Under the pieces are notes generated by a model, which saw nothing but the letters and a program-made list of their open reading frames with translations, ran no database searches and was not told the origin of the DNA. Shown piece by piece: positions 1 to 64,000 of a DNA stretch of 64,000 bases. Origin of the DNA: Symbiopectobacterium purcellii (lineage in GTDB: Bacteria; Pseudomonadota; Gammaproteobacteria; Enterobacterales; Enterobacteriaceae); assembly GCF_019797845.1 (NCBI RefSeq), contig NZ_CP081864.1, forward strand, positions 4,216,001 through 4,280,000. The letters are read 5' to 3'. Positions within the stretch are counted from its first letter, which is position 1, and the number at the start of each line of letters is the position of its first letter. Made by a program: the position numbers and the translations under genes.

Positions 1-364
1 TATCCAGCCAATGACGAAGCACGTGTCGATAATCAGGCAGCAGAAAGTAATCACCGCATGCCAGCGCCAGCAGCCCAAGCGCCAGCGCGTATTTTGAGAT
101 ATTCGGTGCCAGCACAGCCAAACGGCGCTGACGTTCATCAAGCCGCCCCGGCAGACAAATCGGGCCACGCCGTGCCCGTAACACACGGTTCAGTGCGCGA
201 TCTAAAACCGGGGATTCGCCATAACGCCACCGTTCGCACCGATAAAACCCTAACGAGGCAAACCAGTCAGGGTGCGCGTAACGGGCGGGCTGCCAGACCG
301 CACGGTGCAGCAGCAAGATCAACGCATCCGGTCTGCTGGACTCGTCCGCGGAAACACGCGCCAC
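1..364 (-). CDS. sctK: SctK-family T3SS sorting-platform protein (STM1410-like), partial
   Basis: The reading frame runs off the left edge of the window, so the C-terminus is missing. The visible part contains WQPARYAHPDW, which resembles the FCPAAYLH-type N-terminal motif of YscK/SctK proteins, the adaptor of the cytoplasmic sorting platform. In Salmonella SPI-2 the gene right after ssaJ (STM1410) has this role, and the position here matches. No ATG is available. The likeliest start is a GTG at 364 inside the end of ssaJ; a TTG further in (about 321) is the alternative. Identification rests on one motif plus synteny. Confidence 0.55.
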   Translation of the reverse strand, partial: MARVSADESSRPDALILLLHRAVWQPARYAHPDWFASLGFYRCERWRYGESPVLDRALNRVLRARRGPICLPGRLDERQRRLAVLAPNISKYALALGLLALACGDYFLLPDYRHVLRHWLD

Positions 365-1071
365 GCTGCCAGTATCAATAGGGCCGATGCCAGTAAAATC
401 AGCGTTAACATCACATGTTGTCGATAACGGGATAGCCATTTCAGGAGCGCTCTCTGTTCAACGGATTGCGGCGGCGGCGCTACCCGAGCGCGATAGCCGG
501 CAGGCTGCATCAAAATACTGATTTGATCGTACTGGACACCGGGTATAGCCTTTTCAATCAGACTCTTAATTTGTACGCGAAACGCTTCCAGGTTCACCCG
601 CGGGGAAAATTTAAGGTACACCGCTACCGAGGTGCTATCACCAGAACGGGTGCCAACATCGTCGCTCGGGGGATGGGATGCTATCGCAACAGAGGCATGC
701 ACAACGCCATCCATTTGACTGAGCATCTCTTCAATGTGCTGTTCGGTGAGATACAGGATCTTCTGCTGCTCTTCCCGGGGAGAAACCACCAGTTGGTTAG
801 GCGGAAACATGGTTTCTACCGTGGTGTAGCGTTTACGCGGAAAGCCATCCATGCGCAGCACTTCAACGGCATCGATAAAGCGGGATTGTTCGACGCGCAG
901 CGTTACCCCGCCGTCCGGCGAAGGTTGCTTATCCGCATCAATGTTGTTGTTCATCAGAATCGCCAACATCTGGTTAGCATCGCTCTGAGACAAACCGTTG
1001 TAGAGCTCAACACGACAACCCGCCAGCATGAAAGCCAGTATTGCCATGCCCAGACAACGGAAGGCGTTCAT
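319..1071 (-). CDS. ssaJ: T3SS inner-membrane ring lipoprotein SctJ (SsaJ/EscJ/PrgK family)
   Basis: This 250-residue protein forms the periplasmic inner-membrane ring of the secretion basal body. A lipoprotein signal ends in the lipobox LAGC (Cys19). The YscJ/FliF domain follows, with characteristic segments ELYNGLSQSDANQML and PREEQQKILYLTEQHIEEML. A C-terminal membrane helix lies near residues 220-238 (VMLTLILLASALLILAAW). The start codon overlaps the ssaI stop as ATGA, indicating translational coupling. Length and layout match SsaJ of Salmonella. The downstream sctK frame overlaps its 3' end. Confidence 0.95.
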   Translation of the reverse strand: MNAFRCLGMAILAFMLAGCRVELYNGLSQSDANQMLAILMNNNIDADKQPSPDGGVTLRVEQSRFIDAVEVLRMDGFPRKRYTTVETMFPPNQLVVSPREEQQKILYLTEQHIEEMLSQMDGVVHASVAIASHPPSDDVGTRSGDSTSVAVYLKFSPRVNLEAFRVQIKSLIEKAIPGVQYDQISILMQPAGYRARVAPPPQSVEQRALLKWLSRYRQHVMLTLILLASALLILAAWRVFPRTSPADRMR

Positions 1072-1349
1072 GTCATATTGGCCAATTTGTTGACCGTTTG
1101 CGCCGCAGAACCGGCGACCTTTGCGCCAAGATCGACGCCGACACTCAACGTCAAGATCTTCGCCTGCTGCTGCAACATCTGTTCCGGTGATAAGGTTTCT
1201 ACCGCACCGGATACCGCTCCGCCATTCAGCATCTGTTTAAAGGTCTGCGCGGCCTGACTGTCCGGTGCATCCATCGAGGACACCGGTTCAAAACTGTCAT
1301 AACGGCCATCTGGCAATATCTTCTGAGAAATAGTCATGGGTGTGTCCAT
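1068..1349 (-). CDS. ssaI: T3SS inner rod protein SctI (SsaI family)
   Basis: This small protein of about 93 residues is the inner rod subunit that links basal body and needle. The C-terminal part (LSPEQMLQQQAKILTLSVGVDLGAKVAGSAAQTVNKL) is the amphipathic helix typical of SctI. A longer in-frame start at 1406 exists but would overlap ssaH by 29 bases. The ATG at 1349, giving MDTPMTIS, yields a length close to the 82 residues of Salmonella SsaI. The gene lies between ssaH and ssaJ as in SPI-2, and its stop overlaps the ssaJ start. Confidence 0.88.
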   Translation of the reverse strand: MDTPMTISQKILPDGRYDSFEPVSSMDAPDSQAAQTFKQMLNGGAVSGAVETLSPEQMLQQQAKILTLSVGVDLGAKVAGSAAQTVNKLANMT

Positions 1350-1377
1350 GGTGTACCCCGTAATCACGGTGAGGAGC

Positions 1378-1629
1378 TCATAATGAGAAGCACTGCTTGA
1401 CCACATTAGCGTCCGGCGTATTCACGTGCTCCAAAACGCGCACCGCCTCTTCAGGCGCCTCCAGCCCCAACAGCAGAACGGCCATGCATACCGCACAATC
1501 ATCTCTATCGGTCACCAGATTCGGCACCACTGGCACTATCGCGCGCACTTGACGCCACAGGCCATGATTTACTCCGGCAAAAGCGGTTTCAAGCAGCAGT
1601 TGTCGTTCAGCAGACGTCAGCACGCTCAT
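1378..1629 (-). CDS. ssaH: T3SS needle co-chaperone, SsaH/YscG/EscG family
   Basis: The protein has 83 residues and a helical, TPR-like composition (LLLETAFAGVNHGLWRQV, LEAPEEAVRVLEHV). Its place right after the needle gene matches SsaH, a YscG/EscG-like component that in related systems helps keep the needle subunit soluble before export. Its ATG overlaps the ssaG stop codon (ATGA). Similarity is recognised from size, motif style and synteny rather than from a long identical stretch. The product is predicted to be cytoplasmic. Confidence 0.85.
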   Translation of the reverse strand: MSVLTSAERQLLLETAFAGVNHGLWRQVRAIVPVVPNLVTDRDDCAVCMAVLLLGLEAPEEAVRVLEHVNTPDANVVKQCFSL

Positions 1630-1841
1630 ATCTTCGAGATAATCCCACTCAGCAAATTTTTGATGGTATTGATCATCGCGCTTTCGTAGTTGATAAAAGT
1701 GGAATACTGCTGCACAGCAAACTGCGCCTTGAGCATGGCGTCTGGATTGGTTAAATCTTTGTCATTCATTTTGTCTTTGACATCTTGACCGGCCTTGCTT
1801 GCCAGACTAGACAGCGTGTTAATGAGCTGTTGAACATCCAT
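1626..1841 (-). CDS. ssaG: T3SS needle filament protein SctF (SsaG)
   Basis: This 71-residue needle subunit carries the almost invariant segments AQFAVQQYSTFINYESAMI and IKNLLSGIISKI, very close to Salmonella SsaG and identical to it in length. The protein polymerises into the extracellular needle. A GGAG ribosome-binding site precedes the start at the usual distance. A 114-base gap separates the gene from sseE upstream. In Salmonella a promoter lies before ssaG, so this gap is a likely place for one here. Confidence 0.97.
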   Translation of the reverse strand: MDVQQLINTLSSLASKAGQDVKDKMNDKDLTNPDAMLKAQFAVQQYSTFINYESAMINTIKNLLSGIISKI

Positions 1842-1955
1842 CGTTGATCTCCATAGCGTACGGCTTTATTGCGTGGTACATCGGGTTACCGGGCAATAGG
1901 TTTGCTGACATCCACTATCGTGTTAACCGGTCAGCCCGCCTATCCGGTGTTTAAC
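1842..1955. other. Short gap between sseE and ssaG; sscB-sseF-sseG absent
   Basis: In Salmonella SPI-2 the chaperone sscB and effectors sseF and sseG occupy this place. Here only 114 bases remain and I see no open frame or pseudogene remnant in them. The stretch ends with the ssaG ribosome-binding site. A promoter for the ssaG operon is plausible but I cannot point to clear -35/-10 boxes. Confidence 0.6.
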
Positions 1956-2390
1956 TTAACTACGGGCTTTTCCACGAAATATCCGGTCTATGTCTATTTC
2001 TAACCAACGCTCACCGTCGAGCAGGCAGGTTACCGCACCTTGTTGACACAGCCGCCGTACCAGCTTTTGACGCTGGAGCGCTAAACGGCGGGGCAATACA
2101 TCGGTTATGACTAACATGCGGACATACCTCAACGCAGAAACCGAAAGTGACGCCTCTTGCAGCAGCCGCCAGAGTCGCAGTAATGACGCAGGTTGTGAGG
2201 CGCCGTCCGGTAACCGGGTTAAGCTACAGATAAGCAACGCATTATTCTGAACACGAAACACAAGGCGATAGGGATGCAGCGAGATCTGCTGCCCGAGACG
2301 CAATCCGCACCCCAACAAAAACAGGGGCTGCGGCGCTAACCCAGCCGTTTGCAACTGCCTGCAAAAAAGCGCTTCCAGTCGTTCCATCAT
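1956..2390 (-). CDS. sseE: SseE-family SPI-2 T3SS protein
   Basis: The protein has 144 residues, against about 137 for Salmonella SseE, and directly follows the translocator gene sseD as in SPI-2. The two genes overlap at TAATG. It is leucine- and arginine-rich and has no signal peptide or membrane helix; PLFLLGCGLRLGQQISLHPYRLVFRV suggests a small alpha/beta fold. The biochemical role of SseE is poorly known. It is grouped with the translocon operon and may be a chaperone-like accessory. Assignment rests mainly on position and length. A second ATG (2387) is equally usable as the start. Confidence 0.75.
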   Translation of the reverse strand: MMERLEALFCRQLQTAGLAPQPLFLLGCGLRLGQQISLHPYRLVFRVQNNALLICSLTRLPDGASQPASLLRLWRLLQEASLSVSALRYVRMLVITDVLPRRLALQRQKLVRRLCQQGAVTCLLDGERWLEIDIDRIFRGKARS

Positions 2391-3049
2391 TACTTCGCAA
2401 GGGAATGAAGCGTCTGAGCAAATATCTCAACCATCTTGCGGCCCATTTCCATCATCTGTTGCATGACGTCAACAGCCTTTTGCACGATGTCATCGAGATT
2501 TCGTATGTATGATTGCGCGTTTTTACTTTGAAAATCCGCCAATGCCCGCTCTATTTCTGCTTTACGGCTTTCTGATGCCGCGTTAAAAGAACAGAGTCCG
2601 TTGGCAATCGATCCCGACCCGTTGAATCCCATAGTAATGAGGTCGTTAGATCCAGCACTGCCGGTTCCCTGCATGAAGCCTCCTGTCAACGCCCCCGCAA
2701 ATTGCATCCCGCCGCTCATAAATGTGCCTAAGGCATTATCCCTTGCCGCATTAAAACTGTGTTCAATAGCGTTTAAACTGGTAGAGAGTGCATTAACTTC
2801 AAGTCCCCATCCTAATATCTGCTTCTTTTCGTTATACATACGCATAACGTCACGCAAACGTCGGGCAAGATTCAATAACGTTCCCCACAACTGATCAAAC
2901 ATCGCAAAAAAATCATTCAGATCAGTAGAATTACATACATTTTCCTTTTTCCCTTCGACAAGAACCATCTTGTGCGATAACACAGAAGAAAGCGAACTTA
3001 GTGATTCATTCGCGGACAATACATCTACCGACAGACTATTTTGGCTCAT
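2390..3049 (-). CDS. sseD: T3SS translocator SseD (EspB-like, SctB)
   Basis: This 219-residue protein corresponds to SseD (about 195 residues), the smaller pore-forming translocator inserted in host membranes. A central glycine-rich hydrophobic part (GGMQFAGALTGGFMQGTGSAGSNDL) can act as the membrane segment. The flanking regions are helical and probably coiled, including a C-terminal amphipathic helix (VDVMQQMMEMGRKMVEIF). The gene sits between sseC and sseE with close spacing, so the three are one transcription unit. No signal peptide is present, as expected for a T3SS substrate. Confidence 0.92.
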   Translation of the reverse strand: MSQNSLSVDVLSANESLSSLSSVLSHKMVLVEGKKENVCNSTDLNDFFAMFDQLWGTLLNLARRLRDVMRMYNEKKQILGWGLEVNALSTSLNAIEHSFNAARDNALGTFMSGGMQFAGALTGGFMQGTGSAGSNDLITMGFNGSGSIANGLCSFNAASESRKAEIERALADFQSKNAQSYIRNLDDIVQKAVDVMQQMMEMGRKMVEIFAQTLHSLAK

Positions 3050-3058
3050 AAGTTATCC

Positions 3059-4534
3059 TTAAGCACGGTTACAGGCAATTTTAACCAGTGCGGTACCGTA
3101 ATCTTCCATTATTGATACTGCATTGCTAACAGCAGTACTACTCTGTTGTAAATAATCGCCAAGCTGTTTTTCCTGATTCTTTTTACGTTCCTGAGTCCAA
3201 TTATCTTTAATATCATTGATGCGTTGCATAACGATTAACTCTTCGATCTCTTTGCGCAAATCTGCTGCTTTCGATTGCGCAATACCAGATACCATTTTCT
3301 GCCCACCGCTGAGTGCACTCCGTACCCTTGATAAGACCTGGGAAGTGACATTCTTCCTTATAATATCGCCCAGTTCTTTATTCAACGATTTAATAAAGCG
3401 GTCGGTAAACGCTTTCTCTGCCTCGACGGCACTTTTTTTAAAAATATCTTTCGCCGTATTTTCGAGTGTATTTTTCAATGTTTTTTCTAAGATGTTCTCG
3501 ATCCCCTTCTCGGCGCCAGTCGAGATGAAACTGCAGCCCAGGGTCCGTGCCAAATATTGATTGACATCTTCTTCAAGTGTTAACTCGAGTTTACCCACGA
3601 ATTGTTTAGCCGTATTTTCAGCAATCTGTTTGATCTGCTGCTCCACCTCACCCGTATTTTGGCTTACCGCCTCAACCAGCGCTTTGCCCGCGCCGCTGCC
3701 CATTTCCTTTTCTGCCGCAGAGATCAAACCGCGAGCCGCATAAATACCACGACCGATCTGCAAAATATCCAATCCCATCGCAACGTACTCACACGAGCTT
3801 TGTACCAAGCCTGCGGTGTGAATAATGGCTTCACAGTCCGCTTTATTCGCACCCAGTCCCAAAGCAAACTCCGCGCCACCTTTTACGATCCCCGCAGCCC
3901 CTGCCGAGCAGTAAGCGATGCCAGCAGCAAAGGCGAGTGGATCTGCCGTTGCGACGGCTTCAATCAGTTTAAATACACCTACCCCTATCTCAATGGCACT
4001 GTTTATCCAATCAAATACGGCACTACACAGCGCGGATTTACGCACCTGATCTGCCTGTTCAATCGACTTGTTGATCTGCTCCTGATATTTTTCAACCTGC
4101 TTATTACGCAGGAAAGTTTGCAGTTCTGTGGCGCGATTCAACTGTTCACAGAGTGCCGTTACATTGCTGCTGGAAACACGCATCACCTGCTGCGTCACCA
4201 TCATCGATAACAGCAGTGGGTCCATGTTCATAACGTCTTGCAGCGAGGATGAGGCGGAACCGGTATACCCGGCATCCAGCAGTCGTTGCCAAGCGGCCTC
4301 TGCCTGCTGCGCGCTCATCGGCTGCGCTACGCCCCTCTGCTGGCTTTCCATTTCTACATTCTTTGCTGCCTGGTGTTGCCGATAATGCAGGCCAACAACA
4401 GAACGTGTTAGGTGCGTTGTGTGCTTGGTTGAAGAAGAGAAAAGCATCTCATCACCATCACCATCACCATCACCATCACCATCACCATAGGACAGCGGGT
4501 AATCCATCCCCGCTCTGGTTTGTACACTATCCAT
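3059..4534 (-). CDS. sseC: T3SS translocator SseC (YopB/SctE family)
   Basis: The larger translocon subunit, about 491 residues against 484 in Salmonella, forms the pore in the host membrane together with SseD. Hydrophobic stretches lie around residues 190-260 (IGVGVFKLIEAVATADPLAFAAGIAYCSAGAAGIV), followed by long helical coiled-coil regions near the C-terminus. The ATG at 4534, preceded by AGGAG and overlapping the end of sscA, is preferred over an in-frame start at 4603 that would lie deep inside sscA. Unusually, residues about 15-28 are a run of six Gly-Asp pairs coded by a hexanucleotide repeat. The cognate chaperone SscA is encoded immediately upstream. Confidence 0.94.
   Translation of the reverse strand: MDSVQTRAGMDYPLSYGDGDGDGDGDGDEMLFSSSTKHTTHLTRSVVGLHYRQHQAAKNVEMESQQRGVAQPMSAQQAEAAWQRLLDAGYTGSASSSLQDVMNMDPLLLSMMVTQQVMRVSSSNVTALCEQLNRATELQTFLRNKQVEKYQEQINKSIEQADQVRKSALCSAVFDWINSAIEIGVGVFKLIEAVATADPLAFAAGIAYCSAGAAGIVKGGAEFALGLGANKADCEAIIHTAGLVQSSCEYVAMGLDILQIGRGIYAARGLISAAEKEMGSGAGKALVEAVSQNTGEVEQQIKQIAENTAKQFVGKLELTLEEDVNQYLARTLGCSFISTGAEKGIENILEKTLKNTLENTAKDIFKKSAVEAEKAFTDRFIKSLNKELGDIIRKNVTSQVLSRVRSALSGGQKMVSGIAQSKAADLRKEIEELIVMQRINDIKDNWTQERKKNQEKQLGDYLQQSSTAVSNAVSIMEDYGTALVKIACNRA
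4451..4488. repeat. Hexanucleotide tandem repeat (ATCACC)x6 inside sseC
   Basis: Six perfect copies of ATCACC plus two further bases lie within the 5' end of sseC; on the coding strand this is (GGTGAT)n, encoding Gly-Asp repeats. Because the unit is six bases, gain or loss of copies keeps the frame and changes only the length of an acidic, flexible stretch near the N-terminus. Confidence 0.95.
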
Positions 4535-4991
4535 GAGGTTCTCCTGTTCGAGATAGTCCTTGCTCCGCTTGGCGGCGTATCGTCTGTAATGAGCGGTTTT
4601 CACCGCAAATCAGCAAGGCAGCCTTAAAGGCTTTGCGTGCCAATGCTTTCTCACCACAGGCCAGAAAACACTCCCCCGCAGCACAAGGGACCTGCGCGGC
4701 CGATACGTTAATTTTCGCTGCCCGACCATAGGCATAAAGCGCATCGGGCCAGGCGTGCGCCGCATGGCACGTCGCCCCAAGTTGATACCAGTAGTCAAAA
4801 GACCAATCGTCATAAGCGGTCAATATGCGTAACAGGTTGATCGCCGCACGATAGTCCCCCGCGCTGGATAACTGTCTGGCATAGCGAAAAAGGGTATCCA
4901 ATTCCCCGCTTACGTCTTTTTTCAGCAACATGCGCACAGCGCCACCACGACGCAAAAATTGCAGCATGACCAGACTGTCGTCTTGTGTCAT
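4527..4991 (-). CDS. sscA: T3SS translocator chaperone SscA (SycD/LcrH family, TPR)
   Basis: This class II chaperone of about 154 residues binds the translocator SseC, and probably SseD, in the cytoplasm before secretion. TPR-like repeats are visible: ELDTLFRYARQLSSAGDYRAAINLLRIL, DYWYQLGATCHAAHAWPDALYAYGRAAKI and CAAGECFLACGEKALARKAFKAAL. The ATG at 4991 overlaps the sseB stop (ATGA), so it is preferred to an upstream in-frame start at 5033. The gene order sseB-sscA-sseC is that of SPI-2. Confidence 0.93.
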   Translation of the reverse strand: MTQDDSLVMLQFLRRGGAVRMLLKKDVSGELDTLFRYARQLSSAGDYRAAINLLRILTAYDDWSFDYWYQLGATCHAAHAWPDALYAYGRAAKINVSAAQVPCAAGECFLACGEKALARKAFKAALLICGENRSLQTIRRQAEQGLSRTGEPHG

Positions 4992-5590
4992 GAATAGGTC
5001 TTTTGGGTGATCATTTGCAGAATTTCGCCCCATTTGCTGACCAGGTTAGTCGCCTGTGAAATGGCCGCGTTAAGCATCTGTATTGCTTTTTGAATCGTCA
5101 GTTGCGCTTGAGAGGAGAGATCGCTGTCGCGGTTCGCGCTGTTATCCAATGCCGCTTTAACGGCCTGTAGGCTGCCTTTGTCCAACTTACCGTCAGCATC
5201 CGCGTGTTGTTTGATGTAGTCCTCTATCGATTTACCATCTACCTGGATACCGTGTGTCTTCATATAGTCAATAACCTCGGCCGGTACCGCTTCTTTGGTA
5301 TTGCCATCACCTTTTGACGCTTGCGCAATGACCTCATCCATCTGGTTTGCCTTTTCCTGGGTATCTCTGGCTCGATTGGATGCATTTTGAATATCGTTGA
5401 ATTGGGCATAGGCACGGGATAACTGTACATCCTGCAATAACAGCATTACCTCATAGGCATAGGCGAAGATATTATCGGCTGACCCATAATAATGCGCCGT
5501 TTCCTGTGATGTATTTCCAACACGCTTTTCTTTGTCTTCAACTACAGTAGAATTAATGCCTGACAATGAAGAAACGGGTGAGTTCTCCAT
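4988..5590 (-). CDS. sseB: T3SS filament/translocon sheath protein SseB (EspA family, SctA)
   Basis: This 200-residue homologue of SseB/EspA forms the needle extension that carries the translocators to the host membrane. Recognisable parts are the N-terminal helix region NIFAYAYEVMLLLQDVQLSRAYAQFNDIQNAS and a C-terminal coiled coil (AIQMLNAAISQATNLVSKWGEILQMI), both typical of EspA-type filaments. The spacing upstream to sseA is about 40 bases with an AGGAGG-like ribosome-binding site (complement of cctcct) before the start. Length is close to Salmonella SseB (196 residues). Confidence 0.94.
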   Translation of the reverse strand: MENSPVSSLSGINSTVVEDKEKRVGNTSQETAHYYGSADNIFAYAYEVMLLLQDVQLSRAYAQFNDIQNASNRARDTQEKANQMDEVIAQASKGDGNTKEAVPAEVIDYMKTHGIQVDGKSIEDYIKQHADADGKLDKGSLQAVKAALDNSANRDSDLSSQAQLTIQKAIQMLNAAISQATNLVSKWGEILQMITQKTYS

Positions 5591-5630
5591 TTTAAACCTC
5601 CTGAAATATGAAACAGTGTAGATGTGTTCA

Positions 5631-5894
5631 TCATTTATTGACGCTATGCTTAATATGCGCCTCGATTTTTTTCAAGGAGATACTTAATGCCTTTAAATCT
5701 CTTTTTGCATTTTCCTCAATGAGGTTCATGTGATGGATACTCAGGGGGGGGGAGGCTTGATTATCATTCTGCAAAACGGTACGTTCCGCAGAAGACAGTT
5801 TGCCTTTTATCTTTTCAAATTCCGAAAAACATTTTAATAGACGTTCATACTCTACTTCGAATTTTTTAAATTGACTTGCAATATTACCTGACAT
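5631..5894 (-). CDS. sseA: SseA-like T3SS chaperone of filament/translocator subunits
   Basis: This small charged helical protein of about 87 residues lies exactly where Salmonella sseA does, between ssaE and sseB. SseA is the chaperone that binds SseB and SseD. Heptad-like helices appear at both ends (ASQFKKFEVEYERLLKCFSEFEKIKGKL; EENAKRDLKALSISLKKIEAHI). The ATG at 5894 has a GAGAGG ribosome-binding site six bases upstream and is preferred to 5915. The middle of the gene carries a run of nine C on the coding strand (5744-5752). The frame is open as sequenced, but a one-base slip would destroy the C-terminal half. Confidence 0.8.
   Translation of the reverse strand: MSGNIASQFKKFEVEYERLLKCFSEFEKIKGKLSSAERTVLQNDNQASPPLSIHHMNLIEENAKRDLKALSISLKKIEAHIKHSVNK
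5744..5752. repeat. Nine-base G/C homopolymer inside sseA
   Basis: There are nine consecutive G on the plus strand, coding Ser-Pro-Pro on the minus strand. Tracts of this length are prone to replication slippage and to sequencing error. The sseA frame is intact at nine bases. Confidence 0.9.
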
Positions 5895-5951
5895 GATACA
5901 CCTCTCATCGTTCACGAATATGTCAGCCGTTGGTATGAAGATGGTTATTCC

Positions 5952-6194
5952 CTACTGACTTGACTCAGCCTCTAGCGCTATATTGTGATAACGAAAGTAA
6001 ATGATCTTGATAATATCTTCGCTCTGTATTACCGCTTCCAGCAATAAGGCAAAGTGCTGATATTCCTCTGGCGCAATGGGTTTATCCATGGCACAGGTTA
6101 ATCGATGACGGGCCTCACTTAGCACCATCAATGCCTTTTGAGCATCGTCAGCCGCCCCCTGTATGCGATCTTCCAATGCCGTCAGCGTCGTCAT
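5952..6194 (-). CDS. ssaE: T3SS needle chaperone-type protein SsaE (EscE/YscE-like)
   Basis: The protein has 80 residues, the same length as Salmonella SsaE, and is nearly all helical. It starts MTTLTALEDRI and carries YQHFALLLEAVIQSEDIIKIIYFRYHN, a segment that closely recalls SsaE. In Salmonella SsaE helps localise SseB and interacts with the apparatus; YscE-type proteins are needle co-chaperones that pair with YscG-type proteins (SsaH here). It sits between ssaD and sseA, 11 bases from ssaD, in one operon. Confidence 0.88.
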   Translation of the reverse strand: MTTLTALEDRIQGAADDAQKALMVLSEARHRLTCAMDKPIAPEEYQHFALLLEAVIQSEDIIKIIYFRYHNIALEAESSQ

Positions 6195-6205
6195 GGTATT
6201 TCTCC

Positions 6206-7393
6206 TTAAAAATTGAATGGAAGCGTGATCAGCGTGCGCCCTTGTCTGAACGTCACCGCGCTATCGCTGATAGCCACAACCTCGCTGCCCTCAGCCAGTC
6301 GGCTGCCTATGGATAAGGTATCGCCATTACCCAACACCAAATACTCGCCACGACGGCTATGAACAATGCCAGTGACAGGGGCTGGCAGTTGTCTGGAAAA
6401 CTCATTGGATAGGGGAACATCCTGATAGCTCAGCGCCACAGAGGGATAGCGCGATCGCATATCCTGCATCAGTTGTGTCAAGGTCTGCTTATCCTGCGCG
6501 TTCAACACGCCGCTCAAAATGAAACGCGGCCCCGTATCCGTCAGGTTCACCTTGCCCGCTAAACCTTGCTGTAGCAGCGCGCTAATCAGCGCGTTACCGA
6601 TCTCGTCGTAGGGGTTTTCTATCTGCCAATGCCGTAATCCCGGAATGTCAGCCAACAGCGGTTGAACCGCCTCCCACTGTTCTCCCATACGGATATCCGC
6701 ATCGATCGCAACATTGCCCTTCCCTCGACTGACAACCTGAGCTTGGGTGTAGCCCGCCTGAATCAGCACATCTTTCACGTTTCGGACCAGTTGATCGGCG
6801 CAAATAACGTCATCCTGGTAGCGAATGTTGTGGGATTGCAGCGCAAGCCACAAGGGCGTCAACGACTCGCTCGATTCGCAATCTCCAGACACACTCAGCA
6901 CGCCATCCTGCTGCCATTGCGCCACGAGCTGCGTCAACCCGGTGTGCTGCAACAACGCGTTCACGTCTACTGGTGCTTCCGTCGATGGCGACGGCCCCCA
7001 TTCCACAGAGAAAGAGATGAGAGCGAAGATCAGCGCAAGCATGCCTGGCACCAACAGCCAGCCGCTTGAAAACCGGCGAACTGGCAGGCGATGACCGGCA
7101 AGGTCTGCTTGCTGCGGCCCAAATGCCATCGCTAATCCTGCCGCCTCCAATACCCCCTGGGACGGCAAGGGGTGATGCTGTACATGGCGGCGACCATTTA
7201 CCCGCACCGACACCTTTTCCACATTGACATAGAGTTGCCCATCGACGACCGCCAGCTCAATACGGCTTGCAGCCTGCAAAGGGATGCACAGATCGCAATC
7301 CCGTTCACCAATGGAGAGACGACCTTCCGATAGCCACACTTCCCGTCCATGCAATACGCCGCCTAACAGGCGAATCTTCCACGTGTTTTCCAT
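6206..7393 (-). CDS. ssaD: T3SS inner-membrane ring protein SctD (SsaD)
   Basis: SsaD is the outer subunit of the inner-membrane ring (about 395 residues). A cytoplasmic FHA-like domain is at the N-terminus (WKIRLLGGVLHGREVWLSEGRLSIGERDCDLCIPL), a single membrane helix lies around residues 110-130 (GWLLVPGMLALIFALISFSV), and a periplasmic part with repeated ring-building modules follows. Start choice: 7393 (MENTWKIR) leaves seven bases after the ssaC stop; an in-frame ATG at 7420 would overlap ssaC and add nine residues. Length agrees with SsaD (about 403). Confidence 0.92.
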   Translation of the reverse strand: MENTWKIRLLGGVLHGREVWLSEGRLSIGERDCDLCIPLQAASRIELAVVDGQLYVNVEKVSVRVNGRRHVQHHPLPSQGVLEAAGLAMAFGPQQADLAGHRLPVRRFSSGWLLVPGMLALIFALISFSVEWGPSPSTEAPVDVNALLQHTGLTQLVAQWQQDGVLSVSGDCESSESLTPLWLALQSHNIRYQDDVICADQLVRNVKDVLIQAGYTQAQVVSRGKGNVAIDADIRMGEQWEAVQPLLADIPGLRHWQIENPYDEIGNALISALLQQGLAGKVNLTDTGPRFILSGVLNAQDKQTLTQLMQDMRSRYPSVALSYQDVPLSNEFSRQLPAPVTGIVHSRRGEYLVLGNGDTLSIGSRLAEGSEVVAISDSAVTFRQGRTLITLPFNF

Positions 7394-7400
7394 ACGCTTT

Positions 7401-8876
7401 TCACTGTTGTCTATTGGCAACGGATGCCTTGATCAGGAACAAGCGAATAACGCTATGCATTTGGTTGGTTTTGGTGCTGAACAGGTGGCCAAGCACAGGG
7501 ATGCTGCCTAATAAAGGGACCTTCTTTTCCGACTCTATCTGCTTATCCTGTTTGAACCCGCCCAATAACAGGCTCTGCCCCGACTGCAACATGGCTTGCG
7601 AAGCGATTTCTGCATTTTGAATACCGGGCAAAGGCTCATCCTGACTGATGGGTTGGCTTTGTTGCCCATCCTTAATGTTCAGGCTCAACATGATGTTCTG
7701 CTTGCCATTCTGCTCTAACAGTCGAGGCGTAACGCGCAGTAGCGATCCGGTCGTCACGGACTCCAGTTTGACCATTCTGTCGCCCTCAAGCTTGGTGTAG
7801 AACGTGATATTCTTGTCCAACACGGCTTGAATATTGTTGAGTGTCACCACCGAAGGTTGCGATAACACATAGGCACGAGAGTTCTTTTCCAACGCGTTAA
7901 GGCGCACCATAAAGTTCGGCGTGTCTTTGATCACACTGGAGAACCCGCTGTCCAGGCTCCCCCCGCTATTATTGAAGCTGAGCATTCCGCCGCCGATTGA
8001 TGTCGCTGCACTCCAGTCAATGCCTAACTGGCTGATATCCGCAGCATCCACATCAATGATGGTCACAGAAATTTCGATCATTTCAGGCCGTTGATCCAAC
8101 TGGGTGATCAGTTGGCGATACCCTGCCATGTTAGCGCTGCGATCGCGCACGATGACCGCATTCTGACGCGGATCCGCAGAAAACATCGGCAGCCCCTGAG
8201 TCGCAGGCGTATTGTTGGCTGGCGCGGGCGCGCCGCCGCGAGTCATGTCACGCAGCACGCTGACAATGCCGGGCACCACAACGGTCTGATCGCGGTATTT
8301 ATACTGATCATCCAGCGCAGTGGCATATTTCAAGGGATATACCACAACGCTCACGGCATCATCCTGGCGTTTGCTAATATCGGAATCAAGGGTGGTTGCC
8401 AGTTGCGTAACGCGTTCCAGGCAGGCAGGCACGCCACTGATTTCCAGCGCATGCTCATTCAACACGGGGTAAATGACACAGCTCCGATCTTCAGGAACAT
8501 TCAGTCTGCGTAAATGTGCTGCAAAACGCTTGGCGGATAGCACATTGAGTGTTACAAGATGGCGCGACAGGCGCTGTGCGGGGTAAATAAACAGCGTATT
8601 GCCATCGTAATAAGAAACCAGATTATATTGACTCATCAACTTATACAGAATATCCAACGGCGGTCCTGGCAAGATAACGCCGCTGAAATTTTGCACAATC
8701 ACCGGATCGATATTCGTTGATGTATAATAGTTTTCCGCGAGATGCTGCAACAGAGAAGAGAGCGACATATTTTGTGCCCGCAATGAAAAATCATTGCCCT
8801 TCCACGGTAGGCTCTCGGCATAAGAAACCGAACAGAAAAAAAACAAAACCAAATGGGCGATTTTACATAGCTTCAT
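7401..8876 (-). CDS. ssaC: T3SS outer-membrane secretin SctC (SsaC)
   Basis: This 491-residue secretin forms the outer-membrane channel of the apparatus. It has a cleavable signal peptide (hydrophobic LVLFFFCSVSYA, cut about residue 20), then N-domains including VVVYPLKYATALDDQYKYRDQTVVVPGI, and a C-terminal secretin core with the hallmark VPLLGSIPVLGHLFS and the gate segment near AQAMLQSGQSLLLGGF. Length matches SsaC (about 497). Its start overlaps the end of ssaB by 14 bases, consistent with an ssaB-led operon. Confidence 0.97.
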   Translation of the reverse strand: MKLCKIAHLVLFFFCSVSYAESLPWKGNDFSLRAQNMSLSSLLQHLAENYYTSTNIDPVIVQNFSGVILPGPPLDILYKLMSQYNLVSYYDGNTLFIYPAQRLSRHLVTLNVLSAKRFAAHLRRLNVPEDRSCVIYPVLNEHALEISGVPACLERVTQLATTLDSDISKRQDDAVSVVVYPLKYATALDDQYKYRDQTVVVPGIVSVLRDMTRGGAPAPANNTPATQGLPMFSADPRQNAVIVRDRSANMAGYRQLITQLDQRPEMIEISVTIIDVDAADISQLGIDWSAATSIGGGMLSFNNSGGSLDSGFSSVIKDTPNFMVRLNALEKNSRAYVLSQPSVVTLNNIQAVLDKNITFYTKLEGDRMVKLESVTTGSLLRVTPRLLEQNGKQNIMLSLNIKDGQQSQPISQDEPLPGIQNAEIASQAMLQSGQSLLLGGFKQDKQIESEKKVPLLGSIPVLGHLFSTKTNQMHSVIRLFLIKASVANRQQ

Positions 8877-9258
8877 ATTCTTTTACCTGGCATGGGTATT
8901 TTTTACTCAAAATGAGGTATCGAAAATAACGCGTTAGCGCCACATGCATCTCTATTTGTTTTGCCATTACGTCGGCAGAGATTTTCTTATCATAGACACA
9001 GCACAGCCAACTTTTCTCATCGGATAAGTAGCAGGAAAAATCGTGAATTTCATGATGAGCCCCTAACAAACATGAAACATAACACAATGTTTCCAATGAT
9101 AAATCATGAGAGTCAACGAGGTATATTGCCAAAATCCAGGAGAAGTTGCATGAATAGCCTTTCGCTGGGAGATCCGCTATTTTCATCACGATTTCTCCTT
9201 TACTATTAGGCATGGATATATCCTCAACCAAAGGGATAGTTTTTAATAAATCAAGCAT
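8863..9258 (-). CDS. ssaB: SsaB/SpiC-like T3SS gatekeeper protein
   Basis: This protein of about 131 residues (SpiC has about 133) leads the minus-strand T3SS operon next to ssrA, exactly as in Salmonella. Resemblance is clear along the length: LLKTIPLVEDI, LCYVSCLLGAHHEIHDFSCYL and EMHVALTRYFRY parallel SpiC's LKGIPLIQDI, LAYVTLLLAAHPDVHDYAIQL and EKHLALTCILKN. SpiC acts with SsaM and SsaL to order secretion of translocators before effectors. The start at 9258 has a GGAGG site nine bases upstream. An in-frame ATG at 9318 lacks one. Confidence 0.88.
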   Translation of the reverse strand: MLDLLKTIPLVEDISMPNSKGEIVMKIADLPAKGYSCNFSWILAIYLVDSHDLSLETLCYVSCLLGAHHEIHDFSCYLSDEKSWLCCVYDKKISADVMAKQIEMHVALTRYFRYLILSKKYPCQVKEYEAM

Positions 9259-9487
9259 ATAGAACAACCTCCATGGGATAATCTTATTCTCAAATGCAAT
9301 GAGGATCTTAGACATCAACCTTATACCTGATTTTTACTTACGGTGAGGTTATATATATTTACAAATTAAAACAATTGCGGCGCTAAAGCCTTTATAGTTT
9401 TAGTGAAAATTACCGTGTTAGAGAAAACCGACAGACGTAAATTCATTCGCCCACAGGGGCTATTTCATTTAGACACCATTTTCGGGT
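9259..9487. promoter_or_regulatory. Divergent ssaB/ssrA promoter region
   Basis: This AT-rich 229-base stretch separates the T3SS operon from its own regulator pair. In Salmonella the equivalent region is bound by SsrB, OmpR, SlyA and H-NS. The divergent layout shows that promoters must lie here, but I cannot assign boxes with certainty. The base composition is clearly more AT-rich than the flanking metabolic genes. Confidence 0.6.
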
Positions 9488-12256
9488 ATGACAATGAAAA
9501 GAAAGCGCTCATTGGTGAGTAAACCGACATTATTCATATCACTGTGCTTATTTATTATCTGGCTGGTTTCTGTTTTCGCTGCAACCTATGCCTCACTTAA
9601 CCAGGAAAAACATTATTTAATTGAGAATCTAACGCACTTTTCCACCCTGAGGGCAACGTTAACCAATCACCGTTTTGAAGGTGCAGAACGGGATGCGCAA
9701 ATATTGGCACACCGCTACCACTTGTATCACAGCAGTGCCGCAGACAAGGCGGTAGTCGATAAAAGTGAAAGCTGTTACCTGCCTATTGATACCAGCGCCT
9801 GTATCCCCAAAACGGTTCAAGAGCAGGATCGCAGCTTTATCCAGGTTTACGGCACCGCTGGGCAAACTTATTACCTCGACAGCTTTGTGCTGGATAGCCG
9901 CTATGGCATCTCGCTGTTGCCCCCTCGCGAGCATGCCGCCGACTATTTTTCGCGTCGTCACACCGAGTTAACGGAATTGCTTGGTAGCCCCGTCAACCAC
10001 AATATGCACTGGGGCGAACCCAAGTACACAGAGGGCGTGGGCTGGAGCATCTCCGTTGCGGCTACCAGTTCACAGGGTACGCTCGCCGGGCTTTCAGTCA
10101 AATTAAGCGATGTGCTCTCCTACGGCCAACTGTTCTCTGGCAGCGATATCAGCCTCTGGCTGGATATGCAAAATCACATCCTGCCTTTTTCCCTGCTCAA
10201 CGAGAAGCAAGGCCAGGCATTACAAGCGCTGTTCAACGACGTCACACTGCATGATGGCTGGCAGGAAATTCCCGGCTATCTGGTGCTGCGCACCCAGTTG
10301 AAAGGGCCGGGCTGGCAACAGGTTATCCTGTATCCAACCCGGGATATCATCCACCGGTCGCTGTCTATCGTCATCAGCCAGTTGCCTTTCGCATTAGCGA
10401 CATTAGTCCTCCTTGCGCTGATGCTGTTGGGGCTGCTCCATCGTCATCTGGCCCGGCCGTTGCAGGACTTTGTCGATATCATCAATAAGACGAAATGGGC
10501 ACCACTGTCGCTGCGTTTGCCGGAGAACCGTCAGGATGAACTTGGCAGTATTGCTCAGGCTTACAATCGGCTGTTGAACGATCTGCGCGTGCAGCATGAC
10601 AACCTGGAAAATACCGTGGTTGAACGCACGCGCGAGTTGATTATCGCCAAACAGCAGGCGGAACAGGCCAACAAACGCAAAAGCAGCCACCTGACAACCA
10701 TCAGTCATGAACTGCGCACGCCGCTCAGCGGTTCACTGGGTGCACTGGAGCTACTCCAACTCACCCCGCTATGCGCCAAGCAAAGTCACCTGGCGGAAAC
10801 GGCCCGGCTTTGCACCCTCTCATTGCTGGATATCATCAACAACCTGTTGGATTTCTCGCGTATCGAGTCAGGACAAATCTCGCTGCACGTTGAGCAGACA
10901 GCGCTGCTCCCGCTGATCGATCGCGCGATGTACACCATTCAGGGACCGGGAAAAAGCAAAGGATTGATGCTGCGTACCACGGTCAGCGGTGATGTGCCCT
11001 TGCTTATCGATATGGATGCGACGCGCGTACGGCAAATTCTGGTGAATCTGCTGGGAAATGCGGTCAAATTTACGGATAACGGAGGGATAACGCTCAGCGT
11101 CACACGCAACGACAACACGCTGATCTTTGCCGTTTGTGACAGTGGTAAAGGCATTGCCTCTGCCGATCATGATGCGGTATTCACCCCCTTCTTTCAGAGC
11201 CAGGGAAACATTCAGGGGACCGGGCTTGGGCTGACGATTGCCTCGAATCTGGCCCGAATGATGGGGGGATGGCTGGATCTCAACAGCTCGGTAGGGCTCG
11301 GTACCTGCATCTCTTTTATGATGCCGCTCGGTAAATACGCCACACCCACGCCATTAAACGGCGATATTGCCGCGCCATTGGCACTGCACCGTCAACTGAG
11401 CGAATGGGGACTGACATGCCATTCCGCAGCGCATGGCAGTGCCCTGTCTGCCGACGAACTTGGCTTTCTGCCGGGCAAACTCTATACGCTGGCTGCTCAG
11501 ATAACGTCAGGCATCACCGACACCGATAAGGCGGTGATCCCGGTTCAACCCTGGCGATTGCATATCCTGCTCGTTGATGATGCGACAATAAACCGCGACA
11601 TCATTGGTGCCATGCTGAGACTGCTCGGGCAAAACGTCACTACCGCCAGTAACGGCCGAGAAGCACTGGCGTGTGGGCGACAACAGCGTTTTGATCTGGT
11701 GTTGATGGATGTCTGCATGCCGGAGATGGATGGCCTGACCTGCACCCAGCAGTGGCGTAAAGACAGCAAGAATCAGGATACGGAATGCGCCATTATGGCC
11801 CTGTCAGCCAACACCGCCTCGGAAGAAATTGTCCGTTGCAAGCAAGCCGGTATGCACCACTACCTGACCAAGCCCGTCACGCTGGCGCATTTGGCCGATG
11901 GCATCAGCATCGCCGCCGAATATCAGCTTCAGCGAGAAATCGATCTGCAAGAGCAAGATAACCTGATGGACAAAGCCATCATCGATATCACACACCCCAC
12001 TATGCGACGAAAAATCCGTCGTTCACTGCGAGAATTGCTGTCAAGCATTGAACAAAATTCAAGCGATCAGAAAAAAACTATCACGCTGTTGCATACCCTA
12101 AAAGGATGCATCGGGCAGGCTGGTCTCGGTCCATTGCTGTGCGATGTGATCGATATAGAGAACCGGGTTAAACGTGGACTGCCATTATCCAACGCGGAAA
12201 TTGCAGAGCTACGTCTTACGCTGGATGTCGCTTTACGTTTGAAATGCTCAACGTAA
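9488..12256 (+). CDS. ssrA: SsrA-type hybrid sensor histidine kinase
   Basis: A 922-residue three-module sensor that should phosphorylate SsrB. Order: membrane helix at about 14-33, periplasmic sensor of about 260 residues, second helix at about 297-318, HAMP linker, HisKA with SHELRTPLSG (phosphorylated His407), HATPase with LVNLLGNAVKFTDNGG and GTGLGLTIASNL, receiver domain with MDVCMPEMDG (Asp741), and C-terminal HPt with LLHTLKGC (His869). Domain order and length match Salmonella SsrA (about 920). A second ATG six bases in (9494) is an alternative start. It is transcribed divergently from ssaB and is followed after 30 bases by ssrB. Confidence 0.95.
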   Translation: MTMKRKRSLVSKPTLFISLCLFIIWLVSVFAATYASLNQEKHYLIENLTHFSTLRATLTNHRFEGAERDAQILAHRYHLYHSSAADKAVVDKSESCYLPIDTSACIPKTVQEQDRSFIQVYGTAGQTYYLDSFVLDSRYGISLLPPREHAADYFSRRHTELTELLGSPVNHNMHWGEPKYTEGVGWSISVAATSSQGTLAGLSVKLSDVLSYGQLFSGSDISLWLDMQNHILPFSLLNEKQGQALQALFNDVTLHDGWQEIPGYLVLRTQLKGPGWQQVILYPTRDIIHRSLSIVISQLPFALATLVLLALMLLGLLHRHLARPLQDFVDIINKTKWAPLSLRLPENRQDELGSIAQAYNRLLNDLRVQHDNLENTVVERTRELIIAKQQAEQANKRKSSHLTTISHELRTPLSGSLGALELLQLTPLCAKQSHLAETARLCTLSLLDIINNLLDFSRIESGQISLHVEQTALLPLIDRAMYTIQGPGKSKGLMLRTTVSGDVPLLIDMDATRVRQILVNLLGNAVKFTDNGGITLSVTRNDNTLIFAVCDSGKGIASADHDAVFTPFFQSQGNIQGTGLGLTIASNLARMMGGWLDLNSSVGLGTCISFMMPLGKYATPTPLNGDIAAPLALHRQLSEWGLTCHSAAHGSALSADELGFLPGKLYTLAAQITSGITDTDKAVIPVQPWRLHILLVDDATINRDIIGAMLRLLGQNVTTASNGREALACGRQQRFDLVLMDVCMPEMDGLTCTQQWRKDSKNQDTECAIMALSANTASEEIVRCKQAGMHHYLTKPVTLAHLADGISIAAEYQLQREIDLQEQDNLMDKAIIDITHPTMRRKIRRSLRELLSSIEQNSSDQKKTITLLHTLKGCIGQAGLGPLLCDVIDIENRVKRGLPLSNAEIAELRLTLDVALRLKCST

Positions 12257-12286
12257 AGAGCAACGTTTTGTTGAGAGGAATGGAAT

Positions 12287-12922
12287 ATGAACGATCATAA
12301 AATTTTGCTGGTGGACGATCACGAGTTGATCATAAACGGCATTATCAATTTGCTGGTGCCCTATCCGCGCTTTCGTATTATTGCGCACACTGAAAATGGC
12401 CTTGAGGTCTATAACGCCTGCCGCCTGCATGAACCTGATATAGTGATCCTCGATCTGGGATTACCGGGCATCAATGGGCTGGACCTTATCCCGCAACTCT
12501 GTTCGCGCTGGCCTAAAATGGCCATCCTCGCGTACACCGCACACAACGAGGAGTTTATGGCAATACGCACCCTGTCGGCGGGTGCCATGGGATACGTATT
12601 GAAAAACAGCAGCCAAAAGACATTATTGGCTGCAATCCAGACTATGGCCGTCCGAAAACGGTATATCGACCCAGCGCTCAACCGAGATGCCATCAACTCC
12701 GCCCTGAACACGGAAGGGGACAGTCCGGAGTTGCTGACACCGCGTGAACGGCAAATATTGAGACTTATTGCCAACAGCTACACCAACCGCCTTATCGGCG
12801 AGCAACTGTGCATCAGCGTTAAAACGGTCGAAACCCATCGGCTGAACATTATGAAAAAACTCAATGTACATAAAGTGACAGAGTTGCTTAATTGCTCAAG
12901 GCGCTTAGGGCTAACTGATTAA
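12287..12922 (+). CDS. ssrB: SsrB-type NarL/FixJ response regulator of the T3SS
   Basis: This 211-residue regulator has a receiver domain (ILLVDDHE; phospho-acceptor Asp56 in VILDLGLPG) and a LuxR-type DNA-binding domain (LTPRERQILRLIANSYTNRLIGEQLCISVKTVETHRLNIMKKL). Length equals Salmonella SsrB within one residue. A cysteine stands at position 203 (LLNCSRRLG), the position of the redox/nitrosylation-sensitive Cys203 described in Salmonella SsrB. A GAGAGGA ribosome-binding site precedes the ATG. It is predicted to activate the divergent T3SS operon. Confidence 0.95.
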   Translation: MNDHKILLVDDHELIINGIINLLVPYPRFRIIAHTENGLEVYNACRLHEPDIVILDLGLPGINGLDLIPQLCSRWPKMAILAYTAHNEEFMAIRTLSAGAMGYVLKNSSQKTLLAAIQTMAVRKRYIDPALNRDAINSALNTEGDSPELLTPRERQILRLIANSYTNRLIGEQLCISVKTVETHRLNIMKKLNVHKVTELLNCSRRLGLTD

Positions 12923-12947
12923 GTTTTTATACCAGGCCACACTTTAT

Positions 12948-12967
12948 AGCGCCTGTTAACAGGCGCT
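12948..12967. terminator. Perfect 20-base palindrome between convergent ssrB and dehydrogenase genes
   Basis: AGCGCCTGTTAACAGGCGCT is a perfect inverted repeat that overlaps the stop codon of the minus-strand dehydrogenase gene and lies 26 bases after ssrB. It can form a hairpin on either strand. There is no long T-run, so activity as an intrinsic terminator is uncertain. Confidence 0.45.
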
Positions 12968-14038
12968 GATAGCCAGACGTTCTACGCGATGGATGTCATC
13001 GCGTAACGTCTCGCGGGTAACGATATGAGGCATATTGCCCATATCCGGTGCCGTCACCGCCGCATTCAATATGGCCGCCTGTTCTTCTGGAGTCAGGGTT
13101 GGGGCAATCGCTGCCAGTGATGTTGGGATGGCACACGCCTTCGCCAACGCAATGGCTTCAAGCAATTCCGCATCGCTACGCCCTTCCTGCGCCAGCAAAC
13201 AGAGATTACCAAACCCCACCAGCAGACCATGTCCGTAAGCACGCGTCTTATCGCACACAGTAAAGCCCTCGTAGAGCGCATGGGCCGCCGCCGCATGGGC
13301 ACCATTACTCATCAGCGAGGTCAATCCGGCAAACAAAAAGATGGCATCAAGCACCTGATCCAACGCCGGTGTCGCCTGCTGTTGTCGTACGGCTTCGCAG
13401 GAAGCGGCACCAAATCGGGCAATCTGTTGGTAGCAAAGCTGGCTGTTTGCCATAGAGGACGCACCAAAACCGGTGACATCCTTATTACCGCTAATGGCGC
13501 GCAGTTCATACCATTTTGCCAGCGTATCGCCCAACCCCGCGGCTAACCAGCGCAGTGGTGCTTTAGCCAGAATATCGGAATCAATAATCACCGCGGCGGG
13601 CGCGACAGGCAGATGATACAAATCACGAAAATGACCGTCGTCATCATAGCGAATCGTCAGTGGCGTCACCGCAGCACAGGTTGCCGCGATGGTCGGCAGG
13701 GTGATAACCGGACGGGCTGTTTCCAGTCCAACAGCTTTTCCTGTATCCAACGCCTTCCCACCGCCCACCGCGATAATCACATCGGCAGCATGGGTGCGTA
13801 CGTCTTGTGCCAGACGTAAAATTTGTGTTTCGCTGCACTCGCCGCCGTACCAGATGTCGGCGCACTTGCTCACACCGGCTGCGGCCAGTTGTGCATCAAT
13901 CAGGGCTGACGCCGCCTCCAACGCATGTTTCCCCCCCAAAACCAAAGCACGTTTACCCAGCGCTGAAGCGATGGCGCCCAACTGGTTAATCGCGCCTGCG
14001 CCGCGTACCACGCGCGCAGGAAAATAGACCTGTTGCAT
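12956..14038 (-). CDS. Iron-containing alcohol dehydrogenase family protein (GldA/YbdH-like)
   Basis: A 360-residue NAD(P)- and metal-dependent dehydrogenase. It shows the nucleotide-binding GGGKALDTGKAV and the segment LPTIAATCAAVTPL, both nearly as in E. coli YbdH (HcxA, 2-oxo/hydroxycarboxylate dehydrogenase), plus metal-ligand regions around GLGDTLAKWYE and H-rich AHAAAAHALYEGF. It is the last gene of the hutH-hutU-aminotransferase series, 40 bases after the aminotransferase, with a CGGAGA ribosome-binding site. In E. coli, ybdH neighbours the aminotransferase gene ybdL, so the pairing recurs. A role in reducing imidazolepyruvate to imidazolelactate is an inference from context only. Confidence 0.75.
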   Translation of the reverse strand: MQQVYFPARVVRGAGAINQLGAIASALGKRALVLGGKHALEAASALIDAQLAAAGVSKCADIWYGGECSETQILRLAQDVRTHAADVIIAVGGGKALDTGKAVGLETARPVITLPTIAATCAAVTPLTIRYDDDGHFRDLYHLPVAPAAVIIDSDILAKAPLRWLAAGLGDTLAKWYELRAISGNKDVTGFGASSMANSQLCYQQIARFGAASCEAVRQQQATPALDQVLDAIFLFAGLTSLMSNGAHAAAAHALYEGFTVCDKTRAYGHGLLVGFGNLCLLAQEGRSDAELLEAIALAKACAIPTSLAAIAPTLTPEEQAAILNAAVTAPDMGNMPHIVTRETLRDDIHRVERLAISAC

Positions 14039-14078
14039 GTATTCTCCGTAATTATTCAGTCAATTGGCCGAAGCGGGA

Positions 14079-15191
14079 TTACTGCGCACACTGACGCAGC
14101 GCCGCAATACACTGTTGGTTGGCGGCCTCAGATCCCACCGAGATCCGCAGCCATTGGGTATATCCGGCTTCCAGCCAGGGCTTCACAATCACCCCGAAAT
14201 GCAATAAACGCTCAGCCAACGCCGCGCTATCCTGTGCGACATTCACAAACAGGAAATTGGTCTGCGACGGCGCCACACCCCACCCCATGGCGAGCAGTTG
14301 ATCTCTGAGCCAGGCCCGCTGCTGCGTGACATGGGTGACACTGCGTGCCACGTGCGCCACATCCAACAGCGCGGCCTGTGCCGCAGCCTGCGCCATACGA
14401 TTGATATTGAACGGTGTACGCACGCGGTCGAGCAGTTCAACCATCTCGGCATGACACGCCAAACCATACCCCACACGCAAGCCAGCCAGACCGTATGCCT
14501 TGGAAAACGTGCGCAACACAATCCACGGTCGCGCCTGCTGACGTAATACGCAGAGGCTATAGGGATAATCAGGGTGCGCGGCGCAGTACTCATAATACGC
14601 TTCGTCGATCACCAACACGCAGTCCGGCGGCGTCATGGCAATCAGGCGTTCGAATCCCTCACGCCCCAACATGCAACCCACGGGGTTGGAGGGGTTACTG
14701 AACACCACCATTTTGGCCGGTTGTGCCAGCGCCTGCGCCCAGGCATCCAGGTCGTACTCCATCTGCACATTCACTGGCACCAGCGTCACCTCAGCCCCTA
14801 ACATGTTGGGATACAGGTGATGCAGCCCAAAAGAGGGCAGCAGCGTAACAACCCGATCGCCCGGATTGAGAAAAGCCAGACACAGCATTTCAAGCAGATT
14901 TTCCGAGCCGTTACCCATCACCACCGGTTCCGGCGTCATCCCGGTGCGTGCGGCAATGACCGCGCGCAATTGGAGACTCGCCGGATCGGGATAACAGGCC
15001 GTGCGCGTCACTTCAGCCCACAACGCCGCATCGGCCAACGGACTCATGCCCAGTGGGTTTTCATTGCTGGCAAGGCGGGCAATGTCCTTCACAGCAAAGC
15101 GCTGGCGCACCGCATCATCAGACAATCCTGAGTTATAGCGTCCCAGTTGGCGGGCTTCGCGCCGCGCCAGTCGTTCAATCGTTTCTTTCAT
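14079..15191 (-). CDS. HisC-like PLP-dependent aminotransferase in the hut operon
   Basis: About 370 residues, fold type I aminotransferase of the histidinol-phosphate aminotransferase group. Visible features are LASNENPLG near the N-terminus, VFSNPSNPVG, VIDEAYYEY with the PLP-ring Asp, the Schiff-base lysine in RTFSKAYGLAGLRVGYG, and the C-terminal LRISVG arginine motif. The ATG at 15191 has a GAGG site and lies 23 bases after hutU; an in-frame start at 15260 would overlap hutU. Biosynthetic hisC would normally sit in the his operon, so this paralogue in a degradation operon probably transaminates histidine or a related amino acid. Confidence 0.8.
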   Translation of the reverse strand: MKETIERLARREARQLGRYNSGLSDDAVRQRFAVKDIARLASNENPLGMSPLADAALWAEVTRTACYPDPASLQLRAVIAARTGMTPEPVVMGNGSENLLEMLCLAFLNPGDRVVTLLPSFGLHHLYPNMLGAEVTLVPVNVQMEYDLDAWAQALAQPAKMVVFSNPSNPVGCMLGREGFERLIAMTPPDCVLVIDEAYYEYCAAHPDYPYSLCVLRQQARPWIVLRTFSKAYGLAGLRVGYGLACHAEMVELLDRVRTPFNINRMAQAAAQAALLDVAHVARSVTHVTQQRAWLRDQLLAMGWGVAPSQTNFLFVNVAQDSAALAERLLHFGVIVKPWLEAGYTQWLRISVGSEAANQQCIAALRQCAQ

Positions 15192-15214
15192 GATGACCTC
15201 AGCGGCGCGCTCCG

Positions 15215-16903
15215 TTAGCCCTTCACCATCGGCAAGTTCAACCCATGCTGCGCAGCGCACGCGATAGCGCTCTCATACCCTGCATCCGCATGGCGCATCA
15301 CGCCCGTTGCCGGGTCGTTCCACAGCACGCGCGCCAGACGTTCATCGGCCTGTTCGCTGCCGTCACACACGATCACCGTGCCCGCATGCTGTGAGAAGCC
15401 CATACCCACGCCGCCGCCGTGATGCAGACTGACCCAGGTTGCGCCACCCGCCGTGTTTAACAGCGCATTGAGCAACGGCCAGTCGGATACCGCGTCCGAG
15501 CCATCGCGCATCGCTTCGGTTTCCCGATTGGGTGAGGCAACTGATCCGCAGTCCAGATGATCGCGACCAATCACAATCGGCGCTTTCAACTCGCCATTGC
15601 GTACCATCTCATTGAAAGCCAACCCTGCCAGATGGCGCTCTCCCAATCCCAACCAGCAAATGCGTGCGGGTAATCCCTGGAAGGCGATGCGCTCTTGCGC
15701 CATATCCAGCCAGCGGAGTAACGACGTGTTCTCGGGAAACAGCGCTTTGAGCTTGGCATCGGTACGCGCGATATCCTCCGGATCGCCTGACAGCGCCACC
15801 CAGCGGAATGGGCCTTTGCCCTGACAGAATAATGGGCGAATATAGGCAGGCACAAAACCGGGGAAATCGAACGCGTTAGCCACCCCCTCTTCCAGTGCCA
15901 TCTGGCGGATATTGTTGCCATAATCCACCGTAGGGATACCCATATGGTGGAATTCCAGCATCGCCTGCACATGCACCGCCATCGAGGCTTTGGCCGCCTT
16001 TTCTACCGCTTTCGGATCGCGAGTGCGCATCGCTGTCCAGTGCGCCACGTCCCATCCTTGCGGCAGATAACCGTTAATCGGATCGTGCGCCGAGGTTTGA
16101 TCGGTCACGATATCCGGGCGCATCCCTCCGGCCTTGGCGCGTTTCACCAGTTCTGGCACCACGTCCGCCGCGTTACCCAACAGGCCCACAGAAATGGCGC
16201 GTCCCGCTTTGCACGCCTCATCGATCATTGCCAGCGCTTCATCCAGATCGGTGGCTTTGTAATCGAGATAACGTGTACGCAGGCGAAAATCAATGCGTGA
16301 CTCCTGGCACTCGATCGCCAGCACGCTGGCACCGGCCAGCACGCCGGCCAACGGCTGCGCGCCCCCCATGCCGCCCAAGCCAGCGGTCAGGATCCACCGC
16401 CCGCGCAAATCGCCGTTGTAGTGCTGCTGCCCTGCTTCAGCAAAGGTTTCGTAGGTTCCCTGCACAATGCCCTGCGCACCGATGTAGATCCATGAACCCG
16501 CCGTCATCTGGCCGTACATCATCAATCCATCACGGTCTAGCTTATTGAAGTGATCCCAGTTGGCCCAGTGCGGCACCAGATTCGAGTTGGCGATCAGCAC
16601 GCGCGGCGCGTTTTCATGGGTACGGAAAACGCCCACCGGTTTACCAGACTGCACCAACAGCGTTTCATCCCCTTTGAGGGCGCGCAGAGAGGCGAGTATC
16701 GCGTCAAAACAGGCCCAGTTGCGTGCCGCTTTGCCAATTCCACCGTACACCACCAGATCTTCGGGCCGTTCGGCAACGTCTGGATCCAGGTTATTCTGGA
16801 TCATGCGGTACGCCGCTTCGATCAGCCAGTTTTCACAATGCAGTTCACTGCCGTGGGGTGCTCTCACTTCACGCGCACCCGCCTGTTCCACAGATAAGGT
16901 CAT
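15215..16903 (-). CDS. hutU: Urocanate hydratase HutU
   Basis: HutU converts urocanate to 4-imidazolone-5-propionate with tightly bound NAD+, the second step of histidine breakdown. The 562-residue length is standard. Conserved parts are [11 protein letters not shown], the NAD-binding [33 protein letters not shown], and the catalytic-cysteine region [13 protein letters not shown]. The gene starts 45 bases after hutH, with AAAGGAA as ribosome-binding site, and is presumably co-transcribed with it under the operator in front of hutH. Confidence 0.98.
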
Positions 16904-16948
16904 AATGCTGTTCCTTTGATATTCGGTTAATGTCCGTAGCCTGTCGGG

Positions 16949-18493
16949 TTATTGAGCATAAGTGGGCAGCAACGCGGCCACCTGTTCCGGCCATTCGGCC
17001 TGGCTTGCCCAACGACACATGGCAGCGATATCCGGCGCCAGATAGCGGTCTTTATCGAGGAAAAGTACCGCCTGACGAATGCGGGTTAACTCTTGTTCCA
17101 GCAAAGCAGAACTGCGCAACGGGCGGTGGAATTCGATGCCCTGTGCAGCCGCCATCGCTTCGATACCCACCACGGCAGCAGTGTTGTCACACATTGCGCC
17201 TAGACGACGGGCCGCGTAAGTGGCCATGGAGACGTGGTCTTCCTGATTGGCAGAGGTAGGCAAGCTGTCAACGCTGCCGGGATGCGCCAGCGATTTGTTT
17301 TCCGATGCCAAGGCGGCGGCGGTCACTTGGGCTATCATAAAGCCAGAATTCACGCCGCCATCGGCCACCAGGAAAGGCGGCAATGCCGACAGACCGGTAT
17401 CGAGCAGCAGCGCCAAACGGCGTTCAGAAATTGCGCCAATTTCCGCGACAGCAAGAGCGATAATGTCAGCGGCAAATGCCACCGGTTCAGCATGAAAGTT
17501 ACCGCCCGAAATCACATCACCGTTGTCGGTAAACACCAGTGGGTTATCTGACGCAGCGTTAGCTTCAATTTGCAGAATGCGCGCCGCATGGGTCAGGTTA
17601 TCCAGACAGGCCCCCATCACTTGCGGAATGCAGCGGATGGAATAAGGATCCTGCACCCGGCCACAATGAATATGTGAATCCATGATGCCGCTGCCTTTGA
17701 GCAGCGCATCCATCGCCTCAGCCACCGCGATCTGACCTCGCTGGCCGCGCGCTTTGTGGATACATGCATCGAACGGTTTGGCCGAACCGCGAATGGCCTC
17801 CAGCGAAAGCGCACCAGCGACCAGACCTGCCCCCAGCACTTGCTCTGCACCAAACAGGCCGCGCAGGGCAAGCGAAGTGGAAACCTGCGTGCCATTAAGC
17901 AGCGCCAACCCCTCTTTCGGCCCCAACACCAGCGGCTCGACGCCAGCCAGCGCCAGCCCTTCTCGTGCTGGCAGCAGAGCGCCATTGATTTTGACCTGCC
18001 CTTCCCCCAGCAGCATCAGCGACATATGGGCCAACGGTGCCAAATCACCCGACGCCCCTACCGATCCTTTTTCCGGAACGCACGGCATGACGCCCGCATT
18101 GAACAACGCCAGCAAGGTTTCAATCACCAGACGGCGCACGCCGGAATGGCCCCGCGCCAGACTCACCACTTTGGTTGCCATCACCAAACGCAGCACATTG
18201 TCGGGCAGCAGTTCACCTACGCCGACGCTGTGCGACAGCACCAGATTGCGTTGCAACTCCGCCAGACGCTCGGCAGGAATGGAGGTGCTGACCAACTTGC
18301 CAAACCTGGTATTGATGCCATAGACCACCCGATTCTGCCGCACGATATCCGCCACCTGCTGGCACGCGGCATCCACGTCAGCCCAGGCCTCTTCGGCGAG
18401 CGTCAGTGTGACGCCACCGTGATAAATCGCCCGCAGCGTCGCCAGATCGACCGCGCCGGGAGTGAGGCAAATCGACAGGGGTGTTGTTGTCAT
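16949..18493 (-). CDS. hutH: Histidine ammonia-lyase HutH
   Basis: HutH removes ammonia from L-histidine to give urocanate. The protein (514 residues) contains the autocatalytic MIO cofactor triad Ala147-Ser148-Gly149 in GSVGASGDLAPLAHM, the active-site Tyr in VVYGINTRFGKL, and the conserved QEDHVSM and NAASDNPLVF segments. It is the first gene of the minus-strand operon hutH-hutU-aminotransferase-dehydrogenase. A HutC-type palindrome overlaps its ribosome-binding region (18503-18514), implying repression by HutC until urocanate accumulates. Confidence 0.98.
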   Translation of the reverse strand: MTTTPLSICLTPGAVDLATLRAIYHGGVTLTLAEEAWADVDAACQQVADIVRQNRVVYGINTRFGKLVSTSIPAERLAELQRNLVLSHSVGVGELLPDNVLRLVMATKVVSLARGHSGVRRLVIETLLALFNAGVMPCVPEKGSVGASGDLAPLAHMSLMLLGEGQVKINGALLPAREGLALAGVEPLVLGPKEGLALLNGTQVSTSLALRGLFGAEQVLGAGLVAGALSLEAIRGSAKPFDACIHKARGQRGQIAVAEAMDALLKGSGIMDSHIHCGRVQDPYSIRCIPQVMGACLDNLTHAARILQIEANAASDNPLVFTDNGDVISGGNFHAEPVAFAADIIALAVAEIGAISERRLALLLDTGLSALPPFLVADGGVNSGFMIAQVTAAALASENKSLAHPGSVDSLPTSANQEDHVSMATYAARRLGAMCDNTAAVVGIEAMAAAQGIEFHRPLRSSALLEQELTRIRQAVLFLDKDRYLAPDIAAMCRWASQAEWPEQVAALLPTYAQ

Positions 18494-18502
18494 AATCTAT
18501 TC

Positions 18503-18514
18503 CTGTATATACAA
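18503..18514. promoter_or_regulatory. HutC-type operator before hutH
   Basis: CTGTATATACAA, almost the perfect palindrome TTGTATATACAA found before hutI. It lies ten bases before the hutH start and touches its AGGAA ribosome-binding site, so bound repressor would block the start of transcription or elongation. GntR/HutC-family regulators recognise such TGTATA-TATACA sites. Confidence 0.75.
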
Positions 18515-18527
18515 GTTAAACTGAAGT

Positions 18528-18548
18528 AAAAACGCCATAGGCGTTTTT
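18528..18548 (-). terminator. Intrinsic terminator after the ABC transporter operon
   Basis: A nine-base-pair stem AAAAACGCC / GGCGTTTTT with a three-base loop ends in a T-run on both strands. It separates the end of the ABC transporter genes from hutH and explains why hutH needs its own promoter. Confidence 0.8.
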
Positions 18549-18575
18549 ATGTCTTGTTCTGGTCTGTGTGCCTGA

Positions 18576-19361
18576 CTAATGCGCCAACGCCTGGAGCGTT
18601 TCGGCGCGAATCTCTTCGGTCACCCTGGCCTTGAGCGCCATAAATTCCGGCGAGGTTTTCAGGGTGTAATCACGATGCCCGTCAAAGGCAACCGCCACTT
18701 CGGTTTTGATGCGTCCCGGGCGAGCACTAAAAATCGCTACTCGGTTACCCATAAAGATAGCTTCATCAATATCGTGCGTGACAAACATCACCGTCTTTCG
18801 TGACGCTTCCCACACCGAAAGTAAAAGTTCCTGCATCATGACGCGCGTCTGGTTATCCAGCGCGCCAAAAGGTTCATCCATCAACAGCACTTTGGGATCG
18901 TTTGCCAATGCGCGTGCAATCGCAGTGCGTTGCTGCATGCCGCCAGAAAGCTGACGCGGATAGTGATGCTCAAAGCCTTTCAAACCAACCTGATGAATGT
19001 AGTAGTCACAACGCTCCTGCTGCTGTGCCTTGCTGATGCCGCGCTCCTGCAAACCAAAACAGATGTTCTGCGCCACCGTCAGCCAGGGGAACAGCGTATA
19101 GCTTTGAAACACCATACCGCGATCGGCGCCCGGTCCTTCCACCAGCGCGCCATCAAGCCACACTTCACCGCTGGTGGGCGAATCCAACCCGGCGATGATG
19201 CGCAACAAGGTAGATTTGCCACACCCGGACGGCCCGAGAATGGTGATGAAGTCGTTTTCCTGTACCTGATAATCGACAGGCAACAGCGCCTGAGTCTGTT
19301 CGCCGCGCGGGCCGGTAAAGATGCGCTCGACCTGGCGTACCGCTAATTTGCTGTAGGACAT
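18576..19361 (-). CDS. ABC transporter ATP-binding protein (TauB/SsuB-like)
   Basis: A 261-residue ATPase with Walker [11 protein letters not shown]-loop [11 protein letters not shown], signature LSGGMQQR, Walker B VLLMDEP and switch [10 protein letters not shown], as in the nitrate/sulfonate/taurine importer group. Its ATG coincides with the permease stop region (single-base overlap at 19361). It energises import of the substrate caught by the binding protein two genes upstream. Location inside the hut island suggests a histidine-pathway compound, such as urocanate, histidine or an imidazole acid, but the family more often carries sulfonates or pyrimidines, so the substrate is open. Confidence 0.9.
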
Positions 19362-20221
19362 TACAATAAGCTCCAGGAAAACAGGCGTCGATTCATCGCC
19401 TTAAACAGAAAATCTGACAGCAGGCCAATCACCCCGATGACGATAATGCCGAAGATGATCTGTCCGGTATTCAGCAGCGCCTGACTGTCGACAATCATGT
19501 GCCCGATACCGCTCGACGAGCCAATCAGTTCAGCAACAATCACGTAAGTCCACGCCCACCCGAGCACCAACCGTAACAGTTCGGCGATTTCCGATGCCGC
19601 CCCAGGGATCAGCACGCGCCGCACCACGCTGCCGTTGCTGCATCCCAGCGTGTAGGCCGCTTCCACCAAATCGCGACGCGCAGCGCCTACCGCTACCGCC
19701 ACCATCAACACGATTTGAAAGAAAGAACCAATAAAGATCACCAGAATCTTCTGCATCTCACCGATGCCCGCCCACAGAATCAACAGCGGAATAAACGCCG
19801 ATGCCGGTAAATAGCGGCAAAACGACACAAAGGGTTCAAAAAACGCCTCGCACAGTTTGTACGCGCCCATCAGAATGCCGAGGGGGACGCCGATGATTGC
19901 AGCCAGCAGGAACCCTGCCAGCACGCGCATCACCGTCATAGCGATATCCTCAGAGAAGTTATACTGGGTGAAGAGGATCGCCCCTTCACGCAGCATGGTC
20001 AGCGGATCGGCCAAAAAGGTCGGTGATACCGAACCGCTGAACGTCACCATTCCCCACAGGGCAAAAAACAGGACAAAAAAGGCGACCCCAAGTGCCACGC
20101 GCAACCGCACGGCAACAGGCCGCAGCGGCACCATCAACGGATTGTGCCAGCGCGGTGCAGCGTCAGGTAACGCCGCAGGCGGCAAAGGCAGTTTGTCAGT
20201 CGCGCGAGAATCACTCATCAT
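19361..20221 (-). CDS. ABC transporter permease (TauC/SsuC-like)
   Basis: A 286-residue inner-membrane permease with about six helices after a polar N-terminus (first helix near residues 45-65, [20 protein letters not shown]). It carries the EAA coupling loop [21 protein letters not shown], typical of the nitrate/taurine class. It forms the channel for the adjacent ATPase and binding protein. The gene begins ten bases after the binding-protein gene in the same operon. Confidence 0.9.
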
Positions 20222-20231
20222 GCCAATATCC

Positions 20232-21194
20232 TTATTTCACGTAGCTGGCGTCATACAGGGTGCTGATATCCGGGATCTTGCGAATCACGCCCATTTCCAG
20301 CAGCAGTTTGGCCGCTTCATTGCTGAAGGTTTCGATTTCACCGCTGAAGAATTTGCGGTTCTGTTCTCTGTCCTGCCAGCGCAGATAGTTGGCTGATTTA
20401 GCAAAATCCGCCCCGCTTGATTTCACCGCTGCGCCCATGATTTCGTAAGATTTTTCCGGCTCGGCCTTGATCATTTCCAGCGCATCAAAATAGCTTTCTA
20501 CCAATGCTTTGGCGGCCTGCGGATTTTTCGCGAGAAAATCCGGCGTACAGCCAAGCGTGTCCATTACCATCGGGTAATCGAGCGTGGTGGCAATGATCTT
20601 GCCGCTTTCAGGTTTGTCGCGCACGCTGGAGAGATAGGGTTCATAAGTCATGGCAGCATCGTTTTGCCCGGCAAGCAGCGCCTGTGCGGCAGCCTGTGGC
20701 GAGAGCGTTGCCGTCTTCACGTCTTTAAGCGTCATGCCGTTTTTATCCAGGATCCACGCCAGCGCAAAGTAGGGGGAGGTCCCTGGCGCATCGACACCAA
20801 TAGTTTTCCCTTTCAACGATTTGATATCACTGATCGGGCCACGCACCGCCAGACCGTCAGCGCCGTAGGATTTATCCAACTGCACAATCTGCTTAATCGG
20901 CACACCGTTGGCGTTCCAGGCGACATAGGTTTCTACCGTGGTGGCAGCACATTGAATCGCTCCAGAGGCCACGGCCAGATGGCGATCTTTTTGTGGGATC
21001 ATTTTGATCGACACATCCAGCCCATGCTTCTTGAAGATGCCGGCTTTATCAGCCAGCGTCAGCGGCGCAAAGCCGGTCCAGCCAGAAATACCGATCGCTA
21101 CCGGCGTATCTGCCGCCTGCGCCACGCCTGCCGATACCATGCAAAGCGCCATCAGGGTCGCTTTCCAGCCCATGTTACCTCGTGCTTTGTTCAT
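20232..21194 (-). CDS. Periplasmic substrate-binding protein (TauA/NMT1-like)
   Basis: About 320 residues with a Sec signal peptide (KATLMALCMVSAGVAQAAD) and the SBP_bac/NMT1 fold: GISGWTGFAPLTLADKAGIFKKHGLDV at the start and LKGKTIGVDAPGTSPYFALAW in the middle. It binds a small substrate in the periplasm for the adjoining permease. The start at 21194 is preceded by AGGAGCGG; a longer frame from 21245 would put 17 polar residues before the signal peptide. A HutC-like site at 21278-21289 lies upstream, tying this transporter to histidine catabolism. Confidence 0.88.
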   Translation of the reverse strand: MNKARGNMGWKATLMALCMVSAGVAQAADTPVAIGISGWTGFAPLTLADKAGIFKKHGLDVSIKMIPQKDRHLAVASGAIQCAATTVETYVAWNANGVPIKQIVQLDKSYGADGLAVRGPISDIKSLKGKTIGVDAPGTSPYFALAWILDKNGMTLKDVKTATLSPQAAAQALLAGQNDAAMTYEPYLSSVRDKPESGKIIATTLDYPMVMDTLGCTPDFLAKNPQAAKALVESYFDALEMIKAEPEKSYEIMGAAVKSSGADFAKSANYLRWQDREQNRKFFSGEIETFSNEAAKLLLEMGVIRKIPDISTLYDASYVK

Positions 21195-21277
21195 TCGTTC
21201 CGCTCCTGTGAGAGAAGTCATTACCCATGCGGCAAACTGTGCCAACGTTATTGTCTGTACCCTAAATGGGTATAAGC

Positions 21278-21289
21278 TTGTATAGACAA
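21278..21289. promoter_or_regulatory. HutC-type operator before the ABC transporter operon
   Basis: TTGTATAGACAA, one mismatch from a perfect palindrome of the hut operator type, lies about 84 bases before the binding-protein start in the region shared with hutC. A half-site TTGTCTGTACC follows at 21251-21261. Confidence 0.65.
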
Positions 21290-21505
21290 CTTAAGCAAGC
21301 AATGTGCCAATGCCACAGAACTGGCGTATAGCCCTTTATTGGCGGGAATCGTGTGAAAAGACCAGGCAGGAAAGCAGGTTCCAGAATAGTGCATTGCTCC
21401 CGTTTGGCGCACCATGATGATTCGTCATTCACAAGCCAGCACGCAACAACACACCTGCCATCCTCCTCAACGGGTTGTCAGCAGCACGGCACCGTCTTTG
21501 CACTA

Positions 21506-21525
21506 TTGTCTATATATATACATAC
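21506..21525. promoter_or_regulatory. HutC-type operator before hutC (autoregulation)
   Basis: TTGTCTATATATATACATAC combines hut-operator half-sites (TTGTCTATA and TATACATA) about 52 bases before the hutC start. It suggests that the repressor controls its own gene, as is common for HutC. Confidence 0.6.
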
Positions 21526-21576
21526 GCGCATAAAATTCGCTACACTGCACAAAAGCGTAGGGTCAAGGAGAACACC

Positions 21577-22332
21577 GTGGTGACACAGCAGCGCGCATCG
21601 CAACTTGCAGGCGCCATGAGCGATATACCCGCCCCCATCTATCAACGGGTCAAGCAGGCGATTATCAGCCAGATTCGTACGGGTGCCTGGCAGCCGCACC
21701 AGCGTATTCCGTCAGAGAGCGAGTTGGTCAACGAGCTCGGCGTTAGCCGTATGACGATTAACCGCGCGCTGCGTGAGCTGACCAGTGAAGGCTTTTTGCT
21801 GCGAATGCAAGGCGTCGGTACGTTTGTCGCGGAGATCAAGGCCTACGCGGCCATGCTCGAAGTGCGCAATATCGCCGAAGAGATTGCCGAACGTGGACAT
21901 CGCCACAGCAGCCGCGTGCTAGCGCTGCAAAGTCTGAAAGCGGAAAGTGAACTGGCGGAACAGTTTGATATCTCCCCGGGGCAAACGCTGTTCCACTCGC
22001 AGATCGTCCATTACGAAAACGATCTCCCGGTCCAACTGGAAGATCGCTACGTCAATCCCGTGGAAGCGCCGGACTATCTGCAACAGGATTTCACCTGCCG
22101 CACGCCTTACACCTATCTCAGTCAGGTGGCGCCACTCACCGCCGGTGAACATATCGTGGAAGCTTTTATTCCAGACGATCACCAGCGTCAGGTATTGGCA
22201 CTAGACCCGCAGGAGCCGTGCCTGATGATCCGCCGCCGCACCTGGCACGACGCGCGCATTGTTACCGTCGCTCGTCTTATCTATCCCGGTTCATGCTATC
22301 GCCTGCTGGGCCGTTTCAAGACCCACGGCTGA
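21577..22332 (+). CDS. hutC: Histidine utilization repressor HutC (GntR family)
   Basis: About 251 residues. The N-terminal GntR winged helix (PAPIYQRVKQAIISQIRTGAWQPHQRIPSESELVNELGVSRMTINRALRELTSEGFL) is followed by a UTRA ligand domain (FHSQIVHYENDLPVQLEDRYVNP), which in HutC binds urocanate. The GTG at 21577 has AAGGAG six bases upstream; a second GTG follows at 21580. Upstream in-frame codons belong to the operator region. The gene lies in the middle of the island, divergent from the ABC operon, and its last 42 bases overlap hutD on the other strand. Confidence 0.95.
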   Translation: MVTQQRASQLAGAMSDIPAPIYQRVKQAIISQIRTGAWQPHQRIPSESELVNELGVSRMTINRALRELTSEGFLLRMQGVGTFVAEIKAYAAMLEVRNIAEEIAERGHRHSSRVLALQSLKAESELAEQFDISPGQTLFHSQIVHYENDLPVQLEDRYVNPVEAPDYLQQDFTCRTPYTYLSQVAPLTAGEHIVEAFIPDDHQRQVLALDPQEPCLMIRRRTWHDARIVTVARLIYPGSCYRLLGRFKTHG

Positions 22333-22917
22333 TGGCTGTAAGGGGTTGCTCTCGCGGCGAAATACCGCGGTGTAGAGCAACCAGGCATCCTTGGTCAGTG
22401 GCGTGAGGTGGCGTTCAGGCTGTTGACTCGTACACCACACGCCCTGCCCCGTCTGACAGGTTTCCTCACCAATGCGCCAGCAACCGTCCATCACATAGAG
22501 CACGCCCGCTTCCTGCGCGCCCAGTTGCATCGCGTCACGCACCGCCATCACGGTGGCATAATGGCTGTCGCGCCGGGTCATGATATTAAAGTCCCGGTTG
22601 TCAGTATCCTCGCCATGCGTCACGACCGGCGTGGCAGAAAGCGGCGTTTCACCGGCAAAAAACAGCGGCTCGCCGCGCCGCAAACGGTGCGAAAACCCCG
22701 GGAAAATCAGAGAAACACCGGCGCCTTCCAGCAAGGTAATAATGCGATCAACGCCCGGAAAGGCAGAAAAATCACCGGCCTGGGCAATGGTGGCAATGCT
22801 GGCACGCCAGGCAAACCCTTCCCCGCCCACCGCAGCCACGCTGATGATTTCCCGTGTTTCTCCGCCGCCATTACGCCAACGGCTGACCGGTAAGGTATTT
22901 ACATCAAAAAATGGCAT
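22291..22917 (-). CDS. hutD: HutD family protein
   Basis: A 208-residue member of the HutD family (cupin-like barrel), recognised from LPVSRWRNGGGETREI, FAWRASIATIAQAGDFSAFPGVDRIITLLEGAGVSLIF and FNIMTRRD. HutD proteins accompany hut operons. In Pseudomonas they have been proposed to set an upper limit on hut expression, possibly through formylglutamate or urocanate binding; the exact function is not settled. Its ATG overlaps the hutF stop (TAATG), so it is coupled to hutF. The 3' end overlaps convergent hutC by 42 bases. Confidence 0.92.
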   Translation of the reverse strand: MPFFDVNTLPVSRWRNGGGETREIISVAAVGGEGFAWRASIATIAQAGDFSAFPGVDRIITLLEGAGVSLIFPGFSHRLRRGEPLFFAGETPLSATPVVTHGEDTDNRDFNIMTRRDSHYATVMAVRDAMQLGAQEAGVLYVMDGCWRIGEETCQTGQGVWCTSQQPERHLTPLTKDAWLLYTAVFRRESNPLQPSAVGLETAQQAIA

Positions 22918-24278
22918 TAGAGCCTCCCCAACACATCCATGACCAGGGCGAACTGGCGGTCAGATTCATCATCCAGCGCATGCTGTCCCTGATAAATCAC
23001 CTGTTTCCCGGCAACCCACACATCGCGAATCTGCTGGCGCTCACCGGCAAACAGCCAGCGGTTGAGCAGCGCGCGGTCCGGCAGGCCGTGCAACCAGGCA
23101 TTATCCTCCAGCACCAGCCAATCGGCGCGATAACCCGGAGCCAGCGCGCCGATGGCAACCCCACAGGCTGCCGCGCCGCCCGCCAGCGCCTGCCGATAAA
23201 GCACATCACCGACCGCAGGTTGGTCAGGCGTCACTACCCGGTTGCGCCGTCTGTCACGCAAGCGTTGCGCATATTCCAACCAGCGCAACTCTTCCAACAG
23301 GTTCAATGAGACGTGGCTGTCTGAACCGATGCCCCAACGACCGCCCAGTGCGACATACTGGTCCAGCGCAAAGATGCCATCGCCAAGGTTGGCTTCCGTG
23401 GTCGGACACAGTCCCGCAATGGCTCCGCTGGCTGCTACGCGCTGTAGCTCGCGTTCATCCAGATGAGTGGCATGAATCAACGTCCAGCGCTCATCCACGG
23501 CGAAGCGATCGAACAGCCAGTTCACGGGCCGTTCGCCGCTCCACGCCAGGCAGTCTTCCACCTCTTTCATCTGCTCGGCAATGTGAATGTGCACCGGCAA
23601 CGTTGTGGGCATGGCTGCCAGCACGTCGTTGATTTGGCTTTCACTGACGGCACGCAGCGAGTGAAAACAAATCCCTGCCGTATGCAACGGCCTATCCCGT
23701 AACAGCGTTGCCAATCGCTGCTGCTGGGCTACATAGTGTTCGGTATGCTGGATGAAACGTCGTTGCCCCGGCAGCGCAGGCTGGGCGCCAAAACCGGCGT
23801 AGCTGTAGAGCACCGGCAGCAGCGTTTGGCCGATGCCTGCGCGCTCTGCCGCCGTGATCAGTTGCAGCAGCATGTCATCCTGCGCGTAAGGCTGCCCGGC
23901 CGGGTCGTGATGCAGGTAGTGAAACTCAGCAACCTGGGTATAGCCCCCTTTCAACATCTCGATATAGAGTCGGCTGGCGATGGCACCGACCTGCTCCGGC
24001 GTCAGATGGCCTACCAGCCGATACATCAGATCGCGCCAGGTCCAGAAGCTGTCTTGCGGATCGCCTGCCACTTCTGCCAGCCCCGCCATCGCGCGCTGAA
24101 AAGCATGTGAATGCAGGTTCGCCATCGCAGGCAGCACAATACCCGGCAAAGACTGCGTTTCTTCTGACGTGGCGTTTTGCTCGACGTCAGTAATCACGCC
24201 CTCAGCGGAAACGGCAATGCGGACATCGCGCGCCCATCCCTGCGGCAACAGGGCGCGCGAAGCGAAGAAGCTCGGCAT
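22917..24278 (-). CDS. hutF: Formimidoylglutamate deiminase HutF
   Basis: HutF (453 residues, amidohydrolase superfamily) removes ammonia from N-formimidoyl-L-glutamate to give N-formyl-L-glutamate. Metal-binding elements are visible: LHSHAFQRAM near the N-terminus, HIAEQ in the middle, LIHATHLDE and GSDSHVSLN. Its presence with HutG defines the five-step route. It leads the minus-strand hutF-hutD pair, with a hut-operator-like sequence about 40 bases upstream (24319-24338), divergent from hutI. Confidence 0.95.
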   Translation of the reverse strand: MPSFFASRALLPQGWARDVRIAVSAEGVITDVEQNATSEETQSLPGIVLPAMANLHSHAFQRAMAGLAEVAGDPQDSFWTWRDLMYRLVGHLTPEQVGAIASRLYIEMLKGGYTQVAEFHYLHHDPAGQPYAQDDMLLQLITAAERAGIGQTLLPVLYSYAGFGAQPALPGQRRFIQHTEHYVAQQQRLATLLRDRPLHTAGICFHSLRAVSESQINDVLAAMPTTLPVHIHIAEQMKEVEDCLAWSGERPVNWLFDRFAVDERWTLIHATHLDERELQRVAASGAIAGLCPTTEANLGDGIFALDQYVALGGRWGIGSDSHVSLNLLEELRWLEYAQRLRDRRRNRVVTPDQPAVGDVLYRQALAGGAAACGVAIGALAPGYRADWLVLEDNAWLHGLPDRALLNRWLFAGERQQIRDVWVAGKQVIYQGQHALDDESDRQFALVMDVLGRL

Positions 24279-24318
24279 GGTTGATCCTTTACGGTTGTGG
24301 TTTGAGTTGTATTACTGG

Positions 24319-24338
24319 TTGTCTATACCTATACATAC
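24319..24338. promoter_or_regulatory. HutC-type operator before hutF
   Basis: TTGTCTATACCTATACATAC resembles the site before hutC. It lies about 40 bases upstream of the hutF start on the minus strand, within the hutF/hutI divergent region. Confidence 0.6.
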
Positions 24339-24444
24339 ACCAGCTCACCGGCCAACGACTATAGTGAATTATTATGGTCACAATAAGAAAATGCTATCTT
24401 GCGCCCCTTGTCGTTCCGGTGCGGGTAGGTTAGCTTGTCTTTGG

Positions 24445-24456
24445 TTGTATATACAA
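24445..24456. promoter_or_regulatory. HutC operator before hutI (perfect palindrome)
   Basis: TTGTATATACAA is a perfect 12-base palindrome 13 bases before the hutI ATG and is the cleanest copy of the motif repeated across the island. It overlaps the ribosome-binding region AAGAAGAG. Confidence 0.8.
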
Positions 24457-24469
24457 GAAGAGTGACATC

Positions 24470-25699
24470 ATGACTCAACGATTATCCTGCGACAGCCTGT
24501 GGCTTGGCGCAGACCTCGTCACCCTGCGCGATGGACGCTACCAGATCATTCATGATGGCGCGCTGGCCGTAGCAGAGGGCAAGATAGCCTGGGCTGGGCC
24601 GCAAGCGCAGCTACCGGCCTACAACGCCGATACCACCACCCACTTCGACGGCGGTATCATCACGCCCGGCTTTATTGATTGCCACACTCACCTGATGTTC
24701 GGTGGCGATCGCAGTGACGAATTCGAACAGCGTCTGAATGGCGTAAGCTATGCCGACATCGCCGCCAACGGCGGCGGCATTCTCTCCACCGTGCGTGCCA
24801 CGCGTGCCGCAACGGAACAGCAGTTGGTTGAAAGCGCGCGACAACGATTAGCCTTGCTGTTAGCCGAAGGCGTCACCACCGTCGAGATCAAATCCGGCTA
24901 TGGGCTGGATATCGACAGCGAAGTGAAAATGCTCCGCGCCATACGCCAGCTTGCCGCACAGGTGCCTGCGCAGGTGGTTGCTACTTGTCTGGCGGCCCAT
25001 GCCGTTCCACCGGAATACGCAGGGCGCGCGGATGCCTGGATTACCACACTCAGCGACCAGTTGCTGCCGCAGGTCGCACGAGAGCAGTTGGCCGATGCCG
25101 TTGACGCGTTCTGCGAACACCTGGCGTTTTCACCGGCACAGGTTAAAACGCTGTTTAACACCGCCACGCAGCTAGGGCTGCCGGTAAAACTGCATGCAGA
25201 GCAGCTCTCCGCACTGGGTGGCAGCGCCTTGGCGGCGCGCTACCATGCGCTCTCTGCCGATCATCTGGAATACCTGACGGAAGAGGACGTACAGGCCATG
25301 GCAGCCAGCGGCACCGTCGCCGTGCTGCTACCGGGGGCTTTTTACCTGCCGCGCGAAACGCAGCGACCACCGGTGGAACTGCTGCGCCAGTACGGCGTGC
25401 CCATGGCTATCGCCAGCGATGCCAATCCAGGCACCTCACCGGCCCTTTCTCTGCGTCTGATGCTCAATATGGCGTGCACCCTGTTTCGACTCACACCGGA
25501 AGAAGCACTGGCCGGTGTCACCTACCACGCGGCGAAAGCGCTGGGGCAGCAAGCAAGCCACGGATCGCTGGAGGTGGGCAAAGTAGCCGATTTTGTACAC
25601 TGGCCGATAGCCCGTCCGGCAGAATTAACCTATTGGCTGGGTGGGCAGTTGCCCTGTACCACCGTTTATCGAGGGAGTGTTCGTCATGGAACCGTTTGA
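24470..25699 (+). CDS. hutI: Imidazolonepropionase HutI
   Basis: HutI opens the imidazolone ring of 4-imidazolone-5-propionate to form N-formimidoyl-L-glutamate, the third step of the pathway. The 409-residue amidohydrolase carries the metal motif [20 protein letters not shown], the substrate loop [14 protein letters not shown], and further ligands in KLHAEQLS and SDANPGTSP. Length is standard. It starts 13 bases after a perfect HutC operator. hutG begins inside its last codons, so the two are one plus-strand operon. Confidence 0.98.
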
Positions 25700-26468
25700 T
25701 TTTCAAAGCGGCACGCTGCCGTTGTTGGTCAGTATTCCCCACGCGGGAACCCAGCTTACGCCCGAAGTCGAAGACGGGCTGAGTGACGCCGCGCGCCCTC
25801 AGCCAGATACCGATTGGCACATTCCACAGCTTTATGATTTTGTCCGCGAGATGGGGGCCAGCATACTGGTGGGCCACTATTCGCGCATGGTGGTCGATCT
25901 CAACCGCCCCGCCGACGATACACCACTTTACGCCAGCGCCACCACAGGACTGTTTCCCAGCACCTTGTTTGACGGCACGCCGACCTTTGTTGCAGGTAAA
26001 GCACCGACGCCTGAGCAACGTAACGGCTACCTGCAACATATTTGGCAGCCCTATCACCAGCAAATCCAGCAAGAACTCGATCGCCTCACCGCACGTTACG
26101 GCTATGCGCTACTGTTCGATGCTCACTCCATCGCGTCACACATTCCGCGCCTGTTTGACGGCAAGCTGCCCGATTTGAACATCGGCACCAATGGAGGCGA
26201 AAGCTGTTCCCGCGAGGCAGAAGCGGCAATACGTACATGCTGTGAAACTCAGGATCAATACAGCTGGGTGATTAACGGGCGTTTCAAGGGCGGCTACATC
26301 ACTCGCGCCTACGGGCAACCCGCGCTACAGCAACATGCCGTGCAGTTGGAACTGGCACAGTGTAACTACATGGAAGAGCAAGCGCCCTTTGCCTGGCATG
26401 CAGAGAAGGCCGCCACCTTGCAGGTTCAGTTGAAAAAGCTGTTGGAAAACTATCTGGCCTGTTTCTGA
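25686..26468 (+). CDS. hutG: N-formylglutamate deformylase HutG
   Basis: About 260 residues of the N-formylglutamate amidohydrolase family, which cleaves N-formylglutamate to glutamate and formate and so completes the five-step route started by HutF. Motifs are [23 protein letters not shown] and [16 protein letters not shown], with metal-binding His and Asp. The ATG at 25686, preceded by GAGGGAG and overlapping hutI by 14 bases, is preferred over an in-frame ATG at 25641. It is unrelated to the arginase-type formimidoylglutamase, also called HutG in Klebsiella-type pathways. Confidence 0.95.
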
Positions 26469-26475
26469 TCGTTTC

Positions 26476-26498
26476 AGGCTGGCACGACACGCCAGCCT
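26476..26498. terminator. Hairpin between convergent hutG and tarD
   Basis: An eight-base-pair stem AGGCTGGC / GCCAGCCT with a seven-base loop lies in the 41-base gap between two convergent genes. There is no strong T-run on either side, so it may be a weak or Rho-assisted bidirectional terminator. Confidence 0.5.
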
Positions 26499-26509
26499 TA
26501 CCCCACCGA

Positions 26510-27674
26510 TTATTCCGCCAGCGCGCGCATTTCAACAATCAAATCGCTTTTGCCTTCAAAGCCAATACCCGGCAATTCTGGCATCACAATATGCCCTTGC
26601 TCCACCCGAACAGCATCGGGGAATCCGCCGTAAGGCTGGAACAGATCCGGATAGCTTTCATTACCGCCCAATCCCAACCCGGCGGCGATGTTCAGTGACA
26701 TTTGATGCCCACCGTGTGGAATGCAGCGCGCAGGTGACCAGCCAAACTGCTCCAGCACCTCGAGCGTACGCAGGTATTCGCACAAACCGTAGGACAGCGC
26801 GCAATCAAATTGCAGGTAATCTCTGTCCGGGCGCATACCGCCATAGCGCAGCAGATTACGCGCATCCTGATGCGAGAACAGATTTTCTCCCGTAGCCATC
26901 GGCCCTGGATAGAATTCACTCAACGCCGCCTGCAGAGCATAATCCAGCGGATCGCCCACCTCTTCATACCAAAACAGCGGGTAATCGCGCAGCATCTTGG
27001 CGTAAGCGATGCCAGTTTCCAAGGAGAAACGCCCATTGGCATCCACGGCAAGCTGAGCCTCGCTGCCAATCTCTTCGAGCACGGCTTCAATACGCCGACG
27101 GTCTTCCTCTATCGACGCACCGCCAATCTTCATTTTCACCACCGTGTAACCACGACGCAAATAGCCGCGCATCTCCTGCTTCAACGCATCCAGCGCTTTG
27201 CCCGGATAGTAGTACCCCCCCCGCGGCGTATACGAACACGCGCGGATTGGCGCGCACACCGTTGTTATCCGCCAGCAGATGAAACAGCGGCATACCGGCA
27301 ATTTTGGCGGTCGCATCCCAAATCGCCATGTCCAGCGTTCCTACCGCGACCGAGCGTTCACCGTGCCCACCCGGCTTTTCATTTTTCATCATGGTGTTCC
27401 ATACCCGATCGGGATCGAGATTATCACCACGCGCATTAAGCAGCGTTTCCGGGTCAGCGTCCAGAATACGCGGACGAAAGCGCTCACGAATCAAACCGCC
27501 CTGCCCATAGCGCCCGTTGGAGTTAAACCCATACCCGACAACCCGTCGACCATCACGCACCACATCGGTCACCACGGCGACCAGGCTGGTCGTCATGTGC
27601 GAAAAATCGATGTAGGCATTTCTGATCGGGGAAGCGATGGGTTTGGTGACTTCACACACATCGATAATACGCAT
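26510..27674 (-). pseudogene. tarD: D-tartrate dehydratase-like enolase-superfamily gene, frameshifted
   Basis: Two overlapping frames together encode a complete protein of about 388 residues that I recognise as close to Bradyrhizobium D-tartrate dehydratase (SPIRNAYIDF, YGFNSNGRYGQGG, GGHGERSVAVGT, KMKIGGA with catalytic lysines, IPHGGHQMSLN with the catalytic His). The N-terminal frame (27674 to about 27223) and the C-terminal frame (to 26510) meet at a run of eight C (27215-27222). One base fewer restores YAAGGYYYPGK and a continuous product. As read, translation goes out of frame after about 150 residues. This is either a real inactivating or slippage mutation, or a homopolymer sequencing error. 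It is divergent from a LysR gene that probably controls it. Confidence 0.85.
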
Positions 27675-27858
27675 AGCCGAATCTCCTGATGGTCGCTAAG
27701 CCAGCGGCAAAAACCTGCCTTTGTTACATGCGCTGTGATGCCGTTTGCTTAACGTGAAAAATGTCATATTCTGCGAGAGCAATGCCCTAAAGCACGCCAT
27801 GGCGTCTATAGTAAAGGCAATGTTTGACGGATAACCAATGCGAAAAAGGAGCGCTGTA
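27675..27858. promoter_or_regulatory. Divergent tarD / LysR promoter region
   Basis: This 184-base region between two divergent starts is typical of a LysR regulator next to its target gene. It must contain both promoters; I cannot pick out the LysR T-N11-A site with confidence. Confidence 0.45.
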
Positions 27859-28797
27859 ATGCCAAATCGGCATCACTTAGAGCTAGCGTGGTTGGAAGAC
27901 GGGATAGCGCTGGCCGAATCGCTCAACTTTTCAAAAGCGGCGGCTGCGCGTTATGTGACACAGCCCGCATTCAGTCGGCGTATTCAGGCTCTGGAAGCCT
28001 GGGTCGGCGTGGCGCTGTTTGAACGAAATCGTCGCGGCGCGCGGCTAACGCAGGCGGGAGAGGTCTTTTTTCATCAGGCACCGGATCTGATTCGGGCACT
28101 CTATGCCCTGCGCAGCGAAACGCGCGACAGCGTAGAACAGCGCGCCCCTGAGGTCATTATGTGCGCCACCCATGCTCTCTCGTTCACCTTTATTCCCGAT
28201 TGGCTGAGAAACAACAGCGATATCTCGCGTGATAGCGCTTTTCAGTTGGTATCCGCCACCCTGCACGCCTGTGAACGCATGCTGACACAGGGAGGTGCAC
28301 AATTTCTGCTGTGCCACCACCACCCGCATATGCAATTACACCTACCAACGCAGAAGTTTATGAGCATTTCGCTCGGCCAGGATCGGCTGATTCCCTATAG
28401 CATTCCCGCCACGGGCCCCCATAGCGCCAAGTGGTTTGTTGACGCTCAGCAAGGGTTTCCGTTTCTCGCTTACAGCGAGGATTCTGGATTGGGGCGCATT
28501 ATCAGCAATACCGCGTCACTGCACCGCCTGACGCGCAACATGGAGACGGTATTCACGTCCGATTTGGCCGCCACGTTGCTGGCGCTGGTGAAAGCGGGTG
28601 AAGGCGTGGCCTGGCTGCCGCACGCGCTGGCCGCTGAAAGTGAAAAAAACGGCACCATTTGCCGGGCTACCCACCACGAAGAGAAGTGGACGATCCCACT
28701 GGATATCCGGCTCTATCGTCCAGCAGCACGGCTGGCGACAGGGGCCGAAACGCTATGGGATAGCGTACTCGTTGGACATCAGGCGTCACCGCCTTGA
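27859..28797 (+). CDS. LysR-family transcriptional regulator
   Basis: About 312 residues. The N-terminal winged helix-turn-helix (LAESLNFSKAAAARYVTQPAFSRRIQALEAWVGVALFERNRRGARLTQAG) is followed by an effector domain with a hydrophobic C-terminal part (LAATLLALVKAGEGVAWLPHALA). It resembles the HypT/YjiE-like group by its N-terminus, but this is not certain. The ATG at 27859 has AAAAAGGAG nine bases upstream; an ATG at 27838 is less well placed. Divergent from the tartrate dehydratase gene, its likely target. The 3' end overlaps the convergent yitT-type gene by 19 bases. Confidence 0.85.
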   Translation: MPNRHHLELAWLEDGIALAESLNFSKAAAARYVTQPAFSRRIQALEAWVGVALFERNRRGARLTQAGEVFFHQAPDLIRALYALRSETRDSVEQRAPEVIMCATHALSFTFIPDWLRNNSDISRDSAFQLVSATLHACERMLTQGGAQFLLCHHHPHMQLHLPTQKFMSISLGQDRLIPYSIPATGPHSAKWFVDAQQGFPFLAYSEDSGLGRIISNTASLHRLTRNMETVFTSDLAATLLALVKAGEGVAWLPHALAAESEKNGTICRATHHEEKWTIPLDIRLYRPAARLATGAETLWDSVLVGHQASPP

Positions 28798-29417
28798 TAA
28801 CGCCCCGGTTTGTGCCAGTTCATCAGCATGGCATTCATGGCTAGCGCACTGAGCGCAGACCACAGCAATAGCAGCAACGGCATTTTGATCAGAGAGAGAA
28901 GAAACACCAGCGCATCCAACGCCATCTGGCTTTTACCTGCGTTGATGCCAAAGCGACGATACAGCCACAGCGTCACCCCCCCCGTGCCGCCAACAGACGC
29001 ATTATGGCGCGCGAGGGAAAGGATCCCCATGCCAATAAAGGTGCCGCCCACCAAGGCGGCGAACAGCGGATGCAGATAGCTGATGGTGATTAACATCGGT
29101 ACCGCCTGGGTCGCTAGCCCCAGTGTGATACTGACAATCAGCGTTTTTATCGTGAAAGCCCGCCCCATGCTGAAATAGCAAAACACCAGAAACGGGATGT
29201 TGACCAGAGTGAACAGCAACCCGATAGAGAGCGGCAGATAGTAAGAGATGAGCAGTGCGATGCCGGCAATACCGCCAGTCACCATGCCAGAAAATTTAAG
29301 CAGGTTCAGGCCGACGGCAATAAACATCACGCCCAGCGCCAGCCCGTAAATATCATCCTTTAAGGTATGTGCCGTTGCCAGCGGATTGTTTTTTGTTGGC
29401 ACTGCTGCTGACCTCAT
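28779..29417 (-). CDS. YitT-family membrane protein
   Basis: A 212-residue integral membrane protein of the YitT/DUF161 family with about five to six helices (IYGLALGVMFIAVGLNLLKF, GMVTGGIAGIALLISYYLPL, FTLVNIPFLVFCYFSMGR) and the glycine-rich NASVGGTGGVTLWLYRRFG. Function of the family is not established; a transporter role is assumed. It is transcribed alone on the minus strand between a convergent LysR gene and an IclR gene in the same direction. Confidence 0.85.
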   Translation of the reverse strand: MRSAAVPTKNNPLATAHTLKDDIYGLALGVMFIAVGLNLLKFSGMVTGGIAGIALLISYYLPLSIGLLFTLVNIPFLVFCYFSMGRAFTIKTLIVSITLGLATQAVPMLITISYLHPLFAALVGGTFIGMGILSLARHNASVGGTGGVTLWLYRRFGINAGKSQMALDALVFLLSLIKMPLLLLLWSALSALAMNAMLMNWHKPGRYQGGDA

Positions 29418-29509
29418 GATCGACTCACATTAGCCATAAGAAAAGCATATAATTCCACATTAATTATACATGCATTATATGCCATTAACATCTGTAATCT
29501 GTGCGTCGG

Positions 29510-30253
29510 TTACTTGCTGCGCGGGGAAAGGATACACAGGCACATTTGCCGCACCTCTTCCAGCGCCTGCTGAATAGCCGGAAGGCGAGCAGCAAAGCGA
29601 TAGGAAGGAAGCACCACCGACAAGGCGTGCGCCGGTCTTCCCGGTACCGGCAGGGCAATCCCAACGGCACAGACGCCTTCCGCATGCTCTTCCCTGTCAT
29701 AAGAAAAGCCATCGGCGCGCACTTCTGCTATTTGTTGCAGCAGCACGGGCAGTGAAACCAGCGTCTGGGACGTTAACGCAGGCATCTGATCGTGTAGCAG
29801 TGCCGTAATTTGCGCATCGGTTAATAGCGACAACATCGCCTTGCCGTTCGCCATGGCATATACCGGCTTGGGACGATCGTGTATGGGCACCACACGCACC
29901 GCCTGATCGCTGATAATCCGGTCAAGGAAGATCACCTCGCGACCATGAAAGGTCGAAATATCGACCGTTTCACGCGTCTTTTCAAACAGCAGTTCAAGCG
30001 GATGACGCAACTGCGCTGCCACGTCAGAATAGGCATTTCTCGCCAACTCATTGATACCCCAGCCCAGCCGCACACCGCCCTCACCGCACTCGACCAAATG
30101 TTCAGCCGCCAGAGTATCGACAATACGTTGCACCGTTGAGCGAGGCAGATCCGTCAAACGCGCCAGTTCTCCCAGACTCGTGCCACGCTCATGCAGCAGC
30201 CGTAATATTTTGATTGCTCTTGAGATAACCTGTATCCCTGCCGTTTTATTCAT
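29510..30253 (-). CDS. IclR-family transcriptional regulator
   Basis: About 247 residues. The N-terminal winged helix (VISRAIKILRLLHERGTSLGELARLTDLPRSTVQRIVDTLAAEHLVE) and C-terminal IclR ligand domain (VDISTFHGREVIFLDRI, MANGKAMLSLL, GFSYDREEHAEGVCAVGIAL) are both clear. ATG 30253 with GAGG seven bases upstream is preferred over 30265. Its nearest possible target is the aldehyde dehydrogenase/flavin reductase pair on the other side of the 445-base intergenic region. Confidence 0.9.
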   Translation of the reverse strand: MNKTAGIQVISRAIKILRLLHERGTSLGELARLTDLPRSTVQRIVDTLAAEHLVECGEGGVRLGWGINELARNAYSDVAAQLRHPLELLFEKTRETVDISTFHGREVIFLDRIISDQAVRVVPIHDRPKPVYAMANGKAMLSLLTDAQITALLHDQMPALTSQTLVSLPVLLQQIAEVRADGFSYDREEHAEGVCAVGIALPVPGRPAHALSVVLPSYRFAARLPAIQQALEEVRQMCLCILSPRSK

Positions 30254-30472
30254 CACTTGCCTCAAAACTGTATCGCAATGCGGTTAATATTGTATTGTTT
30301 TTAGCTAGGCGTATTATAGCTTGATGACGTCGGGATAGCATCGCTTCACCATCGCGGCGTCAGAGGTGACTCCGCAGCCTCCTCGCCATCGCTATGCTGG
30401 CAGGAGCCGACTGTTTTCTGTGGAGCAACCTGAAACGGTGTGAATTATCAGTTGATACCTTACTAAGTAACA

Positions 30473-30668
30473 TATGCCCTAAATAATACGAGTTGCAGGA
30501 CAAAACGTTAACGTTTTGAACAGCGCTTGCGCTGGCCCTTTAGGGCGAGACTCATTGATGAGTCTCGTAACGCGGCAAGTGAAGGAATCCCGATGACCCT
30601 ACTCAAGTAAGTGATTCGGGTGAGTGAGCGCAGCCAACGCATCTGCAATTTGAAGTAGGACGGGCATC
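30473..30668. repeat. Copy of the interspersed MITE-like repeat, carrying a 70-base insert
   Basis: The flanks match the 127-base element found intact at 56856-56982 (shared GCCAACGCA, GTAAGTGATTCGGGTGA, AATCCCGATGA and terminal CCCTAAATAAT). The right end has decayed. The middle carries about 70 extra bases absent from the other copy. The element occupies most of the 445-base gap between the IclR and aldehyde dehydrogenase genes. Confidence 0.8.
30501..30567. repeat. Insert made of four consecutive perfect hairpins
   Basis: Four inverted repeats stand head to tail: CAAAACGTTAACGTTTTG (30501-30518), CAGCGCTTGCGCTG (30521-30534), GCCCTTTAGGGC (30535-30546) and a ten-base stem CGAGACTCAT with a two-base loop (30546-30567). 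Together they split the host repeat between GCAGGA and CGGCAAG. It looks like a nested short mobile or structural element. Confidence 0.85.
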
Positions 30669-30697
30669 TTGAACAGTTTGTTTTCAGGAGGTTTACC

Positions 30698-32089
30698 GTG
30701 GGATATGCCACTATCAACCCGTACACGGGTGAAGTCATTAAAACGTTCCCCGACGCCACTGACGCAGAAGTCACTGACGCCATCAGCCAAGCACACAACG
30801 CTTTCCTGGCATGGAAAGAAACCCCGTTTTCCACCCGAGGGGCCATTCTACAAAAAGCTGCCACACTGCTACGTCAACATAAAGAAGAAATGGCACGACT
30901 GCTGACGCTGGAAATGGGCAAGCTGGTTGCAGAAGCTCGAGCAGAAGTGGAACTATCCGCTCAAATTTTCGAGTACTACGTTAAGCATGCGGAAGGGCTG
31001 CTGGCCCCCGAAACGCTGCCAGTCGCCAACCCGAAAGAAGCGACCGCGCAGATCGTGCACGAACCGCTGGGCGTGCTGCTCGCTATCGAGCCGTGGAATT
31101 TCCCTTACTATCAGATCGCACGCATCATCGCACCGCAACTTTCTGCCGGTAACACTATTCTGTTGAAGCATGCTTCCAACGTGCCACAAAGTGCAGCCCG
31201 CTTTGAAAAACTGATGCATGACGCCGGGTTGCCTAAAGGGGCATTTACTAATCTGTATGCCACCCGCAAGCACATTGAAATGATCCTCAACGATCCGCGT
31301 GTGCAGGGCGTAGCCCTGACCGGTTCAGAAGGCGCGGGCGCCACCGTTGCCCAGCAGGCCGCACTTGCCCTGAAAAAATCCACGCTGGAATTGGGCGGTG
31401 CCGATGCTTTCGTGGTGTTGAAAGATGCCGAACTGGAGAAAACCGTCAAGTGGGCCGTGTTTGGCCGCCACTGGAACGGCGGGCAAGTGTGCGTCTCTTC
31501 CAAACGTATGATCATTGAAGACGCCGTGTATGACGCGTTTCTCGATCGCTACACCCAGGGCGTTGCTGCGTTGCGCACCGGCGATCCGCTGGATGAGAAC
31601 ACCACGCTGGCCCCGCTCTCTTCCCAACAGGCCGCTGATGAAGTAAGACAGAAGATTCAACTGGCGGTGTCGCATGGCGCAACCGCATTGGAAGTGGGCC
31701 CGAAAGTGCCGACCCAGGGTGCGTTCGTACAGCCGACTATACTTACCGACGTTACGCCGGACAATCCCGCCTACCATATGGAATTTTTTGGCCCGGTCTC
31801 TATGTTGTTCCGTGCTAAAGATGAAGATGATGCGGTACGTATTGCCAACGATTCACCGTTCGGTCTCGGGGGTTCAGTGTTCACCCGTAACGGCAAACAC
31901 GGGGCTGAGGTTGCCGCTCGCCTGTCCACCGGGATGGTGTACGTCAACCACCCAACCCGCGTGAAGGCCGATCTGCCGTTTGGCGGTATCCGCCGTTCTG
32001 GGTATGGGCGCGAACTAACCGGACTGGGCATTAAAGAGTTTGTGAACCACAAGCTGATTTCTGTTGTTGATATTGATGCTGAATTTTAA
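30698..32089 (+). CDS. NAD-dependent succinate-semialdehyde dehydrogenase-like aldehyde dehydrogenase
   Basis: A 463-residue aldehyde dehydrogenase close in length and layout to E. coli Sad/YneI (462), which oxidises succinate semialdehyde to succinate. Catalytic residues are in place: EPWNFPYYQ (Asn of the oxyanion hole), LELGGAD (Glu231), and NGGQVCVSSKR (Cys265), with cofactor loop LTGSEGAGATV. The start is GTG at 30698 with a strong AGGAGG seven bases upstream. A quinone/FMN reductase gene follows nine bases later in the same operon. The precise aldehyde cannot be read from the sequence. Confidence 0.88.
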   Translation: MGYATINPYTGEVIKTFPDATDAEVTDAISQAHNAFLAWKETPFSTRGAILQKAATLLRQHKEEMARLLTLEMGKLVAEARAEVELSAQIFEYYVKHAEGLLAPETLPVANPKEATAQIVHEPLGVLLAIEPWNFPYYQIARIIAPQLSAGNTILLKHASNVPQSAARFEKLMHDAGLPKGAFTNLYATRKHIEMILNDPRVQGVALTGSEGAGATVAQQAALALKKSTLELGGADAFVVLKDAELEKTVKWAVFGRHWNGGQVCVSSKRMIIEDAVYDAFLDRYTQGVAALRTGDPLDENTTLAPLSSQQAADEVRQKIQLAVSHGATALEVGPKVPTQGAFVQPTILTDVTPDNPAYHMEFFGPVSMLFRAKDEDDAVRIANDSPFGLGGSVFTRNGKHGAEVAARLSTGMVYVNHPTRVKADLPFGGIRRSGYGRELTGLGIKEFVNHKLISVVDIDAEF

Positions 32090-32098
32090 GGAAATACC

Positions 32099-32644
32099 AT
32101 GAGCACCCTACGACTATTGGGCATCGCGGGCAGCCTGCGCCGCGCCTCTGCGAATAAAGGGCTGTTGCGCGCAGCGCAAGCCGCTGTGCCAGCGGATACC
32201 ACCCTCGAGATCGCCGATCTGCTGGATGTACCGTTCTACAATGCCGATCTGACCGAGATCCCCGCTGCCGTGCAGCGCATCGCGCGTCAGGCGCAACAGG
32301 CTGACGGATTTGTCTTTGCCTGCACCGAGTACAACTACTCCGTGGCACCAGCATTGAAAAACATCCTCGACTGGCTTTCACGACTGCCAGATAGCCAACC
32401 GCTGAGCGGCAAACCCGTAGCGCTGATGGGGGCGGGCGGCGGTATGGGGACCTCACGCGCGCAGTATCATTTGCGCCAAAGCGCCGTGTTCCTGAATCTG
32501 CAACCGCTTAACAAGCCGGAAGTGTTTGCTAACGCATTTGCTGGCGGTTTTGACGATCAGGGCAACTTGCATGACGAAAAAATTGCGGCACTGATCGGCG
32601 AACAGATGAACACGTTGGTCGCGGCAATCAAAGCCACCCGCTAA
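32099..32644 (+). CDS. NADPH-dependent FMN reductase (ChrR/YieF-like quinone reductase)
   Basis: A 181-residue flavodoxin-like reductase. The FMN phosphate loop is GIAGSLRRASANKGLL; a second flavin-contact segment is TEYNYSVAPALKNILDWLSR, and GAGGGMGTSRAQYHLRQ is typical of ChrR/YieF enzymes, which reduce quinones or chromate with NAD(P)H. It starts nine bases after the aldehyde dehydrogenase gene with an AAGGAA ribosome-binding site, so the two form one operon. A terminator-like hairpin follows. Confidence 0.9.
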   Translation: MSTLRLLGIAGSLRRASANKGLLRAAQAAVPADTTLEIADLLDVPFYNADLTEIPAAVQRIARQAQQADGFVFACTEYNYSVAPALKNILDWLSRLPDSQPLSGKPVALMGAGGGMGTSRAQYHLRQSAVFLNLQPLNKPEVFANAFAGGFDDQGNLHDEKIAALIGEQMNTLVAAIKATR

Positions 32645-32657
32645 TCAACGCATCACT

Positions 32658-32690
32658 GCCTGTACCGTCCTGCTTAAAGGCGGTACAGGC
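32658..32690. terminator. Hairpin after the aldehyde dehydrogenase/flavin reductase operon
   Basis: A ten-base-pair stem GCCTGTACCG / CGGTACAGGC with a 13-base loop lies just after the reductase stop and before the convergent PTS gene. There is no clear T-run. Confidence 0.55.
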
Positions 32691-32723
32691 CTATTCCCAC
32701 CCGCCGACACATCGTGCCCTGTG

Positions 32724-33023
32724 TTAACTCTGGTATAAATACAGCATTTCGTTCGCCAACTCCCGCACCAATAATGACGTCATCAAGTGGTCTTGTGCAT
32801 GCGCCATAATAGATGTCATCGGCACAACGGTTTCTCGTGCAACCCACTGCGTTTGAACCTGATGCGCCACTCTTGCAAACCGATCTGCGCGAGTCATTAA
32901 CGCATTGGCTTGTTCAACCTTTCCGTGGCGTGCCGCCTGCAACGCCTCCAGACACAGGCTGCGTGATTCATCCGCATTGACAAGAATCTCCATCGCCGCT
33001 TCTTCTGCTTTAACCATCGTCAT
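32724..33023 (-). CDS. PTS lactose/cellobiose-type IIA protein (orphan)
   Basis: About 99 residues of the helical PTS IIA(lac/cel) family: ILVNADESRSLCLEALQAARHGKVEQANALMTRAD, then MAHAQDHLMTSLLVRELANEML, in which the His of HAQDH is the expected phosphorylation site. Start at 33023 with AGGGG upstream; the long upstream extension in frame has no domain character. No IIB, IIC or glycosidase gene lies next to it, so it is an orphan component that would have to work with subunits encoded elsewhere, or be regulatory. Confidence 0.85.
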   Translation of the reverse strand: MTMVKAEEAAMEILVNADESRSLCLEALQAARHGKVEQANALMTRADRFARVAHQVQTQWVARETVVPMTSIMAHAQDHLMTSLLVRELANEMLYLYQS

Positions 33024-33320
33024 ACCACCCCTATTAGGAATTGAATCAAAACCGTGCTGTTTCACCCTCCTGGTCACACTTACAGTACGCATCCATCGCG
33101 CTGCCGTACTGCCAGACTCTGTGCACAAGGCTGTGGGTTTTTTACTCTTTCCTTTTAACAACATTGTACCTGTGCGCAGGCATCGATAAATGTCCCAAAT
33201 GACACAAGACCGATCATCGCCGTATTGACGGCGACCCTCTGCCGAGCGTAAGGGATTAAAATTGATACCATAGCGATCGGAGATTTGAGCGTCTTTAATA
33301 AAACGCGACTGCGTTTCAAT

Positions 33321-34208
33321 CTAGACAGCCATTTCTGCCTGAAGATAGCGGACAAAAGTAGTGATTCTGGCGGGAACGTGACGCCGTTGCTGATAGACCG
33401 CGTGAATGCCTGCATCCTGCGTTGTAAAGTCTGGCAACAAAGCCACTAATGCGCCCTGCTCCAGATAAGGTTCAACATCCCAGGCTGAACGTAACAGCAG
33501 ACCTCGCCCATCCAGCGCATAACGCATCACCACTTCGCCGTCGTTACTCGACAGGTTGCCTTCAGCTTTATGGCTAAACTCCTGACCGTCGCGGTAAAAG
33601 CGCCACATCGCATAATCGCTTTCATACTGGCGCAGCACCAGACAGTTATGCCCGGCCAACTCCGCCACCGTACGTGAGATGCAGCGCTTGGACAGATAAT
33701 CAGGTGATGCGCACAGGATACGGTGATTGGTACGCAGTTTGTGGGCAATTAGACGTGAATCAGGGGGCGTGCCCACGCGAATATCAATATCAATGCCGGC
33801 ATCAAGCATATTGATGGGCTGACTCGACAGTTGCAGTTGTATCTCCAATTCAGGATGCAGCAAGGAGAATGCAGACACCAGCGGGGCAATATGACGTCGA
33901 CCAAAGCCAAACGAGGCGTTTACCGTGAGCTTGCCGCGTAACGTCATTTGGCTACGGCTGACTGCATTCTCCAGTTCGGCAATGTCATTGAGGATGGGAA
34001 GTGCGCCTTCGCTGTAGAGTTGCCCTTCCAGCGTCAACTCTAAACGCCGGGTGGTACGCTGAATCAGTTGCACGCCGAGTCGATGTTCCAGCGCGCTTAA
34101 CCGTTTACTGATAGCAGGAAGAGACAGCCCCCTTTCTCTGGCGACCGCCGTCAGGCTACCCAGCGCGACAATGCGACTGAAAAACAGCAGATCGTTCATT
34201 TCCCGCAT
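33321..34208 (-). CDS. LysR-family regulator, divergent to tartrate/D-malate dehydrogenase (DmlR-like)
   Basis: A 295-residue LysR protein: helix-turn-helix FSRIVALGSLTAVARERGLSLPAISKRLSALEHRLGVQLIQRTTRRLELTLEG and an effector domain of the AaeR/DmlR-type class (GKLTVNASFGFGRRHIAPLVSAF). In E. coli, dmlR stands divergent to dmlA, the same arrangement as here, so this is very probably the activator of the neighbouring dehydrogenase gene in response to D-malate or tartrate. Confidence 0.88.
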   Translation of the reverse strand: MREMNDLLFFSRIVALGSLTAVARERGLSLPAISKRLSALEHRLGVQLIQRTTRRLELTLEGQLYSEGALPILNDIAELENAVSRSQMTLRGKLTVNASFGFGRRHIAPLVSAFSLLHPELEIQLQLSSQPINMLDAGIDIDIRVGTPPDSRLIAHKLRTNHRILCASPDYLSKRCISRTVAELAGHNCLVLRQYESDYAMWRFYRDGQEFSHKAEGNLSSNDGEVVMRYALDGRGLLLRSAWDVEPYLEQGALVALLPDFTTQDAGIHAVYQQRRHVPARITTFVRYLQAEMAV

Positions 34209-34318
34209 CGATTGTTACCTTTAATTCAATAATAGCTTTCCCGTAAGGCTTATTGTTCATCATTTTTACAAGAAATACACTCGTAAGGGTCCGCTAATAG
34301 AAAAACAGGAATACCCTT

Positions 34319-35398
34319 ATGTCCGTACCGCGCTACAAAATTGCTGTCATCCCTGGGGATGGCATCGGAAAAGAAGTTATGCCAGAAGGGGTACGCGTTG
34401 TTACGCGCGCTGCCGCGCAGTTTGGCATTGAATTACAGTGGGAATGGTTTGATTTTGCCAGCGCCGACTACTATCTCAAACACGGTAAAATGTTGCCGGA
34501 TAATTGGTTTGAGCTGTTGAAAGGCTTCGATGCCCTCTATTTTGGCGCCGTTGGCTGGCCAGAGGTGGTACCCGATCATGTGTCGCTCTGGGGATCGCTG
34601 CTCAAATTCCGCCGCGATTTCGATCAGTACGTCAACTTGCGGCCGTGCCGCTTAATGCCCGGCGTCAAAGCCCCGCTGGCTAATCGCAACCCTGGCGATA
34701 TTGATTTCTACGTGGTGCGCGAAAATACCGAAGGGGAATACTCCAGCGTCGGCGGCATGATGTTTGAAGGCACGGAACGTGAGATCGTGATGCAGGAAAC
34801 CGTAATGACTCGCGTCGGCGTCGATCGTATCCTGAAATTTGCCTATGAACTGGCGCAGAAGCGGCCGCGCAAACACCTGACGTCTGCCACCAAATCCAAC
34901 GGCATTGCGATCACCATGCCATACTGGGATACGCGCGTTGCCGCAATGGGGCAGCATTACCCAGAGGTGAAAGTCGATAAATTCCATATCGATATTCTCA
35001 CCGCCAACTTTGTGCTGCATCCCGACTGGTTTGACGTGGTGGTCGCCAGTAACCTGTTTGGCGATATCCTGTCCGATCTTGGCCCTGCCTGCACCGGCAC
35101 CATCGGCATCGCTCCCTCTGCCAATATTAACCCTGAGCGCACGTTCCCCAGCCTGTTTGAGCCGGTGCACGGTTCTGCCCCGGATATCGCTGGCAAAGGC
35201 CTGGCCAATCCGATTGGTCAAATCTGGTGCGGTGCCATGATGCTGGAGCATCTGGGTCACGCAGAGGCGGGGGCCGCGATTTTACAGGCTATCGAAACCG
35301 TGTTGGCACAAGGGCCGACACAGGCACCGTTAACTCGGGATTTGGGCGGCAGCGGCAATACAGAAACCTTAGGCCGTGCGATTGCTGATGCGCTTTGA
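34319..35398 (+). CDS. ttuC: Tartrate dehydrogenase/decarboxylase or D-malate dehydrogenase
   Basis: A 359-residue metal- and NAD-dependent beta-decarboxylating dehydrogenase of the isopropylmalate dehydrogenase superfamily. Signature parts are IPGDGIGKEVMPEG, WFDFASADYYLKHGKMLP, RPCRLMPGV, ENTEGEYSSVGG, the metal site SNLFGDILSDLG and EPVHGSAPDIAGKG. The residues around LRPC and DFASADYY are typical of TtuC/DmlA rather than LeuB. Substrates are tartrate (to oxaloglycolate or glycerate) or D-malate (to pyruvate). It pairs functionally with the tartrate dehydratase gene 7 kb away. An intrinsic terminator follows. Confidence 0.9.
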   Translation: MSVPRYKIAVIPGDGIGKEVMPEGVRVVTRAAAQFGIELQWEWFDFASADYYLKHGKMLPDNWFELLKGFDALYFGAVGWPEVVPDHVSLWGSLLKFRRDFDQYVNLRPCRLMPGVKAPLANRNPGDIDFYVVRENTEGEYSSVGGMMFEGTEREIVMQETVMTRVGVDRILKFAYELAQKRPRKHLTSATKSNGIAITMPYWDTRVAAMGQHYPEVKVDKFHIDILTANFVLHPDWFDVVVASNLFGDILSDLGPACTGTIGIAPSANINPERTFPSLFEPVHGSAPDIAGKGLANPIGQIWCGAMMLEHLGHAEAGAAILQAIETVLAQGPTQAPLTRDLGGSGNTETLGRAIADAL

Positions 35399-35416
35399 GG
35401 TTGGATCGTTAGACAT

Positions 35417-35444
35417 AAAAAAAGCCGTTTTCACGGCTTTTTTT
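35417..35444. terminator. Intrinsic terminator after ttuC
   Basis: A 12-base-pair stem (seven A then GCCGT, paired with ACGGC then seven T) with a four-base loop. The T-run on both strands makes it a strong bidirectional Rho-independent terminator. Confidence 0.9.
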
Positions 35445-35459
35445 AATTTGCGATGGCTA

Positions 35460-35537
35460 TCAGTACATAGCGCCCGGCGGAACATCTTTGTGGGCAAGAA
35501 CATAAGCAGCCAGGATTCTTTTCAGTAATTTACGCAC
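35460..35537 (-). CDS. Possible 25-residue small protein
   Basis: A short minus-strand frame with GTG start encodes a basic amphipathic peptide beginning MRKLLKRILAAYVLAH and ending in DVPPGAMY, with a stop 15 bases before the ttuC terminator. The composition (basic N-terminus, helix, turn) is coherent, but there is no clear ribosome-binding site, and I cannot name a family. It could be coincidental. Confidence 0.25.
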   Translation of the reverse strand: MRKLLKRILAAYVLAHKDVPPGAMY

Positions 35538-35635
35538 GATTTTTGGCTTTTTTAACGTTACCGATAATGAAGTTGCAGGTGATGTTGTCTTCTGTTAACA
35601 GAGTGTACGCTCGTCATAATCCAAACGCAAGTTTT

Positions 35636-35651
35636 TGTGACACACATCACA
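35636..35651. promoter_or_regulatory. Consensus CRP-binding site upstream of mdtG
   Basis: TGTGACACACATCACA matches the cAMP-receptor-protein consensus TGTGA-N6-TCACA in all ten defined bases, with T-rich and A-rich flanks. It lies about 240 bases before the mdtG start, in a 475-base region otherwise without clear genes. Confidence 0.75.
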
Positions 35652-35873
35652 AAATTTTTTTGTATACGCAACATGGCGTTCAGAAACTGGCGATATTCAC
35701 ACGTGCAAATAGCTCATCTCGGCGTCCGTTATGTTATCGTATTGAAATATGATGAACTTTTAATCACCTAGCGTGATAGTTTCCCGGCTGTAGCCGTGAA
35801 GGCAAGTTCGCTCAACGGCCAATATCGCGCCGATATCGCCGTTTTACCCGTAACGCTGCCGCGCTGCGACGGC

Positions 35874-37079
35874 ATGCAGGACGCCATGGAAACCTGGAAA
35901 CTCAATTTATACGCCGCTTGGGTGGGATGCTTTTTTACTGGCCTTGCCATGAGCCAGATACTGCCGTTCCTGCCGCTCTATATTGAACAGCTCGGCGTCA
36001 CCGACCACGCATCACTGAGTTTGTGGTCCGGGCTGATTTTCAGCTCCTCGTTTCTGGTCTCGGCCATCGTCGCGCCGCTGTGGGGCAGTCTGGCGGATCG
36101 CAAAGGGCGCAAGCTGATGCTGCTGCGCGCTGCACTCGGCATGGCCATCGTCATGGCGCTACAGGGCATGGCCAGCAACGTCTGGCACCTGTTTATCCTG
36201 CGAACTCTGATGGGGCTGACCTCTGGCTATATTCCCAATGCCATGGCGTTGATCGCCTCGCAAGTCCCGCGTGAAAAAAGCGGCTGGGCACTGGGTACGC
36301 TTTCCACCGGTCAGGTGGCTGGCGTGATTATCGGCCCGCTGATCGGTGGCTTTCTCGCCGACCACGTCGGGCTGCGCGTGGTGTTCTTTATCACTGCCAC
36401 CTTGCTGTTCATGTGCTTTTTGATCACCTTGTTCTCCATCAAAGAAGGCGTTATCAAGGTCACCAAAGCGAATCGTCTTAGTGGCAAAGCCGTATTCTCT
36501 TCCCTGCCCTACCCGGCGTTGATTGTCAGCCTGTTCATCACCACCATGATGATTCAGCTCGCTAACGGCTCCATCAGCCCAATACTGACACTATTTATTC
36601 GCGAACTTACGCCAGACACCAATAATCTCGCGTTTCTCAGCGGCGTGATCGCTGCTGTTCCCGGCGTTTCAGCGCTGCTATCAGCACCGCGGTTGGGCCG
36701 TCTTGGCGACAAAATCGGCGCACATCGCATCCTGATCGCCGCACTGGGCGCCTGTGTGCTGCTGTTTTGTTTGATGTCCACCATCAGTGATTCGCTACAG
36801 TTGGGGATACTGCGTTTCCTGCTAGGCTTCGCCGATGGCGCACTGATGCCAGCCACACAGGCGCTGCTGCTGAAATACAGCAGCCAGCAGGTGACCGGGC
36901 GGATTTTCGGTTACAACCAATCCTTTATGTATCTGGGTAATGTCGCAGGCCCGTTACTCGGCTCCGGCGTGTCCGCCATGATGGGATTTCGCTGGGTGTT
37001 CATCATCACCGCGTTGCTGGTATTGGTGAACACGCTGCATATCGCCTGGCGCTTTCGACAAATCCCCACCAAACCCTGA
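35874..37079 (+). CDS. mdtG: Multidrug efflux MFS transporter MdtG
   Basis: A 12-helix major facilitator protein, about 401 residues, very similar to E. coli MdtG/Yce[100 protein letters not shown] and [10 protein letters not shown]. MdtG gives fosfomycin and deoxycholate tolerance in E. coli. The frame stays open upstream to 35796; starts at 35874 or 35886 fit the family's N-terminus best. It is followed by a 14-base-pair hairpin and stands alone. Confidence 0.93.
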
Positions 37080-37095
37080 TCGCTCCGCCGTTATC

Positions 37096-37131
37096 TCCTG
37101 GCGTTATTTACCTCAGGAAATAACGCCAGGA
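37096..37131. terminator. Hairpin terminator after mdtG
   Basis: A perfect 14-base-pair stem starting TCCTGGCGTTATTT, with an eight-base loop, followed by a weak TTTATA. The length of the stem makes it a good terminator candidate. Confidence 0.75.
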
Positions 37132-37233
37132 TTTATATACAGATTATGCATAAACCCCCCTTTACCTTGGCGATGACCGCCGTTCGGCAGTAGGATCGAT
37201 AGCGGTTTTTTGTAGTCAACGAAGGAGGTTATT

Positions 37234-37440
37234 ATGTACACAGCGTATGACAGATACAGAAACCCGCTTGAAACGGGCTGTCGTGTAATGCAAAACGGTT
37301 CTCGTCTGGTGGGTACCATTGCTGCCATTCATGCAGATAAGCTGAAACGAGAAGACGTTCGTAAAGCCAAATGCGTGCAACTCAACGGGGTCAGCGAATA
37401 CTTTTCCCCTGATGAGCTGATGCGTTTGGGCCGCGCCTGA
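37234..37440 (+). CDS. Small conserved-looking protein of unknown function
   Basis: 68 residues, preceded by an excellent AAGGAGG ribosome-binding site, so translation is likely. It begins MYTAYDRYRNPLETGCRVMQ and ends EYFSPDELMRLG. The pattern of short beta segments (GCRVMQNGSRLVGTIAAI, KCVQLNG) suggests an SH3-like small barrel. No signal peptide or membrane helix is present. I do not recognise a named family. It stands alone between two hairpins. Confidence 0.7.
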   Translation: MYTAYDRYRNPLETGCRVMQNGSRLVGTIAAIHADKLKREDVRKAKCVQLNGVSEYFSPDELMRLGRA

Positions 37441-37458
37441 CACGGCTTTCGTCTCCCT

Positions 37459-37480
37459 TCGGGCGTGTTAACACGCCCGA
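37459..37480. terminator. Palindromic hairpin between the small gene and rspR
   Basis: A 22-base perfect palindrome with arms TCGGGCGTGTT / AACACGCCCGA lies between convergent genes. No T-run is present, though CTCTTTAT follows soon after. It may serve both directions. Confidence 0.6.
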
Positions 37481-37507
37481 TGCAAGAATACTCTCTTTAT
37501 CCCCCCG

Positions 37508-38194
37508 TTAAGGGTGATCGAACCAATCGCGGTTTTGCTCGGCTATCGGCGTGATCGAATAGACCATCTCTTGCAGATGCTCGCGAATTGCTGCTTCTGC
37601 CGCATCAGGATCGTGTGCTTTCAGGCTATTAAAAATCAGGTAGTGTTGCTTGATCAGATTCAGCGGTGGAGAAACCTGACTCAAACTGAGAAAGCGTACC
37701 CGGTCCATGGTTGCTTTGATTGATTCGATGGTTTCCCACGCCAATGGACAGCGTGCCACCTGCATCAGCAGTTGGTGAAAATCGTCATCCAAGCTGAGAA
37801 ACTCACGAATCTGCTCATTCTGCGCGGCCAATTCCTGCCGGTGTAGATTGTGCTCCAGCACCAGCAATTGCTCATCGGTCACGAACTCTGCGGCCCGGCG
37901 CGCAATGGCGCACTCTAACGCCTGGCGAATAAAACGCGCATCCGCCACCCGTTGTTCCGAAATTTTCATCACGAAAGTACCGCGCTGCGGCAATACCTGC
38001 ACCAGTCCCGCTTCCGCCAGTTTGATAAACGCCTCACGCACCGGCTGGCGCGAAACGGAAAAACGGGTTGATATCTCTTTTTCTGACAGTAACTTACCCG
38101 GCGGAATCGCGCACTCCACGATATCCTTACGCAAGATACGATAGATTTGCTGATTGACCGGCTCATTGCTGTTGATCTGAAAGGAAGTTTCCAT
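37508..38194 (-). CDS. rspR: GntR-family (FadR subfamily) regulator, RspR-like
   Basis: A 228-residue regulator, the same length as E. coli RspR (YdfH) and closely similar: PVNQQIYRILRKDIVECAIPPGKLLSEKEIS, FSVSRQPVREAFIKLAEAGLVQVLPQRG, then an FCD all-helical ligand domain (FIRQALECAIARRAAEF, LDDDFHQLLMQVA). In E. coli RspR controls rspAB. Here it lies just downstream of the uxuB end of an operon that begins with an rspA homologue, so it probably represses that hexuronate operon in response to mannonate or a related sugar acid. Confidence 0.9.
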   Translation of the reverse strand: METSFQINSNEPVNQQIYRILRKDIVECAIPPGKLLSEKEISTRFSVSRQPVREAFIKLAEAGLVQVLPQRGTFVMKISEQRVADARFIRQALECAIARRAAEFVTDEQLLVLEHNLHRQELAAQNEQIREFLSLDDDFHQLLMQVARCPLAWETIESIKATMDRVRFLSLSQVSPPLNLIKQHYLIFNSLKAHDPDAAEAAIREHLQEMVYSITPIAEQNRDWFDHP

Positions 38195-38292
38195 ACATCG
38201 CTTTTAACTATTCGAAAGTATTACCCGTCATGATACATGCTAATGCTTTGCCTACCCCCCTTTTCCATCATATTTTTCGCGGCGCTAAACGT

Positions 38293-38322
38293 AAAAACGT
38301 TATCCGCTGTGCGGATAACGTT
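38293..38322 (-). terminator. Intrinsic terminator of the hexuronate operon
   Basis: A 12-base-pair stem AACGTTATCCGC / GCGGATAACGTT with a three-base loop; on the minus strand it is followed by a T-run. It lies 99 bases after uxuB and ends the minus-strand operon before rspR. Confidence 0.85.
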
Positions 38323-38354
38323 GGAGGTTGCTAACAAATGGCCCTAATCCCACA

Positions 38355-38380
38355 GTGATTCCCGCGAAGGCGGGGATGAC
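38355..38380. repeat. REP-like GC hairpin
   Basis: GATTCCCGCGAAGGCGGGGA contains the stem CCCGC / GCGGG around GAAG, a short hairpin type seen repeatedly in intergenic DNA of many proteobacteria. Only one copy is visible in this window, so repetition in this genome is not shown. Confidence 0.45.
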
Positions 38381-38420
38381 GAGGCGTGAAGTGATTTTGT
38401 CATCAATCCGAAAACAGGGA

Positions 38421-39878
38421 TCACCAGACCAGCGTGCGCAGCGTCTGTTTCACCCCATGCTGAAGCAGTGACTGATAGTAGCGGGTCACTGTCGCGACAA
38501 ACTCGCGCTGCTGCGGCAAGTCTGGTCCAAAGATAGCCTCCAGCCCCAGCAAGGCCTGTACGCGGGCTTCTCCTTGAGCACTGTTACGCACCACATCAGC
38601 CAGCACATCACGTAGCGGGTCGCTGATATCAATCGCGTTCCCTTGCTCGTCTACGCCGCCAACATAGCGCATCCACCCAGCTACACCGAGCGCCAGCATG
38701 TCAAAACGGCTGCCGTGTGCCAGATGCCAGCGAATCGAATCCAGCATGCGCTGTGGCAATTTCTGCGAGCCGTCCATGGCAATTTGCCAGGTACGGTGCT
38801 TCAGCGCACGGTTGCGGTAACGCTGCAACAGTGCGTCAGCGTAAGCCGCCAGATTGACTCCCTGCGTGCGCAATGTGGGCGCCTGCTCTTGCAGCATCAG
38901 GTGATGTGCCGCGTTGACCAACGCCTCGTCCTGCATGCAGTCGCTGATGTGTGCATAACCCGCCAGATAACCGAGGTACGCCAGGAAAGAGTGGCTGCCA
39001 TTCAACATGCGCAGTTTCATCTCTTCATACGGCAGTACGTCCTGTACCAGCTCTGCGCCCGCCTTTTCCCATGCGGGACGCCCGTTGACGAAGTTGTCTT
39101 CAATCACCCACTGAAAGAACGGCTCGCAGGCAATGCCCGCCGGGTCGTTCACGCCCAGCAGTTCGGTGATCTGCTCCAGCGTTTCCGGCGTCATCGCCGG
39201 TACGATACGATCCACCATGGTGGAAGGGAACGTCACATGTTGCGCGACCCAGAGAGCCAGTTCAGGATCCTGACGCTGCGCCAGTTGGGTTATCACGTTG
39301 CGTGTCACATGGCCATTTTCCGGCATGTTGTCGCACGACATCACGCTAAATGGCGACACACCACGCGCTATACGGCGTTTGATCGCAGCCAGAATGACAC
39401 CCGGCAAAGAGCGCGGTTGATCCGGATGCTGGAGATCGTGCGCAATCAGCGGATGCTCTGCGTTAAGCTGTCCGGTCGCCGGATGGTGGCAGTAGCCTTT
39501 TTCCGTCACCGTGATGGATACGATAGCGATATCCGGTGCGCTTAATGCCTCCAGCACCGCCTCGATGCCGTCCAACTCCGCGTGCAAAGCGGTTTTGGCA
39601 ATACCGACAATGCGGCTGGTCCAGCCATTGTCCGCCATTTCAGATACCGACCAAAGCAGATCCTGCTGGCGAAGATCCTGAATCTGTTGCTCACCGCCAA
39701 TCAGATTGATTTCGCAATAGCCCCAATCGCTGCCGAACTGTGCGGCCAGTTTGTCGGCACACACCGCCTGGTGGGCGCGGTGAAATGCGCCGAAACCAAT
39801 ATGGGCAATACGTGCAACCAGTTTGCTGCGGTCATATTCAGGCACCGCGGCTTTTGCCTGTAAGAGAGAGGTTGTCAT
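38421..39878 (-). CDS. uxuB: Fructuronate reductase/mannitol dehydrogenase family protein (UxuB)
   Basis: About 485 residues (E. coli UxuB has 486). It interconverts D-fructuronate and D-mannonate with NAD(H). The nucleotide-binding region [15 protein letters not shown], the family motif [17 protein letters not shown], catalytic lysine region around [19 protein letters not shown] and the N-terminal GDS-free long-chain polyol dehydrogenase layout are visible. The ATG at 39878 is chosen; the frame upstream has only a TTG. It is the last gene of the operon, followed by a terminator. Confidence 0.93.
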
Positions 39879-39920
39879 AACAGTTTTTCCCAACGTAGAC
39901 GCTTGCGCATCCGATTACAT

Positions 39921-41465
39921 TTACTCACCCACCGGCGAAGCTGTCCGTGAGCCTTTCACCGATGACACATCCTTTTGATGCCACAGCGTGTCATAAGGAT
40001 GACCGGTTAAATCCTCGACGATACGGCGTGTTTCTGGTGTCACATCCTGTTTTCTGCCATCGGCTTTCAAGCGTTCCACTTCGTCCACAAACACCTTGTG
40101 CGTGGTTTTATTCAGATGGAAGGTCAGTGCCTGCCACAGCGCTATCAGCAATAGACTGGTGGTGCCAATAAACATCAACCCAGCAATGGTTTGAATCGCT
40201 TCCTGCGGTTGCGCTTGGCTGCCTTTCATAAAACCGCCCCACTGCAACAGCAGGCCGACAATAAAGGTGGCAATCGCGACCTTGGTTTTACGTGAGAAGG
40301 TCATTACCGCAGCAAAAAGCCCTTCACGACGCTGACGGGTGATCATTTCATCAATATCAGGAATGAACGGGAACACGTTCCACGGGGTGAACTCCAGCAC
40401 GCAGCGGCCTACCTGATAGAAACCGGCCAGCGCCACCAGCATCACCATCTTGTTTTCCACCGGGAAACGGTAGACATAGAAGAACCCGGCCAGACACAGC
40501 ATCATCAGCGTGTAGGCAAAGATATACAGGCGCGATGGGCCATATTTAATGATCGCCAACCCGGACAGCAACGTCACTGGCAGCCCGACAGTACTCATGG
40601 AGAGCAGGCTTCCGGCAAACGCCGAGGAGACGTTCAGGCAGTAGACACAGAAGAACACAAACACGGTGTTGTAGACATCTTTAGCCGTGAAGGAGAACAA
40701 ATAAATAGCCAGGTGTTTTCTAAAGGCACGCACACGCAGTGTTGAAGCATAATCCTTAAACAACCCGCCCAGCATACGCAGTTTTTCACTCAGGGTGCGC
40801 GGTGGCGTTTCCGCCTCCAACTCTGCCAGCATTTCCGGCGTCAGTTCGCGTTCCCAGGTCACTTTCCAAGAGATGAACACACACACCATAAAGATAACCG
40901 AGAACATGACACCGTTGATCAGGTACGCATTCGCATCATGCTCACCGTAGTGCTTAATTAGCAGGCCAGGGATAAAGGTCGCAAGAAACGTCCCCAACGC
41001 CGAGAGAAACATACGGCAGGTAGAGAGTTTGGTGCGCGAGTTAAACCCTTTCGTCATTTCGGACGGCAGCGTCTCCCACGGGATCAGCACCATCGCGGCA
41101 ATGACTTCAAACGCCAGGTACACCGCCAGATAGAACCAGTAATTCATGCCGTTGAGCCACAGCAACGAATACACCAGCATCAACGGCGCACCGATCAACA
41201 GAAAGAATCTGCGGCGGCCAAATTTCTTACCGAAATAGTTTTTATAAAAGTGGTCGGTAAAACTGCCCATAAACAGGCTGACAATCGCATCGACAATACG
41301 CGCAATAGCGACGATCGAAGCAGCTTCCACCGGCGTTAAACCTACAAAAGTGGTATAGAAAAAGAGTAACCAAGCCCCGATCACGGTAAAGGCACCGCCA
41401 CCCATAATATCCGTCAGACCATAGCCGATACTGACCGGTATAGTCACTTTCTTAGCAGCAGACAT
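39921..41465 (-). CDS. GPH-family sugar/sugar-acid:cation symporter
   Basis: A 514-residue, 12-helix transporter of the glycoside-pentoside-hexuronide family: the start SIGYGLTDIMGGGAFTVIGAWLLFFYTTFVGL, the loop FMGSFTDHFYKNYFGKKFGRRRFFLLIGAPLM and IPWETLPSEMTKGFNSRTKL are typical. Genes on both sides (uxaC, uxuB) indicate that it imports a hexuronate or hexuronide such as glucuronate. The exact substrate cannot be read from sequence. A C-terminal hydrophilic tail of about 60 residues is longer than in MelB or UidB. Confidence 0.9.
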   Translation of the reverse strand: MSAAKKVTIPVSIGYGLTDIMGGGAFTVIGAWLLFFYTTFVGLTPVEAASIVAIARIVDAIVSLFMGSFTDHFYKNYFGKKFGRRRFFLLIGAPLMLVYSLLWLNGMNYWFYLAVYLAFEVIAAMVLIPWETLPSEMTKGFNSRTKLSTCRMFLSALGTFLATFIPGLLIKHYGEHDANAYLINGVMFSVIFMVCVFISWKVTWERELTPEMLAELEAETPPRTLSEKLRMLGGLFKDYASTLRVRAFRKHLAIYLFSFTAKDVYNTVFVFFCVYCLNVSSAFAGSLLSMSTVGLPVTLLSGLAIIKYGPSRLYIFAYTLMMLCLAGFFYVYRFPVENKMVMLVALAGFYQVGRCVLEFTPWNVFPFIPDIDEMITRQRREGLFAAVMTFSRKTKVAIATFIVGLLLQWGGFMKGSQAQPQEAIQTIAGLMFIGTTSLLLIALWQALTFHLNKTTHKVFVDEVERLKADGRKQDVTPETRRIVEDLTGHPYDTLWHQKDVSSVKGSRTASPVGE

Positions 41466-41495
41466 GTTCTATCCTCATTAAAATGAGAGTAATAA

Positions 41496-42902
41496 TCAGA
41501 ATTTAAAATAGTGTAGGGCGTTATCGTGACAAATATTTCTTACCATACGTTGCAGGATAATGTCATCTGCGGGAAATTCCCCGGCATCGATCCATTGTCC
41601 AATTAATCCACATAATATCCGGCGGAAATAATCGTGACGCGGGTAAGAAACAAAGCTGCGCGAATCGGTCAGCATACCGACAAAATTCATCAGCAACCCT
41701 TGATCCGCCAGCGCGTTAAGCTGGCTCAACATGCCACGGCGCGTATCGTTAAACCACCAGCCTGACCCGAACTGAAGCGGTGATTTAACCCCCTCTTCGC
41801 CGGACTGGAAGTTGGCAATCGTCGAAGCCACAATGTCATTGTAGGCTGCGTATAAGTTATAAATGATTGTCCTGGGTAAATGATTCTCCTCGGCCATTGC
41901 ATTGAGAAATGCATTAAGATTGGCTGCCAAGCGGGGTTGATCGGCAATAGCGTCAAATCCACTATTTACCCCCACTTTTTCCAACATGCGTTGATTATTA
42001 TTGCGGATCGCCCCGAAATGAATTTGCATAGCCCAATCGTATTTTTTATATAACCGGGCCAGCGTAATAAATAATACGCTTTGCCAAATACTCTCTTCCG
42101 CAGCGGTAATTACTTCGCTCTGCATTTTTTTCTGGAATACCGCATCCCCTTGTAGCGTGGTGAACGGTGTAAAAGTTAAATCGCCCAGCCCGTGATCGGA
42201 AATACGACAGCCCACCTCGTGGAAAAACTGCACTCGCGCTTCCAGCGCACGCTCAAAATCCGTGAAGCGGGTAATGGTTTCACCGGTCAATTCCGCCAAA
42301 CGCACCAAAGCCGAAGAGAACTGGTGTCTGTCGTGCGAGAAAAACTCGTCCGGTCGAAAGGTCGGCAATACTTTGGGGGTAAAACTGGCATCCTGCTTCA
42401 ATAACTGATGGTAATGCAGAGAATCCAGCGGCGAATCCGTGGTGCAAATAACCTCAACCCGAGAACGCATCATTAACGCACGTGGTGTGAAAGCATCATC
42501 CTGCAACTGCCGGTTGCAGGCATCCATAATGTCACGCCAGTTACGGCTGCTCAGCATCTCATCAATGCCGAAGTAGTGTTTCAGTTCCAGATGCGTCCAG
42601 TGATAGAGCGGGTTACCAAACGCCGCTTCAACGGTTTCTGCCCACGCCTGAAATTTTTCTTCAGGGAAGGCATTACCCGTGATCTTTGCTTCTGGGATAC
42701 CGTTGGCGCGCATCGCGCGCCATTTGTAGTGATCGCCTGCCAGCCACAGTTCCGTGATACTGCTGAAACGGCGGTTTTCATAAATGTCTTTGGCTTCCAA
42801 ATGGCAGTGGTAGTCAATAATCGGTAAATCCCGCGCCACCTGCTGATAGAGTGTGACCCCGGTCGGGCTGCCTATCATGAAATTGTCGTTAATCAAGCTC
42901 AT
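41496..42902 (-). CDS. uxaC: Glucuronate/uronate isomerase UxaC
   Basis: A 468-residue uronate isomerase that turns D-glucuronate to D-fructuronate and D-galacturonate to D-tagaturonate. Family features are IIDYHCHLEAKDIYENRRFSSITELWLAGDHYKWRAMRANGI with metal-binding His residues, HWTHLELKHYFGI, ICTTDSPLDSLHYH, and the C-terminal RHDYFRRILCGLIGQWIDAGEFP. Length matches E. coli UxaC (470). Located 30 bases after the transporter start in coding order manD-uxaC-transporter-uxuB. Confidence 0.97.
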   Translation of the reverse strand: MSLINDNFMIGSPTGVTLYQQVARDLPIIDYHCHLEAKDIYENRRFSSITELWLAGDHYKWRAMRANGIPEAKITGNAFPEEKFQAWAETVEAAFGNPLYHWTHLELKHYFGIDEMLSSRNWRDIMDACNRQLQDDAFTPRALMMRSRVEVICTTDSPLDSLHYHQLLKQDASFTPKVLPTFRPDEFFSHDRHQFSSALVRLAELTGETITRFTDFERALEARVQFFHEVGCRISDHGLGDLTFTPFTTLQGDAVFQKKMQSEVITAAEESIWQSVLFITLARLYKKYDWAMQIHFGAIRNNNQRMLEKVGVNSGFDAIADQPRLAANLNAFLNAMAEENHLPRTIIYNLYAAYNDIVASTIANFQSGEEGVKSPLQFGSGWWFNDTRRGMLSQLNALADQGLLMNFVGMLTDSRSFVSYPRHDYFRRILCGLIGQWIDAGEFPADDIILQRMVRNICHDNALHYFKF

Positions 42903-42937
42903 TGCTTTTCTCCCGCATCATCACCGTTGATGATCGC

Positions 42938-44152
42938 TTACCAGTTCCACAGCGTGCCGTCTTCCAAACGAGCCACCGGCAGGTAGGCCGGTTCGTAGGG
43001 GTATTTCGCCGCCAGTTTTTCGTCAAACTCGATGCCCAGCCCCGGTTTTTCTCCCGGATGCATGTAGCCATCCTCAAACGTCCAACTGTGCGGGAACACT
43101 TCCAGCATCTGCTCGGAGTAGCCCATGTATTCCTGTACGCCGAAATTCGGCACCCAGAGATCGAAGTGCAGCGCGGCGGCCATACAGATCGGAGACAAGT
43201 CGGACGGGCCGTGTGAACCGGTACGAACCTGGTACAGCGATGCAAAATCGGCAATGCGGCGCATGCCCGAGATACCGCCCGCATGCGTAATGGTGGTGCG
43301 GATGTAGTCGATGAGCTGTTCTTCGATAAGCTGCTTACAATCCCAAATGCTGTTAAACACTTCCCCGACGGCAATCGGTGTTACCGTGTGCTGACGAATC
43401 AAGCGGAAGCATTCCTGATTTTCAGCCGGCGTCGGATCTTCCATCCAGAACAGGCGGTAGGGTTCGACACTTTTACCAAAGCGGGCGGCTTCAATCGGCG
43501 TCAGGCGGTGATGCATGTCATGCAGCAGGTGTTCGTTGAAGCCGTATTTATCACGCACCGCTGCAAACAGTTTCGGTGCGAAATCCAGATACTTTTCCGT
43601 TGACCAGAGCTGCTCTTCGGGCCAGTTCCCTTTAGTGGCCGGTTCATACGCCAGACCTTTCCCTTTGGCCATGCCATAGGTGGTTTTCATTCCCGGTACG
43701 CCGCACTGCACGCGAATCGCCTTGAAGCCCATTTCGCGGTGTTTGGCGTAATCATCCAGCGCTTCATCAATGCTGTGCCCGGTGGTATGGCAATACACCA
43801 TTACCCCTGTGCGCGACGCACCGCCCAGCAGCTGATACAGCGGCATGTTGGCAACCTTGCCTTTAATGTCCCACAGCGCCATATCTACCGCCGAAATGGC
43901 TGACATGGTTACCGGGCCACGACGCCAGTAGGCTCCTTTGTAGAAAAATTGCCAAATATCCTCAATCTGTTGCGCATCGCGCCCGATGAGCTGCGGACAA
44001 ACATGATCTTTCAGGTAGGAAGCGACCGGTAGCTCACGCCCGTTCAGCGTAGCATCGCCGATACCTGTCACACCGTCTTCGGTAGTGATTTTCAGGGTGA
44101 CAAAATTACGCCCTGGGCAGGTAACAAATACTTCAGCACTGACAATTTTCAC
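42938..44152 (-). CDS. rspA: D-mannonate dehydratase of the enolase superfamily (ManD/RspA)
   Basis: 404 residues, the same length as E. coli RspA and close to it throughout ([95 protein letters not shown]). Enolase-fold ManD enzymes dehydrate D-mannonate to 2-keto-3-deoxygluconate. Metal ligands Asp (DMHH), Glu (MEDP) and Glu (GEVF) are present. As first gene of an operon with uxaC and uxuB, it supplies the step that UxuA performs in E. coli. Confidence 0.93.
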
Positions 44153-44301
44153 ATCAATTTCCTTTTACATCACAGTTTCAATGCCGACTACCATACAAGT
44201 AGATCTAGTATGAAAACATGAGCCAATTCACATTTACACACGATGCAGGGAAATTGTTGAAGGAAATGCAGTCAGTGCTGCCCGGTCAATACCGGGCGTT
44301 A

Positions 44302-45210
44302 TTAGCAGGCAGGACGAAGGGAAATTCGGTTTTCTTCAATAAAATCAATGAAGAGTTTAACCATGGGGATTTGCGCACTGCGCTTGAGATAGCTGACAGC
44401 GAAAATGCGTGGCAACGGGGTTTCCAACGGGGTGATGGTAATATCGAACCCTTCAAGGCTTCCGGCGACCTGGGTGCACAAGAACACGACACCGTTTTGA
44501 TTCATCACCAGATCCATGATGATATCGATATTGCTGCATTCGCGGAAATAGCTGGGCTTCAGCCCCTGTTTTGCATAAGCATCAGAAACAATGGCATGCT
44601 CACCGGTCCCTTTCTGCGGCACGATCAACCGCGCTTGTGCCAGGGTTTCAAGGTTCAGCGTCTTGTGCTGTGCCAACGGATGATTGCTCGCCATCACCGC
44701 CACCAGTTGATCTTCATACAGTACCTGATGCGCAAACAGCGGATCGTCCTGATAGTCGGCAAACGGAGTGGAATAGGAGAAATGGAGATCGCCGTTACGC
44801 ACCTTTTCTAACAAATCCATGCTGACACCATCAATGAATGACATCTCAATGTTAGGATAGCGCCGCTGAAACTGGCTAAAAATTTCGTAATGCCGCAGAC
44901 GGTTGAATATTGGAAGAACCCCGACTAACAATGCACCATCGTGGCTGTCTTCATAACCACGAATAAATTGCTCAATATCGTAATATTCTCTAATTATACC
45001 CCGTATTTTTTTGGCAAATGCCTTACCAAAAGGGGTAAGAGAAAATTGGCGCGTCGTGCGATTTATCAGTTTTCTTTCTGTTTCCTGCTCCAGACGCGCT
45101 ATCTCCTGCGAAAGAAACGCCTGAGAAATATTCAGTGTTTTCGCCGCTTTAGTAAAACTGCCAATGCGAATCAGTTCATGATAGTAGACAAGGCGCTTAA
45201 TATTTATCAT
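44302..45210 (-). CDS. LysR-family transcriptional regulator
   Basis: 302 residues. The N-terminal domain MINIKRLVYYHELIRIGSFTKAAKTLNISQAFLSQEIARLEQETERKLINRTTRQFSLTPFG is a clear LysR helix-turn-helix; the effector domain (GALLVGVLPIFNRLRHYEIF, LVAVMASNHPLAQH) follows. It precedes the hexuronate operon on the same strand with a 149-base gap, so it could regulate that operon, or the divergent secreted esterase gene. Which one is not decidable from sequence. Confidence 0.87.
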   Translation of the reverse strand: MINIKRLVYYHELIRIGSFTKAAKTLNISQAFLSQEIARLEQETERKLINRTTRQFSLTPFGKAFAKKIRGIIREYYDIEQFIRGYEDSHDGALLVGVLPIFNRLRHYEIFSQFQRRYPNIEMSFIDGVSMDLLEKVRNGDLHFSYSTPFADYQDDPLFAHQVLYEDQLVAVMASNHPLAQHKTLNLETLAQARLIVPQKGTGEHAIVSDAYAKQGLKPSYFRECSNIDIIMDLVMNQNGVVFLCTQVAGSLEGFDITITPLETPLPRIFAVSYLKRSAQIPMVKLFIDFIEENRISLRPAC

Positions 45211-45621
45211 TGATGCCTTAATTTATAATTAATAGATATAACTATTATATTAACACACAAAAAAACAAATGTGACAAGAGACACAAATAGCAGGTTGCCG
45301 AACGTGCTTAAATGAATTCCGCATAACAACACAATATATATTATTTATATGTGAATGCCAGGTTGCATAAATGGCATAGGGAACACGCATCTCAATAAAA
45401 CGATGTTAGCAGTATAAAGCTATTTTTCATTATCCACGTTATGCAGACCGGTGTGGCGCAAAGACACATTGCCGCATTGCTGCATTCATCTGCGAAAAAG
45501 GTATTCGCCCCTTTACTGTGCGAGTCGCGTCAACCTCTTTTTGGATGCGCTATTCGCGCACGCCCTATTCTGGGGTGGCAGGGGTTGGGAAATAATGCTT
45601 GTTAATCACTAAGGAATGATG
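45211..45621. promoter_or_regulatory. Divergent intergenic region with a CRP-like site
   Basis: These 411 bases separate the LysR gene from the secreted esterase gene. At 45270-45285 TGTGACAAGAGACACA matches nine of the ten defined bases of the CRP consensus. The region is otherwise AT-rich, and I see no gene or strong hairpin in the remainder. Confidence 0.45.
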
Positions 45622-46593
45622 ATGTCTACCAACAATAAATCGATGGCGCTGTGCCTGCTTTGTACTTTAGGGGGCTTATCCGCTACTGCCGCTATTGCAG
45701 ATGCGCCGTTACATACGTTATCCATAAAGAAGAGTGTTCCATCGGTAAAATTGATCTCCAACGTGGTTTTCTCTCAGGTGCAAATGCGCGGCTATTCCAA
45801 CGTGGCGCTAAAAATGGATATTTTGCAGCCTGAATCACCCAACGCCTTGCCCGCCGTGCTGTTTGTCACAGGCGGCGGTTTTATCAATGCCAACAAGGAT
45901 AATTACGTTCAACAGCGCTTGGCGATGGCTGAGGCAGGCTATGTGGTTGCCAGTATGGAATACCGTGTAGCACCGACCGTACTGTTTCCCGCACCGCTTG
46001 AAGATGTGAAATCAGCGGTACGTTATCTGCGAGCGCAGTCCGGAAAATTTGGTATTGATGGTGCACATATTGCGGTATTCGGCGCGTCGGCGGGCGGCTA
46101 TCTGGCCGCCTTCACCGGCACATCGAACGGCGACAAACAGTTTGATAAAGGGGAAAATCTGGATCAAAACAGCCAGGTTCAAGCGGTGATCGATTTCTAC
46201 GGACTCTCCGATTTGCTACGCGTCGGCGAGGGCTTCCCTGATGATGTGGTACAAAAACACACTTCCGCGTCAGCAACCGAGGCTATTTGGGTAAACGGCA
46301 CTTCCGTGTTCAACGATGGCGGCCCGATCACACGCTACCCTGAACGCGCTGCCGCTGCTAACCCCATCAATTACATTAACAGCAACACCCCTCCGTTCCT
46401 GATTATGCACGGCACCAAGGACACCATTGTCTCACCGCGCCAGACGGAAATACTGCATCAGGCATTATTACAAAAGGGCATTGATTCCACTTATTACTCG
46501 GTGAGCAATGCACAGCACGGCGGTGATTACTGGATGCAGCCAGAAATCATGAAAATTGTGATCCAGTTCTTGGATAAGCATTTAAAGGGCTAA
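45622..46593 (+). CDS. Secreted alpha/beta-hydrolase (esterase/lipase, hormone-sensitive lipase type)
   Basis: About 323 residues with a Sec signal peptide (MALCLLCTLGGLSATAAIADA). The alpha/beta-hydrolase domain shows the oxyanion motif TGGGFI (HGGG-like with T for H), nucleophile Ser in FGASAGGYLAAF, Asp in MHGTKDTIVSP and His in NAQHGGDYW. It would hydrolyse an ester in the periplasm; PNPLA or BD-FAE-type acyl esters are possible but not provable. Three ATG codons stand in a row; the third (45622) has the best distance from AAGGA. Monocistronic, followed by a hairpin. Confidence 0.85.
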   Translation: MSTNNKSMALCLLCTLGGLSATAAIADAPLHTLSIKKSVPSVKLISNVVFSQVQMRGYSNVALKMDILQPESPNALPAVLFVTGGGFINANKDNYVQQRLAMAEAGYVVASMEYRVAPTVLFPAPLEDVKSAVRYLRAQSGKFGIDGAHIAVFGASAGGYLAAFTGTSNGDKQFDKGENLDQNSQVQAVIDFYGLSDLLRVGEGFPDDVVQKHTSASATEAIWVNGTSVFNDGGPITRYPERAAAANPINYINSNTPPFLIMHGTKDTIVSPRQTEILHQALLQKGIDSTYYSVSNAQHGGDYWMQPEIMKIVIQFLDKHLKG

Positions 46594-46624
46594 TATTCAC
46601 ACTGTTTTAACGCATTCCGCACTT

Positions 46625-46651
46625 GCGCGTCTGAATATTCAGACGCGCTTT
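46625..46651 (+). terminator. Terminator after the secreted esterase gene
   Basis: A perfect 24-base palindrome with arms GCGCGTCTGAAT / ATTCAGACGCGC followed by TTT lies 32 bases after the stop. Confidence 0.75.
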
Positions 46652-47145
46652 CCGCCGTAAACGCTGATACTCTCACATCACCGTTTTCATCAATTATTTA
46701 TAAGCCGATCACACTATTTCTCGCTAATAAAAATGATTCTCAATTGACTCTATTACATTATTTACTTTTCATTCACAGTTGCTCATTATATTTAATTACA
46801 CGCTATATTTATCTTCCTGAAATTTATAATAAATCCAGATAACTTTTATATTAACCTTCAAACCCGCAAATGTGATTTACTGCACACTCTAATCACTATG
46901 AGGTATGGTCAAATAAATCCCATAGGAAGCTCATGGTTTACGTGCGTCTTATATTTTTTATCGATAAAAAATTTCTGATGCCTGCTGGGTACCGATATAA
47001 AAAGTTTTTGTTCACTGTCTCAGGGGAGTTCTTCCACACTGCGTCACAACGAATCAGACATTACAAAAGCCAATCACCCGACGATTTTTCGGTACCGACA
47101 TCAGCATGACTACATCAACTAGCATTCAATACTGAAGGTGATGTT
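46652..47145. promoter_or_regulatory. Long AT-rich leader of the NrfC/NrfD-like operon, with CRP-like site
   Basis: Nearly 500 bases with no convincing gene. TGTGATTTACTGCACA at 46871-46886 matches nine of ten defined CRP bases. The rest is strongly AT-rich, in contrast to its neighbours. A GAAGGTGAT ribosome-binding region precedes the first gene. An anaerobic activator site (FNR-type TTGAT-N4-ATCAA) was sought; I see none that fits well. Confidence 0.45.
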
Positions 47146-47859
47146 ATGGAAGATCATTCCCGCCGCCGATTTCTTGCCTACATGGGGAGTGCCATTTTTG
47201 TGACTGGCAGTTCCTCATTGGCATTAGCAAATGAGGCTGCACCGCAAAACGCCACACCCGCTACCGGCACTCCGAAAGGGGTACGCTATGGCATGCTGCA
47301 CAACGAGTCACTGTGTATCGGCTGTAAAGCCTGTATCGGTGCCTGTAAAGAGACCAACAATGTTCCCGATGGCGTTACCCGCCTCGAGATCCTGACCTCG
47401 GTGAATATTCCGCGTACCTCGACCAGTCGTGCTGTACGCCAATATTTCCGTAAATCCTGCCAGCATTGTGAAAACCCGCCGTGCGTTTCCGTGTGCCCGA
47501 CCGGCGCTTCCTTTAAGGATGCGCTTACCGGCATCGTTGACGTTAACGACAAGCGCTGCGTAGGCTGCCGCTATTGCATCGCGGCTTGCCCTTACCACGT
47601 GCGCTTTATCAACCCGGTAACCAATACCGCCGATAAGTGCAACTTCTGCCGTGAGACCAATCTGGCCGCAGGCAAAAAACCAGCCTGCGTCGAGATCTGT
47701 CCGACCCACGCACTGGTGTTCGGTGATTTGAACGATCCGGCCAGCGATATTTCTCAAATGATCCTCGCCAACCCGACCTATCGTTCCAAGGTGTATCTGG
47801 GCACCGAGCCGCAGCTCTATCGCATTCCTGGCAAACGCGGGGTAATCGACAATGCATAA
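47146..47859 (+). CDS. NrfC-like periplasmic 4Fe-4S electron-transfer protein (Tat-exported)
   Basis: 237 residues. The N-terminus has a twin-arginine signal (SRRRFLAYMG). Four cysteine clusters follow: CIGCKACIGAC, CQHCENPPCVSVC, CVGCRYCIAAC and CNFC with downstream CVEIC, giving four [4Fe-4S] centres as in NrfC/DmsB-type subunits. It would carry electrons from the membrane protein NrfD, encoded next with an eight-base overlap, to a periplasmic acceptor. No nrfA or nrfB cytochrome gene is here, so the acceptor is probably the flavoprotein pair encoded downstream. Confidence 0.92.
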   Translation: MEDHSRRRFLAYMGSAIFVTGSSSLALANEAAPQNATPATGTPKGVRYGMLHNESLCIGCKACIGACKETNNVPDGVTRLEILTSVNIPRTSTSRAVRQYFRKSCQHCENPPCVSVCPTGASFKDALTGIVDVNDKRCVGCRYCIAACPYHVRFINPVTNTADKCNFCRETNLAAGKKPACVEICPTHALVFGDLNDPASDISQMILANPTYRSKVYLGTEPQLYRIPGKRGVIDNA

Positions 47860-48814
47860 TGCTTTCCACTTCGACACGCTGGTATGGGACTGGCCCATTG
47901 CCATCTATCTGCTTTTGGTGGGCATTTCCGCAGGCATGATCACCCTGACGATGCTGCTGAAACATTACGTGCCCACCGAGTACAGCGGCAAGAACCCTAT
48001 CGTTATCGCGACAGCTATCGTGGCACCGTTATCGGTGATGGTCGGTCTGATTATTCTGATCTTCCACCTGACGCGCCCGATGACCTTCTGGTACCTGATG
48101 GTGTTCTATAACCCTGGTTCCATCATGTCGCTCGGTGTGATGCTGTTTCAGGTCTACTTCGTGTTTATCATCCTGTGGCTGGTCAGCCTGTACCGTGATG
48201 AACTGCTGACGCTGGTGAGCAAATTCAATAACGGTGGCTTGCTCTCTCTGGTGCGTAACCTGAGTGCCATTATCCAGAAACGTATCAGTTGGTTTGAAAA
48301 CACACTGTTGGTGCTGGCAATCCTGTTGGGCTGCTATACCGGTTTCCTGTTGTCAGCGCTCAAATCCTTCCCGATGCTGAACAACCCGGTACTGCCGGTG
48401 CTGTTTCTCGCCTCGGGCACCACGTCAGGCATTGCGGTGGCGCTGCTGGCCGGAGCCTTTAATCGCCGGTTTATTGCCGAACATCAGGGCACACTGCATT
48501 TCATCCACAAGATTGAAAACCCAGTGGTGTTTGCAGAGATCTTCTTGCTGTTTGCCTTCTTTGTCGGGCTGTTGTTGGGCGGCGGTCAGAAAACCCTGTC
48601 GGCGCACAACGCACTGAGCGGGTTCTGGGGCGGCGTATTCTGGATTGGGGTTATCGGCGTAGGCATTGCGGTTCCGCTGATTGCCGGGTTCCTGAAGAAC
48701 CACGACAGTGTGCCAAGCCGCAAGCACATCGCGTTTATGGCGGGTCTCAGTCTGCTCGGTGTGTTCCTGCTGCGTATGTTTGTACTGTACGCCGGCCAGA
48801 TGACAGTAGCCTAA
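47852..48814 (+). CDS. NrfD-like quinol-oxidising membrane subunit
   Basis: 320 residues, eight or nine membrane helices, of the NrfD/PsrC family (WDWPIAIYLLLVGISAGMITLTMLLKHY, ILLGCYTGFLLSALKSFPML, FWGGVFWIGVIGVGIAVPLIAGF). Such proteins take electrons from menaquinol or ubiquinol and pass them to a partner NrfC-type iron-sulfur protein. Its start overlaps the iron-sulfur gene by eight bases; the MFS gene starts three bases after its stop. The operon thus contains a complete quinol-to-periplasm electron path. Confidence 0.92.
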   Translation: MHNAFHFDTLVWDWPIAIYLLLVGISAGMITLTMLLKHYVPTEYSGKNPIVIATAIVAPLSVMVGLIILIFHLTRPMTFWYLMVFYNPGSIMSLGVMLFQVYFVFIILWLVSLYRDELLTLVSKFNNGGLLSLVRNLSAIIQKRISWFENTLLVLAILLGCYTGFLLSALKSFPMLNNPVLPVLFLASGTTSGIAVALLAGAFNRRFIAEHQGTLHFIHKIENPVVFAEIFLLFAFFVGLLLGGGQKTLSAHNALSGFWGGVFWIGVIGVGIAVPLIAGFLKNHDSVPSRKHIAFMAGLSLLGVFLLRMFVLYAGQMTVA

Positions 48815-48817
48815 ACC

Positions 48818-50194
48818 ATGAAGACGTCGTGGACCCTGTTCTGGATTGCATCTATCACTTTTTTTATGCAATCCGTCGACACGACGATGTTGTATATCGC
48901 ACTGCCAGCCATTGCGGAGGCGTTTCACCAACCGGTGCTGCATATGGAGTTGATCGTTATCTCCTATGTTGTCACCGTGGTGGCTTTCACCCCCGTTAAT
49001 GGCTGGATGGCAGAGCGACTGGGTGAACGCAACACCTACCTTGTCGCCATCGCCATTTTTATGATCGGCTCGCTGCTGTGTGTCACCGCGACCTCTATCG
49101 TCAGTTTGAGCGCGTTTCGGTTTATACAAGGGATTGGCGGCGCGTTGATGCTGCCGATAATCAGAACCATCATTTTGAGGACCACGCCAGATACCATGAA
49201 ACTCCTATTCCTCAACCGCATTACCCTGCTGGGGTTACTGGGCACCATGATTGGCCCGGTGGTGGGGAGTTTGATGGTCAATATGCTGTCGTGGCGTCTG
49301 ATTTTTGTACTGAATATTCCTCTGTGCCTGGTCTGTCTGTGGCTTGCCAGAACACATATTCCCGCCAGTATGCAGGTTCCGCATTTTCGCGGAGACACCT
49401 ACAAGCTGATGCTGCTGGTCGGCATGCTGTTCCTTGGCACCTTTCTGCTGACGGCGATGCCGAAAAACATTATCAGCCTCCCACTGAGCGCCGCGTTGGC
49501 CCTCGGCGGATTCGGCCTGGCATTCCTATACTTCAAACGTGATGTGCTTGCCGCACGGCCTCAATCGCGTGAAAACCTGTTTACCATTAAAACGTTTTCC
49601 ATCGGTGTGACCAGCGGTATCGTCACGCGCATTTTACTCTCTTCAATACCGGTGGTGATGTCGCTGATGTTGCAAACCCAATTAGCGTATGAGCCCGCCA
49701 CCGTCAGCTTGATTTTACTGCTGTTTTCCAGCGGTGCCCTGCTCTCTAAACTGGGCTTTGAACCACTGATCAAACGGATTGGCTACCGCAAGCTGCTGCT
49801 GCACACCACGGTCTTTACCTCACTGTGTATTTTTGCCATGGGTGCCGCCGTGCAGGAGAACGCCACCCTCTTCATCGGTATTATTGCCGTGCTGCTCGGC
49901 ATTCTGATTTCGACGCTGCATTCCGCAGAGATCACACTGGCCTTCAGCAACCTGAGTCACCATACCTATAACAACGGCAATAACATTATGACGGTGACTC
50001 AGTTGCTCTCCATTATGGTTAGCATGGCGTTAACCTTTCCCATGCTGCGTTTTCTTACCCGCATGGAGAGCACCATTAATGTAAACAGCTTCAGTTTGTT
50101 ATTTATTTTACTCGGTATCGGATTACCCATTTGTTGTTTTATATTCATGCATCTCAATGAAGATGACGGCCATCATTTTATTCATGGGAGATAA
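48818..50194 (+). CDS. MFS transporter of the DHA2-like group
   Basis: A 458-residue transporter with 12-14 predicted helices: FFMQSVDTTMLYIALPAIAEAFH, NGWMAERLGERNTYL, IQGIGGALMLPIIRTIIL, resembling HsrA/MdtD-like drug:H+ antiporters. It lies three bases after the nrfD-like gene and before the flavoproteins, so it is part of the respiratory set. It may move the reduced or oxidised substrate across the inner membrane, or export an inhibitory compound; that role is inferred from position only. Confidence 0.87.
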   Translation: MKTSWTLFWIASITFFMQSVDTTMLYIALPAIAEAFHQPVLHMELIVISYVVTVVAFTPVNGWMAERLGERNTYLVAIAIFMIGSLLCVTATSIVSLSAFRFIQGIGGALMLPIIRTIILRTTPDTMKLLFLNRITLLGLLGTMIGPVVGSLMVNMLSWRLIFVLNIPLCLVCLWLARTHIPASMQVPHFRGDTYKLMLLVGMLFLGTFLLTAMPKNIISLPLSAALALGGFGLAFLYFKRDVLAARPQSRENLFTIKTFSIGVTSGIVTRILLSSIPVVMSLMLQTQLAYEPATVSLILLLFSSGALLSKLGFEPLIKRIGYRKLLLHTTVFTSLCIFAMGAAVQENATLFIGIIAVLLGILISTLHSAEITLAFSNLSHHTYNNGNNIMTVTQLLSIMVSMALTFPMLRFLTRMESTINVNSFSLLFILLGIGLPICCFIFMHLNEDDGHHFIHGR

Positions 50195-50269
50195 AGGAGA
50201 GCACGCGTAATTATTTTTCCGTTCAATATTACATTGAATATTTATACACTTTTTATTGGAACCGTTGAT

Positions 50270-50617
50270 ATGAAAGCATTTCAGGGTACGGCAGCCTTTT
50301 GTCTGCTGATTGCATCAAGCTTCGCTTTTGCAGACGGCGATTTTAAAGCAGGCACCTATTCTTCCGCCAGCACCGGTATCGGTGGTGACGTTACTGTCAC
50401 ACTCGATGTGGATGCACAAGGGAAAATCAATAAAGCCACGGTTGACGCGCCTTCTGAAACACCAGAAGTGGGTGGTGAAGCAGCAAAAGTGTTGGCTAAA
50501 AGCTTTGTTGAAAAACAGAGCGTCAACATTGATGGCGTGTCTGGCTCTACGTTAACCAGCGAAGCTGCATTAGAAGCGGCAGGCAACGCGTATAATCAAG
50601 CAAAAGTCACTAAATAA
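50270..50617 (+). CDS. Secreted FMN-binding domain protein with flavinylation motif
   Basis: About 115 residues: signal peptide (KAFQGTAAFCLLIASSFAFA) then one FMN-bind domain (AGTYSSASTGIGGDVTVTLDV). The C-terminal motif DGVSGSTLTS matches the ApbE recognition pattern, with Thr94 as the expected site of covalent FMN attachment. Such domains are usually fused to the N-terminus of urocanate/fumarate-type flavoreductases; here it is a separate protein encoded before the FAD subunit. It would pass electrons from the NrfC-like protein to the FAD subunit. An upstream in-frame ATG (50234) would add a hydrophobic extension and is less likely. Confidence 0.9.
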   Translation: MKAFQGTAAFCLLIASSFAFADGDFKAGTYSSASTGIGGDVTVTLDVDAQGKINKATVDAPSETPEVGGEAAKVLAKSFVEKQSVNIDGVSGSTLTSEAALEAAGNAYNQAKVTK

Positions 50618-50836
50618 CTGTTATTTATTTCTCGCAGCCTCGCTGCAAAATGAATATTTAAATTAAACATTCCTGCTGAATAATACCGGCAGGATAGTGA
50701 CTACGCGTTATTTCTTTTTTACCTTAAAAAGGATAACGCGAGCATGGCCCCCTTTTGCCAAAAACAAGGCGGGGAATAATAAGAGTAAAACCATCGCATC
50801 AATATTTTTATTACAACCATTGAGAGTGGAGAGTAT
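50618..50836. other. Intergenic gap between FMN-domain gene and FAD reductase gene
   Basis: 219 AT-rich bases. An imperfect stem around CCTGC...GCAGG (about 50671-50694) may attenuate transcription. Otherwise nothing is recognised. Confidence 0.35.
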
Positions 50837-52351
50837 ATGAAAATAGTCAGGAGAACGCTGATCGCAGCCGCCTGTTTATCGCTGTTGGGTACCGGTGCTG
50901 TCAATGCAGAAACTATCGTAAAAACGGCTGACGTAGTAATTATTGGTGCCGGAGCTTCAGGCACATCCGCCACCATGGCCGCAGCCGAAAAAGGCGCGAA
51001 AGTTATTCTGTTGGAAAAACAAGGTGTGGTCGGCGGCACCGGGAATTTTGCGGAAGGGATCTTCGCCGCAAACAGTTCCATGCAAAAACGTCAGGGGATT
51101 ATCGTCACCCCAGACATGGCGTTCAAAACCATCATGGAATACAGCCACTGGCTGGCTAACCCGTTCGTGGTTCGTGCGTTTGTTAACCGTTCTGCCGATA
51201 CCATCGAATGGGTGAAATCCAAAGGCATCAAGTTCGAATACATCGGCCCTGGGGGGCCAGGCGGGATGTTGACCTGGCACGTTATTGACGGTCCGGGCCA
51301 CGGTCGTTTCCTGATCAAAACCTTCCATGAGCAGTTTAAAAACATGGATGTCACCACCATGGAGAAAACCGCAGGTAAAGACTTGATCGTGAAAGACGGC
51401 AAAGTCACTGGCGTGACGGCGCAAGACGAGCAAGGCAACACCATCCAGATCGATGCCAAAGCGGTTATCGTCGCCACCGGTGGTTATGCCAACAACAAAG
51501 AGATGCTGCAAAAATACGTCGCCTTCCCAGATACCATTATGGTGGGCAACGTCGGTAAAGATGGCGACGGGATCAAAATGGCCTGGAAAGCCGGTGCCAA
51601 AGATGAAGGCATGGGTGTACTGCAAGCATACCGCCCTGGCCTGCCAGACTACGCGCCAAACTCCCACATGCTGGCCGCAGCGCGCCAACCTTATCTGTGG
51701 GTAGATACCCATGGACGTCGTTTTACCGATGAATCCAACGTCATCATTTGGCCTCACTCCGGTAATGCGCTCTCCAAAGCGGGCGGCATCATGTATTCCA
51801 TCTTTGATGAAACCTCACGTAAACATTACGTAGAAGACGGGATCGACGTGCCCATCGGTGAATGGGTTATCGCCAACACCAAGCTCACCAAGTTTGACGA
51901 TGAGTTTGATAAAGAGCTCCAGAAAAACCGCGGTTTTGTCTACAAGGCACAAACGCTGGACGCACTGGCTAAAGCCATGGGCGTTGACGCCAGCGTGCTG
52001 AAAGAGACTATCGATCAGAACAACGTCTTTGCCGCGCAAAAACGTGATGAAGTGTTCAACAAGAACATGGATTACCTGCGTCCGGTGAAAACCGGGCCGT
52101 TCTATGCCGTTAAAATGCAGCCTGCCGCACTCGGCACGCTGGGCGGCGTGAAAATTAACGAGAAGATGCATGCCATCAACAAGGACGGCAATGCCATCCC
52201 AGGTCTGTATGTCACCGGTAATGACGCAGGCGGCATGTACGGCGACACTTACGATCTGCTGTTAGGCGGCGGCACCTTCGGTTTCGCCCTGAACTCAGGC
52301 CGTATTGCCGCAGAAAGCGCGTTGGATTACATGCACTTCAAAAAACAATAA
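50837..52351 (+). CDS. Periplasmic FAD-dependent reductase (fumarate/urocanate reductase superfamily), substrate unknown
   Basis: 504 residues with a Sec signal peptide (LIAAACLSLLGTGAVNAE) and the FAD-binding FrdA fold: VVIIGAGASGTSATMAAAEKGAKVILLEKQ, VGGTGNFAEGIFA, AVIVATGGYANN, and C-terminal GLYVTGNDAGGMYGDTYDLLLGGG. Compared from memory with Shewanella fumarate reductase FccA, the catalytic Arg402 region (NEITTRD) reads DESNVII here, the HHTMGG His reads LGTLGG, and the ANRLGGN Arg reads TYDLLLGG. The His365 position reads Tyr (QAYRP), as in urocanate reductase. Fumarate is therefore unlikely. It lacks the usual N-terminal FMN domain, which is encoded separately upstream. Confidence 0.88.
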   Translation: MKIVRRTLIAAACLSLLGTGAVNAETIVKTADVVIIGAGASGTSATMAAAEKGAKVILLEKQGVVGGTGNFAEGIFAANSSMQKRQGIIVTPDMAFKTIMEYSHWLANPFVVRAFVNRSADTIEWVKSKGIKFEYIGPGGPGGMLTWHVIDGPGHGRFLIKTFHEQFKNMDVTTMEKTAGKDLIVKDGKVTGVTAQDEQGNTIQIDAKAVIVATGGYANNKEMLQKYVAFPDTIMVGNVGKDGDGIKMAWKAGAKDEGMGVLQAYRPGLPDYAPNSHMLAAARQPYLWVDTHGRRFTDESNVIIWPHSGNALSKAGGIMYSIFDETSRKHYVEDGIDVPIGEWVIANTKLTKFDDEFDKELQKNRGFVYKAQTLDALAKAMGVDASVLKETIDQNNVFAAQKRDEVFNKNMDYLRPVKTGPFYAVKMQPAALGTLGGVKINEKMHAINKDGNAIPGLYVTGNDAGGMYGDTYDLLLGGGTFGFALNSGRIAAESALDYMHFKKQ

Positions 52352-52362
52352 TCCTGCTCGCC

Positions 52363-52397
52363 AGCAACCTGCGCCGTTAAGGGCAGGTTGCTCTTTT
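52363..52397 (+). terminator. Intrinsic terminator after the FAD reductase gene
   Basis: A ten-base-pair stem AGCAACCTGC / GCAGGTTGCT with a ten-base loop, followed by CTTTT. It lies between the reductase and convergent alkB. Confidence 0.8.
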
Positions 52398-52399
52398 CA

Positions 52400-53038
52400 C
52401 TATCCCGCCTTACGAAATGTCAGATTAAACCGGTAATCTTCCGTTCCTGCTTTGATAGCCTGCACACCGTGAAAACGCAGGCGTGACGGCCCGCCCCACA
52501 CCAGCACATCCCCCTGCGTCAGCGGGATACGCTGTACAGCATCGCTGCGTTGCATACCGCCAAACTGAAAGATGGCCGGTAACCCGAGCGACACGGAAAC
52601 AATCGGCTGCGAGAAATCCCGCTCATTTTTATCCTGATGCAACGACATCCGGCTGCCTACCGCATAGCGATTCATCAGGCACGCATCGGCAACAAAGTCA
52701 GGAAACCCCGCCTCATACGCGGCCTGTTGCGCCAGTTGAGCAAACAGCAGCGGCATCGCAGGCCAGGGCAATCCCGTAAGAGGATCGTGGCGCGCATAGC
52801 GATAACCCTGGACATCTGTCACCCAGCCCAGTGAGCCGCAATTGCTCATGGCGGCCGACATGACAAAACCGCCCGGCGTGGTCATCTGTCGAAACGGCGC
52901 CACGCGCGTCAGTTGATCAATCATCTGCATTAACGCTGGCGCACTCTCAGCGGCGAACCCGCGCAGCACCACGGCGCCCGGTGCCAGCGTCTGCGTCCAG
53001 CGCGGTGTGCCCTTGTGGGCAAACAGATCATCCATCAT
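52400..53038 (-). CDS. alkB: DNA oxidative demethylase AlkB
   Basis: About 212 residues (E. coli AlkB 216). A 2-oxoglutarate/Fe(II) dioxygenase that repairs 1-methyladenine and 3-methylcytosine in DNA. Visible are the iron-binding LHQDKNE (HxD), distal His in LRFHGV, 2-oxoglutarate Arg in YRFNLTFR, and CLMNRYAVGSRMSLH. The ATG at 53038 overlaps the end of ada, so the two are coupled as in E. coli; the longer frame from 53113 lies inside ada and is rejected. Confidence 0.96.
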   Translation of the reverse strand: MMDDLFAHKGTPRWTQTLAPGAVVLRGFAAESAPALMQMIDQLTRVAPFRQMTTPGGFVMSAAMSNCGSLGWVTDVQGYRYARHDPLTGLPWPAMPLLFAQLAQQAAYEAGFPDFVADACLMNRYAVGSRMSLHQDKNERDFSQPIVSVSLGLPAIFQFGGMQRSDAVQRIPLTQGDVLVWGGPSRLRFHGVQAIKAGTEDYRFNLTFRKAG

Positions 53039-54122
53039 GGGATCCTTTAGCCTCGCTCTCCAGCAGTTGGCGTTTACGCGCGATGCCCCACCGATAGCCT
53101 GACAACGCACCATCGGTGCGAATCACCCGATGGCAAGGGACAATCACCGCCAGGCGGTTGGCGGCGCATGCGCCAGCCACCGCGCGCACCGCGTCTGGCT
53201 GACCAATTTTTTCAGCCACATCGCGGTAGCTGAGCGTGGTTCCCCGGGGAATGTCTCGCAGAGCCTGCCAGACACGCAGTTGAAACGCCGTGCCACGAAT
53301 ATCGAGGGGTAACGCCAACGGAGCCCCCGGTGAATCAATAGCGCGAATGACCAGCGCCATGCGTTGCTCAAACGTCGCATCGCCTGCAACCAACGTCGCA
53401 TTGGCAAACAGCGCGTGCAGCTCGTTTATCAATGCAGTGGCATCATCTCCCAGTAAAACAGCGCAGACCCCGCGCTCGCTCTCCGCCACCAGAGTAGCCC
53501 CCAGCGAGCATGCACCAATAGCAAAATGAATCGTCATGCCCTGCCCCTTGTGTTTAAAACTGCGCGGCGGCATGCCCAGCAGTTGATGGGATTCCTGATA
53601 GAACTGCTCGCTGGAATGAAAACCCGCCGCCAATGCGGCTTGCGTTACCGGCGCATTACCACTCAGCAAGGCGCGCACACGCTGACCACGCAACGCGGCA
53701 GCATAACGCTTTGGCGTTACGCCAACCTGAGCTTTAAACAGCCGGTGAAAATGGTAGGGGCTGATACCCACCGCCGTTGCCACCTGCGCCAACGTCAGCG
53801 ATGTCTCGGCCTGCGCCATCAGTTGGCAGGCGTGCGTAATAGCCGCACCTTGCCGCTGCTCACGGGACGGGTTTCCTGGGCAGCAACGCTTACAGGGCCG
53901 GAACCCGGCCCGCCGCGCCGCCTCCGCATCCACAAAGAACTGCACGTTTTCCCGCAGCGGCAATCGGGATGCGCAGGAAGGCATACAAAATATCCCCGTG
54001 GTTTTAACGCCATAGACAAAGCGACCGTCAGCCTGTTTATCACGTCGGCACAGGGCATCCCACCAGCTATTTTCGCGTTGAGCACGTTCTTCCTCTGGAA
54101 AAGCGCGTTCGTTTGTCGACAT
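53028..54122 (-). CDS. ada: Ada: methylphosphotriester/O6-methylguanine methyltransferase and regulator
   Basis: About 364 residues. N-terminal Ada zinc domain with the acceptor Cys in GIFCMPSCASR and further ligands in FRPCKRCCPG; AraC-type helix-turn-helix (LAQVATAVGISPYHFHRLFKAQVGVTPKRYAAALR); C-terminal methyltransferase with the acceptor Cys in VIVPCHRVIRTDGALSGYRWG. It repairs alkylated DNA and, once methylated, activates ada-alkB and alkA. The ATG at 54122 has GAGG six bases upstream; a GTG lies one codon earlier. Confidence 0.96.
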   Translation of the reverse strand: MSTNERAFPEEERAQRENSWWDALCRRDKQADGRFVYGVKTTGIFCMPSCASRLPLRENVQFFVDAEAARRAGFRPCKRCCPGNPSREQRQGAAITHACQLMAQAETSLTLAQVATAVGISPYHFHRLFKAQVGVTPKRYAAALRGQRVRALLSGNAPVTQAALAAGFHSSEQFYQESHQLLGMPPRSFKHKGQGMTIHFAIGACSLGATLVAESERGVCAVLLGDDATALINELHALFANATLVAGDATFEQRMALVIRAIDSPGAPLALPLDIRGTAFQLRVWQALRDIPRGTTLSYRDVAEKIGQPDAVRAVAGACAANRLAVIVPCHRVIRTDGALSGYRWGIARKRQLLESEAKGSHDG

Positions 54123-54296
54123 CACTCACCTCGCAGTCTCTGGTCACAACAGCGATCACACCCTACCGGTTACGTCTGATGAATACCTGACTGATTCTTG
54201 CTTTCTCATTCCAGAAACGCATCGCAGGGTGACAACCCTGATTCACTCTTTTATGCTGCAGGTCCGCCCCCCTTTCTCTCAGGTTCAGGATCAAGT
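54123..54296. promoter_or_regulatory. Divergent ada/alkA promoter region
   Basis: The region holds both promoters of the adaptive-response genes. GAGAAAGCAAG on the minus strand (about 54198-54208) vaguely recalls the E. coli Ada box AAAGCGCAA, but the match is too weak for a firm call. Confidence 0.35.
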
Positions 54297-55001
54297 ATGT
54301 CACACCCGCAGCCGGTATTATGGAACTCGGCGCAGAGCGTGCATCTGGCATGCGAACATCTGCGCACGCTTGGGACGCGCTGGCAAGCGCTGCTGGACCA
54401 CATCGGCGAGTGTCAGCACCAAACGTACCCGCATCGTGAACCCTATGAAGCGTTGATGCGTGCCGTGGCTTACCAACAGCTCACCACCCGCGCGGGTGAT
54501 GCCATGATCCGCCGCCTGTTGGACGCGTTTAGTCCTGATGGGCAGGTATTCCCTTCCGCTGAGCGGATTGCTGCCAGTGAGAAAGACACGCTGCGCCACT
54601 GTGGCTTCTCAACGCGCAAGGCAGAGACGCTGCACTTGATTGCGCAGGGGGCACGCGACGGTTTGGTGCCCACGCGAGAACAGGCGCTGACCATGGATGA
54701 CGACACGCTCATCGAACGGTTATCGTCGTTGAAAGGCATTGGTCGCTGGACGGTCGAAATGTACCTGATTTATGGATTGGAACGAATGGACATTATGCCG
54801 CTGGACGATCTCGGGATCCGCTTAGGGTTATGCTATTTGCATCAGCGCGATGCAATACCCTCACGCCGGGAATTGGCGGAACTCAGCCTGCCGTGTCAGC
54901 CTTTTAGCACCGTTGCCGCCTGGTATTTGTGGCGCAGCCCGATGATGCCAGACTACGCCGATTTCAAACGTCGTCTGAAAACCAGCAACCGCAAAGGCTG
55001 A
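54297..55001 (+). CDS. alkA: DNA-3-methyladenine glycosylase II-type (AlkA/MAG, HhH-GPD)
   Basis: About 234 residues. Base-excision glycosylase with helix-hairpin-helix LSSLKGIGRWTVEMYLIYGLERMDIMPLDDLGIR; the second Asp in PLDDLG is the expected catalytic aspartate. It lacks the N-terminal TBP-like domain of E. coli AlkA (282 residues) and so is nearer the compact MAG type. Start at 54297 has AGGA upstream; the in-frame extension from 54198 is promoter DNA. It is divergent from ada, so likely Ada-controlled. Confidence 0.9.
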   Translation: MSHPQPVLWNSAQSVHLACEHLRTLGTRWQALLDHIGECQHQTYPHREPYEALMRAVAYQQLTTRAGDAMIRRLLDAFSPDGQVFPSAERIAASEKDTLRHCGFSTRKAETLHLIAQGARDGLVPTREQALTMDDDTLIERLSSLKGIGRWTVEMYLIYGLERMDIMPLDDLGIRLGLCYLHQRDAIPSRRELAELSLPCQPFSTVAAWYLWRSPMMPDYADFKRRLKTSNRKG

Positions 55002-55006
55002 TGGCA

Positions 55007-55507
55007 TTAGCGGGTACGTGATGCGACGGGCGATTTACCCTGCTCACATTCTCGGCGCGCCATAAACCGGGCGCGCAGTTTGTCATAGACCCAGTTATAC
55101 ACCACGGTATACGGCAGGAAAAACAGGAAGAACCCGATCTCGACCATCAACGCCTGCCACAGGGTGATCTCCAGCATCCAGGCTGCGGCTGGCAACCCGA
55201 ACAGAATAAAACCGCCCTCAAAGCCTAATCCGTGCAAGATACGTACTTTGGCACCGCGCGCCACCCGAGAGACTGGCCACAGGCGATCGAACAGAGCGTT
55301 GTAGATAATATTCCACACCATGGCGATGCTGGAGAGCATAATCGCCAATGCACCCATGGAAAACAGCGGCTTGTTAAACAGCCAGGCACCAATGGGTGCC
55401 GTGATCAATAGGGCCACCACTTCGTAGCCGACAGCATGAAACACACGCTCACCCACGCTTCGGCGCTGTACTGCGGTTGTTTGTCTGTTTGCTGCGTTAG
55501 ATTGCAT
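55007..55507 (-). CDS. PACE-family multidrug/biocide efflux protein (AceI-like)
   Basis: 166 residues with four membrane helices arranged as two bacterial transmembrane pair domains: RRSVGERVFHAVGYEVVALLITAPIGAWLF...MWNIIYNALFDRLWP and RILHGLGFEGGFILFGLPAAAW...FLPYTVVYNWVYDKL. The repeated Arg-His-x-Gly-Phe/Tyr-Glu pattern and W-N-x-x-[YF]-[ND]-x-[LV]-[FY]-D are the PACE signature. Acinetobacter AceI exports chlorhexidine and short diamines. A LysR regulator is encoded divergently, as for aceI/aceR. Confidence 0.93.
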   Translation of the reverse strand: MQSNAANRQTTAVQRRSVGERVFHAVGYEVVALLITAPIGAWLFNKPLFSMGALAIMLSSIAMVWNIIYNALFDRLWPVSRVARGAKVRILHGLGFEGGFILFGLPAAAWMLEITLWQALMVEIGFFLFFLPYTVVYNWVYDKLRARFMARRECEQGKSPVASRTR

Positions 55508-55659
55508 ACCTCACCACACTTTTTTTCATCAATTGGTATTGAAAACAGGCGGTGAAGATCGTCTCTCACCGCTTGACGATGGCAGGTTATATCGTTATTA
55601 CTGGAAGAGTGAAATTAATATCTATCGATAAAAGCGATGGACTTGAGAGGAAAACGGTC

Positions 55660-56538
55660 ATGCGCTATTCCCCCGAATCCCTGATTGCCTTTGTTACCGC
55701 CGCGCAAACCGGCTCTTTTTCGGCCGCTGCGCGTCAGCTACGTAAAAGCCAATCCACCGTGAGCGCAGCCATCGCCAATCTTGAAGCCGATCTCGGCCTG
55801 GTGCTGTTCGATCGCTCCGGGCATCAGCCGCGACTGACGGATGACGGCCATAAGGTGCGCGTACACGTAGAGGCCATTCTTGCTGCCAGCGACACGCTGG
55901 ATGCGCTGGCAGTTCGTCTGGCTAATCGTATTGAGCCACGCTTAAGCTTTGTGTTGTCGGATATGTGGAAAGCGGCGCATTACGACCCTTTGCTGCACGC
56001 GTTCTCAGCCCACTTTCCTGATATTGAGTTCGAGTGTCTGATCGCCGAGGATGAGGATGCCATCGACCTGCTTCAGGCACAGCGCGCACACATGGCGGTG
56101 ATTCGCACCCAACCGCACTATCCGACAGAAATCAGCGCCTCACGGCTACACGTGAAAACGGAAATGGCCATCTTTGTTGCCGCACAGCATGGATTAGCGC
56201 AGCAACCGTCTGTCTCACCGCAGCAGTTGGCGACGGTACGCCAGCTTTATCTGAATACCTATACGCGCACAGAACGCCAACCAAAAGAAGGCATTATCTG
56301 GTCTGCCCCCTCTTACCTTATGCTGCTGGAAATGGCAGAACAAGGGTTTGGCTGGAGCATCCTGCCACGCTGGTTGGTCGCTCAGTTTGGTCATCAGGTG
56401 TTGGTAGAACTTCCGGTGGCAGGTTGGCCGCAACTGATTGAAATGGATGTGGTGTGGTCAAAACAGTATCCGCCAGGGCCGGCAGGGTTTTGGATGATTG
56501 ATAATTTACTGATGCAAAAAGATCCGACATTGCCGTGA
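55660..56538 (+). CDS. LysR-family regulator divergent to the PACE pump (AceR-like)
   Basis: About 292 residues. Helix-turn-helix SLIAFVTAAQTGSFSAAARQLRKSQSTVSAAIANLEADLGLVLFDRSGHQPRLTDDG with an effector domain after it. Start 55660 is preceded by GAGGAAAACGG; an in-frame ATG at 55552 would put 36 residues of intergenic character in front. Its position opposite the PACE gene indicates it is that pump's regulator. Confidence 0.88.
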   Translation: MRYSPESLIAFVTAAQTGSFSAAARQLRKSQSTVSAAIANLEADLGLVLFDRSGHQPRLTDDGHKVRVHVEAILAASDTLDALAVRLANRIEPRLSFVLSDMWKAAHYDPLLHAFSAHFPDIEFECLIAEDEDAIDLLQAQRAHMAVIRTQPHYPTEISASRLHVKTEMAIFVAAQHGLAQQPSVSPQQLATVRQLYLNTYTRTERQPKEGIIWSAPSYLMLLEMAEQGFGWSILPRWLVAQFGHQVLVELPVAGWPQLIEMDVVWSKQYPPGPAGFWMIDNLLMQKDPTLP

Positions 56539-56855
56539 ATAAGGTGAAACCTTGAGAGATCGCTACAGACCCACTATTTTCATAGCGGCGCGATAAAAAA
56601 CCACATTATTTAAAGGGAAAATAAGTCGATAAATTTACTTATTTTTATTAAACAAGTTACGCAATATAATAAGCATCAATGTCAACCTGGCGCATTATTG
56701 CTTTTTTGCCATTTTCACTGCGTTTTTTTTATCGCCCAGAATGTAAAAACCCGCCGATTGGATGCAAAAACTGTGATATACCAAAGTGGTACGTGAGGCA
56801 AGAAACCCCTACCATGGTCAGGATAATTGTGCTACAGCATAAATGAATAACTAAA

Positions 56856-56982
56856 TATACCCTAAATAATTCGAGTTGCAGGAAGGCGGCAAGGGAGAGA
56901 ATCCCGATGAGCTTACTGAAGTAAGTGATTCGGGTGAACGAGTGCAGCCAACGCACCTGCAACTCGAATTATTTAGGGTATA
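56856..56982. repeat. 127-base MITE-like element with 27-base perfect terminal inverted repeats
   Basis: The ends are perfect 27-base inverted repeats beginning TATACCCTAAATAATTCGAG. A second, interrupted copy is at 30473-30668. I recall this sequence as widespread between genes in Serratia, Dickeya and Pectobacterium-like genomes. It lies 71 bases before fumA and could fold into a long hairpin in its leader. The remaining 5' part of this gap (56539-56855) is AT-rich without a recognisable gene. Confidence 0.9.
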
Positions 56983-57053
56983 AAAATGATAACCATATGC
57001 AAGACATAAAGAATACCGAATCTTTCTTTTAATTTGTTGCAAGTGAGAAAAAC

Positions 57054-58697
57054 ATGTCGAATAAACCATTTTATTATCAAGAACCTTTTCCGCTAAGCAA
57101 AGATAACACCCAATATCGCCTGATCAGCAGCGATTTTGTTTCCACCGCCCAGTTTGAAGGCGAAGAGATCCTGAAGATCGATCCGCAGGCATTAACCCTG
57201 CTGGCACAACAGGCCTTCCACGATGCATCGTTTATGCTGCGTCCCGCTCACCAACAGCAAGTGGCTGATATCCTCCACGACCCAGAGGCGAGTGAAAACG
57301 ATAAATACGTAGCACTGCAATTCCTGCGTAACTCAGAAATTGCCGCCAAGGGCATTTTGCCGACCTGCCAGGATACCGGTACGGCGATTATCGTCGGTAA
57401 AAAGGGCCAACGGGTCTGGACGGGCGGCAATGACGCCGAAGCGCTGTCTCGCGGCGTGTATAACACCTTTATTGAAGATAACCTGCGCTATTCGCAGAAC
57501 GCTGCGCTGGATATGTACAAGGAAGTCAATACCGGCACCAATTTGCCAGCCCAAATCGACCTCTACAGTACTGAAGGGGCGGAATACAAATTCCTGTTTG
57601 TCACCAAAGGCGGCGGCTCTGCCAACAAGACCTATCTTTATCAGGAAACCAAAGCGCTGCTGACGCCAGAAAAGCTGAAAAACTTCCTGGTAGAGAAAAT
57701 GCGCTCACTGGGCACCGCGGCCTGCCCGCCGTACCACGTTGCCTTTGTTATCGGCGGCACATCAGCGGAAAGCACGCTGAAAACCGTGAAGCTGGCTTCC
57801 ACCAAATACTATGACGCGCTGCCGACCAGCGGCAATGAACATGGGCAAGCCTTCCGCGACGTTGAACTGGAAAATGCGCTGCTGAAAGCCGCACAGGATC
57901 TGGGGCTAGGCGCGCAGTTTGGGGGTAAGTATTTCGCTCACGATATCCGCATTATACGTCTGCCGCGTCACGGTGCGTCCTGCCCGGTTGGCATGGGTGT
58001 TTCCTGTTCCGCTGACCGCAACATCAAGGCCAAAATCAACCGTGACGGCATCTGGCTGGAACAGTTAGAGCAGAACCCTGGCAAATACATTCCTGAGCCA
58101 TTGCGTGAGGCTGGAGAAGGCGAAGCGGTCAAGATCGATCTTAATCAGCCAATGGAACAGATCCTGAAAACGCTGTCTCAGTATCCGGTTTCCACCCGTC
58201 TCTCTCTGTCAGGCACCATCATTGTGGCGCGCGATATTGCTCACGCCAAACTCAAAGAGCGCATCGATAACGGTGAAGGATTGCCGCAATACGTCAAAGA
58301 TCACCCGATTTACTATGCAGGCCCGGCCAAAACGCCGGAAGGCTATGCTTCGTGTTCATTGGGGCCAACCACCGCAGGAGGAATGGACTCCTACGTGGAT
58401 CTGTTGCAAGCCAACGGCGGCAGCAAAATCATGCTGGCGAAGGGCAACCGCAGCCAGCAGGTGACTGACGCCTGCCATAAACACGGCGGTTTCTATCTCG
58501 GCAGCATTGGTGGCCCGGCAGCGATTCTGGCGCAGAACAGCATCAAGAGCCTGACCTGCGTTGAATATCCCGAATTGGGTATGGAAGCGATTTGGAAAAT
58601 CGAAGTGGAAGACTTCCCGGCGTTCATTCTGGTGGATGACAAGGGGAATGATTTCTTTCAGGTGATCCAGTCCAATAAGTGCACTCGCTGCGCGTGA
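57054..58697 (+). CDS. fumA: Class I fumarate hydratase (FumA/FumB type)
   Basis: 547 residues, equal to E. coli FumA/FumB within one residue. The [4Fe-4S] hydratase converts fumarate and malate. Cluster-binding cysteines are expected in [27 protein letters not shown] and the region [16 protein letters not shown]; the C-terminus ends NKCTRCA. Whether it is the aerobic FumA or anaerobic FumB type cannot be decided. It is monocistronic and preceded by the MITE-like repeat. Confidence 0.96.
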
Positions 58698-58703
58698 TAC
58701 CTC

Positions 58704-58818
58704 TGGTGTTAATCCGCGTTGAATGACGCGTGTACCAGATATCTGTTGGCGTTGACTCGCGTTAAATGACGCACACGCGCCAGATATCTTTTGATGTTAA
58801 CCCGCGTTGAATGACGCT
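58704..58818. repeat. Imperfect tandem repeat of about 44 bases after fumA
   Basis: Two and a half copies of a unit containing GTTAA-CCGCGTTGAATGACGC and CCAGATATCT stand head to tail (starting near 58704, 58747 and 58792), with several substitutions between copies. No protein-coding meaning is seen. Confidence 0.75.
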
Positions 58819-58859
58819 GAGGAAACGGGTAACGCCAGGATGAGCGGAGTGTTATGCAG

Positions 58860-59110
58860 ACATAGGCGTCATATTTCGTGCGCGAAACACTCCGCCTCTA
58901 TCTGCTAACCGCGTGGCACGCGCCCGACACGGGGTGTGCAGTCGCCCACACCCCGTGACCCCGCGCTTTTTGCGGAATAACGCCGCTTCGCGGTGCCTTC
59001 AGAAAAAGCTGCCGCCGGACGGACCGCTCCCGACGCGTTCCCTACGCGGCGGGAGCTTTCGCCGCATCCATGCGGCTCATCCTGGCGCCATCTTCTTCTT
59101 CAGCGTTATT
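58860..59110. repeat. GC-rich palindromic intergenic block between fumA and tehB
   Basis: The core is a perfect 11-base stem CACGGGGTGTG / CACACCCCGTG (58928-58957) with an eight-base loop, followed by further small stems (CCGC-N7-GCGG; GCGGCGGGAG area). It resembles a composite interspersed repeat and contains no credible gene; a 74-codon open frame across it (58913-59137) looks like chance. Together with the tandem repeat it fills the 565-base gap. Confidence 0.6.
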
Positions 59111-59262
59111 CGACGCGGAACGTCAACCCCTCTCTAAACCATGCTCCCGCCATTAAAGATGCATTTTAAATACATTTTTATAGCTATTCTTTCTCAGGCT
59201 TTATAAACTACCCGCAACGCGGTAAAACGCGATAAGAATGTATAAGCTCTCCGAGGTGTATG

Positions 59263-60135
59263 ATGCAAAACCTGATCTGTTATAAAACCCTGCCGCAGTG
59301 GAATGCACAGACGCTGCCCGCCGCGTTTCAAGAAAAACACAACACGCAAGTGGGCACCTGGGCAAAGCTGACCGTCCTGAAAGGAGAGCTGACTTTCGCC
59401 ATGCTGCATGAAGATGGCTCGGTGATTGAGACTTATCAGTTTACCGAACAGAATCAGCCACCGTTTGTTGAACCGCAAGCCTGGCACCGGATAGTCAGTG
59501 CCTCAGCGGATGTGGAGTGCCAGTTAGCGTTTTACTGCACCGCCGAGGATTATTACGCTAAAAAACACGGCCTGACGGCAACCCACTCCGACGTGGTGGC
59601 TGCACTGGAGCAAATACCGGCTGGCAAGGCGCTCGACCTTGGCTGCGGGGGCGGCAGAAATGCCCTTTACATGAACCTGCGCGGTTTTGACGTTACTGCG
59701 TATGACAAAAACCTCAACAGCATCTCGTCCCTGAAAGACATCATCAGCAGCGAAAACCTCTCCGGTATTCGCGCCAACCTGTACGATATCAACAACGCGG
59801 CATTAGACGAACAGTATGACCTGATCATCTCCACCGTGGTGTTGATGTTTTTGGAGCGCGAGCGCATTCCTTTCATCGTGCGTAACATGCAGGAGTGCAC
59901 TGTAGAGGGCGGCTATAACCTGATCGTGGCGGCCATGTCTACCGAGGATTTCCCCTGTCCGTTGCCTTTCTCCTTCACCTTCCAGCATGATGAATTGCGC
60001 GCGTATTACGCCGGGTGGGACATCCTGAAATACAACGAAGAGGTGGGTGAATTGCATAAAACCGACGTGAATGGCAATCGCATCAAACTGCGCTTCGCCA
60101 CCTTACTGGCAAGAAAAACGCAGCCAAGCGCGTAA
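59263..60135 (+). CDS. tehB: TehB-like SAM-dependent methyltransferase (tellurite resistance)
   Basis: About 290 residues: an N-terminal DUF1971-type cupin-like part (CYKTLPQWNAQTLPAAFQEKHNTQVGTWAKLTVLKGELTFAML) fused to a class I methyltransferase (SAM loop ALDLGCGGGRNALYM, acidic DVTAYDKN). The long form with this N-terminal domain is typical of Haemophilus-type TehB, which methylates tellurite or other oxyanions. Start 59263 (or 59260; two ATGs in a row) follows GAGGT. tehA is not adjacent. A strong terminator overlaps the stop codon. Confidence 0.92.
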   Translation: MQNLICYKTLPQWNAQTLPAAFQEKHNTQVGTWAKLTVLKGELTFAMLHEDGSVIETYQFTEQNQPPFVEPQAWHRIVSASADVECQLAFYCTAEDYYAKKHGLTATHSDVVAALEQIPAGKALDLGCGGGRNALYMNLRGFDVTAYDKNLNSISSLKDIISSENLSGIRANLYDINNAALDEQYDLIISTVVLMFLERERIPFIVRNMQECTVEGGYNLIVAAMSTEDFPCPLPFSFTFQHDELRAYYAGWDILKYNEEVGELHKTDVNGNRIKLRFATLLARKTQPSA

Positions 60136-60155
60136 GGCGCACTGGCTGCGTTTTT
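60114..60155. terminator. Intrinsic terminator overlapping the end of tehB
   Basis: A 13-base-pair outer stem AAAAACGCAGCCA / TGGCTGCGTTTTT encloses a small inner GCGC stem. The T-runs on both strands make it a bidirectional terminator between convergent tehB and ribB. Confidence 0.9.
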
Positions 60156-60189
60156 AGGGGCCGGTATCACCGGCCCGAGAAGTGCGCGA

Positions 60190-60843
60190 TCAGCTCGCTT
60201 TGCGTTCTGCTGCCTGACGGTAGGCGACCAAGTCTTCGATGGTCAGTACCGGCATACCGTGCTGTTTAGCAAAGGCGATCACTTCCGGTGCACGCGCCAT
60301 GGAGCCGTCATCATTAGTCAGCTCGCACAGCACAGCGGCCGGTTTAAAACCAGCCAATGTTGCCAGATCGACAGACGCTTCGGTATGTCCACCGCGAGTC
60401 AGTACGCCGCCCGGTTGAGCGCGCAGCGGGAAGACGTGGCCAGGGCGATTCAGATCGCTTGCACGAGCGTCATCGGCAATGGCAGCGCGAACGGTTGTCA
60501 TACGGTCAGACGCAGACACACCGGTCGTCACGCCTTCCGCAGCTTCAATGGTGACGGTAAAGCCGGTTTGATAGTGGCTGGTGTTATGCTCCACCATCAT
60601 GGGCAGTTCCAATTGACGGCGGCGTTCTTCGGTCAGGCACAGGCAGACGATGCCGCTACCGTAGCGAATGGCCATCGCCATTTGCTCAACGGTCATGTTC
60701 TCGGCGGCAAATACCATGTCGCCTTCGTTTTCACGGTCTTCGTCGTCCAACACCATAACACCAACGCCTTGACGCAGCGCTTCAAGCGCACGTTCAACGC
60801 GTTCAGATGGCGTGCCAAATTCAGAAAGTAATGTCTGATTCAT
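60190..60843 (-). CDS. ribB: 3,4-dihydroxy-2-butanone-4-phosphate synthase RibB
   Basis: 217 residues, the usual monofunctional enterobacterial length. It converts ribulose 5-phosphate to the four-carbon precursor of riboflavin. The acidic metal loop [17 protein letters not shown], the GSGIVCLCL segment, [11 protein letters not shown], and [29 protein letters not shown] are all present. Its leader on the minus strand carries an FMN riboswitch with an intact promoter behind it. Confidence 0.97.
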
Positions 60844-60982
60844 GGTAAAAAAACCTCATGTTTATTATGGATTACCAGAACCAGGGCGAGCTTGAGGAGT
60901 AACCATTGCAACAGATGCGGTTTAATGCGCACCGAGCAATGACTAACAAAATAACGCGAGTGGGCATATGCCCAACAGGATA

Positions 60983-61181
60983 CCGTTACTCTCTCCCATC
61001 CGGACTATAACCGTCGGCCCCGGAATTTCACCGGATCTGCTGACCTCGCCACGCATATCGATAATAAATTATTGATAACGTTACGGCGAGCGCTCGCGGG
61101 CTTCCAGACGAAAGCACGATGTTTTAGCACCCTGCGCTGTCTGGTTTACCGCCGGTGGGGAATTACACCCCGCCCTGAGAA
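60983..61181 (-). promoter_or_regulatory. FMN riboswitch (RFN element) of ribB
   Basis: Reading the minus strand, the leader contains the RFN signature pieces in order: TCAGGGCGGGGTG-AATTCCCC-ACCGGCGGTA, later AGCCCGCGAGCG, CAGCAGATCCGGTGAAATTC, and CGGGGCCGACGGTTATAGTC with GGATGGGAGAGAG. FMN binding lowers ribB expression. A GGGCATATGCCC hairpin just downstream (60961-60974) probably belongs to the expression platform. Confidence 0.95.
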
Positions 61182-61193
61182 GTAAGCGCGATA

Positions 61194-61222
61194 ACTATAA
61201 CGCTATTGCCTGAGCGGGGCAA
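61194..61222 (-). promoter_or_regulatory. ribB: Probable ribB promoter
   Basis: On the minus strand TTGCCC (61217-61222) and TATAGT (61194-61199) are separated by 17 bases and lie just before the riboswitch. The IS element ends only 34 bases upstream of the -35 box, so the promoter seems intact. Confidence 0.7.
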
Positions 61223-61255
61223 TTAGCACAATGGACAAAATGTGACATCTGCTAG

Positions 61256-62100
61256 GGCCTGTTGACAATCATCGCCAAGAACCTGTTTTTTTGTAAAAGA
61301 ATCTGTTTACATTCTGTCTTTTTTGGAAAAGCAGAATGCCAAGATTGATGCTCAGTGATGACCAATACGAACGGATTAGCCCGTTTTTGCCGGGAAAGGA
61401 TTCGGATCCGGGACGAACAGCAGCAGATAATCGGCTTTTTGTCGAAGCGGTTTTATGGATCGCCCGAACTGGAAGCCCATGGAGAGATTTACCACCCGAT
61501 TTCGGACTCTGGAACTGTGTGTACAAACGCTTTGCCAGATGGTCACGGGCAGAAATATGGCATTCCGTTTTTGCTGAACTTGCGGGCGATGCCGATTTCG
61601 AGGAAATCTTCATCGACAGCACTATCGTACGGGTTCATCAGCATGCAGCGGGCGCTCCCAAAAAAACGGTGACCAGTCGATTGGTCGTTCTCGCGGGGGA
61701 TTGACAACCAAGATTCACGCTCTGGTTGATGGGCTGGGCATGCTTGCCCGTTTTAGTTTGACTGGTGGTCAAAAGAGCGACACCAGAGAAGCATTGCCTT
61801 TACTTGGTGAATTGAAACCTTCAAGCTTGGCTGCAGACAAAGCCTACGATACGAATGTGATTCTACAATATCTGGAGTCGGTAGGCATTCAGGCTGTCAT
61901 CCCCAGCAAAGAGAATCGCCGTGAGCAACGCCCACTGGACAAACATCTTTACGCTTCACGCAATTTGATCGAACGTTTCTTTTGCCGTATCAAGCAATTT
62001 CGACGCGTAGCTACACGCTTCGACAAACTCTCAAAACGCTTCGCATCATTCGTTGCGCTCGCTGCTGCATTCGTCTGGCTGTGTTAATTGTCAACAGCCC
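61256..62100 (+). mobile_element. Complete IS5-family (IS427-group type) insertion sequence with CTAG duplications
   Basis: An 845-base element with near-perfect ends GGCCTGTTGACAAT on the left and, inverted, GGGCTGTTGACAAT on the right. It is flanked by CTAG on both sides (61252-61255 and 62101-62104), the duplication typical of the IS427 group. It contains one transposase coded in two overlapping frames. The near-identical ends and clean duplication suggest a recent, possibly active copy. Confidence 0.9.
61336..62087 (+). CDS. IS5-family transposase made by frameshift (OrfA/OrfB)
   Basis: OrfA (61336-61704) starts MPRLMLSDDQYERISPFLPG and carries the first catalytic Asp in FIDSTIVRVHQHA. 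OrfB (ATG 61701, to 62087) carries DKAYDTN and the final Glu in NLIERFFCRIKQFRRVATRFDKL, completing the DDE triad. A run of seven A at 61660-61666 (CCCAAAAAAAC) allows a -1 slip that fuses the frames as APKKN-GDQSIGRSRGGLTTKIH, as is normal for this IS group. Both frames are otherwise intact. Confidence 0.9.
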
Positions 62101-62174
62101 CTAGTACAGATAATTTTATCTGCAAAATCAAACTCTGGTTAGGTTTTTCGAGGTGCCCGATCGTAAAAATTTTT

Positions 62175-62468
62175 CTAGCATCGCTTCCGCAGGGTAAAAT
62201 AATCTTTTGACTGCTTGGTATTTCTGATGAAGGCATTCTGCTCCATATCAAAATACATGGCATCCAGTTCATTACCTGGGAAACCGTGTTCATCAACAAC
62301 ATCTCGATAAATCCAGACAATTTGTGATATATGAGTATTGCAGCTTTTATCACTTTTATGTACAAAAAGCATCTCTTGGTTGGCAGCTGAATAATTACCA
62401 ACAGTCATTTCAAGTAATGCTCTTGAGTTTGGTTTAACGTGCATAATCATATTAGCGACGCCATTCAC
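62175..62468 (-). CDS. Unknown protein, probably 5'-truncated gene remnant
   Basis: An open frame of about 97 codons with only a GTG start at its head. The frame continues open upstream into an inverted repeat at the edge of the IS91-type DNA, so the true N-terminus is probably lost. Composition is ordinary (LLEMTVGNYSAANQEMLFVHKSD; DAMYFDMEQNAFIRNTKQSKDYF) and AT-rich relative to the core genes. No family is recognised. It is caught between two mobile elements. Confidence 0.4.
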   Translation of the reverse strand: MNGVANMIMHVKPNSRALLEMTVGNYSAANQEMLFVHKSDKSCNTHISQIVWIYRDVVDEHGFPGNELDAMYFDMEQNAFIRNTKQSKDYFTLRKRC

Positions 62469-62481
62469 TAGTCGTTCGTGA

Positions 62482-62510
62482 AACCGGCGGTTAAAATTTA
62501 ACCACCGGTT
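62482..62510. repeat. Inverted repeat at the edge of the IS91-type fragment
   Basis: A 14-base stem AACCGGCGGTTAAA / TTTAACCACCGGTT with one G-T pair and a one-base centre. It lies downstream of the IS91-type transposase fragment (on its strand) and could mark an element end or a terminator. Confidence 0.5.
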
Positions 62511-62618
62511 GATTCGTATGCTACAGGGTCAGTCGCCGCTCCGCAGACTGGTGATGATTTGTGCTTTTCTTGGTCATTTCTTAGGCTGCCAGCGAGCAAA
62601 AGGCGTAGCTTCCCTGTA

Positions 62619-63353
62619 TCAGGCCGGAATATACCTCATCAGACTGATCTCCCGTGCGTGGGTTTTCAGCCCCTGCACATTCAGGCCCGCCACTGCACGG
62701 CGGTATACCATTCGACCGCCGCAAAGTATGCATTCGAACGGGTCACGCCGCAGGAACTGCTTACTCATCTGCGCATAGCACACCTTTACCACCGGTGCCG
62801 GTTTATCCATCCCCAGTGCACGGTACACCTGCGGCAGTTTCTCTCCGCACACCCGGTTGGCCAGAAAACCAAAATAGCGCACCATACGGAAGAACTTCTC
62901 CGGGATGTGCTGCTTCAGGCGACCCACGATGTCCCGCTGCGTCAGTGTTTCCGTCGCCTGCTGGCCCGTATTGTGGTCGTGGTAGCGGAAGCTCAGCGTG
63001 GCACCGCCGGCATAGTGTTCCAGTCGGGAGCCCGCTATCGGCGGCTTTTTCAGGTAACGACCCAGGTATTTCACGGTGTTTTTACCCCCGGCTGTCTTTT
63101 TTGACATGTACACATGCCAGTAATCGCCCCCGGCGGTCAGTACCAGGCTGCGCCATTGTGATTCGGTGGTGATATGCGACAGGGTGGGCGGCAGCGCGAT
63201 GCCTTCAGACCAGACGCTCAGCAGTAACTGCCGCATATTCCACATCCAGCGGGCGCGCATGGCGTCCTTACGGAAGCTGATTTTTTTTTTCCACTTTCCG
63301 TACTCATCGATCCCGCCGCAGGTGACGGAGACGTGGACATGGCTCTGCCGCTG
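62619..63353 (-). pseudogene. IS91-family (Y2, rolling-circle) transposase, N-terminally truncated
   Basis: The frame reads SHVHVSVTCGGIDEYGKWKK, then SFRKDAMRARWMWNMRQLL, YWHVYMSKKTAGGKNTVKYLGRYLKKPPIAGSRL and a C-terminal domain with FRMVRYFGFLANR and CILCGG. The two tyrosines of KYLGRYLKKP are the catalytic pair of IS91-type transposases. The usual N-terminal zinc-finger domain is missing: the frame stops making sense at about 63353, where IS903-like sequence begins on the other strand. A run of ten A lies inside the frame without breaking it. Confidence 0.85.
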
Positions 63354-63356
63354 TGC

Positions 63357-63956
63357 TATCGGACTACTCGCTGTTCAGCAGACGGGCAAAGAACGTCAGC
63401 ATCAGCATAAAAACGCCAAGGCGTGGTGAAATCTCGCATCTGGTCATCGATGCTACCGGTCTGAAGGTTTTTGGCGAAGGCGAATGTAAAGTCAGGCAGC
63501 ATGGGGCTGACAGACGAAGAGTGTGGCGCAAGCTTCATCTGGCCGCAGACGGTTCTTAGGACGCCCGTTAGTGCCACTCAGCGTTGCTGAGGAAAAAAAT
63601 CAGGCCTTTAATCCCGCCCCGAAGTGGGGCGCAATACTGGCCGGGCAAGTACCATAAGCATAACCATGCGGTGGCGAATCAGCATCTGAGGGAGAGTAAT
63701 GACGTCTGGTAAAAGAAAGTGGGTTATCACAGTAGTTGGGTGGCAGAAACAGCGATGTTGCGTATCAAAACCCTGCTGGTCGGTGATTTCAGGCTGGAGG
63801 ACTATGACGCACAGCTAGGTGAAGCAATGGAGCTGTCAACGCGCTGAACCGGATGACGTTGTTGGGTATGCTACACAGCGTCAGGGTCGCATAACAGGTA
63901 TAGCAGCGGGAACCCATCCTGTCGTGTCGGCTAACTCTGATTTATTCAACAAAGCC
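63357..63956 (+). pseudogene. Decayed IS903-like (IS5 family) transposase remnant with right terminal repeat
   Basis: The plus strand encodes SDYSLFSRRAKNVSI and RGEISHLVIDATGLKVFGEG, then RRRVWRKLHLAADGS and a stop at 63557-63559. Later, in shifted frames, fragments such as AETAMLRIKTLLVGD and ALNRMTLLGMLHSVRVA are seen, all typical of IS903-group transposases. Large parts are missing and several frames are broken. The right end TGATTTATTCAACAAAGCC (63938-63956) matches the IS903-type terminal repeat. It abuts the IS91-type fragment without a gap. Confidence 0.85.
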
Positions 63957-64000
63957 CTCTGATGCAGAAAACCGGCCGGTAGGCCAGTCCCTGTCGCTCA
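63957..64000. other. Sequence outside the IS remnant up to the window end
   Basis: Only 44 bases remain after the IS903-like end. Nothing can be assigned. Confidence 0.5.

Follow-up and report, generated by a model that had tools for sequence, protein, structure and literature searches.

Gene content of the locus

The window, a 64,000 nucleotide stretch of the Symbiopectobacterium purcellii genome, contains a set of five genes on the forward strand, as claimed in an earlier note on this DNA. These encode an NrfC-like protein (47146..47859), an NrfD-family membrane subunit (47852..48814), an MFS transporter (48818..50194), an FMN_bind protein (50270..50617) and an FrdA-like, VprA-like FAD reductase of 504 amino acids (50837..52351). 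The set probably also takes in a BD-FAE family esterase gene (45616..46593, forward strand) and a LysR-type regulator gene (44302..45210, reverse strand), both of which lie upstream of the module as originally delimited. Comparison of six genes with two genomes of the same genus gave dN/dS values of 0.008–0.127. As the order NrfC-NrfD-MFS-FMN-FAD is also kept across the main clade, including other genera, the locus is not a chance arrangement.

The NrfC-like protein contains the twin-arginine motif SRRRFL and 16 cysteines that would bind four [4Fe-4S] clusters, in line with the Tat-exported iron-sulfur protein originally proposed. It scored 329 bits against TIGR03149, under the cut-off of 377.6, and its top PDB sequence match was 2vpw_B ('NRFC PROTEIN'). 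The membrane subunit gave 292 bits with PF03916 and 421 bits with TIGR03148, above the cut-off of 347.6, and is presumed to be a quinol oxidase. It is 48% identical to the NrfD adjoining nrfA in a sister genome (G003). A profile search for NrfA (PF02335) gave no match in the window's genome or in a second genome, G018, while NrfA was found in the four same-genus relatives searched and is interrupted in one. Since there is no NrfA here and the only other PF03916 match in the genome is TtrC, the NrfCD genes do not appear to be borrowed from nitrite reduction. The gene content thus bears out the cytochrome-free chain from quinol to the periplasm put forward in the earlier note, with a path and direction that we infer.

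The MFS transporter (PF07690) is nearest to the MdtD / DHA2 (EmrB) efflux type and falls below the curated cut-offs, with 191 of 426 bits for PRK10504 (MdtD) and 103 of 230 bits for TIGR00711; its family would make it an exporter. The FMN_bind protein scored 50 bits against PF04205 (cut-off 22). The open reading frame list begins at TTG 50234, and ATG 50270 is a better start, giving a 115 amino acid protein with a signal-like N-terminus. Counted from this ATG, the threonine of the motif DGVSGSTLTS is Thr94 (codon 50549..50551, forward strand), the residue originally named, and is the presumed site of flavinylation by ApbE. The PF04205 domain and the SG.T-type motif are those of ApbE-flavinylated proteins, and a single ApbE match was found in the genome (G000:C1:2680969-2681820); the protein is presumed to be a covalent FMN carrier. 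The separation of the FMN domain, highlighted in the earlier note, is real but not in itself unusual, as 189 gene clusters with a separate FMN-binding gene adjoining a PF00890 enzyme have been reported (PMC8238504). The terms NrfD, Nrf and MFS do not occur in the main text of that report.

FNR control was considered and rejected as evidence: in the window, the best match before nrfC covers 7 of 10 positions, and 9 is reached in 2–6.5% of crude two-base shuffles. Of the 21 regions scanned, 11 have an FNR-like match at 9 of 10 positions within the 400 bases preceding nrfC, although three of these are second copies from the same genome.

Sequence and fold of the FAD reductase

The FAD protein scored 204 bits against PF00890, and its FAD_binding_2 domain, fold and signal-like N-terminus, the last judged by hydrophobicity only, identify it as an FrdA-like exported flavoreductase. 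The best of 18,950 NCBIfam models was NF053717 (VprA) at 399 bits, where the cut-off is 600; judged by sequence, the protein is kin of the vinylphenol reductase VprA and not a member of that family. VprA was also the top model for all eight relatives scanned. A Lactiplantibacillus plantarum protein scoring 784 bits, above the VprA cut-off, is 34% identical over 473 aligned positions, and the motifs YSH, TWH, GDTY and GNDA are common to both. The AlphaFold2 model had a mean pLDDT of 90.2. A Foldseek search with this model gave urocanate reductase (6t85/6t86) as the best match, with flavocytochrome c3 also among the best (E 1e-38 to 1e-37), and also retrieved 3-ketosteroid delta1-dehydrogenases with TM-scores of 0.76–0.78.

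Alignment with FccA confirmed that the Arg/His/Arg set is missing, as had been read from the sequence at the outset: R402, H504 and R544 correspond to I303, L432 and L475, while the histidine following H504 aligns with G433. The tyrosine said to replace FccA H365 is Tyr265. The equivalent residues of UrdA are Arg411, His520 and Arg560, and both R411A and R560A abolish activity (PMC7921117). Across 113 alignment rows of overlapping origin, which cannot be treated as independent, position 432 is Leu or Val, 433 is always Gly, 303 is never Arg and 475 is Arg in two; in VprA the triad places are occupied by D, F and N. Conserved residues that have no counterpart in VprA are R266 (109 of 113 rows), W305 (95) and D473 (98), and R266 could bind a carboxylate. 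The motifs YSHW and GDxYD were search patterns, so their invariance in 76 loci is partly the result of selection; it holds also in an earlier alignment of 37 rows. H148 and R266 lie outside these patterns. The alignment and tree omit four of the 80 loci, in which the FAD frames are 420 amino acids or shorter (L027, L028, L044 and L069). VprA, whose branch in the tree is very long (about 2.6–2.7 changes per column), is joined by L183, possibly through long-branch attraction. L183 is labelled there as an NrfCD+FMN locus, although just its MFS, FAD and NrfD genes and part of its FMN_bind gene are visible, and part of the locus reads N.

Distribution and neighboring genes

The relatives surveyed were the best 80 loci of 140 confirmed candidates. 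In 17 of these, the NrfC, NrfD, MFS and FMN genes all occur no more than 6 kb from the FAD gene; the 17 come from Symbiopectobacterium, Pectobacterium, Dickeya, Brenneria izbisi and Edaphovirga, and three (L027, L028 and L044) have broken genes. The MFS gene is present in all 17, so the association of MFS and NrfCD genes with the flavoproteins, whose absence would have refuted the claim of the earlier note, holds within these Enterobacterales. A three- or four-heme cytochrome gene takes the place of NrfCD+FMN in 18 of the same 80 loci (Geobacteraceae, Deferribacterota, Shewanella and more), and NrfCD is therefore not universal for the reductase family. In 11 of these 18 a XylR_N regulator gene lies on the opposite strand upstream of the cytochrome and FAD genes; it adjoins the cytochrome-linked relatives and not the NrfCD-type cluster. 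XylR_N regulators are of an aromatic-activator type described for aromatics generally, not for hydroxycinnamates. No decarboxylase- or ApbE-like reading frame was found within 6 kb in the best 80 of 140 loci, some of which had shorter flanks.

The esterase scored 179 bits against PF20434 (cut-off 26.8), which identifies a BD-FAE domain, and has a hydrophobic, signal-like N-terminus. Of the 17 NrfCD+FMN loci, 14 have a BD-FAE esterase gene upstream, within 6 kb of the reductase gene; it is missing from the P. fontis cluster and from the two Edaphovirga clusters. The protein is probably a feruloyl/acetyl esterase and may be FaeD-like. The assignment of feruloyl activity derives from the Pfam family, as neither protein names nor the PDB relative display it: a feruloyl esterase name is absent among the 120 listed of 1190 protein-search matches, and the best PDB relative is 'Lip_vut4, C3L'. 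In the genus of D. undicola, close BD-FAE copies number two in G124, two in G307 and four in G234; a signal-like start is present in the reductase-linked copy (73–74% identical) and absent from one copy per genome (L200, L201, L205). FaeD of Dickeya is described as secreted (PMC9007343). The LysR-type gene (Pfam LysR_substrate and HTH_1) is divergent from the esterase gene, keeps its position and orientation in Pectobacterium, Dickeya, B. izbisi and Edaphovirga, and probably regulates the cluster. Work on the Dickeya feruloyl esterases reportedly found FaeR encoded adjacently, induction by ferulate and a cytoplasmic FaeT.

One phenolic acid decarboxylase gene (PF05870) was found in the window's genome, roughly 1.0 Mb away from the reductase gene on the assumption of a circular contig, and the gene was present in all five same-genus genomes searched. 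In each of five genomes of the genus it adjoins a second BD-FAE-like gene, recognized by similarity and Pfam-confirmed in the window's genome. This adjacency was found in the window's genus alone, four other genomes fetched having LysR and decarboxylase genes without the esterase. Within the family, the decarboxylase was present in 8 of 13 genomes with the reductase versus 70 of 282 without it (Fisher p 0.007, kinship ignored), where the 13 include one genome (G168) with a 59% relative that is without the NrfCD set and up to five protein candidates were scored per genome. It is absent from the other five of the 13, including one of two in the genus of P. versatile.

Discussion

In this organism, closely related to plant soft-rot bacteria, the five-gene set very probably passes respiratory electrons, without cytochromes, to a C=C bond outside the inner membrane, and the neighboring genes suggest that the acceptor derives from phenolics of the ferulate kind in plant cell walls. 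The earlier description of the substrate as unknown says too little, because the closest named family (VprA), the BD-FAE esterase, the decarboxylase and the XylR_N regulators of relatives point to plant phenolics. We favor a periplasmic reductase, linked to quinol, that acts on phenolic alkenes derived from hydroxycinnamates, with 4-vinylphenols as the first candidates and hydroxycinnamates the second. The full reading, a cytochrome-free periplasmic respiratory reductase of vinylphenols formed from wall hydroxycinnamates, is given a probability of roughly 0.4; that the process is a respiration at all is something we infer from the genes. NrfD would oxidize (mena)quinol at the inner membrane and electrons would travel by way of NrfC and its four Fe-S clusters to the covalent FMN of the FMN_bind protein, attached by the single ApbE of the genome, and on to the FAD of the VprA-like protein. 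In the periplasm this protein would reduce a phenolic alkene at its C=C bond. The exported esterase would release ferulate or p-coumarate from plant-wall hydroxycinnamate esters, the cytoplasmic decarboxylase encoded elsewhere would convert the acid to 4-vinylguaiacol or 4-vinylphenol, the efflux-type MFS protein would export this product to the periplasm, and the reductase would convert the vinylphenol to ethylphenol. A tentative extension, which would be an undescribed form of anaerobic respiration, is that Pectobacteriaceae soft-rot bacteria and symbiont relatives respire vinylphenols or hydroxycinnamates, freed from plant walls by the co-encoded feruloyl esterase, through NrfD-NrfC-FMN-FAD, and that Geobacteraceae (with XylR-type aromatic control), Deferribacterota and Shewanella reach a similar reductase through a small multiheme cytochrome. 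No description of an NrfCD+FMN+MFS operon with a VprA-like reductase was found in the CC-licensed papers searched, which is weak evidence of absence.

The same chain might instead reduce a hydroxycinnamate itself (ferulate, p-coumarate, caffeate or their esters) to a phenylpropionate in the periplasm without decarboxylation, with Arg266 holding the carboxylate in a new way. The linked esterase, with its signal-like start, would free the acid outside the cytoplasm, R266 is nearly invariant and missing from VprA, and five of the reductase genomes do without the decarboxylase. This is nonetheless rather unlikely, as the carboxylate-binding Arg/His/Arg of fumarate and urocanate reductases is gone, the efflux-type MFS protein would have no clear role, and the nearest characterized enzyme works on vinylphenols (PMC10295242). 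Less likely again is another alkene, aromatic (for example of the stilbene, cinnamyl alcohol or styrene type) or not, with the esterase a mere neighbor. The three clusters that are without the esterase fit such an acceptor, as do the general aromatic scope of XylR_N and its confinement to cytochrome-linked relatives, but retention of the esterase in 14 of 17 loci speaks against it.

The module could also run in reverse, dehydrogenating a phenolic or other compound and feeding electrons through NrfCD into the quinone pool, which seems improbable as the closest type for both NrfC and NrfD is that of nitrite reductase, which oxidizes quinol. The small tetraheme cytochromes of relatives, like that of the methacrylate reductase operon (PMC4427408), also argue for reduction, against which stand the retrieval of 3-ketosteroid delta1-dehydrogenases in the fold search and reports of NrfD-like subunits in several energy-transducing complexes (PMC8076601). 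A reductase of fumarate or urocanate whose catalytic residues have been displaced would account for the best Foldseek matches and for 'fumarate reductase' in some source names, yet I303, L432 and L475 replace the triad and no row has Arg at position 303, making it very improbable. Equally hard to credit is an NrfCD pair that belongs to formate-dependent nitrite reduction and is located here by accident: NrfD does exceed the cut-off of the NCBI model, but NrfA is missing from the window's genome and G018, NrfCD lies beside MFS, FMN and FAD genes in 17 of 17 loci, and the nrfA genes of sister genomes, several in pieces or interrupted, have a separate NrfD gene elsewhere.

If the favored reading is true, plant pathogens and symbiont relatives would respire phenolics released from plant tissue, and one locus would link the breakdown of walls, the detoxification of phenolics and the conservation of energy. 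Flavoproteins called 'fumarate reductase', which form a large clade without a name of its own, would gain a testable class of aromatic substrates, and NrfCD would be a quinol-to-flavin donor outside nitrite reduction, with the warning that an NrfD call from a curated model would not be evidence of nitrite reduction.

Compared with known systems, the reductase resembles VprA of L. plantarum in its best curated match, the missing carboxylate triad and a LysR gene alongside, while the L. plantarum protein has no export signal, no adjoining FMN or NrfCD genes and none of R266, W305 and D473. It shares with UrdA of Shewanella and with FccA the fold of an exported FAD reductase, and with UrdA the tyrosine at the FccA His365 position (PMC7921117) and the presumed use of a covalent FMN, but differs from both in having no Arg/His/Arg, FMN on a separate gene and NrfCD in the cluster. 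As in the FrdA-like enzymes with a separate FMN_bind gene (PMC8238504), the FMN gene adjoins a PF00890 enzyme. The likeness to NrfABCD nitrite reductase lies in an NrfD above and an NrfC fairly close to the model cut-off, whereas NrfA is absent from the genome and NrfD is 48% identical to the nrfA-linked protein of a sister genome. Relatives outside Enterobacterales often have three- to four-heme cytochrome genes beside the reductase, as in the tetraheme cytochrome and flavoprotein pairs of the methacrylate reductase type (PMC4427408), and in their place the window has NrfCD and FMN genes.

Composition of the flavoreductase locus

The genome containing the window consists of one contig of 4,942,431 bases, and the five genes claimed for the locus by the earlier note, encoding NrfC-like, NrfD, MFS, FMN_bind and FrdA-like FAD proteins, were all identified on the forward strand at window positions 47146–52351 from open reading frames and Pfam and NCBIfam matches. 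The NrfC and NrfD genes overlap and are followed by gaps of 3 bases to the MFS gene, 75 bases to the FMN_bind gene (ATG at 50270) and 219 bases to the FAD gene. The NrfC-like protein has 16 cysteines and a twin-arginine motif, SRRRFL, and the FMN_bind and FAD proteins have N-terminal stretches that appear Sec-like from their hydrophobicity only. Thr94 of the FMN_bind protein lies within the ApbE-type motif DGVSGSTLTS as claimed, and the genome gave a single match to ApbE. As judged from sequence, the five-gene set is a real, conserved and cytochrome-free module, predicted to be a periplasmic flavoreductase.

Elsewhere in the window an adaptive DNA-alkylation repair set (AlkB-, Ada- and AlkA-like by eye) seems to adjoin downstream at 52400–55001, and a large hybrid sensor kinase (NF011874, above cut-off) followed by a 211-residue open reading frame was found at 9488–12922 on the forward strand.

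Properties of the FAD protein

By its Pfam and NCBIfam matches the FAD protein is a member of the FrdA-like superfamily. Among curated models it scored highest with that of the vinylphenol reductase VprA, at 399 bits where the cut-off is 600, and the next model gave 226 bits; VprA was also the top model for all eight relatives scanned, each below the cut-off at 285–391 bits. The VprA reference used for comparison was a plasmid-borne Lactiplantibacillus plantarum (L. plantarum) protein with an adjoining LysR gene, which exceeded the cut-off at 784 bits. Tyr102, His104, His148, Asp470 and Tyr472 of the window protein are common to this reference and invariant in all 113 aligned rows, two of these regions having formed part of the search patterns. 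The absence of the Arg/His/Arg set proposed for the FAD subunit was borne out by alignment with fumarate and urocanate reductases, in which the carboxylate-binding and proton-donor residues are missing from both the window protein and the VprA reference. According to excerpts of PMC7921117, these residues bind the substrate carboxylate in urocanate reductase (UrdA), where the R411A and R560A variants are inactive. The AlphaFold2 model of the FAD protein had a mean pLDDT of 90.2, and its Foldseek matches included urocanate reductase, flavocytochrome c3 and ketosteroid dehydrogenases.

Genomic neighborhoods of related FAD proteins

A profile scan of an 84,980-species collection gave 161 pattern matches, of which 140 were confirmed and the best 80 kept. 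In 17 of these best 80 of 140 loci the FAD gene has NrfC, NrfD and FMN_bind genes no more than 6 kb away. All 17 have an MFS gene too, so that the MFS and NrfCD genes are indeed kept with the flavoproteins, and 14 have a BD-FAE esterase gene. Several genes are fragmented in three of the 17 (L027, L028 and L044). The order LysR (reverse strand), esterase, NrfC, NrfD, MFS, FMN, FAD is identical in Symbiopectobacterium, Pectobacterium, Dickeya and Brenneria izbisi, with P. fontis a Pectobacterium exception having no esterase at the locus. The esterase is also missing in Edaphovirga cremea, where a second set with another gene order (FAD, NrfC, NrfD, MFS, FMN) is present at locus L054, and a more distant lineage (locus L183 of genome G018) has MFS, partial FMN_bind, FAD and NrfD genes. 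The module therefore occurs with FAD proteins from more than one lineage, as judged from a tree of 79 rows. At L183:4467–6352 the start of the FMN_bind domain and a DGMTGAT motif are in separate frames, the motif opening the FAD reading frame, an arrangement resembling a frameshifted FMN-FAD fusion gene.

In 18 of the best 80 of 140 loci the FAD gene is at most 300 bases from a small cytochrome gene, which lies upstream of it in 16 and downstream in two; 16 of these cytochromes contain four CxxCH motifs and two contain three. No NrfC or FMN_bind gene was found near any of these 18 loci. Their neighbors were identified from similarity to a small number of query sequences. Within 6 kb, 14 of the 18 have an MFS gene of another subfamily, 13 a gene for an OprD-type (four loci) or different porin-like (nine loci) protein, 11 a divergent XylR_N-type regulator and four a GntR gene; the nine are porin-like by eye only, since the protein they resemble, from L033, had no Pfam family. 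A Pfam scan of ten such proteins gave XylR_N for all four regulators, MFS_1 for all three transporters (one, from L065, not among the 18) and OprD for two of three porin-like proteins, the third being that of L033. The remaining 45 of the best 80 had neither an NrfCD and FMN nor a cytochrome partner within the distance limits used, in some cases because the contig ends.

Proposed electron donor

The NrfD protein (window 47852–48814) exceeds the cut-off of the NCBI model for NrfD of cytochrome c nitrite reductase, and the NrfC protein falls below that of its own model. A search of the window's genome found no NrfA, so automated naming can mislead here. By contrast, nrfA was found in all four relatives of the genus that were searched, as an interrupted copy in G002, and each has another NrfD gene close to it, which is fragmented or interrupted in three. 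The other PF03916 match in the window's genome is TtrC, part of a tetrathionate reductase set (ttrA, ttrB, ttrC; G000:C1:1886679–1891503, L182:1680–6504) above all three NCBIfam cut-offs. NrfCD at the window locus would therefore most simply be the private donor of the flavoproteins.

Maintenance within the genus

Comparison of six genes with two same-genus genomes gave dN/dS values of 0.008–0.127. The FAD genes are fragmented in two further same-genus genomes, G001 and G002, which makes their upkeep in the window's genome likely to be informative. The nearest named relatives at the locus are Candidatus Symbiopectobacterium records, with 99% identity in the FAD protein, which suggests that the window's genome belongs to this genus; bacteria of this type are insect symbionts. 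Records L015 and L062 (JADMXW010000008.1 and JADMXW010000005.1), titled Serratia marcescens 1001295B_180824_A7, cluster with Symbiopectobacterium with 98% FAD identity to the window, and the title looks wrong. A second FAD paralogue, 47% identical (G000:C1:164065–165592, L181:6066–7593), is broken by a stop and intact in G003 and G004; the named records L062 and L073 carry counterparts of it with no NrfCD, MFS or FMN genes nearby.

Substrate

Four lines of evidence point in one direction, none of them a proof: the kinship with VprA; the BD-FAE esterase with a signal-like start and its adjoining LysR gene; a phenolic acid decarboxylase gene of the window's genome, which a second BD-FAE-like gene adjoins in all five same-genus genomes; and the XylR_N regulators adjoining the cytochrome-linked relatives. 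Against vinylphenols specifically, five of 13 genomes with the reductase have no decarboxylase, and Arg266, conserved in the window FAD family and missing in VprA, could hold an acid.

Two feruloyl esterases of family CE10, FaeD and FaeT, occur in Dickeya (PMC10319131), and FaeD is described as secreted in PMC9007343. The genus containing D. undicola has close BD-FAE copies, two in G124 and G307 and four in G234; in each genome the copy linked to the reductase begins with a signal-like stretch that is missing from another copy, and the linked gene could thus be faeD. A hexuronate cluster upstream of the set (window 38421–44152, reverse strand; fructuronate reductase, MFS_2 transporter, glucuronate isomerase and D-mannonate dehydratase) fits plant-wall feeding. 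In Pectobacterium loci L170 and L173 apparently the same D-mannonate dehydratase, by its first residues, lies past the LysR gene.

Comparison with known systems

The earlier note pointed out that the FMN domain, often fused in known flavoreductases, is separate here; it is indeed encoded by its own gene, but this is not in itself unusual, since PMC8238504 describes 189 clusters in which an FrdA-like enzyme has an FMN_bind gene of its own next to it. What may be undescribed is the combination of NrfCD, FMN and MFS with a VprA-like clade and its esterase, for which no description was found in CC-licensed papers. Little and colleagues reportedly addressed respiratory flavin reductases in a 2024 paper. 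The window module belongs among the FrdA-like respiratory reductases rather than apart from them.
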